Virus record (IMG/VR): IMGVR_UViG_3300037062_000058
Location: 1-42,383 of that record
Strand: one strand, 5' to 3'
DNA from: a virus
Length of the DNA stretch: 42,383 nucleotides
Shown: positions 1-42,383 of the stretch, one piece after another
How positions within the stretch are numbered: position 1 is the first letter of the stretch
Layout: each line of letters starts with the position of its first letter
Made by a program: the position numbers and the translations under genes
Notes under the pieces: generated by a model
Told to the model about the DNA's origin: nothing
What the model saw: only the letters and a program-made list of their open reading frames with translations
Database searches by the model: none

Positions 1-287
1 TAAGGGGATTTAATAATAAAAAACTTTTAAAGTTTGATTTTTATGTCCCTATTAAAAATTTGCTCGTAGAGTTTGATGGGGAGCAGCATTATAGACCAGT
101 ACAATTTAAAGGTATGTCTAAAGAAAAAGCTATTAATCAGTTTAAAAGAACGCAATATAATGATGTTATTAAAAATAAGTATTGTTTAGACAATAATATA
201 CCCTTATTAAGAATATCCTATAAAGATTTTAAACGTCTACCTGAAATATTGTCTGAAAGTATTCTTAAAGTAAAATTAGCAGCATAA
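1..287 (+). CDS. C-terminal part of a Vsr/EDxHD-like (homing) endonuclease, 5' end outside window
   Basis: The frame is open from the first base and ends at TAA 285-287, so this is the 3' part of a longer gene. About 94 residues are visible. The signature is FDFYVP, then VEFDGEQHY about 12 residues later, then a helix and a terminal IPLLRISY strand. This is the core pattern of PD-(D/E)XK nucleases of the Vsr-like type, including the phage EDxHD homing endonucleases. The aspartate of FDFY and the E/D/H cluster of EFDGEQHY would be the active-site residues. A TTG at 60 could be read as a start, but it would remove the first catalytic strand, so I treat the gene as truncated by the window. It sits at the edge of the tail module and is followed by its own terminator, which fits a free-standing mobile endonuclease. 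Whether it lies inside an intron cannot be told. The fold call is good; the homing role is inference. Confidence 0.7.
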   Translation, partial: RGFNNKKLLKFDFYVPIKNLLVEFDGEQHYRPVQFKGMSKEKAINQFKRTQYNDVIKNKYCLDNNIPLLRISYKDFKRLPEILSESILKVKLAA

Positions 288-311
288 TCTGTAAGTAATA
301 GTATTTTATAA

Positions 312-347
312 AAAAAAGGATATTCCTTAGCAGGAGTATCCTTTTTT
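312..347 (+). terminator. Rho-independent terminator after the endonuclease gene
   Basis: Fifteen paired positions (A6 GGATATTCC with GGAGTATCC T6, one G-T wobble) enclose a 6-nt loop TTAGCA at 327-332, and the 3' arm ends in T6. Because the 5' arm begins with A6, it could also stop transcription from the other strand. It separates the endonuclease from the tail genes. Confidence 0.85.
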
Positions 348-368
348 AATTATCTATTCATGTTATCC

Positions 369-384
369 CCCTATAAAAGGATCT
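369..384 (+). promoter_or_regulatory. Candidate late promoter element ahead of the tail cluster
   Basis: CCTATAAAA occurs at 370-378, just downstream of the terminator and about 22 bases before the start at 401. The same 9-mer recurs at 2488-2496 upstream of the sheath gene. It looks like the TATAAATA-type -10 box of phage late promoters, but no -35 box is evident. It is placed where a promoter is needed after a terminator. The site also lies close to the ribosome-binding site, which argues for caution. Confidence 0.3.
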
Positions 385-400
385 ATAGGAGATAATCATA

Positions 401-1864
401 ATGGACTACATGGATAGCAGGCTTCTCAGAACAATTAAAAGAAGGGTTTTTGACGAGCTTACCGATAGTTTGCAACAAAACTCAAATTTTCGTGATAGAG
501 TAAAAGCTTATCATAAATTTCCATATTCTGAACGACCCCAAATGGGAATTGTTCTGCGTAACAGCTCGTCCACGAGGCAAAGACTGTCCCCAGACGATTA
601 TGCTGCAGAGCTTAGTAGCCACGTAGCTTTAGCCAGTGCAAAAGATAAAGAAGGCAGAATTTTAAAATGGGTTTGGGAAGATCAAACTAACCTAACCAAA
701 TTTCAGCTTAATGAGGATGTCTCCTCCCAATTAAGTGGTGATACTAACTTTGGGACAAATAGAGTTTTTACAGTACAGCATAAACCGATAGTAGCAGGTA
801 CTTTTAATTCCAAGACAGCACATAATTTTGCTCAGGTATCTGTAACTGTAAACGGGAATGTTACTTTTCCTGAATACGTAAATGGTACAAAGGGTATAAT
901 TATACTCCAACAAGCACCCTCAGTAGGGTCTGTAGTTTTAATCTCCTACGAGTATCTCAATCTTACTCCACCCGGTAGATACTATATCGAAATAATCAAT
1001 GACGATCAATTTGTTATAGATCCGTTGTATGTTGTAACAAAAGAGGAATTAATAAACAGGACTACAGGAACGGAACTTACCGCACAGACTGAAAATCATA
1101 GTTTACTTCCTAATTTTGATGTCTTATATACTCTTAAAAATAAATATTTAAGATGTAAAAATGATTACGAATATAGGATAAATCTTGTTAGAGGTACAGA
1201 CTATACTATCGATACCTATGGAACTATAACTTTTTTACACCCTTTACCAGTTGATACCTCTTTGTATGCTAATTATCGTTGGATCGGGGATGAGTTAGGT
1301 CCTTTTGAATTATCTAAAAAGGAATATATATACAATAATACTGTTCTTCCTGGAGTTATCCTTGGTTTCAGTAATGAAAGAATAGTAGGCGATAAAAATG
1401 TTATAATTGTTTATCCTAAAAGGGAGCAAGCAGCACGAGTTTATAGTGGTCACTGGATGATGAATTTTGATATAGAAGTTATATGTAGAGATCCTGTACA
1501 ACTTCCTGATCTTACTGATTGGATAGTAAATGATATGTGGAGTAGGAAAAGAGTAAGGCTCATTATGGAAGGTCTTACTATGGAGTCCCTTGAGCCAGGT
1601 GGTGAAATAGAAGATGTGTATGATGAGAATACTGGAGATCAATATTATAGAAATTCAGTTTCTTTAACATTAATAAGCGAATGGAAGAGATTTGAGCCAT
1701 ACCTTACTGAGATAATGGATTATGATATGATGCTGTATCCATTTGTTAAGACTGTAGACTATGTTGTTAATAATCAAGGAAAAATATTAGAGATGTCTGT
1801 TGTCCCTAATTCAAAGCCCTTTGAAGTTAAATATCCTGAAGTAGGATATGTTCGTTACTACTAA
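401..1864 (+). CDS. Virion protein, probable neck / tail-terminator-like protein
   Basis: This 487-residue protein starts at ATG 401 with AGGAG about 9 bases upstream. Three parts are visible. The N-terminal ~110 residues are charged and partly helical (RLLRTIKRRVFDEL). The middle (about 145-285) holds two small beta-modules, the second with the pattern RGTDYTIDTYGTITF followed by a P-L turn and an ANYRW strand. The C-terminal region (about 350-450) alternates strands and a helix, with FDIEVICRD, LTDWIVNDMW, an EGLTMESLEPGGE stretch and a closing LTLISEWKRF. That last part resembles tail-terminator and tail-completion proteins (lambda gpU, T4 gp15 type), which close the tube top. Its place directly upstream of the sheath, with only one small gene between, fits this. 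I recognise the class from pattern and position, not from a specific relative; a head-tail joining protein is the main alternative. Confidence 0.5.
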   Translation: MDYMDSRLLRTIKRRVFDELTDSLQQNSNFRDRVKAYHKFPYSERPQMGIVLRNSSSTRQRLSPDDYAAELSSHVALASAKDKEGRILKWVWEDQTNLTKFQLNEDVSSQLSGDTNFGTNRVFTVQHKPIVAGTFNSKTAHNFAQVSVTVNGNVTFPEYVNGTKGIIILQQAPSVGSVVLISYEYLNLTPPGRYYIEIINDDQFVIDPLYVVTKEELINRTTGTELTAQTENHSLLPNFDVLYTLKNKYLRCKNDYEYRINLVRGTDYTIDTYGTITFLHPLPVDTSLYANYRWIGDELGPFELSKKEYIYNNTVLPGVILGFSNERIVGDKNVIIVYPKREQAARVYSGHWMMNFDIEVICRDPVQLPDLTDWIVNDMWSRKRVRLIMEGLTMESLEPGGEIEDVYDENTGDQYYRNSVSLTLISEWKRFEPYLTEIMDYDMMLYPFVKTVDYVVNNQGKILEMSVVPNSKPFEVKYPEVGYVRYY

Positions 1865-1945
1865 AGATTTAAGGCGAATACTCTATTAATATTTTTTCAT
1901 TTTTACATATACATATTTTAAATAATATAAAATAGGAGGTTTCAA

Positions 1946-2419
1946 ATGCCTTTATATGAGTACCGGTGTGTTGATTGTGGGAGAGAGTTCGAAGAGTTGA
2001 GTTCTTTTGAAGATAAGGATAATAAAAGAGTTTGTCCTTCTTGTTCAAAAGATACTATAGAAAGAAAAGTATCATCCTTTGGAATAAGTACAACTATTAA
2101 CCCAAGGGTAGATACGGTTTATAGCCCTAAAGAGATAGATAAAGCTGTAGGGGCTGCAGCAGAAAAAAGATGGGAAAGTTATGACGAAAAGTGGAAGAAG
2201 CACTATGATGAGAGAAGAAAACAGAGGCAAGAAGGTAAAGAGCTAAAAGAAGTACTTATAGATAATAAAGGTCCCGATGGAAAAGTTCATCCATTTGAGC
2301 ACTTAGGAACAAAGAAAGAACAAAGTTTCAGAAAAAAATATACCCAGGAATATAAGAAGCAAATAACAGATACTGGTAAAGATGGAAACAAAACGCCAGT
2401 TGTTATGGAAATAAAATAA
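1946..2419 (+). CDS. FmdB-family zinc-ribbon protein
   Basis: This 157-residue protein starts at ATG 1946 behind a strong AGGAGG. The first ~45 residues are a textbook FmdB-type zinc ribbon: MPLYEYRC-x2-C-G, then a second CPSC pair about 20 residues later, then an ERKVSSFG tail. Two CxxC pairs would bind one zinc ion. The rest is hydrophilic and helical, rich in K, E and R, with repeated KKW/YDE segments, and ends in a flexible basic tail. FmdB proteins are small putative regulators of unknown mechanism in bacteria. Here the gene lies alone between the neck-like gene and the sheath with 81 bp upstream and 134 bp downstream. It could be a transcription or assembly factor or a minor virion part. 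The domain call is firm; the role is unknown. Confidence 0.8.
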   Translation: MPLYEYRCVDCGREFEELSSFEDKDNKRVCPSCSKDTIERKVSSFGISTTINPRVDTVYSPKEIDKAVGAAAEKRWESYDEKWKKHYDERRKQRQEGKELKEVLIDNKGPDGKVHPFEHLGTKKEQSFRKKYTQEYKKQITDTGKDGNKTPVVMEIK

Positions 2420-2461
2420 AGGTAAAGTGTAATAAGCTATTAATAATTAAATCAAGATAAG

Positions 2462-2505
2462 ATAACAGAACCATATAAGATCCTTAGCCTATAAAATCCA
2501 TATAA
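2462..2505 (+). promoter_or_regulatory. Candidate regulatory element upstream of the sheath gene
   Basis: This 134-bp gap carries ATAACAG (2462-2468), ATAAGATCCT (2475-2484) and CCTATAAAATCCATATAA (2488-2505). ATAACAG plus ATAAGATCCT recur in the same order in the gap before 7678, and CCTATAAAA recurs at 370. Conservation in otherwise unrelated A+T-rich gaps suggests a promoter or an mRNA-processing site serving the highly expressed sheath. No bacterial -35 box is clear. Confidence 0.3.
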
Positions 2506-2553
2506 AAAAATAATTTGAAATATAATAAGTTTTGAAAATAAAGGAGAAATTAA

Positions 2554-5463
2554 ATGGCTATAGGACCTTTAGAAACCTTTGTATTTCCTGGCGTGTTCGC
2601 CCAGACATTTACAGAATCAGCAGGAGCGTCAGCAGCCGGGGATATTAGATACCCTGGTATTATTGGAGTTGGGTACGAACAAGTAAGAGTTTCTAATTTT
2701 GGTATGATTAGAGGCTCATCAGCTATTGCTGATAATCTTATTTTAGAAGAGCTTGTAACCGGTGTCGCAGTTTTAGATACAGATCCAGGTCCAGGTTGGA
2801 TAGGTGGCGCACAGGGTACCACGAATACATTTAGAGTAGCTAATTTCCCTATAGTAGTTGGTGACGGTAAAGGAACAGTAGCAACTCTCCCAGCAAATGT
2901 AATAGTTACCGTTGATGATGTCCCCGTAGCCGTTAATGCTGTTAATGGTCTTACAGGTGTAGTCACTTTAGTGGATATACCTTTAGAGACTTCCGCTGTT
3001 TATGCAAATTATTATTTCAAAAGAAGAGATACCTATATTGAAAACGAGGATCTCTCTTTTCAGGCTGATGGTCTTACAAACATTTTTAAAGTACGTAATG
3101 CCAGAATTGTAAAAGGTAATAATAGGGGGCAGTCAGCCACAGATTCTGACATAGGTTCTTCAATTGAAATTCTTTATAATCCAAATCCATTAGTCCCCGG
3201 TAAAGAATATTTAAAGACAGTACCAGTTATACAGGTTACTGTAGATAGTATCATTGCTACCATAGACCATCTTGATGGATCTCATGGAACTTTAATTTTA
3301 GATTCAATACCAGTAGGTGGAGCTAATGTAACAATTTCTTATTTTACGAATTTATGGCAAGATACATATGATATCCTTCCAGCTGCCCACGTCATTGATC
3401 TTATTAAAGTAGGTTTAAGTTCAGATACATCCGATTTTTCAATAGGTCAGGATTGTGTTCTAGCCGGAGAGAATAAATTACATTGGGGAACTTCTTATCA
3501 GCTCGCTCAAGGTATTTATACTTCAGGGTCTACTCCTTTCGTAAGTAATGTTGTAGCATCCTTAACAGATACTCGAGTTTTTGGTGTACAAGCTACCCCT
3601 TCTGTGCTAGGGTCAGATACGGACAAAAATTATATCTTATCATCTTACCCAGTTGATGGTACAGGTGTTGGCGAAGCCACTGAGGATCCCTCTAACATAA
3701 TAGCTTATGTAGGTACGGATTGGCCAACAGCTTATACTAGCGGCCCTGTTGTTGTTACAGAGATAAATGGAAATGTTATTACTCTTGAGGTACCCCCAGT
3801 TCAGACCGCAGGTGAGCTCGTTTTTGTAACATATTATGAGAGTAATATTTTGGATGATACTTGGACTCTTACTAACGAAGTTCAAGGCGGACCTGGTGTT
3901 GGGAAATATTTAGTAACTTCTCAACATAGTGGTACGGCATTAGATGTGACTCTTGCTGCTGGAGGAACAATAGCCCCAGTTTATGCAGGTTCAGGTATAT
4001 CAAATTTTAACGGATTAACCTCAACTGTTGAGGTTAATCCGTTAAAAGCAGTAGTTGAAACGGTTACTGTTACTTTTAATGGCACCGGTGGATTTACAGT
4101 TACATCCACTGGAAAAACAGGTACGGGGCTTGTTAATACAGGTTATCAAGGGCAAACCTATATAGATAGTATTACCGGATTCAGAGTAACCTTTGCTAAT
4201 ATCGCTTTTGCCCCTGTTTTAGGTAACACTGTTATTTATGATGTTGGAAATCCTTTAAATCCTACAATAAGCAAAGCTTGGATCTCAGCAAGCGCTAGTA
4301 TTGTAAAAGTAGTCCCTGGAATTAATCTTACGGTTGCATCAACTTCTGGTGGACTTTTTGATAGTACGGGTGATACTGTTATCCTTAATACTTTTAATAA
4401 GAGTGGAAATGAGCCCTCTGTTGGGGATAATTATTATGTCACATTTGATAAGGACAAGATTGATTATTCAACAAAGTATTATGTTGCAATGCGTGATGTT
4501 TATAGGGATTTCGGTCCTTTGGATATTACCAACAAAATTGTAGTAGGAGCTAATCTTGCTTTCTTAAATGGTGCTAGAGCAGTAGCTATCCAGCAGATCC
4601 TAAAAGAACCCGGTCTTCCGGATGCTTCAGTACAGTCTTATATCGATGGTATAGATGCTTTCGCTACTCCTCTTCCTAACGGAACAAGACCTTCGTTGAT
4701 TCAGCCTATGACAACGAATGCTGATGTAATAGCATACTTGAAATCAAGTAATGCTATTCAGAGTAGCATAACATACCGTAATGAAAGAACAAGTATCATT
4801 GGTTTTCCTTTTGGTACTACTCCTGATGCTGCTATAGCTAAATGTAAAGGTCTTGCTACTGAAAAAGTGACCCCAGTTTATCCAGAAGCTGCTGTTATAA
4901 GTATTACAGATGCTTTTGGAGCAGAAGTACAATATCTTGTGGATGGGTCTTTCATAGCAGTTGCTATGGCGGGATTAGATGTTTCACCGGCGTACGATAT
5001 AGCTACACCGCTTACTAACAAAACTATTGTTGGTTTTGATAGGTTATATCGTAGGTTGGATGAAGTTACTGCGGCTCTAGTGGCAAATGCTGGATGCACA
5101 ACATTAGATCAGGTAGGCAATTCAATTAGAATAAAGATGTATCTTACCTCTGATTTGAGCAATGCTTTTACAAGAGATCCTCGAATTGTTGAAGTAAAAC
5201 ATTTTGTTCAGCAGGGTATTAGAAGTAATCTTAACCAATATATTGGTCAAAAGAATTTGCCAACGGTTATTCCTCAGATTACAAGTTCAGTTAATTCTTA
5301 TTTTGCTACTCTTAAGAATACTAAGGTTATTGTAGATTTTAAGGGTATCCATGTTTATCAGGATGCTAATGATCCTTCAACTGTTGATGTCGAAGCTTTC
5401 TATAGCCCAGTATTTCCGTTGAACTGGATTATAGTTACACTTAACTTAAGGCAGTCAGTATAA
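2554..5463 (+). CDS. Contractile tail sheath protein
   Basis: The 969-residue product forms the outer tail tube that contracts to drive the inner tube through the host envelope. The start at ATG 2554 has AGGAGA 6-11 bases upstream. The N-terminal ~75 residues (PGVF, YPGIIGVGYEQV) match the sheath start pattern. Two inserted beta-modules follow at about 110-150 and 220-275, ending in ANYYF and ISYF strands, and more beta-rich insertion reaches to about 620. The conserved sheath core fills about 640-969, with ANLAFLNGARAVAIQQ, a FDRLYRRLDEVTAALVANAG helix, a TRDPRIVEVKHFVQQGIR segment and a terminal NWIIVTLNLR strand. It is longer than the T4 sheath (659 residues) because of the inserted domains, which would decorate the tail surface. 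A perfect 21-bp inverted repeat lies inside the gene at 4005-4047. Neighbouring tube and tape measure support the call. Confidence 0.93.
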   Translation: MAIGPLETFVFPGVFAQTFTESAGASAAGDIRYPGIIGVGYEQVRVSNFGMIRGSSAIADNLILEELVTGVAVLDTDPGPGWIGGAQGTTNTFRVANFPIVVGDGKGTVATLPANVIVTVDDVPVAVNAVNGLTGVVTLVDIPLETSAVYANYYFKRRDTYIENEDLSFQADGLTNIFKVRNARIVKGNNRGQSATDSDIGSSIEILYNPNPLVPGKEYLKTVPVIQVTVDSIIATIDHLDGSHGTLILDSIPVGGANVTISYFTNLWQDTYDILPAAHVIDLIKVGLSSDTSDFSIGQDCVLAGENKLHWGTSYQLAQGIYTSGSTPFVSNVVASLTDTRVFGVQATPSVLGSDTDKNYILSSYPVDGTGVGEATEDPSNIIAYVGTDWPTAYTSGPVVVTEINGNVITLEVPPVQTAGELVFVTYYESNILDDTWTLTNEVQGGPGVGKYLVTSQHSGTALDVTLAAGGTIAPVYAGSGISNFNGLTSTVEVNPLKAVVETVTVTFNGTGGFTVTSTGKTGTGLVNTGYQGQTYIDSITGFRVTFANIAFAPVLGNTVIYDVGNPLNPTISKAWISASASIVKVVPGINLTVASTSGGLFDSTGDTVILNTFNKSGNEPSVGDNYYVTFDKDKIDYSTKYYVAMRDVYRDFGPLDITNKIVVGANLAFLNGARAVAIQQILKEPGLPDASVQSYIDGIDAFATPLPNGTRPSLIQPMTTNADVIAYLKSSNAIQSSITYRNERTSIIGFPFGTTPDAAIAKCKGLATEKVTPVYPEAAVISITDAFGAEVQYLVDGSFIAVAMAGLDVSPAYDIATPLTNKTIVGFDRLYRRLDEVTAALVANAGCTTLDQVGNSIRIKMYLTSDLSNAFTRDPRIVEVKHFVQQGIRSNLNQYIGQKNLPTVIPQITSSVNSYFATLKNTKVIVDFKGIHVYQDANDPSTVDVEAFYSPVFPLNWIIVTLNLRQSV
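4005..4047. repeat. Perfect 21-bp inverted repeat with 1-nt centre inside the sheath gene
   Basis: Bases 4005-4025 and 4027-4047 are exact reverse complements around a single T at 4026. The left arm reads TTTTAACGGATTAACC followed by TCAAC. In the reading frame it encodes the NFNGLTSTVEVNPLKA stretch of the sheath insertion. It would form an extremely stable cruciform or mRNA hairpin. It is not followed by a T-run, so it does not look like an ordinary terminator. Confidence 0.95.
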
Positions 5464-5468
5464 AAAAT

Positions 5469-5501
5469 ATCCCACTTTCTTTGAATAAGAGAAGGTGGGA
5501 T
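5469..5501 (+). terminator. Stem-loop after the sheath gene, possible terminator or RNA-stability hairpin
   Basis: A 13-bp stem (ATCCCACTTTCTT with GAGAAGGTGGGAT, two G-T wobbles) closes a 7-nt loop 6 bases after the sheath stop codon. The plus-strand 3' side has only TTACAAATTT and no clean T-run, so termination would be weak. On the minus strand the stem is followed by ATATTTTTTA. Partial termination or protection of the abundant sheath mRNA both fit. Confidence 0.55.
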
Positions 5502-5569
5502 TACAAATTTGGAATATAATTTTTTAACTATGAGTTCTCCGATTAAGGAGACAAACCGAGGAGTTAATA

Positions 5570-6736
5570 ATGAATAAGCTGGCTTTGGCAGACAGATTCG
5601 AAGGCTATTCTAAAATTTTCGCAAGTGATAGTAACATGGGGATAGATCTTAAGGCAATGGCGGATACTCTTAGAGAGATGCCTGAGGAAAAATTCGCCAA
5701 AGTTATCAATGCAAATTTTGATATTGGGATTGGAAAAGCTGCCCCAATGATGCATCAAAGAACTCCTTTAAGTGACAGACCTCATAATATTGGTGGTGGC
5801 CCAAAAGCAAAGATGATTCCTGAACAGGGCCTTTCAGATATTGCTAAGAAGCATCAAATCCCTGCGGAAAAGATGAAGAGTATTTATCAGGATATTATGG
5901 AAGAAGCGTCTGAAGAAGTAGAAGCTTCAGAATCTGTTGATGCAAATTTTGACATTGGGATTGGGAAAGCTGCTCCAATGATGCATCAGAGAACTCCGCA
6001 GAGTGAAAGACCGTATAATGTTGGTGGGCAACCAAAAGCGAAGATGATTCCTGAAAAGGGTCTTGCAGATATTGCTAAGAAGCATCAGATTCCTGCTGAA
6101 AAGATGAAAAGTATTTATCAAGATATTATGGAAGAAGCATCTGAAGAAGTGGAAGCTTGTATGGATAAAAAAGAAGCAAATATAGAAGCTTGGACAAAGA
6201 GTGCTTCAGACCTTGTAGCTCAGAATTTAGTCCGTGATATCCTTGGTATGGAAAAGTCTATCTGCTGTGATACAAAGCGTCATCAGACTCCTAAACAGAT
6301 GCCTGATGCTAAGAAGAAGCAAGAGACAAAAGGAGCTGTTAATAGAGAAGAAGACACTGGTGCTGCATTAAAGCCAGAGCAGGTTCCGAATCTTAGCGTT
6401 AAGCTTGATTCTGATATGTTTAAGAAGTCAAAGGGTCCTGTAAGAAAAGAAGCTGGTGCAGCTGTAGAAGAGACGCCTGATGCAAAAGCTGCTGAGCCCC
6501 AGGAAGTTAAAGATGCTGGAAAAGTAAAGGATCCTGCAAAAGAAATAGCTAAAATGCAGGAAGATAAAAAGAAAGAAGAACTCAAAGAAAAGTCAAGACC
6601 TGAAGTAAAAAAAGAAGAGACTTCTGAAGTTGAAGCCAATACTCTTGTAGCTGAAGGTATCGAGTTTGATAATGTTATGCAGGAAGTAGATGCTAACGAT
6701 GAGGATGTCAAGAAATTAAGTGCATTATTTGAATAA
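5570..6736 (+). CDS. Lysine/glutamate-rich protein with a 77-residue internal duplication; unknown
   Basis: The product has 388 residues; ATG 5570 follows GAGGAG. I recognise no family. Residues 1-47 form a helical leader. Residues 48-124 and 125-197 are two near-identical copies of a unit with ANFDIGIGKAAPMMHQRTP, then KAKMIPE, then DIAKKHQIPAEKMKSIYQ and an acidic EEASEEVEA end. The remainder is a low-complexity K/E/A-rich stretch (about 270-350) that is probably unfolded. Units are bordered by a recurring short motif V-(D/E)-A-(N/S/C): SVDAN, EVEAC, EVEAN at 353-357 and EVDAN at 372-376. The gene lies between sheath and tube, where a highly expressed accessory virion protein or assembly factor would be expected. 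The short linkers could be protease sites or spacers; that is inference. Confidence 0.6.
   Translation: MNKLALADRFEGYSKIFASDSNMGIDLKAMADTLREMPEEKFAKVINANFDIGIGKAAPMMHQRTPLSDRPHNIGGGPKAKMIPEQGLSDIAKKHQIPAEKMKSIYQDIMEEASEEVEASESVDANFDIGIGKAAPMMHQRTPQSERPYNVGGQPKAKMIPEKGLADIAKKHQIPAEKMKSIYQDIMEEASEEVEACMDKKEANIEAWTKSASDLVAQNLVRDILGMEKSICCDTKRHQTPKQMPDAKKKQETKGAVNREEDTGAALKPEQVPNLSVKLDSDMFKKSKGPVRKEAGAAVEETPDAKAAEPQEVKDAGKVKDPAKEIAKMQEDKKKEELKEKSRPEVKKEETSEVEANTLVAEGIEFDNVMQEVDANDEDVKKLSALFE
5711..6157 (+). repeat. 231-bp tandem duplication within the gene at 5570
   Basis: Copy 1 spans 5711-5941 and copy 2 about 5942-6157, with most differences at silent or conservative positions. The encoded units differ at only about nine of some seventy aligned residues, which points to a fairly recent duplication that is under selection. 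Confidence 0.9.
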
Positions 6737-6769
6737 TACGTTTTTTGTATAACGATAGGAGATATAACA

Positions 6770-7483
6770 ATGCCAGTATCATCTGAAAGTGTATACACCC
6801 AGACTCAGTATGGAGTTTCTCCAGAAACTCTATCGGTAGTAAGCGCCAGGAATAGGATATATGCTGTCCCTGCCTGGGGTGGAAACCAGAAGCAAATAGG
6901 TGTTGTTGCCAACTTCAACCCTACTGAAGGTCGTACAATTGAACCTGTCAGAGGGATAGGATATGGCGATCGTGTTATGGAATTAGTCCCAGGTATGACT
7001 GATCCTATGACTATCGCTATTACAAGAACGGCACAATATTTGTCCATGATTATGCAGGTTTTTGGTTATAAAGGCGGTGTAGATGGTATATGTCGTTCCT
7101 TGAGACACCATAAGTATCCTTTTGATATCAGACAAGAACTTATTATTGGTGCTCTTGCCAGATATTCTAATGGATCCGATTTCACAGGTTCAGGAGTTGC
7201 CACTCCTTATACCGATGAGAATAGTGTAAATGGTATCAGCTCGCTTCTTCCTGGCGGTACGACACCAACAGCCCTACAAGCCCTTATTACTCTTTATGAA
7301 GCTTGCTGGATGTCTGATTGGAGTTCGACGTTCGCATCTGATACAGCTCTTGTTCAAGAAGATGTAACGGTTAATGTTACAGATATCGTCGCAGTAGAGC
7401 TTACACCTCCTACGGATAGTTCAACGGATGTGTTCTCTTCTGATGCTATATCTAAGTTTGTACAGCAGGTTAAGGCTGTATAG
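6770..7483 (+). CDS. Tail tube protein
   Basis: The 237-residue product would polymerise into the inner tube through which DNA passes. ATG 6770 follows AGGAGA. The pattern VANFNPTEGRTIEPVRGIG near residues 46-64, then a DRVMELVPGMTDPMTI strand pair and a LSMIMQVFGY helix, matches the gp19-like tube/beta-barrel proteins of contractile tails. Its size is close to T4 gp19 (163 residues) plus a C-terminal extension. The C-terminal half has a S/T/G-rich loop and ends in a helix, FVQQVKAV. Position supports the call: after the sheath and just before chaperones and tape measure. It carries no recognisable enzyme motif. Confidence 0.8.
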   Translation: MPVSSESVYTQTQYGVSPETLSVVSARNRIYAVPAWGGNQKQIGVVANFNPTEGRTIEPVRGIGYGDRVMELVPGMTDPMTIAITRTAQYLSMIMQVFGYKGGVDGICRSLRHHKYPFDIRQELIIGALARYSNGSDFTGSGVATPYTDENSVNGISSLLPGGTTPTALQALITLYEACWMSDWSSTFASDTALVQEDVTVNVTDIVAVELTPPTDSSTDVFSSDAISKFVQQVKAV

Positions 7484-7677
7484 GGTTGAGTTTGTTTTAG
7501 TATATGTATTGAGATAATTGGGGATATTCCCATAAAGATTCATATAATATATTATATCCATATTCATTTTAAATAATAACAGATAAGATCCTCAATCTTT
7601 ATTCTACGAATATTCCCCGCTTAATTTTTGTATCTTTAATAATCTTCTTATTTAAATATCATATAAAAGGAGTCTTT
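7484..7677 (+). promoter_or_regulatory. 194-bp gap with candidate promoter and repeated motifs
   Basis: No gene fits here. The gap holds GGGGATATTCCC (7520-7531), CCCATAAAGATTCATATAA (7529-7547), a 16-bp perfect A+T palindrome at 7542-7557, ATAACAG and ATAAGATCCT (about 7576-7592) in the same order as in the sheath-gene leader, and GAATATTCCCC at 7608-7618, roughly the reverse complement of the first motif. A late promoter or RNA-processing site for the chaperone/tape-measure genes is plausible, as is a long-range stem between the two G/C-rich motifs. AGGAG precedes the next start. Confidence 0.35.
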
Positions 7678-8253
7678 ATGTCTTCGAAGGATGTTTTTTC
7701 TTCAGTCAAGGAATCATTTAAGTTCAAAAAATTTGCTACTATCAATGGTATTAAGTACGGGTTGGCCGTTCTTAGTATGGGTCAGGAGAAAAAAGTTAAT
7801 GCTTATTTAGAGACTATAACCAATAATGAGTCTATGGAATATCTTAATGAACTTAGAAGGGCAATTGTTTCAGAAGCTATGATATCCATTAACGACGAAG
7901 TTTTAGGAAAAACTGTAAAGATTCCTGGAGACAACGGAACTGAAGTCGAAAAAGACAAAGCTATAGCAGTAAAAGAATTATTGGGTGACTTACCTGCTCA
8001 AGTTACTACTGATCTTTTTGATGTCTACGTTGATATAAGGGAGCAGTCAGAGGAGGCACTTAAAAAAGAAATGAAATATGATTGGTTTAAGACTCCAGAA
8101 CAAAGAGATAAAGATCTTGAAGAAAAGAATAAAAAGGAAGCTGAGCTTGAAAAGAATTTAGGGGCCACCCCAGAGAAGACTAAAGAGGATGAGATCCCTG
8201 ATATAAAGTTAACTAAGGTAGTTGAAGCTAGTATTGATGAAGTGCCTAAATAA
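7678..8253 (+). CDS. Probable tail assembly chaperone
   Basis: The 191-residue product starts at ATG 7678 behind AAAAGGAG. The first ~115 residues look like a compact domain: FKFKKFATINGIKYGLAVLS, a helix MGQEKKVNAYLETI, then a helical bundle with LRRAIVSEAM. The last ~70 residues are highly charged and probably flexible. The gene lies between the tube and the tape measure, the classical place of the tail assembly chaperone that keeps the tape measure soluble. It is followed two bases later by a second gene. In many phages the second chaperone is made by a frameshift; no slippery sequence is seen here and the next gene has its own ATG. The C-terminus contains VVEAS, similar to linker motifs in the protein at 5570. 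The chaperone call rests mainly on position. Confidence 0.5.
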   Translation: MSSKDVFSSVKESFKFKKFATINGIKYGLAVLSMGQEKKVNAYLETITNNESMEYLNELRRAIVSEAMISINDEVLGKTVKIPGDNGTEVEKDKAIAVKELLGDLPAQVTTDLFDVYVDIREQSEEALKKEMKYDWFKTPEQRDKDLEEKNKKEAELEKNLGATPEKTKEDEIPDIKLTKVVEASIDEVPK

Positions 8254-8255
8254 AC

Positions 8256-9305
8256 ATGGAGATAGAAAAAGCTTATAGTAACCTTGAAAATATTATAACA
8301 TATGGTTTTTTATGTAGAGGCATATGTTACAAGGATAATACTATTATTCTTAAAACTATATCCGATAAAGAGTATAAATTGATATCTTTTTATACCCCAG
8401 ATCAATCTGATCAGTTATCATTATGTAGATTAGCTTTTTCTACTTTTATGGTTGATGGGAACAATTTTTTGATAGACAGAAATAAGAATATTCCGGAATT
8501 AATTGACTTTTATAAGGACATACCTGTAACAGCCTTTTCTAAGATATTGACTGATACTAATGATTTGCATAAAGAATATATTGATTCTTTAGATTTCTTA
8601 GAGGGTTTTTGTTACACGGATAGATCAAGAGTCTTATGGAATATTTATAGAGGAGTTAATAACCTTAACTTTTATGGTATTGAAGGTTCTGATAAAATAG
8701 GTATAAATAGTACTCAGGAAAGCTGGGTAGCCATAAATCAGCAGTTGGATTCAGAGGAGGGCTACAATAGGGATTTTAGGCTTTCTTTAATGGTAGCCTC
8801 CTCCATGAATAGCAAAGGCTGTAAAAGCATAGAGAATAAATATGAATTTCATAAGACTGAATTGGAAGAGCTAAGAAAAGACATAGCAAAATATGGATAT
8901 GATAAAAGAAGGATACTTAAGAAGAAGGAAGAGAAGGATGGGTGGGCAGTTCCGTTAAAGACTCGAGAGGATATAGTAAGAGAGCTCAACAGAGAAATGT
9001 CCGGGAATATAGATAAGCATGATGCTTTTATCGATAACTGGATAAAAGAACAAAAAGAAAAGTCCGAGGAAGCAAAGAGATTACTATCAGAAAAGCAAAA
9101 AGCCTATAGAGAAAAACTTAATAAAGATATTGATTTTACTAAAATGGAAGATTCCAGGATTGCTACCCCTGAGGAAGTTAAAAGATTGATGAGTAAAAAA
9201 GTTATTCCAGGGGTAGTAAGACCGTCTGATCCTTTGGAGAAGAAGTATAGTAATGAGGATGTCATTAAAAAAGTCAGTGGGACTGTTATTAAAAGTAATA
9301 AGTAG
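8256..9305 (+). CDS. Probable second tail-assembly / baseplate-hub assembly protein
   Basis: The 349-residue product begins two bases after the previous stop, with no clear ribosome-binding site, so its translation is probably coupled. The N-terminal ~200 residues form a mixed fold with CRGICYKDNTIILKTISDKE strands and a LCRLAFSTFMVDGNNFLID segment. The C-terminal third is a long charged helix region (about 225-300, many K/E and R) with likely coiled-coil character, and a basic tail. The arrangement tube, small gene, this gene, tape measure suggests the second chaperone or a hub assembly factor comparable in position to T4 gp26/gp51. I do not recognise it with certainty from the sequence alone. 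Confidence 0.45.
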   Translation: MEIEKAYSNLENIITYGFLCRGICYKDNTIILKTISDKEYKLISFYTPDQSDQLSLCRLAFSTFMVDGNNFLIDRNKNIPELIDFYKDIPVTAFSKILTDTNDLHKEYIDSLDFLEGFCYTDRSRVLWNIYRGVNNLNFYGIEGSDKIGINSTQESWVAINQQLDSEEGYNRDFRLSLMVASSMNSKGCKSIENKYEFHKTELEELRKDIAKYGYDKRRILKKKEEKDGWAVPLKTREDIVRELNREMSGNIDKHDAFIDNWIKEQKEKSEEAKRLLSEKQKAYREKLNKDIDFTKMEDSRIATPEEVKRLMSKKVIPGVVRPSDPLEKKYSNEDVIKKVSGTVIKSNK

Positions 9306-9313
9306 GAATTATC

Positions 9314-12300
9314 ATGGCTAACGACGATCTAAAAAGTAGTGTTGAGAAACTTAAAAATGCTCGTTCTCAAGTTGAGCAGGAGCGTATACTCAATGACTTG
9401 TATAAGGCTAGAGAAAAAAGCATTGGGGATATAAATAAAGCTACTTCAAAATCCAGGTCTATATCTTCGGAACAATTACAGAATACTGAAGAAGAATTAA
9501 AGTCTTTAAGTAAAAAAATAGATAGATATAAGGTTTTAAATTCTTTAGGGAAAACTGATGCAAAAACAAAAGAAAAGCAGCGGAAATATGTTCAATCTCA
9601 TCGAGCATCAGAAGTAGCAGAATATGAAGACATAATCAAGTTAACTAAAAAGCAACAACTTGCAGATAAAGCACGTTTAAGAAATCAAATCAAATATGTT
9701 GAGAAGAGATTCGAAGCAGAGAAAAAAACTATAGCTGCTGAAACGGCATTGGAACAAAAACAGAATAAAAAGAGAGAAGAATACGAAAAGAAATTTGGTT
9801 TTGGTGCTCCACGTAGAATAGAAGAAAAAAGAGAACATATAGGAAAAGGCGGTGGAAGAGTTACAGGTAATATAGCGGGAGACTTAGATGATGCTTTAAG
9901 TAGTGTTTTTAAGCCTTTTAAGAATAAATCATTAAACCCTTTAAAATGGCTTAAAGGGGGATCTGATGCTGCTGAGGATATAGAAAAATCTAGTCAAAGT
10001 ATGGCTGAATGGGCTGAAGCTTTATCAGGGTCAAAAGGAGCAGCTGGGTTAGGAGATGAAAAAGATATTCAAAAAGGTGCAGCTGATATTTTAGGTAATG
10101 CTATGAAGGGTGCCGGTAAGAATAAATCTTTAACAAAAGGAAGAACAGGAAAAGAGATTCAAAAAGGTGGTGCTGATATTATAGGGGAAGGGATAAAAGG
10201 TTCAGGTAAAAATAAATCTTTGGTAAAAGGTAAACTTGAAAAAGATATTCAAGAAGGTACTGTTGGCATTATAGGAAATGCTTCGAAAGGTGCTGGTTTA
10301 GGTAAAGGAAAAGGGATATTAGGAAAAGTTGGTGTTGGGGGTGATGTTGGGGATGCTGGCGCTTCTTTCACTAAAGCTACTAAGGGATTAGGGATGATGG
10401 TTACAGTTGTTAAAGCACTTTCAACGGCTTTAGGTATGTTAAGTAAAATGAGCTGGATTTTTGCAGTAATAGGGGCTATTTCAGCTTTAGTTTCCGCTGG
10501 TATAGAATTAGACAAATTTTTAAAAGGTTTAAATAAAACATTTCTTGAGATGGCTGGGCCAACAGTAGGTTTAAAAGACATTAAAGGGGATATGAAGAAT
10601 TTTAATGATGCTATATTCAGTTTAAATAGAAACTTAAAATTAGGTCTTAAAGCGGAAGATATCCAGGGTATGTTTAAAGCTGTAGCTGGTGTAGGATTAC
10701 CTGCTAAAGCTTTTTCCGGTTTAGCCGGTGGATATGACAATGCTATAAAGATGGTTAGAAAAACAAATATAGATTTGGGGATATCTTTTGAGGATGCAGG
10801 GAAAGTTATATCGGAACAGATGATGGATCTTACTACTACATTTGATGATTCCAGGAAATCTCTTCAATCTTTAGGATTTGAAGCTACAAAGGCTGGGGTT
10901 ACTTCTAATAAATTTTATTCAGCTATACAGAATTCTGTGAGTGCTTTATCCTTTCTTGGCAATTATACAAAACAGGCATCAGGTGCTTTAAATATGTTCA
11001 TGAAAGAAAGCACACTAAGTTTTAAGGATGCCGCACAAGCAGCCAACGATTATATGCAGGCTTTTAATAAGATGGATTGGAAGCAGTTGCAAATAACTTT
11101 TGGTATGGCTGGTAAAGGTTTAGTAGAGATAATGCAAAAATCGGCAAAAGAGATGTGGGGAGCTCCTTTAAAGGAAAATGAGAAAAAATTAGCTGATTTA
11201 ACAAATCAATTGGAGGCAGCTGAGAAAGCAGGAGATAAAGATAAACAAGGCGAATTGAAAAATTCGATTAATAACTTAGAAAAAGAAATGAAGAGTGCTA
11301 ATGTTAGACTTTCAGGTTTTAATAAAGCGGTAGAAGATTATCAAAAATCTGGAGCTGTTGGAGAGTTACAACAGTATCGAGATCTTTTAACAGGGAATTT
11401 AGCTCAAGTAATGGGTCAAATAGAAGATAATACTGATCCTGGTAATTATACTGCAAAATTAGTAGCATTACAAAAAGGTTTAAATATAGGTCCAGAGTTA
11501 CTAAGAGCTGTAGAGGATGCCAAGAGTACTATAGCTAGTAATTATAATGACTTGTCAAAAACTTTTGAAGGAAAATTAGGTGATGCTATTGGTGGTAATG
11601 AGCAACAAATAGAATATACAAAGAAATTAGTTGAGTACGGAAAAGCTAACTCATCATCTCCTGAAAAATTATCAGATTTAAAAGATGCTTTTAGGAAGCA
11701 AGGTCAGGACTCTAAAATGAGCGACCTTGAATCTGAAAAATATGCCAAAAATATGATTGATATGATATCATCAGGGGATTTGTCCTCAGATGATATTATT
11801 AGTGCTTTAGACGCCCTTAAGAAGGGTAATGATACAATTTCTAAGCAAGAATCTACTAAGTTTTTAAAACCTGGTAAAATAAAAACGAGACAGTTAGTTG
11901 ATGAATCCATGAAAGCTAAAAAGGTTGATGAGGAAGGTTATGATACATTAAATGATAATGAATTAGAAATGATAAAGAGTACAACTTCTGCGGCTGACTA
12001 TCTGGATATAGCTAAAGATTCCCTTAAATATATGGCAGCGGATAAACTTGATCAATCAGGTATAATGAAGGAGATGCTAAAAGGTGTTTTAGGTATAGGG
12101 GGTGATGTATCCTTATTAGCTTCAGATAAACGAGATAAAATGGAAGGTGCCAAAGGAGCAGAATCAAAAACAACATATGCAATGGGTGGGTATGGAGACA
12201 CCCCTTATCAAAAAATATCCGCAGCAACAGCAGGAGTTGAAAAATTAAAAGCTGATGCTGAACTCAAAGATCTTAATCAAAAAAAAGATTTATCAGATAA

Positions 12301-12901
12301 GGAAAAAGAAAAGAAGGATCAACTTTTAAAAAATATAGATCAGTATAACTCTATATTGAAATCAAGTATAAAAAATCTCATGAGCAATCATTTAAATGCT
12401 ACAGAGGCTCAAAGGGCTCAAGAAGAACTTATAAATAATGAAAGCATAAATATCTCTGAAAAGGCTAAAAAAGATAATGAATATAAATCCAAAGTTCATA
12501 AAAATATTGATTTACCAACAGCACCTCAAGCCCCAGGAACAGTACCGGAGACCGCCAAAACACCAGGGCCACCGCCATCAGTAAAAGATTTCAAAGCAAC
12601 TCAAGCAGGTTTAGCATTATTGGATAAAGGGGATATAGCTTTTAATCCATCTATTGGTATTGCTGGTAAATCAGGTGCGTTTGTTAATGAAGTTTTAAGT
12701 AAGATGGGGCTATTTGATGCTCCTATGGCTAAAGGAGCTGAAGGAAGTAATGCCAGCTATCAAATAAATTTAGGTGGTATCCAAGTAAATGGAAATATAG
12801 AAGATCCTGTTGTTGTAAGGCAGGCAGGGCAAAAACTTACACAGATGGTAGAGCAAGTGATATTAAAACATGAACGTGAAAAGATGCTTGCAAAGGTATA
12901 A
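9314..12901 (+). CDS. Tape measure protein
   Basis: The 1195-residue protein sets tail length and probably passes into the host envelope at injection. ATG 9314 follows AGGA. Residues 1-165 are almost pure charged coiled coil. Residues 250-340 are Gly/Lys-rich with three copies of a 30-residue unit. Hydrophobic helices at about 359-400 (MMVTVVKALSTALGML, then WIFAVIGAISALVSAGI) are the membrane-type segments typical of tape measures. More helices and a K/E coiled coil (about 620-690) follow. The C-terminus has the INLGGIQVNGNIEDP strand motif and a final helix ending KHEREKMLAKV, common in this family. At about 0.15 nm per residue the tail would be near 180 nm, a rule-of-thumb estimate. No lytic domain is seen inside it. 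Confidence 0.88.
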   Translation: MANDDLKSSVEKLKNARSQVEQERILNDLYKAREKSIGDINKATSKSRSISSEQLQNTEEELKSLSKKIDRYKVLNSLGKTDAKTKEKQRKYVQSHRASEVAEYEDIIKLTKKQQLADKARLRNQIKYVEKRFEAEKKTIAAETALEQKQNKKREEYEKKFGFGAPRRIEEKREHIGKGGGRVTGNIAGDLDDALSSVFKPFKNKSLNPLKWLKGGSDAAEDIEKSSQSMAEWAEALSGSKGAAGLGDEKDIQKGAADILGNAMKGAGKNKSLTKGRTGKEIQKGGADIIGEGIKGSGKNKSLVKGKLEKDIQEGTVGIIGNASKGAGLGKGKGILGKVGVGGDVGDAGASFTKATKGLGMMVTVVKALSTALGMLSKMSWIFAVIGAISALVSAGIELDKFLKGLNKTFLEMAGPTVGLKDIKGDMKNFNDAIFSLNRNLKLGLKAEDIQGMFKAVAGVGLPAKAFSGLAGGYDNAIKMVRKTNIDLGISFEDAGKVISEQMMDLTTTFDDSRKSLQSLGFEATKAGVTSNKFYSAIQNSVSALSFLGNYTKQASGALNMFMKESTLSFKDAAQAANDYMQAFNKMDWKQLQITFGMAGKGLVEIMQKSAKEMWGAPLKENEKKLADLTNQLEAAEKAGDKDKQGELKNSINNLEKEMKSANVRLSGFNKAVEDYQKSGAVGELQQYRDLLTGNLAQVMGQIEDNTDPGNYTAKLVALQKGLNIGPELLRAVEDAKSTIASNYNDLSKTFEGKLGDAIGGNEQQIEYTKKLVEYGKANSSSPEKLSDLKDAFRKQGQDSKMSDLESEKYAKNMIDMISSGDLSSDDIISALDALKKGNDTISKQESTKFLKPGKIKTRQLVDESMKAKKVDEEGYDTLNDNELEMIKSTTSAADYLDIAKDSLKYMAADKLDQSGIMKEMLKGVLGIGGDVSLLASDKRDKMEGAKGAESKTTYAMGGYGDTPYQKISAATAGVEKLKADAELKDLNQKKDLSDKEKEKKDQLLKNIDQYNSILKSSIKNLMSNHLNATEAQRAQEELINNESINISEKAKKDNEYKSKVHKNIDLPTAPQAPGTVPETAKTPGPPPSVKDFKATQAGLALLDKGDIAFNPSIGIAGKSGAFVNEVLSKMGLFDAPMAKGAEGSNASYQINLGGIQVNGNIEDPVVVRQAGQKLTQMVEQVILKHEREKMLAKV
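10061..10330 (+). repeat. Three 90-bp direct repeats in the tape measure gene
   Basis: Copies at 10061-10150, 10151-10240 and 10241 to about 10330 encode a unit beginning K-(D/E)-IQ-(K/E)-G, followed by an (A/G)D-I-(L/I)-G stretch and GKNKSL. The first two copies are closest; the third diverges at its end into a GLGKGKG run. Copy-number change here would alter the tape measure by 30 residues per unit. Confidence 0.8.
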
Positions 12902-12914
12902 TTAGGGTATTTAT

Positions 12915-13925
12915 ATGGCAAATACAACAAGTATTACCTCGATATCTATTAATTCAGCTTATCCTGCTATTCCTATGAGTACATCTGTTGCAGCTGTAGA
13001 TACTACTTCTGTAGCCGGATACAATACTCCAAATTTAGGTAATGTGTCATCTATTTTGTTGCCCCTCCTTCTTTCTCCTACACTTACTGATGCCTATGCA
13101 CAACAAGCTACTGTACCAAGTCAAAATCCTATTGAGATCCCAGCACAAAATAATACCCAAGTAGCTCAGAGTAGTACAAACTCTCAAACGTTATATTCAA
13201 TAAATTCTAAATCATTAAATTTTAATTCTGTAAGAGTGAGTGCGGATGATCCAGATTTTCAAGATATGTATAAAGTTCCTATACCCGGGGGAACAAATAT
13301 ATATGAGATCCCTAATACATTACAGAAATTTAATGGTACCCCTGTTTTCTTTGAGATGGTAGATAGCACGGGAGCACTACAAGGGGTACAATTTCAAGGG
13401 AACTATATTGAAACTCTCAAATTAACTCCTAATCCTGACACATTAACGGTAACTTCAGGAAAAAAAATAACTAGATCTATGGCAATGACTGGATGGGTCG
13501 AAGAACATTGGGGAGATGATATAGATACCATAAGCTTAAGTGGTTCAACTTTTTCATTTTTTACATTGGATAATGGTTTAACTAATGAGTTCAGGGATCA
13601 AACAGCGGCATATGCTTTTATAAAGGAATTGATTTATTATTATCAGGTTAATGGGTGTATATATCAAGGATCTGATGACTATGAAGCGTCAGATAGCTTA
13701 TCAGTAAAAGAATTTATGTATAATAATCCTGAATTTGTGAATAATCATCCGAGAAAAGGTATGATGAAGGAAAGACTTTATATTAAAATGTACTATGATT
13801 ATTTAACACTATTCGGTAGATTTGAAACATTTGATATAATAGAGGATGCGTCAGTCCCTTTCAGGTTAAAATATAATATAATATTTAAAGCGGAAAGAAC
13901 CCTTTACAACTTAGATACAATATAA
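12915..13925 (+). CDS. Baseplate hub / tube-initiator protein (paralogue of the next gene)
   Basis: The 336-residue product starts 14 bases after the tape measure gene. Residues 1-100 are S/T/N-rich and probably extended. The domain at about 165-335 has TPNPDTLTVTSGKKI, TGWVEEHWGDDIDTISLSGS, a helical FIKELIYYYQVNG stretch, YDYLTLFGRFETFDI and SVPFRLKYNIIFKAERT. The order NP, GW-x3-WG, I-x-x-SGST, YD-x-x-x-G-x-F, PFR-x-x(Y/F)-x-x-F also occurs in the product at 13928, so the two are paralogues. Such proteins sit between tape measure and hub genes and would form the first tube-like rings above the hub, in the role of T4 gp48/gp54. The paralogy is seen directly; the ring role is inference. No enzyme motif is present. 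Confidence 0.55.
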   Translation: MANTTSITSISINSAYPAIPMSTSVAAVDTTSVAGYNTPNLGNVSSILLPLLLSPTLTDAYAQQATVPSQNPIEIPAQNNTQVAQSSTNSQTLYSINSKSLNFNSVRVSADDPDFQDMYKVPIPGGTNIYEIPNTLQKFNGTPVFFEMVDSTGALQGVQFQGNYIETLKLTPNPDTLTVTSGKKITRSMAMTGWVEEHWGDDIDTISLSGSTFSFFTLDNGLTNEFRDQTAAYAFIKELIYYYQVNGCIYQGSDDYEASDSLSVKEFMYNNPEFVNNHPRKGMMKERLYIKMYYDYLTLFGRFETFDIIEDASVPFRLKYNIIFKAERTLYNLDTI

Positions 13926-13927
13926 TT

Positions 13928-15319
13928 ATGATAGATTCTGAAAAAAGAAATTATACTAATTTTTCTTATTTTAATATGATAACCTCTCATCAAGGTGGGG
14001 GTTTTGTTGTAAATCCAGGTGGTATTATTGATACTTCCTTAGATCAAACAGCGATAGCTTCAGTCCCAGGTTTAAAACAGTTCTCGATATCGATATATAA
14101 CCAACAGACTGATAGTGATGTTATTAGTTTGATTCTTATGGTTAATCCGTCTGATGTAACTTTTGGGCAAACGACTATTTCTGGTGATTCATATACGAGA
14201 GAAGGTTGGGTATCTACTTTATGGGGTAGAGGTCAACCCACTATTTTAGCAAACGGGTCTACAGCAGCTTTTTATGTTGGAGGCAGCGGTCTTACAGCGT
14301 TAAGTAGAAGGTCGTCTTTATCATTTAGAAATTTTATATCAATTCTTGCCATATTTAAAAATAATGGTTATTACTTTTTAAGTGGGCCTGAAAATAAAGA
14401 CTTATTCGATGCTGTAGGAGTTAATAGAGGTAGGGTTATTAGTGTAATGGATTTGATAAAAATAAGCTATGATGACGGGGATTATATAGGTTCTTTTAAC
14501 TCTTTTACTATAGATGAAACAGCAGAGGCACCCTTTCGTTTTAATTTTAACTTCGAATTCATAATATCAGGGTTAAGAGGAGAACCTGTTAGTGGACATT
14601 TAAAAATGTGTGGACCTACTGGTTGTAATACAGTAAAAAGTATTATAGTCCAAACAGCTGGTAGCTATACCTATGATGAGACAGTGTCTTTAGATACTAC
14701 TCAACAAGATATTGTTTTTCAAAAGCCTGTTGCTTCTGATACTATAGGGACTAGTTGGAATATAGGGAATGGTTCGAGTTTGGGGACTTCTTCAGTTAAA
14801 GGATATAAAGGAAATTTAAATAAATTGAGTAATAATGTAAATACATATAACGATCTAATAACTAATGCTATTTCTAATTATGGTACTTCAGTTCCACCAA
14901 ATCTTGTTAAAGCTATAATGATGTGGGAATCTGGCGGGAATCCAAATGCGGTTAATCCAAATAAGAATGTTTATGGAGTAGTTACTTCCACGGATTATGG
15001 TTTAATGCAAGTTAATAGTAAGAATATTGACAATTTTTCTACTGCTATAGGAAGACCCTTGAATTTCTTAGATCCTAAGGATAACATAGATGGAGCGGTA
15101 TCTTATATAAATACTCTTTGGACAAAATATGGTGGGGATGTTAATAAAATAGTGGCGGCATACAATGCTGGGCCAACATCTGTTGATAATGCACTTAATT
15201 ATCCTAATAGTCATTCGATACCTGCAAGTACGGCTAATGTGTATGTTCCTAATGTTTTAAATAATTATAATTATTTAAATAAGGTAAATACTTCTAAAGT
15301 AACACAGCAGATTATTTAA
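13928..15319 (+). CDS. Baseplate hub protein fused to a lytic transglycosylase domain
   Basis: The 463-residue product starts two bases after the previous stop without a clear ribosome-binding site. Residues ~40-225 repeat the baseplate domain of the preceding gene (VNPSDVTFGQ, REGWVSTLWGRG, SYDDGDYIGSFNSFTID, PFRFNFNFEF). A linker follows, then a soluble-lytic-transglycosylase (SLT) domain at about 312-450: VKAIMMWESGGNPNAV with the catalytic glutamate at residue 334, DYGLMQVN, and a VAAYNAGP motif near the end. Such domains cut the glycan strands of peptidoglycan between MurNAc and GlcNAc, letting the tube cross the wall. Position just above the hub and spike agrees with a tail-tip lysin. 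The enzyme call is strong. Confidence 0.87.
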   Translation: MIDSEKRNYTNFSYFNMITSHQGGGFVVNPGGIIDTSLDQTAIASVPGLKQFSISIYNQQTDSDVISLILMVNPSDVTFGQTTISGDSYTREGWVSTLWGRGQPTILANGSTAAFYVGGSGLTALSRRSSLSFRNFISILAIFKNNGYYFLSGPENKDLFDAVGVNRGRVISVMDLIKISYDDGDYIGSFNSFTIDETAEAPFRFNFNFEFIISGLRGEPVSGHLKMCGPTGCNTVKSIIVQTAGSYTYDETVSLDTTQQDIVFQKPVASDTIGTSWNIGNGSSLGTSSVKGYKGNLNKLSNNVNTYNDLITNAISNYGTSVPPNLVKAIMMWESGGNPNAVNPNKNVYGVVTSTDYGLMQVNSKNIDNFSTAIGRPLNFLDPKDNIDGAVSYINTLWTKYGGDVNKIVAAYNAGPTSVDNALNYPNSHSIPASTANVYVPNVLNNYNYLNKVNTSKVTQQII

Positions 15320-15331
15320 AATAAGGATCTT

Positions 15332-17809
15332 ATGGCTATATTTGATTTCAATAATTTTAATCATAGGACAGTAGTAAAACTGGCCCCAGATGCTTTTGTT
15401 ACTATTAATGGGGCTCTCGGTGGAAGGATAGTGACTTCTTTAAATAAAAATGGGACTCAGGATGTAGACCTTCAGGGCGGGATTATATCTATAAATGCTA
15501 ATTCTACAATAACTTCACCAGGTGCAGGAAAAGCCAGTATACAGATTGTCGCACCTGATTATGCTGGGGTACATTCGAGAGATAGTAGTAATAGCAGCGG
15601 GTATTGGGTAACATTACCTAGTGGTGTTAAAGTCCCTTATATAATACCAATGATGGAAGTACAGATATTTATGAAAGGAAGATACCTTGTAAATCAGCAA
15701 GGTATAAATAATCCTATTTATTATAGAGTTTTTTGGGGATTCATAACCGATGTCACCGAAGAATACCATGACGGTGTAAATACACTTTCTGTACAATGTA
15801 ACGATATGCTTTGGTGGTGGAATTATCAAAAGCTAAATGTAAGTCCTAATGAGTGGTCAGCATCGGTGGGTGGCCCTAGTATTAATAAATTTTCTACGAT
15901 ACTTAAAGGAATGAATCCTTGGGATATTATTAAGACATTAACGTATGAAACACAATGGAGTACAGATGATGGTTCAGCTACCTATGCTTTTATCCAAACA
16001 AAGCGTTCTTCTTATGCAAATTTACCTAAATTTGGTAATCTTCCTGTAGAGTTAATAGGATCTTTAGCTATAAAAATGAACGAGTATTGGAATAAGAGGT
16101 TTAATTTTTTTGGGGAATCATTGCAGATAGAAATGTTTGGGTTAACTAATAGAATAAATATATATAAAGATCCACAATCTGATGCTATTTCAGGAAGTAC
16201 TAATGATAGCTCAAAAAGTAATGTAGCAGCAGGATCTACAGAAGCTTCTCTAAAATATAATCCTAAATCCAAGCCAATAGATCCTAATATTAGCTTGGAT
16301 TATAATTTACTTGCAAGAGTACAGCCTTTTTCAGATATAGATTTGTTTGCGGCAGGTAGTGAGTCATTAGAGATGTCAAAGTTAGATATAGCTAAAAAAG
16401 TTTGTGATGCTAGTAAGATGGAATTTTATTTAGATACAAATGGTATTATAGTTTTCAAGCCACCTTTTTATAACATGGATGTTACTAAGGGTAATATAAA
16501 CTATTATGTAATAGATCCAAGCGATGTTCTTAATTTTAGTTCAGGTATTAATGCAGATGCAATATGCACATATTTGGAGCTTACAGCACCAGCATCCCAG
16601 AATCTTCCTAATCATACAGAAGTTTTGCAGGGATTACATATAGACTGGGATTTGTTGTTACGATATGGTTTAAGATATCAGAAAGGTAATGTTCAATACG
16701 GTAATGATGCTACATCTTTAAGTTTGATAGCAGCCGCTGAAATGACACGAATGAATTCAGAAGCTACAACTGGGCATGTTTCAATACCTATCAGGCCTGA
16801 GTTAAGGATGGGGTATCCAATTTATCTGACACACAAAGATGTTTATTTTTATGTAACAGGTATAACACATTCTTTTAATTTTGGTTCTGGTGCAACCACG
16901 GATTTGTCCTTAACAGCAAAAAGAGAACGTATTTATGATTTTACAGGCGAGTTAACTTCAGATTTGCCTATTCAAGTAAATACTTCTGATAATAGCGCGG
17001 TAACTTCTTCAACAATTACAGGAAGAGTTCTAAGAGGTTTTGTACAAAAATTTGTAGAAAAAAATGAATTTATAAACGATACAACAAGTAATCCCTCTTT
17101 ACATAATGCTGATAAAGAAGCCAAGAAGTTACAAGACGTTATAGATCCAGCTGCTGCTAAAATGTATAGTGATAAAGAAGATCATCTCAGATTAACGGGC
17201 GTAATGGCTGGTCCTAAATTTAATGGAGCCTATAAATTAGTCCCAGCGGCATTAACAGGAACTTCCTTAGATGGTACGACACAGAATCCAGACATATCTA
17301 ATGCTACTGGGGATAAATCTACAGTAATGTCAAATCAGATGCTCATGATAACTAAAGATACGATACCATATACAGATTATAGAGGATATAGACATATAGG
17401 AGCATTCCCTTACGGGGCAAATTTAATTTTAAAAGATTCTGTTACTTTGGGCCCCCTTAATGATAGTGTTACTTCTAAATTAGATAATCAAGCAGATGCA
17501 GTTACCAATACTTCTAAGATATCCGGTGCAGCTACGGGTACTCCTACAACACCTAATGAAGTTAATACCCAAACTAAGACGGATGGTAGGCCCGTAAATT
17601 GGACTTATGGATTTCAACAAAATACACCTAATAATACTTCAGGAAATTCTTTTACTTATTATAATACAGCGACAGCATTGGTTATTGCAGATAAAAAGTC
17701 ACCTTTTGCTCCTCCTCCAGCAGGGGCAACAAACATTAATGGTGCGTATATAATAAATCCTAATGGGACCGTGAATAATACATATGTATGGCCTAATGGC
17801 GGTCGTTAA
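15332..17809 (+). CDS. Baseplate hub protein (gp27/gpD-like)
   Basis: The 825-residue product begins behind AAGGATC. Residues 1-170 are beta-rich and contain VFWGFITDVTEEYHDG and LSVQCNDMLWWWN, the exposed-barrel pattern of hub proteins. About 330-560 form the second half, with an AKKVCDASKMEFYLD segment and the closing YFYVTGITHSFNFGSGATTD strand pair near residue 507, typical of gp27/gpD-family hubs (a distal G-I-x-H-x-F motif before T-x-L-x-L). The remaining ~260 residues are N/T/P/S-rich and probably extended. The hub trimer would hold the spike encoded next and contact the tube rings encoded before. The C-terminal extension is unusual in length and could reach around the spike. The fold class is well supported by pattern and position. 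Confidence 0.75.
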   Translation: MAIFDFNNFNHRTVVKLAPDAFVTINGALGGRIVTSLNKNGTQDVDLQGGIISINANSTITSPGAGKASIQIVAPDYAGVHSRDSSNSSGYWVTLPSGVKVPYIIPMMEVQIFMKGRYLVNQQGINNPIYYRVFWGFITDVTEEYHDGVNTLSVQCNDMLWWWNYQKLNVSPNEWSASVGGPSINKFSTILKGMNPWDIIKTLTYETQWSTDDGSATYAFIQTKRSSYANLPKFGNLPVELIGSLAIKMNEYWNKRFNFFGESLQIEMFGLTNRINIYKDPQSDAISGSTNDSSKSNVAAGSTEASLKYNPKSKPIDPNISLDYNLLARVQPFSDIDLFAAGSESLEMSKLDIAKKVCDASKMEFYLDTNGIIVFKPPFYNMDVTKGNINYYVIDPSDVLNFSSGINADAICTYLELTAPASQNLPNHTEVLQGLHIDWDLLLRYGLRYQKGNVQYGNDATSLSLIAAAEMTRMNSEATTGHVSIPIRPELRMGYPIYLTHKDVYFYVTGITHSFNFGSGATTDLSLTAKRERIYDFTGELTSDLPIQVNTSDNSAVTSSTITGRVLRGFVQKFVEKNEFINDTTSNPSLHNADKEAKKLQDVIDPAAAKMYSDKEDHLRLTGVMAGPKFNGAYKLVPAALTGTSLDGTTQNPDISNATGDKSTVMSNQMLMITKDTIPYTDYRGYRHIGAFPYGANLILKDSVTLGPLNDSVTSKLDNQADAVTNTSKISGAATGTPTTPNEVNTQTKTDGRPVNWTYGFQQNTPNNTSGNSFTYYNTATALVIADKKSPFAPPPAGATNINGAYIINPNGTVNNTYVWPNGGR

Positions 17810-17830
17810 AATATTAAAATTGGATTTAAT

Positions 17831-19828
17831 ATGAGTCTTGAAAGTTTAATAAATTCTTTAAGCCACGGTTATAGGCGACCAGACAGAACAACTATACCCC
17901 CTGGTTTCTTAGCTAAAGATTTAACTTTAGTAAGAGGTATAGTTAGGTATGTCGATTTAGAACGATTCACGATGACTTGTGATATCTTATTCACCAACAA
18001 TGTCATCAACGAGATCCCCATAGCGATGCCTTTTGCAAGTACTTCTGGGTATATCTCAGGGATGCCTGAAAAAAATTCAGTTGTTATTTTGGCAAAGGTT
18101 CAAGATAACTATTACCCTATAGCTTATATCCCTTCGTATACTTTTGCTTTAGAACAGAAGTACATTAATCCTTGGCCTGATGTTGTACAAGCCCAGGAAA
18201 ACGATCTGTTCTTCAGGCATAGAAGTTTAAGACCTGGAGAAATAAACATAGGATCTTCCGAAGGTTCAGAGTTATTGTTAAGTCATGACGCCCACTTAGA
18301 AAATCCTTATGGAGACAATTTATTATTAAGAGGATCAGATCATGCTATAATATCCACATCCTTAAATAATTGCATTTTTAGCAGTGGGGTTTGGGTCAAT
18401 GCAGGAGTGATACAAAGAAATGCTTTGAAAGCCTCAAACGTACCAGATGGGCAATTCGCTTATGAGCATGTTCTAAGAGATGGAAAAGTTATATATCAAC
18501 TTAAACCTGAGAATAGTAATGCTTTAAGTAAGTACTATTCTGAATATCTTGTAGAAGTAGAAGATCAGGGATCTCCTGAACTGCAATCTAATAACATAAA
18601 TGACCAGATAGACATAGACACAAGAAGCCCTGTAAGTATTTTCAGTCTCGGAAATTTTGTAGGTAATAATCGTTATAAATTAACAACTTATGGAAAGATG
18701 TTAGGTATCCAGTTATTCAAATCTCACGATGCAACTGAAGGTGGCTTTAGTTTTAAGGCCCTTTCAAAAGATGAACCTGAAAAATATGGCTTAGCTGCTA
18801 CGATATATAAGCCCGAGAGAGCAAATTATGAACAAGGCGCTATTTTTGCAATAGATAAAGAGGGTCATTTCTATCAATACATCCCTGCTGCAAGCGGTGG
18901 AGGTCTTGGTCAAGGTAGATCAATGTCTATATTGGCCAAAGGCAATAAGAAGGAAATTTGGGGAGCTGATTCGTTATTACATAATTCTTGGGATATGTCA
19001 CTCGATGGTGGATTAAAATGGAATATAGGAAAACACAATGAGAGTGATTATGACTTAAGATCATCCAGTATGGATGTGGTAACTAAAGGAAAGGTTTATT
19101 TCCAGTACGGTGATGATATAACAAGATCTATTAGAGATTTTGATCAACCAGATAAATTAGTTAGGAACATTGATAGATACAGAAAGATTGAGAAAGTAGC
19201 AGGATACGAGCGTAAAGAAGTTACAGGCGGTCGTGAGACTATTATTGAGGGTGGAGATGCATATAACATTAAGGGTATGAAAAAAGAGAGTATTACTGGG
19301 TATTATAATACTTCCGTAGCCGGGAATCGTAACGTCAATGTTGGCGACACTTATTCTCTTAATGTTACTAATGAGGGTCAAGAAAGTTTAGGGAATAAAA
19401 AAATACAATGCACCAAAGGAAATCATGAATTAACTATATATACCGTTGGTGATATTAAAGAAACTATTAATATCCGTGGTAATAAAAGTACTTCTATTAC
19501 CAGTGGTGATATAAATGAAAAAATAGTTGTTGCAGGTAATAGATCATTTAGTACGTTAACAGGCAATTATAAAGTTAATGTTTTAGCTCAAGGTAATGTT
19601 ACACATAAAACCGCAGTAGGTAACATCATAGGAGATACAAAAGCGGGTCAAATGAATCTGTCCTCGTCTTTGGGTATGAATGTAAGCACTAAAGCTGGGA
19701 TGCAGGTTGAGGGTTTGAAAATAAATTTAAAGACTCCCGTACCTACAGGAAGTGTCGTTACTAAGTTGACTTCTTATTGTTACATAACCGGTGTACCGAA
19801 TCCAGGTACGCCTACGATTACGGCATAA
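17831..19828 (+). CDS. Baseplate central spike (cell-puncturing device)
   Basis: The 665-residue product is the trimeric needle at the tail tip. Residues ~28-100 fit the gp5/gpV-type OB-fold: LTLVRGIVRYVDLERF, ILFTNNVINEIPIAMPF and a KNSVVILAKVQDNYYPIAYI strand pair. A mixed middle domain follows to about 460. Residues ~466-610 are a regular beta-helix with short repeats of G-D/N-x-x-x-x-I (IEGGDAYNIKG, VAGNRNVNVGDTYSL, SITSGDINEKIVVAGNRSF) as in VgrG and T4 gp5 C-terminal domains. No lysozyme domain is present, consistent with the transglycosylase being on the neighbouring hub gene. No PAAR tip is evident inside it. The gene lies between hub and the triplicated small protein. Confidence 0.85.
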   Translation: MSLESLINSLSHGYRRPDRTTIPPGFLAKDLTLVRGIVRYVDLERFTMTCDILFTNNVINEIPIAMPFASTSGYISGMPEKNSVVILAKVQDNYYPIAYIPSYTFALEQKYINPWPDVVQAQENDLFFRHRSLRPGEINIGSSEGSELLLSHDAHLENPYGDNLLLRGSDHAIISTSLNNCIFSSGVWVNAGVIQRNALKASNVPDGQFAYEHVLRDGKVIYQLKPENSNALSKYYSEYLVEVEDQGSPELQSNNINDQIDIDTRSPVSIFSLGNFVGNNRYKLTTYGKMLGIQLFKSHDATEGGFSFKALSKDEPEKYGLAATIYKPERANYEQGAIFAIDKEGHFYQYIPAASGGGLGQGRSMSILAKGNKKEIWGADSLLHNSWDMSLDGGLKWNIGKHNESDYDLRSSSMDVVTKGKVYFQYGDDITRSIRDFDQPDKLVRNIDRYRKIEKVAGYERKEVTGGRETIIEGGDAYNIKGMKKESITGYYNTSVAGNRNVNVGDTYSLNVTNEGQESLGNKKIQCTKGNHELTIYTVGDIKETINIRGNKSTSITSGDINEKIVVAGNRSFSTLTGNYKVNVLAQGNVTHKTAVGNIIGDTKAGQMNLSSSLGMNVSTKAGMQVEGLKINLKTPVPTGSVVTKLTSYCYITGVPNPGTPTITA

Positions 19829-19831
19829 CAC

Positions 19832-20452
19832 ATGCCTCTATCTCCTACATTGTTATCTGGAGCTATTAAATTTCAAATGGCTGGGGTAGGCTTTGCTGGT
19901 AGAGATATGTTTAAGCTGGCAGATGCCATAGGTAGAGCAGTATTTATTCATGTCTCTACCCCTAATATGACACTATCCTCTTTAGCAGGCACCATAGGCC
20001 CTGTAGGAACCGTTAATAATGTTGCCCCAGTAGTTGGGATAGTACCTACAGTCATGAGCAACCTAATCAATGCTAATGGCCTCCAAAGCGGTTTTGTTGG
20101 GAGGGACCTTAGGAAGTTGTCACAAGCTATATCTTTTGGTTTATCGCAGGTTCTATTAACCATGGTTTTAAATGGGTCAGCTATAGGAGTTTCTGTTGGG
20201 GGGGGATCGGCAAAATTTGCCGCATTAAATCCAACTGTTTTAGGTAATTTGTTAAAGGTACAAATGGCAAGTGTAGGTTTTGCAGGTAGGGATATGTTTA
20301 AATTAGCGACTATGGTTTCAACCGGGGTTGTTATGCATTTAATGTCTTCAGCAACTTTTCCAGTGGTATCAGTAGGGGTTATAGCCCCAATACCGCCTGT
20401 TGGCCCTTTGCCTATTGCAGCTGTGCCTACTGTTTTTTCAAAAATAAGTTGA
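19832..20452 (+). CDS. Small protein of three tandem helical repeats, next to the spike; unknown
   Basis: The 206-residue product starts 3 bases after the spike gene with no ribosome-binding site, so translation is likely coupled. It consists of three copies of one ~40-residue unit, beginning near residues 1, 69 and 131: L-(S/x)-P-T-x-(L/M)-x-x-x-(I/L), then a helix, the signature G-F-(A/V)-G-R-D-(M/L)-(F/R)-K-L, and a second hydrophobic helix. Linkers are rich in G, P, V and A. There are no cysteines and few acids. Three pseudo-equivalent units in one chain would match the three-fold axis of the hub/spike, so it may cap or clamp that trimer, or it may be a tip protein replacing PAAR. That is inference; I do not know a characterised relative. 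A G8 run lies between units 2 and 3. Confidence 0.65.
   Translation: MPLSPTLLSGAIKFQMAGVGFAGRDMFKLADAIGRAVFIHVSTPNMTLSSLAGTIGPVGTVNNVAPVVGIVPTVMSNLINANGLQSGFVGRDLRKLSQAISFGLSQVLLTMVLNGSAIGVSVGGGSAKFAALNPTVLGNLLKVQMASVGFAGRDMFKLATMVSTGVVMHLMSSATFPVVSVGVIAPIPPVGPLPIAAVPTVFSKIS
20198..20205 (+). repeat. G8 homopolymer within the triplicated protein gene
   Basis: Eight consecutive G on the plus strand in an otherwise A+T-rich gene encode part of the VGGGS linker between repeats 2 and 3. Slippage here would frameshift the third repeat. Confidence 0.9.
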
Positions 20453-20463
20453 AAGGTATTGTT

Positions 20464-20811
20464 ATGCTAAATAAGCTTTTACATGGGGGTCTTAATAGTG
20501 ATCGATTTCTTTTAATGGATTCTGTTATATTTTTTTTAGTAATAGGCGATTTTATTATTATGGTATTTTACTTAATTGAGAGAAAAATGTATCATAGACT
20601 ATTTCATGTTTTTACAGGATTAATTTTAACTTTGATAGGTATTATCATAACAAATTTAATAGGACTTAATTGGCTGTGGGCTCCTTCTATTGCTATAGTA
20701 CTTGGCGCTAGTAAAGAAATTTCTGAAAAATATGTAGGAACAAGTTTTACTGATATTTTTTACGATATAGTAGGTATAGCGTCCGTATCTATAATTTACT
20801 ATATAAGATAA
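20464..20811 (+). CDS. Small VanZ/YfiM-like integral membrane protein
   Basis: I place the start at ATG 20464 (115 residues), 7 bases after AAAGG; an upstream TTG at 20449 has no ribosome-binding site. Three or four hydrophobic helices are visible: VIFFLVIGDFIIMVFYLIE, LFHVFTGLILTLIGIIITNL, WLWAPSIAIVLGASKEIS and the final DIVGIASVSIIYYI. The pattern H-x-F-x-x-G, then GASKEISEKY, then F-x-D-x-x-x-D-(I/V)-x-G resembles the YfiM/VanZ-like membrane family, whose conserved (K)E and D residues lie in this spacing. Its job is unknown: a holin-like or envelope-modifying protein, or a membrane part of the baseplate tip. Its place between spike and giant gene is unusual for a holin, since no endolysin gene is beside it. 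Four-helix topology is inference. Confidence 0.6.
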   Translation: MLNKLLHGGLNSDRFLLMDSVIFFLVIGDFIIMVFYLIERKMYHRLFHVFTGLILTLIGIIITNLIGLNWLWAPSIAIVLGASKEISEKYVGTSFTDIFYDIVGIASVSIIYYIR

Positions 20812-20827
20812 TATCTGAAAGGCACCA

Positions 20828-23800
20828 ATGAACCTTGATTTTTTTAAGCTAAAATCAATATTTTTAGAAGATACTGTTGTAAGGAATCCGAGAGTAGGGT
20901 CTAAGAACAGGCCAACATCACGTACGATCGATGTCGGCTGCACGGGCATTAATTCTACTGATGATATTTATACAGGTGAGATTGGGGTAAATTCAGAATA
21001 TCTTATACAAGGTTCAGTAAAAGGTACTGTAATTAAAGGTTCCTCCGGTACTTTTACTCTCAACAGTAATAAAATAAAAAATATTCAAAATGTTTATGGA
21101 TTACTTCCTGGAGAGACTGTTAATTGGGGTGATTCTTTACGTGCCGATGGGCATGATGAGTTTTACCCTGTTACAGGGATTTCAGATGATTTTTCGACAC
21201 TTTGGTTACAAGACAATAATACAACAGTAACTGGAGTTAATGATTTTGAAGTAAGGAAAATAAGATTAGACAGCACCCATTTTGAATATATCAAAAATGA
21301 TGAAGGCGATATTAAATTCTTCTATGATAAAAATAATCGTGATTGGAGATATACAGGGATACAGGGATTCACTGGGCCTTTGATTGCCGAGTCAGGCAAG
21401 GATGCGTTCATAGAAGGGGACCCTGTTACTCTTCAATTTTATCCGTCTTATACTTCTACAGCTCCAGATGTTACTTCCATTGACACAACTTCTACTGATC
21501 CTAAAGCTCCATATGGCCAAAAAGTGTTGGAGAATAAGCTTATCTCGGATACTTCAGATTTAATTTTAAATCCTATACCATATCCGGATGATAATCAAAA
21601 TTTCAGACTTTATTGGGGCCCAGTAGGGGATGTATCCCTAAAGACAAAAGATATTGATTATACTATTAATTATACGATGGACCCAGATTATACCTCTGCT
21701 AAATTACCATATAGTCAGAGGACAGTAGCTTATCTTAAATTCCTTAATGAGCTTAAAAATACCGTCCAAGTAAGTAGCATAGGATTAGACTTCCAAGGAG
21801 TGTTTAATATCCACGAGGATCCTAGCACTTCTGCCACTAAATTGGCCAGGGGCGTAATAAACATATTTCCTAACAGCAAAGCTTTAACGATAGCTGGAGA
21901 TACTCAGGAATATACAGGTGAAATAATCAGAGTAGGGCAAAAGGTACTTGATAAATATTTTGATTACAACATCGAGTATAACAACGGTATTATAAATTTT
22001 ATTAAGCATTCGAATTTAGAATTGGATGTATCCAGCGTACTATATAATCAAAATTTAATTTGGGATGGAGTAAGCGTAGTAAAGGGTGTTGGTCTTACCG
22101 GCTTAAAAACTCAGGATCCCGCTAACTTAGTTATACCTTATGGTATAGCTGGATTAACAGGGATCAATGTAGACGTTTATTTTGAGGATATAGATGATAA
22201 TGATTTTAAAGAAGGTGTGGATTATACTTTTGAATATCAAAGTGGTGCTATAAAATTAACCAAACCTCTAAAATCAGGTGAATGTGCTCTTGTATCTTAT
22301 TTTGTTGAAGGTGAGGATGTAGTTAATGAAGTTTTAAATCTTAAAACATTACGTACACAGAAAAACCCCATTATTGAATCTTCTATCACTATAAAAAAGA
22401 CTTATTCTGATTCAAGCTCTTCCAGTACAGGAATAAAAATATTGATAGAGGGTGTAGATTATAAAGTTTTTTATTTGTCTGGTACTATAGTTTTATTGAA
22501 TCCTTCTGTAACTGAAAATTTAAGTTCTCTGCAAGTAAGTTACACGCCTTTCTCACAAGTACAGTGTATCTTACAGCCTGTAGCAAGTGACCCAAACAAT
22601 TATTTAATTACTATCGTTGATGATAAGCTGAAAGTTTCCGATCCTTTTAATCTAAAATTTTCAGTAATTAATCCTATAATTTCTACCCCCCAAGTAGATC
22701 CATTTGGAGAAAATCCAACAACATATGCTAATTCAGTAATACCAAAAAGCCTACTCTCACTTAAAGCAGAAGGGGAGCCAGGTTATGGTTTAAGTAATCT
22801 AACTCCTGATGAGATGATAGCTATAGGTATAACAGGTCTTCATTATATGGGGTTGGATGTAAAATTAGGTCAGACTCCAGAAGAGTTTTATGCTATAGGT
22901 CTTACCGGGATTATTGAATTGGGTATTGCCCCAGACATGAAGCAGATATATGACGTTACAAATTATACGTATAATGATGTGTCAAAAATAGTAGCTTTAG
23001 ACCCTTCCAAAAATGTTGGTAAGCCTAGGCCTGATCTTAATGATATTATCTTAGCCACATATAGCTATGTGGGGGATGTTCTTCCATATACTCCTGTACA
23101 GATTATCTTTCCTGTTTTTAATCAAGATGATAATAGTATCCTGATAGAAGGATTTGATAAAACAGACACTATTTATCCTGGTATGATTTTAAGGATAGAT
23201 AATTTTGATCCTCAAAAGTATTATTATTTTAAAGTTGTTAATGTCGATTATGATGGGATGAATACTACCATAACTTTTGCGAGTCCTTTCCCTGAGGATA
23301 TTCGTAACCCTTCTTTTTATATTTTTGATGATATACTTAACTGGTATCCACTACCAGCAGGAACTTCTATAGATTCTACGGTTACCGTAGGGGCAGATAC
23401 ACTTACTTTGAGTGGGGATCCTTTAGAAGCTAAAGATCTTTTAAGGCCTCAAACTTTAATGAGCATCGGCGGGACGGACATATATGAGGTTTTGAGTACT
23501 TCTGCAATAGATAGCAACACTCTGCAAGTTAAAATATTTCCTAATCTACAAAAAGAATATCCAACTGGGATAATGATATCAGATCCGGTGTATCAACAAG
23601 GTGCTACTGATATTGTTTCTAAACATCCAATTATAACAGATCCTCCCCACCCTGCTTTTACAATTAGGTACGTAGCCCCTGTTGATGCTATATACGGGAT
23701 GGCTACTATTTACATAGATGGCGAGAAAATTGTTTTTGTTGAAATAGTAGATAATTCGACAGCCGCTTATAATTTTTATTTCAGGGATTATGCCAGTATA

Positions 23801-26800
23801 CGGGATTTAGCGGATGCCATCGTAAATACCGTTTCTCATATTACTCCCAGACCACATAGCCCATTTACTTTAATATCTGAGAATGGTGATATAGAGCAAT
23901 ATTATATAGGGGCCGGTTTTTGGAGTTCAAATTTAGTACTCCCTTTTGATCATGATCAACCAATAATAATACCCAATGAAGGGTATCTGGTAACAATCAA
24001 GCAGGAAGTTTTTAGATACATTCTTGTAAAAGCTTATAATAATACTTCTAATTTCCTTGTAGAAAAAAAAGATAGGAAGGATTATTTCTCTGCTGGTAAT
24101 TTACTGGCCTTTATAAGTAAGTCCTCGGGGGATTTAAGTTTCTTTGAAGTTTCTGGTGTTAGTACAGTACCTAATAAAACTACTCCTAAAACAGCAGACA
24201 CGCAGGTATCACTTAATGATTCCTTCAGAGAGAATATGATAGCTCCATATATGTACAAATATGACGCTATTAATTGGGTTGAGGTCACTTCTCCATTTTT
24301 TAATATTGATACTGCCGGTTCTAAGATATCTTTATCTTCTGATCTACCATTGTTCAAACAAAATAGTTTTGTAAGAATTAATGGCGGCTTAGTCTATCAG
24401 ATACAAAATGTTTCAGTGTATGATACCGTAACTACGCTAACATTTAGTCCTGGATTAAGCAGCTCTATTAATAAGATAACTTCTTTTAAAGTATCTGATA
24501 TGCCTATTTATTTAAACAGTGTATCTCCTCAGCCTTCTATTTTTATTAATTATAAAGTATATGAAGGGCGTTCTGGAGAGACTTCAGTAACCGTTGATGA
24601 TAAGAACATAACTATTACTGAAAAGTTGGCTGGGTCTTTAGAATCTACAGCACAAATAGAATTGGCAAGATATAGCAATTTAAATCAGATCGCCGGTGCT
24701 TTAAATAGACTACAACTGACGGTGCCAGGATATAATCCGTTATCCGTAGACACATCAGCTTATAAGGATGTATTCTCTGCTGGTGGAAATTCTCTTCTTT
24801 TAGTTCCTATGACACAAGCAGTGTCATTACCAGCAAGTATTTCTGTTTCCAAGAAGATTTTTGAAATTGGTTATACTTCCCCAGATAGTAGTACAGATTA
24901 TAAGATAACGATTCCATCAGATGGGTCCAATACTATAAGTCTTAGTGAGTGGAAAGGATCTGATAAACCTGGGACCCTGAGAGTTAACACAGTTAATTAT
25001 AGCAATAGATTAATTTCTGAAGTTATAAGTGACATTTCAAATTTAGGCTCTATTGTTTCAGGACATAAACCTTGGTCTGTTAGCAATACAAATTATGACG
25101 ATTATTTCGCAAAGAATAAGCCAGGATATTATACAATAATACCTTTCCCGGGATCGGACAAGGATAGCTTGCCATATTTTGTTCAGGCTATAGAAAATCC
25201 TAAATTTTGGTATCAAGTTGGGGTTTTGAACAGAAATGTTTTAGTTCAAGGTACTGATTATACAATAGATGGGACTCAAATAGCATTAACTATCCCTATT
25301 GCTGTATCTGAGAGATATGAGGTAAGTTATTTAGGTATTGACGATCTTGCTGAGTATGGGGGTAAGAGCATAACCTGTTCTTGTCGTTATTTTTATAGCA
25401 TACCTGCCGGATATCAGGTTAATGTGTACATGGATTATCTGAATCCGGATCAATACTACGTACAGAAATTAACTGAAAGAAAATTCCTTGAGATAGTTAC
25501 ACAGCCCCAGATTAAGGATCTACTGCAACAGGCTGGGAATAGTGTTGGAATGGGCAATGACAGTGGAAGCGATAATTCTGCAAACAATTGGGATGGTGGT
25601 TTAGTAGATCTTTATTATTATTTAAAAGATGAAAAAATAAAGAGTCAGCTTTATATAAAATTATTTCAGTGGTATAAGCAGAGGCTTAGAAATTTTGCTG
25701 CTGAAGCCCAGCTTATAATGGGAGTAAAATACGGACATTGTAATTTTTATGGTATAAAAGGAAACGGTCAATATACCTTAGAAGATTCCTATGTCGAGGA
25801 TAATAACTATACATTAACAAAGATATCTGATTTAGCTCAGATACATAATGGTTTCTCAAAGTTTTTTCCGATAGGTTATGATGGGAATGCCCCTCAACCT
25901 TATGCAAGATTTGGAAATATATATCAATCTTATAATGAGGTTTTTTGCTACAACATCCGATATATAGATGAATCTGGTAAGATTCTTAATACAGAAGGTA
26001 GAGTTATATCAACTAATCCATATTGGTCGAATGTTGTAGATAAACAGACTACATTTTCTAATTTGGATTTTGATATACTTCCTTATGATCAGGAATCATC
26101 TTTTGTTTCAAGAGGTGTTACAGGGTTATACACTATTCCTTATAATCAGGAAGATAAACATTTAAGAGTTTCTGACAGTAACTATAAATTTTTAGAGAGG
26201 ATTTCCACAGGAGATCAGCTTCAGATTTTAGATTCTAAAAATACTTATAATATAGCAAGTATTTTAAGCAATGCTTCAGCACAGCCTGTTATAATAACAT
26301 ACAGTGATGGGACCCCGCTGACATATGATGGGACTATGAAGTCCCCTGGTACTTTACCAGTTTATGGAGAATATCTACAAAATTATTCCTATGTTTTGAG
26401 TACAGATACTGTTCCTCCTACAACTAATCCAACTAATCCTTTGGGTTATCCAGTAGGTACTCCAGTTGTAAGAAATACTAGTAGTAATATCATAACTGGA
26501 TTAGGGTATAGACTCGTTAACCCTTCCTCCCCTTATGATATTCTTGTTTTAGAAAATGGAAAATATTTTACTGATTCTGGGATACGCACTTTTACAGTAC
26601 AAAGATCAGTAGTTAATAACGTTACCACATGGAACTATGTAAGTAATAAAGCTAATTGGACACTACAAGATTTGGAAGCTAACTTACCGAAAGATGGTCT
26701 AAACATTATTGTAACTAGAAATAGTAGCAAGGATTTTCCGGTTATATTTCCTGCTTGGGATGATGAGTTTAATTTAGGTACAAAAGTTGTAGGCTTGCGA

Positions 26801-29800
26801 ATAATAAATCAGAAGACAAATACAGACATTATTAAAAAGCCTTTTTCATTTACGGATCTATTTGGATTAGATGATGAAGATAAATTTTTTACTGTTTATG
26901 AAGGCACCTATGATGAGTTAACCGGGCTATATAAAATCCTTAATACAGTAAATATTAATCTTAAATATCTTACTTTTTTCGAGGAAAGAAGAGTCAATCA
27001 AGTCTTAGATGCTATTAAATACAATTTAACTGGTACTAAGTATCCGCTGCCTTTTCCCCCTTACATATTAAAATTGTCTAACATCTACAAGAAAAAGGAT
27101 AATTTGGGGACTGAAAAATTCTTCTATGTAGATTTTGATAAGTATTATGATGCAACCGCAAATAACGGATATAATGAGAGCATAATTTTTAGATCTCGTA
27201 ACAGGAATAGCTGGGTACAATACGCGGTTAATGAGGATAATGATTTTGTCGACCCAGAATATGGTTTTAGTGACGCAGACGTATATAAGAATTTTTATGA
27301 CCCAAACAATTTGTATATCAAGCTTATTATTGAGAGACAGAGTTGGCTTACAGAACTTAATGTTATTAAAGACATATTTGATACAAACGACAAGTTAGAT
27401 AGAGCTTATACATTTTCTAATGGAGTTATTCAAGCTCAGGCTGAATTCTTGGATTATTTGAATCAAATTTCATGTGGAGATAATAGTACCCCATTACCCT
27501 CGTGCATAAAATATCGTATAGAATCTTATTCAGAGATCCTAAATTTTTTGTTGGATCAATCTGATACTACCCACCAATATTTAGTAGATAACACTTCCGG
27601 CCCTTTATATAGGACTATGATGGAAGATACTAACATATCTAAGCCTATGAATGATTCTTATACGCAGGCTCAAACTGCATTTACTAAATATACAAATTTT
27701 CAAAACGAATGTAATCTTTATTATGACTTAAATAGTTTTTATTATAATAAATGGCAGACAGAATATGTTAAGTGGGTTTTAAGCTTAGAACAAGGCTTAA
27801 TATATCAGAAAGATGCTAAGAATATCTTTCAAGCATCCTTAGATAATTATATTGATATTGGCTTCAAGACTTTTCCAGCAATAAAACTAAGTGTAATAGA
27901 CCAGGGTGTTAAACCGGCTTTTACAATTTCTGTGGCAAAATATGTAGTTACCTATAATATGTTGGCTACTGCGGATACTGCTCAGGATGAATATGATGAT
28001 GCAACTTTAATAATACAGTATAAGATATCTGATGTTAAAGACAATCAGGAAATACCCTTTAATTTAAGAAGTTACTCAACTCTTCAAAATCTTGTGGACA
28101 GTATAAATTCTACATGTGTACATCCTGTTTCAAATATTAAGGTATTGTCAGCATCATGTGTGTTTGATTACTATCCATATAGAAATTATTCTACAAAGTG
28201 GATTTTAAGAACTTATCGTGCCACCCCAAGTAATGACTCTAATGGCCCTGATACTGTGGGTGGAGATGGGTGGACAGCTTTGAGTCCTGATCCAACTATT
28301 GATGATCGTATATATGTGTCTAATGTCTTAGATCATAGGAATTATGACTCCAGAGTATTCTTTATGAGTAGGACTGACATACATAAGGATATCTTAACTA
28401 TAAACTCAGAAAAAATTATAGCATTCCCGTATTATGTTGATACGCGGGGTAATGATATTTTAAGTAAAATGGGTCCTATACCTGTTGCAGGCAGATGGGC
28501 TACTGAGGATGCCAGTTCTACAGATTCAGTAGATTATACTAAAGAACTTGATGTTCTGAGTATAAAGCCTGGAGTAGATAATGCTACTATTATCGATTAT
28601 GAATTTTTAGATTATGTACAAGGCGAGGAACAGATTTCTGGAGAGCAGACACCTCGAAATCCTACCTATGAAACAAGTCCTGAGACTTTAGCAAGCATAG
28701 GGTATAACCCTCAAACTTTTACATTATCAGAGAATACTCCAATTATAGTAGAGGATGCTGTTACAGGTACTTCATCAGTATTAGATGCAAATTTACAAGC
28801 ATTAAATACTTTAGTTGCTAATGTCCCTACAATTGCTCCTACGACTAAAGTTATTAGGGATTTGAGAATAATATTAAGAATAAAAAATCAGGTGAATCCT
28901 GATAAATATCAAGACGTTTCATTTGTTTTTAGCTTAAGGCAATACCCTACTATTAATGATTTAAATAATGCTTTAAATAACAATCATTATGCTTCAGATG
29001 GTAATGGGAATATCATTTTAGATGAAAATAATAATGCTGCGGTAGCTTCAATCGGTAAAAGAGCTATATACTTTAATTCATCCTTGATAGGCTCAGAAGA
29101 TCTACAAGGAAGAATGAAAACAGTAGATATCACTACGGAATATAATCAGCAATTGATCTATGTAGCAACATATGAATATTGGCAGATAAATGATGAAAGG
29201 GTGTATAACACTTTAACAAACTCGTGGAGTGGGGATATAACTACTATTAAGATAATAGAGCCCATTAATAGTAGCTATAACGTAGGGTGGAAATTACGGA
29301 AGCAAAACGCTATAAATGGTATGCAGATAACATTCAGAGTAACACCAAGAACTTATAGCCCCTATTATGACTATAGATTTAAAATATATGATCCAAAGAA
29401 AGCAAGAGATACTATCTTTTTAAATGAGAAAAAGGATACTTTAGCTTTTGATCTCTATGGATGGGATGATGATGCTCAATATAAAATTAAAAATAATGTC
29501 TTATACTTGAGAAGTGCAACAATAACAGATCCGGTCCAGATACTCTTATATAAGACAAGTAATTTAGATACAAGCATAGATCATCCCGAGGAAAAATTGC
29601 AGCTTATAGATGTTATTAGATCGATTAATAATAATGCTACCTGCAATAATTATTTCTTTGCAAATTTAAGATTTGGCAGAGAATATAACTCAGACTATGA
29701 TTATACTTATTTACCTGATACCCAGATATGGGCAGGAGGGGATGGGTGGGTATCCATTCAGGATACTACTACCTCTATTATTCCAACTAAAGTAGCTTTG

Positions 29801-31612
29801 GATTATTTGTATTTGGATAAAGACATAGCTTTTTCTATTAGTTCTGTTGGATCAAATCCAACATATCAGGTAGTGCCTTTAAATCCATTACCTCCAATTC
29901 CTGATCCAAATATAGTTTATAAATCACAGGCATTGATTTTAAGCGCGGATATGCCAGCTTTTGAGGTAGATCTTAATGCTATTGATTTTAATTCCCCATC
30001 AGCCTCTTATACAGTAGATAGTATTTTATCAACTCTGATTTTAACCGGTAATTATATAACGAGTACAGAAGTATTCTCAGATTTCTTTTATTTAACAAAT
30101 CCAACAATTCAGGATATGGTAAATGCCATAAATCTTAATCCGGCTTTTACAGCTTCTTTATATTCTGCCGGTGTTGCTACGATTCCTTCTTCTAATTTAG
30201 TTAATGGTAATAATTTATCAATAGCTACACCTACTAGGCTTGTAGCCAGCCCCAGCAATATACCAGTTATTAACTTATCAGTTAATACTCCAGAATATGT
30301 TGGTGTGACTTATTATGTTGATAATGTTCTAAATAAACTTACTTTAAAGTATATAATTAATACTTCTCATTCTTTTGTTTATCCTATAACAAACCTTTCA
30401 ACAAAAACTTTATATGATGTCATTTCTGAAATAAATACTTATTCACCAATAGCAGGTCCAACATTTTTTATAGCGACTTTGAAATGGATAAATGGCTTTG
30501 ATTCCGCTTCTTTATTATTAGATGCTACTAATGTTCCTATAACTTCAACGGATATTCTTATGACAGGGATCCAGGAATATCCGCTAATGATAGGTACAAA
30601 TTCAATAAGAATAGAAGATCTTATATCAGAAATTAATTTGACTACCTATGCAACTGGTTTTTCTGTAACTGACTTACAATCCTCAACATATATTGGTTAT
30701 AAAGGATTACCCGCCAATTTACTTGTTCCTGTAAGTGGGACGCATCCTTTTACAGATCCTCTTTATTTTGATTTTAGGAATGTTATAGCAGCTTATATAC
30801 TGAATATGAGCCACACTACGAGATCAACAGTTCCAGGAGTTATATCTTCTGCGGGAGAATCTTGTACATGTACACTTTCTTCTGATGGTACAATATCTTT
30901 TCAGAAAGCTGTCAGTTCTTTAACTAATTCTAATTTCATAGGGAATACTTATTCATATAACATAAGTAATAAAGATATAGCAGGATTTATAAATGCCGCT
31001 ATGAATTTGGAAGGATATCTTGAGACACCTTCTCCTCAATTCTCTTATGCTATAGGTAAAGGTATACTTAATATGGATGTTGCTATAATACCTGCTCAGG
31101 GCATCAGCTATGGAAAATTGAGGCTGAGAAATAAATCTGTAGACCCAAATTCAGATGCGGCATCAAGTGTGTCCTCTATAAATTTAAGTCTCAATGATCC
31201 TGAAGTTTTAAATACGCATGTTTATTTTGGGTTTTTAGGCGATATAAGTTTCTATCAAATATCTGATTATAATTTGTGGAAGCAGTATATCTTGGTTAAA
31301 AGGAGAGTAGGTCTTCCGTGGAATAAGGTTAATGACTCTTTTATTCCGGACTATTACGTCTCAAATGATACTTACAATTTTTCAAGTTATGACTATACTC
31401 TTAATTTGGTTCAGAATGGAAAGTTTTTGGACTATCTGAAACATGTGAGATTTGGCCAGCTTGCTAACAGTTTAAAACTTGAAGATTTATATAATAATAA
31501 ATATTTCTGGTTATACCTGAAATTTCATAAGGAGATAGGATGCGATCAGAAAGTGATAGCATTAACGAAAAAGACCAAGGAAGACGACCAGAAAGCAAAG
31601 TTGCTGACGTAG
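20828..31612 (+). CDS. Giant modular virion protein (3594 residues), probable baseplate/tail-fibre component
   Basis: ATG 20828 follows AAAGG by a normal spacing. The product, about 400 kDa, is almost entirely beta-rich. Residues ~1-600 contain small beta-modules of the pattern G-x-D-Y-x-x-x-Y-x-x-G-x-I-x-L-x-x-P, e.g. EGVDYTFEYQSGAIKLTKP and EGVDYKVFYLSGTIVLLNP; another is near residue 1475 (VQGTDYTIDGTQIALTIP). About ten modules spread from ~950 to ~3400 share a strand followed by (S/T)-(I/L)-x-D-(L/M)-(V/A)-x-x-IN, such as TLQNLVDSINS, TIQDMVNAINLN, TLYDVISEIN and SIRDLADAIV, resembling the IN motif of flagellar hook/flagellin proteins. Helical stretches lie near 1530-1640 and 2160-2360. 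The last ~100 residues are helical with WLYLKFHKEIGCD. No enzyme motif or collagen repeat was found. Its place between spike and wedge genes suggests a large outer baseplate or fibre protein; the role is inference. Confidence 0.7.
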   Translation: MNLDFFKLKSIFLEDTVVRNPRVGSKNRPTSRTIDVGCTGINSTDDIYTGEIGVNSEYLIQGSVKGTVIKGSSGTFTLNSNKIKNIQNVYGLLPGETVNWGDSLRADGHDEFYPVTGISDDFSTLWLQDNNTTVTGVNDFEVRKIRLDSTHFEYIKNDEGDIKFFYDKNNRDWRYTGIQGFTGPLIAESGKDAFIEGDPVTLQFYPSYTSTAPDVTSIDTTSTDPKAPYGQKVLENKLISDTSDLILNPIPYPDDNQNFRLYWGPVGDVSLKTKDIDYTINYTMDPDYTSAKLPYSQRTVAYLKFLNELKNTVQVSSIGLDFQGVFNIHEDPSTSATKLARGVINIFPNSKALTIAGDTQEYTGEIIRVGQKVLDKYFDYNIEYNNGIINFIKHSNLELDVSSVLYNQNLIWDGVSVVKGVGLTGLKTQDPANLVIPYGIAGLTGINVDVYFEDIDDNDFKEGVDYTFEYQSGAIKLTKPLKSGECALVSYFVEGEDVVNEVLNLKTLRTQKNPIIESSITIKKTYSDSSSSSTGIKILIEGVDYKVFYLSGTIVLLNPSVTENLSSLQVSYTPFSQVQCILQPVASDPNNYLITIVDDKLKVSDPFNLKFSVINPIISTPQVDPFGENPTTYANSVIPKSLLSLKAEGEPGYGLSNLTPDEMIAIGITGLHYMGLDVKLGQTPEEFYAIGLTGIIELGIAPDMKQIYDVTNYTYNDVSKIVALDPSKNVGKPRPDLNDIILATYSYVGDVLPYTPVQIIFPVFNQDDNSILIEGFDKTDTIYPGMILRIDNFDPQKYYYFKVVNVDYDGMNTTITFASPFPEDIRNPSFYIFDDILNWYPLPAGTSIDSTVTVGADTLTLSGDPLEAKDLLRPQTLMSIGGTDIYEVLSTSAIDSNTLQVKIFPNLQKEYPTGIMISDPVYQQGATDIVSKHPIITDPPHPAFTIRYVAPVDAIYGMATIYIDGEKIVFVEIVDNSTAAYNFYFRDYASIRDLADAIVNTVSHITPRPHSPFTLISENGDIEQYYIGAGFWSSNLVLPFDHDQPIIIPNEGYLVTIKQEVFRYILVKAYNNTSNFLVEKKDRKDYFSAGNLLAFISKSSGDLSFFEVSGVSTVPNKTTPKTADTQVSLNDSFRENMIAPYMYKYDAINWVEVTSPFFNIDTAGSKISLSSDLPLFKQNSFVRINGGLVYQIQNVSVYDTVTTLTFSPGLSSSINKITSFKVSDMPIYLNSVSPQPSIFINYKVYEGRSGETSVTVDDKNITITEKLAGSLESTAQIELARYSNLNQIAGALNRLQLTVPGYNPLSVDTSAYKDVFSAGGNSLLLVPMTQAVSLPASISVSKKIFEIGYTSPDSSTDYKITIPSDGSNTISLSEWKGSDKPGTLRVNTVNYSNRLISEVISDISNLGSIVSGHKPWSVSNTNYDDYFAKNKPGYYTIIPFPGSDKDSLPYFVQAIENPKFWYQVGVLNRNVLVQGTDYTIDGTQIALTIPIAVSERYEVSYLGIDDLAEYGGKSITCSCRYFYSIPAGYQVNVYMDYLNPDQYYVQKLTERKFLEIVTQPQIKDLLQQAGNSVGMGNDSGSDNSANNWDGGLVDLYYYLKDEKIKSQLYIKLFQWYKQRLRNFAAEAQLIMGVKYGHCNFYGIKGNGQYTLEDSYVEDNNYTLTKISDLAQIHNGFSKFFPIGYDGNAPQPYARFGNIYQSYNEVFCYNIRYIDESGKILNTEGRVISTNPYWSNVVDKQTTFSNLDFDILPYDQESSFVSRGVTGLYTIPYNQEDKHLRVSDSNYKFLERISTGDQLQILDSKNTYNIASILSNASAQPVIITYSDGTPLTYDGTMKSPGTLPVYGEYLQNYSYVLSTDTVPPTTNPTNPLGYPVGTPVVRNTSSNIITGLGYRLVNPSSPYDILVLENGKYFTDSGIRTFTVQRSVVNNVTTWNYVSNKANWTLQDLEANLPKDGLNIIVTRNSSKDFPVIFPAWDDEFNLGTKVVGLRIINQKTNTDIIKKPFSFTDLFGLDDEDKFFTVYEGTYDELTGLYKILNTVNINLKYLTFFEERRVNQVLDAIKYNLTGTKYPLPFPPYILKLSNIYKKKDNLGTEKFFYVDFDKYYDATANNGYNESIIFRSRNRNSWVQYAVNEDNDFVDPEYGFSDADVYKNFYDPNNLYIKLIIERQSWLTELNVIKDIFDTNDKLDRAYTFSNGVIQAQAEFLDYLNQISCGDNSTPLPSCIKYRIESYSEILNFLLDQSDTTHQYLVDNTSGPLYRTMMEDTNISKPMNDSYTQAQTAFTKYTNFQNECNLYYDLNSFYYNKWQTEYVKWVLSLEQGLIYQKDAKNIFQASLDNYIDIGFKTFPAIKLSVIDQGVKPAFTISVAKYVVTYNMLATADTAQDEYDDATLIIQYKISDVKDNQEIPFNLRSYSTLQNLVDSINSTCVHPVSNIKVLSASCVFDYYPYRNYSTKWILRTYRATPSNDSNGPDTVGGDGWTALSPDPTIDDRIYVSNVLDHRNYDSRVFFMSRTDIHKDILTINSEKIIAFPYYVDTRGNDILSKMGPIPVAGRWATEDASSTDSVDYTKELDVLSIKPGVDNATIIDYEFLDYVQGEEQISGEQTPRNPTYETSPETLASIGYNPQTFTLSENTPIIVEDAVTGTSSVLDANLQALNTLVANVPTIAPTTKVIRDLRIILRIKNQVNPDKYQDVSFVFSLRQYPTINDLNNALNNNHYASDGNGNIILDENNNAAVASIGKRAIYFNSSLIGSEDLQGRMKTVDITTEYNQQLIYVATYEYWQINDERVYNTLTNSWSGDITTIKIIEPINSSYNVGWKLRKQNAINGMQITFRVTPRTYSPYYDYRFKIYDPKKARDTIFLNEKKDTLAFDLYGWDDDAQYKIKNNVLYLRSATITDPVQILLYKTSNLDTSIDHPEEKLQLIDVIRSINNNATCNNYFFANLRFGREYNSDYDYTYLPDTQIWAGGDGWVSIQDTTTSIIPTKVALDYLYLDKDIAFSISSVGSNPTYQVVPLNPLPPIPDPNIVYKSQALILSADMPAFEVDLNAIDFNSPSASYTVDSILSTLILTGNYITSTEVFSDFFYLTNPTIQDMVNAINLNPAFTASLYSAGVATIPSSNLVNGNNLSIATPTRLVASPSNIPVINLSVNTPEYVGVTYYVDNVLNKLTLKYIINTSHSFVYPITNLSTKTLYDVISEINTYSPIAGPTFFIATLKWINGFDSASLLLDATNVPITSTDILMTGIQEYPLMIGTNSIRIEDLISEINLTTYATGFSVTDLQSSTYIGYKGLPANLLVPVSGTHPFTDPLYFDFRNVIAAYILNMSHTTRSTVPGVISSAGESCTCTLSSDGTISFQKAVSSLTNSNFIGNTYSYNISNKDIAGFINAAMNLEGYLETPSPQFSYAIGKGILNMDVAIIPAQGISYGKLRLRNKSVDPNSDAASSVSSINLSLNDPEVLNTHVYFGFLGDISFYQISDYNLWKQYILVKRRVGLPWNKVNDSFIPDYYVSNDTYNFSSYDYTLNLVQNGKFLDYLKHVRFGQLANSLKLEDLYNNKYFWLYLKFHKEIGCDQKVIALTKKTKEDDQKAKLLT

Positions 31613-31773
31613 AAGGGTCTTGGGTTTTATTCAATATCCCATCAGAAGAGGATTCTGCAAAAGAATTAACAAGGGATCTCTTTGGAGATGTTCTATACAA
31701 GATTGAATGTTTGTTTAATAAGGATAAGAGAAGTTTTAAAAAAATAATTGAGGGAAAAAGACATGGGACTTAG
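31540..31773 (+). CDS. Small hydrophilic protein overlapping the giant gene
   Basis: A 77-residue frame starts at ATG 31540 with AAGGAG five bases upstream, 73 bases before the giant gene ends, and stops 11 bases into the next gene. The ideal ribosome-binding site, the tight linkage on both sides and a protein-like composition argue that it is real. The N-terminal half is charged and probably flexible (SDSINEKDQGRRPE); the C-terminal half has a helix DVLYKIECLFNKDKRSFKK. I recognise no family. It may be a small baseplate or assembly protein. The alternative is a chance frame in the overlap, but the 128 bp after the giant gene would then be non-coding in a cluster with almost no gaps. Confidence 0.65.
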   Translation: MRSESDSINEKDQGRRPESKVADVEGSWVLFNIPSEEDSAKELTRDLFGDVLYKIECLFNKDKRSFKKIIEGKRHGT

Positions 31774-33583
31774 GCCACATATAGTTTTTGAGGACGTGAA
31801 GCCCAAGTTAGATGGTGGATATAAAAATATAGGGTTAATAGATCCTGTAGTTTATATCCCTAACACAGTTACTCAAGGAGCTTCTCAGTCTCCGCCTGAT
31901 TTATCCGGGGGGGATAAATGGAAAGAATTTTCCCTTAGCTTATCTATTGGAGATATGATTAGCCAAGCGGATCTTAAAAACTATAATAATGTTCTTAAGA
32001 CAATTAATCAAATAACTCAAGCTATGGTTGCCTTAATAAAAATACTTAGGATATTGACCTCTGATTTAAAATCTATTAATAGAGCGTTAAAATTCATAAT
32101 AAAGCAGATAGTAATTACATTAAAAGATTTGATTAATTCATTTATGTCTACAGGGATATATTTCACTGTAATAAGACCAAAGCAAAGCGAGCATGATCAT
32201 GGATATATTATTCCAACATGGGCTGATTTTAATGAATTTAAACATGTAGCTATAGCTGCATGCACAGATTACAATGATAAGGGATCTCCATCTCAATTCA
32301 ACTTAGATGCTCAGGTAGGTGGTTTTATTATAGGGGGTGTTGCAGGTTCTAATGACCCCGGTGCCATAGACTACATATATCATAATATGAAAGTTCTTGG
32401 GAATCTTTTTGGATTTGAATTTTCTTTACCTAGTCCACCTAAATATTCTCTGGCTGTTGGGGGTATTTATGACTCTAAGATAGGTATAAAACTTACTTGG
32501 AATAGACCAGATTCTTTTATATTTGGTGGGTTTTATATCTATAGATCTATGAATAAAGACGGTAGCTTTCCAACACCTGATCAAATGGGGACTATTATTA
32601 ATAATGCCCCTATAGCTCAAGATCCTAGCCAAGTTAGGAATTTCCAAAAAATAAAAATATTTGATAATGACGCGGACAGCAAGAAACCTTTTAATCAGGG
32701 TACAGGTAAACCTTTTTTTGTAAAAGCTGTGCCAGGTATAACTAGCTATTCTTATACTGATTTTGATATTGAAGACGGTAAAATGTACTATTACAAAGTT
32801 TATACTGTTTTTAGTGATTCACCAAGCGGGATATCAGGAGACCCTTTTTTATTTAGGGTAAATAGTCCCTTAGCTTCTAATATAGCAGGAGCCGTGGCTT
32901 ATGGATGTATACCAGTTTCAGAGATTGAGAATGGTATCCTTACTGTAGATGGTGATTGGATAGATGAGGCAGTCCATGCAAAAAGTAAATGGCTTAAAGT
33001 TTCTCTTAAAGATCTTTTAGGTCCGGAGGTAGATAAACTGCTTAAAACTATCGAAAAATTTGCTGATAAATTAATAGGGTACGTTAATACATCTACAGAT
33101 GCTATTAATGATTATTTGGATTTCTTTTCAAATAAAATCAATGATTACATAAAAATTATACAAATTATAACTGAAGTTATTCAGATATTGATGAATTTCA
33201 GATTAAAAGGTTCTGTTGTCCTTCTGAATTTAACTGAGGCTAAGTCTGGAGGCATACAAGGATTTGCAGAAAGAATTTCCAAGGCCACGGTAGACTCAGC
33301 AATTTTAGGAAGATTGCCTAAGAGTGAAAGCGAGATAGTAGGAGGATTAACAGCTGGCACAGAAATTAATGAAGCAATTAGTAATGATATGGGACAAGCA
33401 TTGTCGCAATTAAAAGGTATTTATTATGGGTTAATTATTGTATACGGTATAGGTAACCCTTCAGATATTAAAGCTTATGCAGCCCCCTATATGGAAGAAT
33501 ATAATGATGTTACCCAGCAGTTAGCTGATAGTCAAAAATCTATAAATATGCTTCTAAAAATTCTTTTAGGAAAAGGATCCTAA
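31763..33583 (+). CDS. Virion protein with a fibronectin-III-like domain; probable baseplate part
   Basis: I take ATG 31763 (606 residues), preceded by GAGGG with good spacing; a TTG at 31748 would lie before that ribosome-binding site. Residues ~50-130 form long hydrophobic-heptad helices (ITQAMVALIKILRILTSDLK). Residues ~226-370 fit a fibronectin-III-like sandwich, with IGIKLTWNRP, FIFGGFYIYRS, and TSYSYTDFDIEDGKMYYYKV ahead of an AVAYGC strand. A second amphipathic helix region follows at about 407-490 (VDKLLKTIEKFADKLIGYV, IKIIQIITEVIQILMNF). Such helices could pack into a multi-chain shaft. The 31900-31918 bases form a small G-loop inverted repeat in the coding region. I do not know the family; the position points to the baseplate or fibre network. 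Confidence 0.6.
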   Translation: MGLRPHIVFEDVKPKLDGGYKNIGLIDPVVYIPNTVTQGASQSPPDLSGGDKWKEFSLSLSIGDMISQADLKNYNNVLKTINQITQAMVALIKILRILTSDLKSINRALKFIIKQIVITLKDLINSFMSTGIYFTVIRPKQSEHDHGYIIPTWADFNEFKHVAIAACTDYNDKGSPSQFNLDAQVGGFIIGGVAGSNDPGAIDYIYHNMKVLGNLFGFEFSLPSPPKYSLAVGGIYDSKIGIKLTWNRPDSFIFGGFYIYRSMNKDGSFPTPDQMGTIINNAPIAQDPSQVRNFQKIKIFDNDADSKKPFNQGTGKPFFVKAVPGITSYSYTDFDIEDGKMYYYKVYTVFSDSPSGISGDPFLFRVNSPLASNIAGAVAYGCIPVSEIENGILTVDGDWIDEAVHAKSKWLKVSLKDLLGPEVDKLLKTIEKFADKLIGYVNTSTDAINDYLDFFSNKINDYIKIIQIITEVIQILMNFRLKGSVVLLNLTEAKSGGIQGFAERISKATVDSAILGRLPKSESEIVGGLTAGTEINEAISNDMGQALSQLKGIYYGLIIVYGIGNPSDIKAYAAPYMEEYNDVTQQLADSQKSINMLLKILLGKGS

Positions 33584-33586
33584 TAT

Positions 33587-34105
33587 ATGACTGTTTTAAG
33601 GACTTATTCTGAATACTTGCGACAGGATAGTTTAGCCGATATAGATGATCTTTATTCAATAACTAAGGATACTGAGAACTATCGGTCAAAAAAAGTTGAA
33701 GATCTTAAGAATGAGCATACTCTTATTATGCGGAGAATTGATAGGGTTACTCAGCAGAAAGCCGCATACATAAGATCTACAGGGGTATTGCCAAGTTCAG
33801 AGGATATGGTGAATGTGATGCCCTATGTTAAAAATGACGATTTTGATTCTGGTAATCCTGAGTTAGCCTCTGACCCAGAAGCTAATAAGAGAGTTTTGAT
33901 TAGAAGGCCAACGGATCCTATCCTGAATTTTGTCAGGGATAATTTAAGAGCAAACATAACAGAGATAGATATTAAACTAAGAGATTATAATTATCAGTTA
34001 TTAAAATTATCCTGGATGGATAAGAAAATTTCATATCTAATAACTAATCTTATGAAAAATGAAACATCAGTTCAACAGTCGGTAACATCAACAACTATGG
34101 CATAA
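33587..34105 (+). CDS. Unrecognised helical protein in the baseplate cluster
   Basis: The 172-residue product starts 3 bases after the previous gene, behind AAAAGGATCC. It is almost entirely helical, with two heptad-rich stretches: about 25-60 (SKKVEDLKNEHTLIMRRIDR) and about 120-160 (ITEIDIKLRDYNYQLLKLSW), separated by an acidic loop. It has no cysteine, signal peptide or membrane segment. A helical hairpin or small coiled-coil assembly protein is the best description. Tight packing with its neighbours implies joint expression with the baseplate genes. No function can be assigned. Confidence 0.6.
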   Translation: MTVLRTYSEYLRQDSLADIDDLYSITKDTENYRSKKVEDLKNEHTLIMRRIDRVTQQKAAYIRSTGVLPSSEDMVNVMPYVKNDDFDSGNPELASDPEANKRVLIRRPTDPILNFVRDNLRANITEIDIKLRDYNYQLLKLSWMDKKISYLITNLMKNETSVQQSVTSTTMA

Positions 34106-34107
34106 TT

Positions 34108-35148
34108 ATGACTACATCAGATATGGCATTCCTCGCAGCTTATGACAATTTAATTAGTATGTTTCAGGGTTGTAGTGGGATCATGAAGCTTTTAGATGAT
34201 TTTGGTAATTTTCTTAATAGTATTACCGGGCCAGGAGAACCTTTCCCAGGATATGAAGGACCTGCTATCCTTTTGCAATATCGGGACATGTATGGTATAA
34301 GAAAAAAATTATACGATAATGTTACTAATTATTTGGATACTTATCAAAGTGATCTTAGCAATAATTACCAAACTGCAAAAGGAGTCCTCAATCAAATAAA
34401 ATATGATTTTAATATAATAATGAATTTAAAAACAATAGATTCTATAGGGTTTTTTATAGCAGACTTTCCTGATGAGAATTATCAAAAGAAGCTGGCTATA
34501 AATTTAAGAGACCCTTTGATGAATGCCATTAAAACATTGACTACTTCTCAATCAGCTGAGAAACAAAGTGGGGGTATTACTAAACAGTCAAATGTTGAAA
34601 CAACTAATTCTGTTGCTCTTCAGGTCGCTAATTTAGGTCAGGCACGTATGCAAGATCCGGTTGTACAGAGATGGACCAGTAACTTGAGAGCGGAGGTTAT
34701 ACACGATTTTACGGTGTCTTATGTTAATGATAAAGCAAAAGAACATATACAGCAAAAAAGTATCCTTAATAAATTGGCCAATGGACAATATCTGGCTGAT
34801 ATAGCTAATAATTTTGATAATAAAATTACAAATCTATTAGCCCCAGCATCAAATGCCATAACCAGTCTTACTGCGGCATTATCAAGCAGTATAGCAAAGT
34901 ATGTTTTTAAAAATTTAATGTACGGCTCTATTCGCATTTCGGACCCCAATGATCCTCATGGAAAGGACTTAAAATCTGTAATGAGGGAGAAGACTCGTAA
35001 AAAGTTTGGTGATTTAAGATTTTGTGATGAGGCAGAGCAAAAAGACTCTAGTGGCCACTGGGTATTAAAGAATGAAGCAGCATCTATGGCCCAGTTAGAA
35101 CAAGCTCGGAAGACTTTAATAAATAAAATGTTGAAATACAAACAATAG
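34108..35148 (+). CDS. Unrecognised helical protein in the baseplate cluster
   Basis: The 346-residue product begins two bases after the previous stop (TAATTATG), with no ribosome-binding site, so coupled translation is likely. The N-terminal ~110 residues are helical with a G/P loop (GPGEPFPGYEGP) and a YDNVTNYLDTYQSDL helix. A mid region is Q/S/T-rich (about 145-175). The rest is helical, including a mildly hydrophobic stretch LLAPASNAITSLTAALSSSI, and the C-terminus is K-rich. It carries no recognisable domain. The similar helix-rich character of this gene and the one before suggests partners, but this is only an inference from context. Confidence 0.6.
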   Translation: MTTSDMAFLAAYDNLISMFQGCSGIMKLLDDFGNFLNSITGPGEPFPGYEGPAILLQYRDMYGIRKKLYDNVTNYLDTYQSDLSNNYQTAKGVLNQIKYDFNIIMNLKTIDSIGFFIADFPDENYQKKLAINLRDPLMNAIKTLTTSQSAEKQSGGITKQSNVETTNSVALQVANLGQARMQDPVVQRWTSNLRAEVIHDFTVSYVNDKAKEHIQQKSILNKLANGQYLADIANNFDNKITNLLAPASNAITSLTAALSSSIAKYVFKNLMYGSIRISDPNDPHGKDLKSVMREKTRKKFGDLRFCDEAEQKDSSGHWVLKNEAASMAQLEQARKTLINKMLKYKQ

Positions 35149-35177
35149 CGTTAATCTCTTAATATTTTTATCTTTTT

Positions 35178-35912
35178 ATGTCTATAGATTTTAAAATACA
35201 AAATTTGTGTGATCATTACATAAATTGGGAGAGAATTTCTCTCCCTAACGACAGGGTTAATATTAGCCCTTCATATCCATTAGCATCGTTAACTTCTTTA
35301 ATTTTAAGGATTAACAACGTAGTTATAAGTCAGAATAATTATAAAGTTTATTTAAATAAGAATGATATGGTTTTATCACCAAAATCTATTATTGTTTTAA
35401 ACAGTCCGTGTTTGTTTAATTTTCCAATCGTGGAACTAAGATATCTTACTTTGTCTAATTATTGCCCAAAATGTAACGGGATTCTATATATCGACGATCT
35501 TATTTATGGTCCTGATAAAGATGTAGTAACTATGAAGGACGAATACCTTCTTATACAGACTTTTGAAAAGCTCATAGTTACTAAGATAACCAGCAATAAA
35601 TACTATTCATGGATAGGTACGTCTATCCATGATTTGGTAGGACAAAAAATAAGTGACCTTGATTATCTTAAGACAAAAATTGTTGAAGATATAAAAAAAG
35701 CCGCAAATGATTTAAAAGATATTCAGAATCAATATATAAGTTCAGGAAGGTCGGTAAGCCAGGGGGAACTCTTCGGTCAGCTTTTGAGTGTCGATGTTAA
35801 TCCCCAGACTGATCCTACTACTATAGAGGTTTTAATAGGATTCACAGCTCAAAGCGGGAAGTCATTACAGCTACAACAATTTGTTGAACTTTCTCAATTA
35901 AGACAGAGATAA
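35178..35912 (+). CDS. Probable baseplate wedge protein (gp25-like)
   Basis: The 244-residue product starts at ATG 35178 with only T-rich sequence and no Shine-Dalgarno upstream, which is odd for a gene 29 bases after its neighbour. The N-terminal ~90 residues are beta-rich. A CPKC pair at residues 96-99 is followed by NGILYIDDLIYGPD. The C-terminal half has LLIQTFEKLIVT, SNKYYSWIGTSIHDLVGQ, a long helix (KTKIVEDIKKAANDLKDIQ) and two closing strands with DPTTIEVLIGF. That order (W-x-G-T, helix, V-x-V-x-x-F) matches the wedge proteins of the gp25/gpW group. It lies immediately upstream of the baseplate J-like gene, as in Mu- and T4-type modules. One CxxC pair alone is not a complete zinc site. 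Class call is moderate; function as wedge nucleator is by family. Confidence 0.6.
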   Translation: MSIDFKIQNLCDHYINWERISLPNDRVNISPSYPLASLTSLILRINNVVISQNNYKVYLNKNDMVLSPKSIIVLNSPCLFNFPIVELRYLTLSNYCPKCNGILYIDDLIYGPDKDVVTMKDEYLLIQTFEKLIVTKITSNKYYSWIGTSIHDLVGQKISDLDYLKTKIVEDIKKAANDLKDIQNQYISSGRSVSQGELFGQLLSVDVNPQTDPTTIEVLIGFTAQSGKSLQLQQFVELSQLRQR

Positions 35913-35917
35913 ATATT

Positions 35918-38900
35918 ATGCTTCAATCTCCTGAGATAGTATCGCCGGTAACTAATTGGGTGCCAAATTATAATAATACTTATTATACAAGTAATGCTAT
36001 TCAACAGATACTAGGAACTATTCCAGTCCCAGTAGGTTTGCCATCTAATGCTTTGTTAACAGTAGCGTATGCGTATAACATTAAAAGAGGTAATACTGGG
36101 ACTACAACATCTACGAATATCCTAACTATTAGCTTAGGTGTGATAAATCTAACTGTTGGTACCGGTTTATCTTTTTTAACGAATCAAGATATTGTTATAG
36201 CATATAATAATTCAAATCGTATGGAAGGTACAGTCCTATCATACAATTCAGGTACAGGGACTTTGTCTGCCGATATTACTTTGATTATTGGATCGGGAGT
36301 CTATAGTAATTGGACAGTAACACCATTTACCTATTATTCTATGGCAGGGATAATTTCTGGGGCTAAAACTCCCTATGAGAGTGATGTAGCGTGGTCTTTT
36401 AATTCGAGTGGGTATATAAATCTACAGGAAAATGATATCCTGACCTTGAGATTTAAAGCTCTAGAGTTTCTAACTGCATCCCAAGCATTAGGTGCTCAAA
36501 TAGATGAAAGTCCCCCAGTTGATGTTATTGCCAGTATTGTAAATATTAATAAGATACAAGCATCTGCTGGGATACCCTCGGGGACTTTTTTAAAAACTTT
36601 TAAAAACTCTATTAAGATTTTAATACCTAAGGATTCAATATTGGTTAACGCCAATAGTAGTTTTCTTGGTTGTAATTTCTATATAAGTTTATCCCCTGGT
36701 GGTGGGGCAAATGGGTATCAATTAATTAATAATACCTATATAACTGCTCCGGATGATAGTGAAACGGTATCAACAACTGTCACAGAATCAGATGTATCTA
36801 ATCAAGCTGATGGGTTAACTGTAGAAACTACTAAGAATACGCAGGCCCTTACAGAGTATTATACTTATACCATAGACAAAACAGTGTTGCAAAGCTTGGT
36901 CGATTCTGGAGCAATAGCTAACGTATTTTTGTCCGACAATGAAACAGTTAATTCCGATATAGCTTATTATTTTGTTACAACCTCAGTAGCATATGATACC
37001 GTTCTTAATACCACTGTTGAGAGTTATCAATCACTGGAATTAGAAGGTAAATTTTTATATTATAATACTGATTTTAGGGGGTTGCCGGTAAGAAAAAGAC
37101 AGGACATCCTTTTCACAATGTCAAGAAGGATGCTAGCTGACAATAACCTTGTAAATATAGTTACTGGGCAAGTCATTAGAGATGTTATAGATCCTGTTAC
37201 GGAGATGTTTGAAAAGTTCTATGTAATACAAGATTTCGTTTTTAGATGTTTATCTGTAGATAGTTTGTTATCATTTGATGATGTTAATAATACTGGCATA
37301 AGTGATCCAGTTAGCTCTAGTATATTAAAAACTAATTTAGCAGATGCTTTAGGAGTTACAGACCCAGATTCGTTGCAAAATTTAATAGACGAGCAGTTTG
37401 ATAAATGGGCTGCTAATTTTAATTTGATACGTAAGGTTGCTGCGTATTCTAAAGGATCTGTTGTTCTGTATACGACTAAGAAGCCTGTTTCAGATATACT
37501 CATTTCAGACGGCACTACGGTTACTTATCCTGGAAATTTAAATTTAAATATAGCTCCTGTGAATTACACAATAATTGGTAATAACACCATGCAAGCTTCA
37601 ACAATATCCAACTATTATAATGCCAGCAAACAAAGATGGGAGATTCAAGCTAATATTATTTCGGTAGCCACGGGATCAGATGGAAATGTCCCAGCAGGGA
37701 CAATTATTGTAGTAGCCGGTCTTGATCCTTCAATACAGGTAGAAAACTTGATACCTACAGAGTATGGTTCTGATGTGGAATCTAATCACGATTTATCAGC
37801 ACGGATTAAATTAGCAAGGCCATCTTTTGATTCTGGAACAAAACCTGGATATACTGAAGTTGCCTATAGCATCCCAGGTGTTTTGGAAGTTAATGTGCAG
37901 GAAGCTGGCGATCCCTTAATGATCCGTGATGTAGATGCAACTACATTACAGCACATAGGTGGAAAAGTAGATATATATATACGAGGTAACGGTATAAATC
38001 AGGTTATAGATCAATTAGCCTTTAAATTTGAACATCCATCGGATGTGCTTGGTAATCAAGTTGGAGAAGTTTTTTATGTAGTAGATTCAAGTGACTTTAG
38101 AATTAAAACAACTAATCCTAAAGTTACAAATAATACCCCTATTGTAGTCGTTAATCAAGTTCGTAATGTTACCAGAGGTAAAGATTATGACTTAACTGGT
38201 ATAGGAATATTGTCAGATACTTTGATACTGAATTCTTCGAGTCAGACAAACATAAATATAGGTATGGCTGCTTTTGACGTTATAGAGGTTGATTATGAAT
38301 ATAGAAGCTCAAATGTATTGATTTTAGAAAACCAGCCTGTTATAGAAATTGTTTCAGTAGCAGATAAAGATGGGAATATCATTGAAGAAGTTGATTCTAC
38401 TACGCAGTATACCAATTATAGATTAATACAGAAAGAAGACCCATTATTGATTGGTAATTCTACTATTGCTGGTTATGGGATAGAATTTCTTTTCAATTCA
38501 GATAATGCTCCTAGTCCTATAACAATATCTTTGGAACAGCATTCTATTAGATTAAATCAGCCAGCACAATTAAATTTCAAGGGAGTTTTGCTTGAGAGTA
38601 TTGTAGTTATGTCATCCGATCAAACTATAACCTATAAGGTAGGAGTTGATTATACAATTACCCTTGGAAGCCAACAAGATTATACATTTATAAACTTAAT
38701 CAGTAATGGCATGATACGTTCTGGGGATATAATATTGGTAAATTATGAAGCTAGTCCTAATCTTTTCATAACATATACGTATAATAGCCTGGTATCCCAA
38801 GCGCAAGATAGTGTTAATGTAATGAAACACGCTTGTGCAGATGCCTTAGTTAAAAATGCTATAAATAACGTTGTTGATCTTAGTTTTAATATCGAAAGAG

Positions 38901-39523
38901 ATTTAAGTATAATGGTTTCTAGCACTGGTGTTCCTACTGATGATGAGACAAGGCTAAGATCCAGGATACAGACAGCCATTTTCAATGCTGTGTCAGGTTT
39001 AAAAATGGGGCAAACATTAACACAAAGCTTTTTGTTAAAAACTATTCTATCTGTAACTGGGGTGAAATCTGTTAGTATGCCTCTTTTAATAATGCAAAAG
39101 AGATCAGGGTCATTTATATCCCTGGATGATTTAGGTGTTTTATCTTTTGAGATATTCCAAAAATCTAATAACACTGGGATAGTATCCTATATCACTATAA
39201 ATCCAGTTCTGACATACAGTACGATAAATAATGGTGGTCAGGATAATTTGTTCAGGATGGTCTATGAAAATATGCAAGAGTTGGTGCTGGTAACAGACCC
39301 AACATTAGTATCCTCTGCAGCAGGTCAGGCATATATACAATCAGATGGGCGAATTGTTGTAAGTACTACTGATGGTAGCCCTCCGCAATCTAAATATTAT
39401 AAAGCGTCGTATTTTGTAGCTTATCCTGTCGGAGTAACAAGTTCTGGGGATATCGCTACATCAGAAATAGAATATTTAAGCGTAGATAATTTAAGTTTTA
39501 TAGGCATTGATTTTATCAATTAA
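35918..39523 (+). CDS. Baseplate J-like wedge protein (T4 gp6-like)
   Basis: The 1201-residue product starts 5 bases after the previous gene with a poor ribosome-binding site. Residues ~1-370 hold beta-rich parts, one fibronectin-like (GCNFYISLSPGGGANGYQLI). The J-like core lies at about 395-715: KRQDILFTMSRRMLADN, then GSDGNVPAGTIIVV, PTEYGSDVESNHDLSARIKLA, TKPGYTEVAYSIPGVLEVNV and GGKVDIYIRG. These are the conserved features of baseplate J/gp6 proteins, which dimerise to form the wedge ring that triggers sheath contraction. Residues ~740-960 carry inserted beta-modules (VTRGKDYDLTGIG, TYKVGVDYTITLG with VNYEAS) like those in the sheath and the giant protein. The last 240 residues return to a helical and strand domain. 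Much longer than T4 gp6 (660 residues) because of insertions. Confidence 0.87.
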   Translation: MLQSPEIVSPVTNWVPNYNNTYYTSNAIQQILGTIPVPVGLPSNALLTVAYAYNIKRGNTGTTTSTNILTISLGVINLTVGTGLSFLTNQDIVIAYNNSNRMEGTVLSYNSGTGTLSADITLIIGSGVYSNWTVTPFTYYSMAGIISGAKTPYESDVAWSFNSSGYINLQENDILTLRFKALEFLTASQALGAQIDESPPVDVIASIVNINKIQASAGIPSGTFLKTFKNSIKILIPKDSILVNANSSFLGCNFYISLSPGGGANGYQLINNTYITAPDDSETVSTTVTESDVSNQADGLTVETTKNTQALTEYYTYTIDKTVLQSLVDSGAIANVFLSDNETVNSDIAYYFVTTSVAYDTVLNTTVESYQSLELEGKFLYYNTDFRGLPVRKRQDILFTMSRRMLADNNLVNIVTGQVIRDVIDPVTEMFEKFYVIQDFVFRCLSVDSLLSFDDVNNTGISDPVSSSILKTNLADALGVTDPDSLQNLIDEQFDKWAANFNLIRKVAAYSKGSVVLYTTKKPVSDILISDGTTVTYPGNLNLNIAPVNYTIIGNNTMQASTISNYYNASKQRWEIQANIISVATGSDGNVPAGTIIVVAGLDPSIQVENLIPTEYGSDVESNHDLSARIKLARPSFDSGTKPGYTEVAYSIPGVLEVNVQEAGDPLMIRDVDATTLQHIGGKVDIYIRGNGINQVIDQLAFKFEHPSDVLGNQVGEVFYVVDSSDFRIKTTNPKVTNNTPIVVVNQVRNVTRGKDYDLTGIGILSDTLILNSSSQTNINIGMAAFDVIEVDYEYRSSNVLILENQPVIEIVSVADKDGNIIEEVDSTTQYTNYRLIQKEDPLLIGNSTIAGYGIEFLFNSDNAPSPITISLEQHSIRLNQPAQLNFKGVLLESIVVMSSDQTITYKVGVDYTITLGSQQDYTFINLISNGMIRSGDIILVNYEASPNLFITYTYNSLVSQAQDSVNVMKHACADALVKNAINNVVDLSFNIERDLSIMVSSTGVPTDDETRLRSRIQTAIFNAVSGLKMGQTLTQSFLLKTILSVTGVKSVSMPLLIMQKRSGSFISLDDLGVLSFEIFQKSNNTGIVSYITINPVLTYSTINNGGQDNLFRMVYENMQELVLVTDPTLVSSAAGQAYIQSDGRIVVSTTDGSPPQSKYYKASYFVAYPVGVTSSGDIATSEIEYLSVDNLSFIGIDFIN

Positions 39524-39535
39524 AAGAGGTCAGAA

Positions 39536-42383
39536 ATGGCACAGAATGTTGAAAAAGAAAGTTCAAGTATTTACGATTCTTTGCAATATGCTTTTGATAA
39601 AGTTGTTTTTAATCCCGGTAATCCCCCATTAGGGAATGAACTTAATGTATTGCAGGAATATCTTGAGCTGATTACTCAAAAATCAACCGCTGGCCTACCA
39701 TCGGGTTGGTTAAGTTATAGACCTTTTTATACTTCTTCAGAGTTATCCAATAGTTTCTATACTCAAGCTCCTACGGAGTCTAAACCTGAAATAGCTTTAG
39801 TTAATGGATGGTCTATATATGTTACTAATACTAACACTTCATTACAAAATATAAACGAAATAGATCTTAATGATTTTGAATTAAAATCTGGTTCAAGAGT
39901 GGATGGAGTATTCCTGGAAGTTTGGAGATCTTTGATAACCCCAAATAATTCTGATGATTTGTCAAAACCTCAGAGCTCAAGTAGCATAGGAAAAATAAAT
40001 GGAATAGAAATGCATGATGCTAACTTAGGGTGGGCTGTAGGAGAGAAAGGGATACTGCTAAAGACGGTAGATGGTGGAATAACATGGACATCAAAAGAGA
40101 CACCTATCCCAGTCAATTTCAATAAAGTAAAATTTTATGATCAATCCCTTGGATACGCTGTTGCTGAAAAAGGTTATGTAGTAAAAACAGTAAATGGTGG
40201 GGAATCATGGTTTACTGTCTCTTCAGTAGTAAATGATAACCTAAATGATCTTTTTATCCTGGATCAAAGCACGGTAGTTGTTGTAGGAGATAATGGTACC
40301 GTTTTAAAAACAATAGATGGGACAGTTTTTGCAATCATAGAAAATACCTCTGGGACTACAAACAATCTTAATGGGGTTTATTTTTACGATAATAGGATAG
40401 GTTGGGCTGTAGGTGATAGTTCTACTATGCTCATTACCGTGGATAGGGGACAATCTTGGCAACCTCAAACTGTTTTAGACGTCCGCACAAATGCCATCGT
40501 TAATGATGACTTAGTATCTGTTGCCTTTTTTAGTCTTGATGATGGTTTGGTTGCTGGTAGAAAAGGATCTATTCTAAAGACATCTGATGGTGGATATCAT
40601 TTTGTAAACTTATCAGACAGAATCTGGAATGGTACCGCATATCAGACTATAAATCAGGTAAGACCCTACGATGATAATACTTTTAACAGACTATTTATTA
40701 AAAATTCTTTTCCTTATCAGCTTTCTATCAGCGTATATGGGCCTTCAAGTGGTTTATTTAAAAATTTGAGTTATCAGATTTCTCCTCAAAATTACCCAAA
40801 CTCTCTTGTACTTATGTTTAGGGGGACATTGGATGGAAAAGATTATATCCACGTATTGAATCTTAATGACTACGCTACAGCAGAGGATTTAACTAATGAT
40901 ATAAATAATCTGATGAGTCCTTATTCTCCGGATGATATTGCTCTTCCTGATGATCAAAGGAAAAAAGTAAGAGTATTTATGGCGTTAGTTAATTATACAA
41001 GTTCCCCTTCAGACTTCAGGCCTTCAAGTGGGACAATACAAACAACGGGTAATACTAATATAACTTTCTCTATAGAGGATAAGGCTTGGATAGTGGGGAA
41101 TGACGGCTTAGTTTTAAGAACTACAAATAGTGGATCTAAATGGGAAGTTTTATCTAATAGCTATGGTTTTGATTTATATGATATGAATTTTATACAGGAT
41201 AACTTAGGATGGATATCTGGTTCAGAGGGTAGTATCCTTATTTACGACCCCGTGAATTATCCAGCTGGTTTTATGTTGCAGGATACGGATTTACCATTAA
41301 GGACAAAAGGTCGTATATATCCTGAAGGTAATATCCTATCTCAAGCTGAGAATTTCCTGGATGATACTATTATTGATCCAAATGTTGGAGTGGAGACTTC
41401 AGACAGAGTACAGATACAGTACAGGATCAGAGTTGCGACAGGTGTAGATCCATTTAATTTTTCAGAAGCTGGTTTAGGGGCCGACTATGTATATAGCTTA
41501 GGTCCTAATAGTAATAGTATGGATTCTGGATATTATTCCTTTGAGAATATGGGATCTCAAAATGGTGATTACGGCCTTTGGAGAGCACGTTGTAGAAATA
41601 CTTATGATGGGTGGGTTTGGGCTGTTCCTATGTTTTTTGTAACTCGTAGGAATTCTTCGCCTTTTAATCCTGACTCAAACATAAATGGTTCTACTATTTA
41701 TGAACAGAATGCAATAAGACCAGACGGCCTAACCTATGAAGAGATAACTGATACGGATGTAACTGATTTAATAAAAAAAGTTAACATACAATCCTATACA
41801 GCTTTGTTCGAGAAGAATTTTGATAAGCTCTTAGGAAATAGATTAGCCACAAAATTAAGTCAGCGTGATGAAAAAGGGACTCAGTACGGTACATCAATAA
41901 TGTTGGCTGATACCTATGTCGGAACGGAGTTGCTATATAACCTTGTAACAGGAAAAATAACCTCTGAAGCCAAATTAGTATATGATGTAAAAATATTAGA
42001 CCCTAACGGGGTTACCCCTCTTACTGGCGATGATTGGACAATAGGGCCTACGTTATATAGCATTTATATGACTGATCCGTCTTATCATGAAGTGAAAAGT
42101 TATCTCAATGGGGTAGAGACATCCACGATAATCCCAGGGTATTTTGAAGGGTTGGGTACTAATAAAATCAAGTTTAATATTGGGAACTACACCCCTACTA
42201 CCGGTGAGCAATATTTAATAAGAGTAGGTAGAATTGATTATTCTAATGAAGGGTTGAGTAAGATCCCTAGCCAGCCTTTAGGTATTAAATATCTTAGTGA
42301 TACGGAAGATAATAGTGTTTTTTATAGAGGTATTAATACTAATGATATCAGAGACATTTTTGAATATACTGAAGAAAGAGTGC
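39536..42383 (+). CDS. Partial wedge/fibre protein containing a seven-bladed Ycf48/BNR-type propeller
   Basis: ATG 39536 follows AAGAGGTC, and the frame stays open for 949 codons to the window end. Residues 1-150 include a VFNPGNPPLGNELNVLQEYLE helix region typical of phage wedge proteins. Residues 159-572 contain seven repeats of the form LGWAVG-x-x-G-x-(I/V)-L-K-T-x-D-G-G-x-x-W (e.g. GWAVGEKGILLKTVDGG, GYAVAEKGYVVKTVNGG, GLVAGRKGSILKTSDGG, KAWIVGNDGLVLRTT). This is the Ycf48/HCF136-like member of the BNR propeller superfamily, so a full seven-bladed propeller is predicted. About 145 residues (361-507) are inserted between blades 5 and 6. After it come WVWAVPMFFVTRRNSSPF and a helix TDLIKKVNIQSY. 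In phages such a propeller could bind glycans or partner proteins. The gene continues beyond the window. Confidence 0.75.
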   Translation, partial: MAQNVEKESSSIYDSLQYAFDKVVFNPGNPPLGNELNVLQEYLELITQKSTAGLPSGWLSYRPFYTSSELSNSFYTQAPTESKPEIALVNGWSIYVTNTNTSLQNINEIDLNDFELKSGSRVDGVFLEVWRSLITPNNSDDLSKPQSSSSIGKINGIEMHDANLGWAVGEKGILLKTVDGGITWTSKETPIPVNFNKVKFYDQSLGYAVAEKGYVVKTVNGGESWFTVSSVVNDNLNDLFILDQSTVVVVGDNGTVLKTIDGTVFAIIENTSGTTNNLNGVYFYDNRIGWAVGDSSTMLITVDRGQSWQPQTVLDVRTNAIVNDDLVSVAFFSLDDGLVAGRKGSILKTSDGGYHFVNLSDRIWNGTAYQTINQVRPYDDNTFNRLFIKNSFPYQLSISVYGPSSGLFKNLSYQISPQNYPNSLVLMFRGTLDGKDYIHVLNLNDYATAEDLTNDINNLMSPYSPDDIALPDDQRKKVRVFMALVNYTSSPSDFRPSSGTIQTTGNTNITFSIEDKAWIVGNDGLVLRTTNSGSKWEVLSNSYGFDLYDMNFIQDNLGWISGSEGSILIYDPVNYPAGFMLQDTDLPLRTKGRIYPEGNILSQAENFLDDTIIDPNVGVETSDRVQIQYRIRVATGVDPFNFSEAGLGADYVYSLGPNSNSMDSGYYSFENMGSQNGDYGLWRARCRNTYDGWVWAVPMFFVTRRNSSPFNPDSNINGSTIYEQNAIRPDGLTYEEITDTDVTDLIKKVNIQSYTALFEKNFDKLLGNRLATKLSQRDEKGTQYGTSIMLADTYVGTELLYNLVTGKITSEAKLVYDVKILDPNGVTPLTGDDWTIGPTLYSIYMTDPSYHEVKSYLNGVETSTIIPGYFEGLGTNKIKFNIGNYTPTTGEQYLIRVGRIDYSNEGLSKIPSQPLGIKYLSDTEDNSVFYRGINTNDIRDIFEYTEERV
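40010..41250 (+). repeat. Seven propeller-blade repeats in the partial gene
   Basis: Blade motifs begin near residues 159, 206, 251, 292, 341, 508 and 552 of the product, each with an aromatic/G-x-V-G turn and, in most, a (K/R)T-x-(D/N)-x-G turn. Blade 3 lacks the final Trp and blade 7 ends after GSILIYD. Blade spacing is about 42-49 residues except for the long insertion after blade 5. Confidence 0.7.

Follow-up and report, generated by a model that had tools for sequence, protein, structure and literature searches.

A perfect palindrome in the tail sheath gene of a contractile-tailed phage as the likely footprint of a short-range template switch

Template switching can create perfect hairpins in a single step (Monttinen and Loytynoja 2022, PMC8794818). 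In great apes, most events belong to the switch types 1-4-3-2 and 3-2-1-4, which yield single inverted repeats (Walker et al. 2021, PMC7954356), with copied lengths that have a median of 12 and a maximum of 128 (PMC7954356). Coding genes of yeast have been altered by template switching (PMC8604942), and the same error class is documented in E. coli reporters (PMC7202029). Here, a perfect palindrome is described which is located inside the sheath gene of a contractile-tailed phage and which is very probably the footprint of a single, recent and short-range template switch during the replication or repair of phage DNA.

The palindrome and its genomic surroundings

The analysed stretch of DNA (the window, 42,383 nucleotides) derives from a contractile-tailed phage, of which it covers 42.4 kb, including the sheath gene and many long ORFs. 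The match of the sheath ORF to the PHROG tail sheath family spans residues 641-963, and tblastn additionally matched proteins annotated as tail sheath in, among others, Tunturiibacter phage Tunturi_5 and Bacillus phage G. The features of the locus are as follows.

2554-5463, plus strand: contractile-tail sheath gene, ORF of 969 amino acids that holds the palindrome (PHROG 2839 tail sheath, E 9.6e-19; tblastn)
4005-4025, plus strand: left arm, 21 nt, apparently an inserted reverse-complement copy that adds seven codons (about residues 485-491, FNGLTST); absent from 15 relatives and exact reverse complement of 4027-4047
4026, plus strand: axis base T, putative third base of an ancestral AAT codon and outside the insertion (AAT GTT CAA in relative L011 and AAT GTA CAG in relative L012, against AA(21 nt)T GTT GAG in the window)
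4027-4047, plus strand: right arm, 21 nt, apparently ancestral coding sequence (VEVNPLK) and putative template of the copy; aligns with V-(E/Q)-(V/I)-(N/D)-P-(L/I)-x in the relatives
4047-4071, plus strand: imperfect hairpin adjoining the 3' side of the palindrome, 11 pairs with G-T allowed, only three of them G-C

The perfect 43-base palindrome reported by the initial annotation is confirmed by the sequence: positions 4005-4047, inside the sheath ORF, read TTTTAACGGATTAACCTCAAC T GTTGAGGTTAATCCGTTAAAA, with two 21-nt arms that are 100% complementary and separated by a spacer of 1 nt. For arms of at least 21 nt with a spacer of at most 8 nt, 5e-7 occurrences are expected per window of the same composition, and the longest arm in 100 dinucleotide shuffles was 12. 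Within about 0.63 Mb, comprising the window and related phages, the 21-nt arm is the longest close-spaced perfect inverted repeat, the runner-up arm being 15. This second-longest arm of the census belongs to a 30-bp perfect palindrome (AAAGGGGGAGGAACTAGTTCCTCCCCCTTT) at positions 3835-3864 of a related phage (L018). The unchanged palindrome is also carried by two further IMG/VR contigs, which match the window at 100% identity along 10.5 and 18.1 kb. The three palindrome-carrying contigs, identical over their overlaps, may represent one population. The imperfect hairpin at 4047-4071 is probably incidental, with no consistent structure at this place in the relatives.

Other repeats were observed elsewhere in the window. 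A perfect 24-bp A+T palindrome (TTTAAATAATTATAATTATTTAAA) lies at 15256-15279, near the 3' end of ORF 13928-15319, and a near-perfect 16-nt inverted repeat with a 4-nt loop (AAAAAAGGATATTCCT/AGGAGTATCCTTTTTT; 312-347), which looks like an ordinary bidirectional terminator, is found upstream of ORF 401-1864. Directly downstream of the sheath gene, ORF 5570-6736 contains a 219-bp direct repeat (5709-5927 and 5940-6158, 88% identical), which encodes a repeated ANFDIGIGKAAPMMHQRTP... block and is an older tandem duplication. The 1,195-aa ORF 9314-12901, probably the tape-measure protein by its size and position, exhibits internal repeats at 10057-10297 with a 90-bp period and 76-80% identity. A 3,594-aa ORF (20828-31612) occupies about a quarter of the window and is part of a tail and baseplate-like gene block.

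Related sheath genes and the origin of the left arm

With the window protein as sole query, two distant sheath relatives and the two identical contigs were retrieved, while alignment queries found more. Fifteen relatives with about 50-73% protein identity were compared at the site, comprising 13 sequences (L011 to L023), L052 and L024/L061, the frame-shifted match of which was read by tblastn. L060 (40% identity), which has a different three-residue filler at the site, was left out of this count. The nearest relative, L011, exhibits 73% protein and 72% DNA identity to the window, followed by L012 with 67% protein identity.

In the codon alignment the left arm is missing from all 15 relatives, which have seven codons fewer at this place (L052 eight fewer). 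Where the relatives read ...N-V-x-V-N/D-P-L..., the window reads N-(FNGLTST)-V-E-V-N-P-L-K, and the right-arm residues V-E-V-N-P-L-K align in all 15 of them. The codons at the site are exemplified by the following sequences.

Window: TCA AAT TTT AAC GGA TTA ACC TCA ACT GTT GAG GTT AAT CCG TTA AAA
L011: GTT AAT (gap of 7 codons) GTT CAA GTA GAT CCA ATA GTA
L012: GTG AAT (gap) GTA CAG ATA GAT CCT TTG ACA
L021: CCA AAC (gap) TTC CAA GTC AAT CCG CTT AAG

L011 and L012 are collinear with the window on both sides of the site and show no further adjoining gaps (...Y-A-G-S-G-x-x-N / V-Q-x-D-P...). On the basis of this alignment, the right arm appears to be the ancestral, conserved part of the palindrome and the left arm its new part. 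The comparison with related phages that the initial annotation had suggested thus reveals, at the sequence level, genes encoding similar residues, including a VNPLK-type segment, with no inverted repeat at the site. The encoded segment had been considered unremarkable, but seven of its residues, those of the left arm, are missing from the aligned relatives.

In the tree, the window groups with L011 and L012 (support 89/91) and all other relatives fall outside, so that the gain of the left arm maps to the window's own branch. The end branch of the window is long (0.27). No change was found in any of the 42 arm bases, which puts the number of changes per site at no more than 0.07 (95% bound), and 53% of the 4-fold sites differ from L011. 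Taken together with the long end branch, this lack of drift suggests that the insertion is recent and occurred late on the window's branch. The perfection of the arms is thereby explicable without maintenance by selection or conversion. The initial annotation had offered selection or a recent event as causes of the symmetry; the latter is favoured by the undrifted arms and by the absence of the left arm from every relative, whereas no conserved stem was found that would speak for the former.

In searches for closer sequences, no sibling that lacks the palindrome exceeded 73% protein identity, and the exact ancestral junction is absent from IMG/VR. No prophage or bacterial relatives could be confirmed, and GenBank phages yielded no DNA match and only protein matches of 24-34%, which are too distant for a DNA comparison.

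Removal of positions 4005-4025 from the window yields AAATGTTGAGGTTAATCCGTTAAAAGCA and restores the ancestral layout, as the resulting codons AAT GTT GAG GTT AAT CCG are arranged like AAT GTT CAA GTA GAT CCA in L011. Over its full length (21/21), the insertion is the reverse complement of the ancestral 21-nt segment beginning one base downstream of it, a match which a random 21-nt insertion would show by chance with a probability of about 4^-21. The event was therefore an inverted duplication, in which a reverse-complement copy was inserted, and not an inversion that left a scar, as had also been considered.

The ancestor would have read approximately ...GGT ATA TCA AAT GTT GAG GTT AAT CCG TTA AAA GCA.... 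It is proposed that, next to the T in the AAT codon, the polymerase left its template, copied 21 nt in reverse from the neighbouring complementary strand (or its own nascent strand) and returned to the original template at almost the same base. Such a switch would place a 21-nt reverse-complement insertion beside its source and thereby produce a perfect palindrome in one step. Projected onto the ancestor, the order of the switch points is 1-4-3-2 in the four-point model. A single event would thus explain why the insertion has this length, why the arms match perfectly around a 1-nt axis and why the reading frame is kept, and the RNA hairpin would be a by-product. As the insertion comprises 21 nt, the frame would have been retained and seven residues (FNGLTST) added to a variable, low-confidence loop of the extra domain of the sheath, where the addition was presumably tolerated. 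A poor AlphaFold model (pLDDT 59.7, pTM 0.29) weakly hints that the new residues, about 485-491, are located in a loop (476-490) which is followed by a short strand (492-495). The length of the domain varies among the relatives in parts near the insertion site, so that tolerance of a small in-frame insertion is not surprising.

The enzymology, the neutrality and the strand involved are proposals for this template-switch event. Around the same axis, the reconstructed ancestor already contains a weak quasi-palindrome (TCAA-ATG-TTGA) with four of five inner pairs, a value that is equalled by 2.4% of the axes in the window; this is a mild hint that the quasi-palindrome seeded the switch. In a snap-back variant, the nascent 3' TTGA would anneal to TCAA and the right segment would then be copied, which would need one extra central substitution. 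An interstrand variant would need no extra change, with microhomology at the switch points of at most 1 nt. The data favour neither variant, and either may have provided this step. As the nearest relative is only 73% (protein) and 72% (DNA) identical, intermediate steps before the present palindrome are conceivable.

Possible roles and other origins of the palindrome

In the transcript, the palindrome would form a very stable hairpin (-35 kcal/mol, z -7.8 for a 96-nt segment), the strongest one of the sheath gene. A hairpin of this length is in principle sufficient for RNase III. These properties would fit a selected RNA element, i.e., an RNase III site or a pause or attenuation hairpin that tunes sheath against downstream expression, as suggested by the initial annotation. 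However, an inverted repeat is present at the site in none of the 15 relatives, although their flanking residues are similar, and the RNA z values at the same place are scattered from -3.9 to +1.1 and belong to unrelated structures. When the 21 nt are removed from the window, its own value becomes +1.0. As the stem is missing from the relatives and disappears with the insertion, a regulatory origin of the palindrome is not supported by the sequences. Among the 15 relatives no stem conservation with compensatory changes was observed, and Rfam gave only sub-threshold, miRNA-like chance matches. Moreover, a selected RNA would allow G-U pairs and a loop, whereas perfect pairing up to a 1-nt axis fits a copying event. 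Altogether, a selected RNA element is a very unlikely explanation.

An intrinsic terminator for the sheath operon can be ruled out, as the sense strand lacks a U-tract after the palindrome, where the sequence is GCAGTAGT. The terminator and promoter scan revealed no sense-strand terminator at the palindrome, which scored on the antisense strand only (6 G-C pairs and TTTGATATAC).

A different combination would be that the template switch made the hairpin and that the lineage now uses it for mRNA processing or translation pausing in the sheath gene, or uses the seven residues on the virion surface. This appears very improbable. If true, a hairpin would have been gained by one mutation and put to use afterwards.

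It is also very unlikely that the palindrome is an assembly or amplification artefact in the form of a fold-back chimera. The three records do not differ in any overlap and may stem from a common sample, and artificial palindromes are a known product of whole-genome amplification (PMC6218980). Nevertheless, the palindrome occurs at the same base in three separately deposited contigs of differing length and extent. In fold-back chimeras, in addition, the original sequence is normally not resumed after 21 nt, whereas here it continues with the reading frame kept.

That a mobile or selfish palindromic element was inserted, comparable to the in-frame palindromic elements of Rickettsia, seems extremely unlikely. 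This reading would agree with a palindromic insertion being found in frame within a protein gene, but only the left arm is new, while the right arm is ancestral gene sequence, which means that no whole palindrome was inserted. Dispersed copies are lacking, too: neither the 42-kb window nor 16 related records (about 1.2 Mb) contain a further copy of the arm (17 nt, at most 2 mismatches), and the full 21-mer arm has no other occurrence in IMG/VR. As no other copies were found, the palindrome is not considered a mobile palindromic element, and it differs from the Rickettsia type both in its lack of dispersed copies and in its inserted unit. Just as remote is a site for protein binding or recombination, such as an operator, a resolvase site or a packaging site, or a functional DNA cruciform, which the dyad symmetry might suggest but which is hard to reconcile with an unconserved single copy inside a structural gene with a left arm that is new in one lineage.

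Comparison with known systems

The palindrome in the sheath gene adds a clean case to a mutation type that is already known. It represents a natural one-step, in-frame inverted duplication by which a structural protein of a phage gained seven residues and its gene a near-ideal hairpin. A striking palindrome within a gene thus need not imply regulation, and a codon-by-codon comparison of relatives resolves such cases. A systematic scan for such footprints across phage genes could reveal the frequency of these errors of phage polymerases.

The locus shares with the four-point template switch (Loytynoja and Goldman; PMC7954356) that the reverse complement of a neighbouring segment is inserted in one step and yields a single perfect inverted repeat, the length of which is within the reported range. 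The new segment matches ancestral sequence close by in reverse complement, the outgroups lack it (at the moderate resolution given by a nearest relative with 73% protein identity) and the sequence resumes collinearly. Unlike in the described cases, the event is found in a structural gene of a tailed phage, and its direction is derived from relatives with at most 73% protein identity instead of near-identical genomes. Quasipalindrome-associated switches in bacteria and phages (Ripley 1982 model, cited in PMC7954356; E. coli lacZ, PMC7202029) belong to the same class of polymerase error. The classic events perfect an existing quasi-palindrome by small changes, whereas here only about four paired bases preceded the addition of an entire 21-nt arm.

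De novo hairpins (PMC8794818) likewise obtain a perfect stem by a single mutation, but were studied in RNA genes, while the present one lies in a protein-coding region and is without a conserved role. Perfect inverted repeats inside translated genes are also present in the mitochondria of Nematomorpha (PMC6649704). There, they are numerous and both arms encode conserved protein, in contrast to the isolated palindrome of the sheath gene, of which one arm is a new insertion. The palindromic elements of Rickettsia, as far as they are mentioned in the same source (PMC6649704), are similarly palindromic, in frame and inside genes; they are, however, dispersed repeats, whereas the sheath gene contains one copy, of which one arm was inserted.
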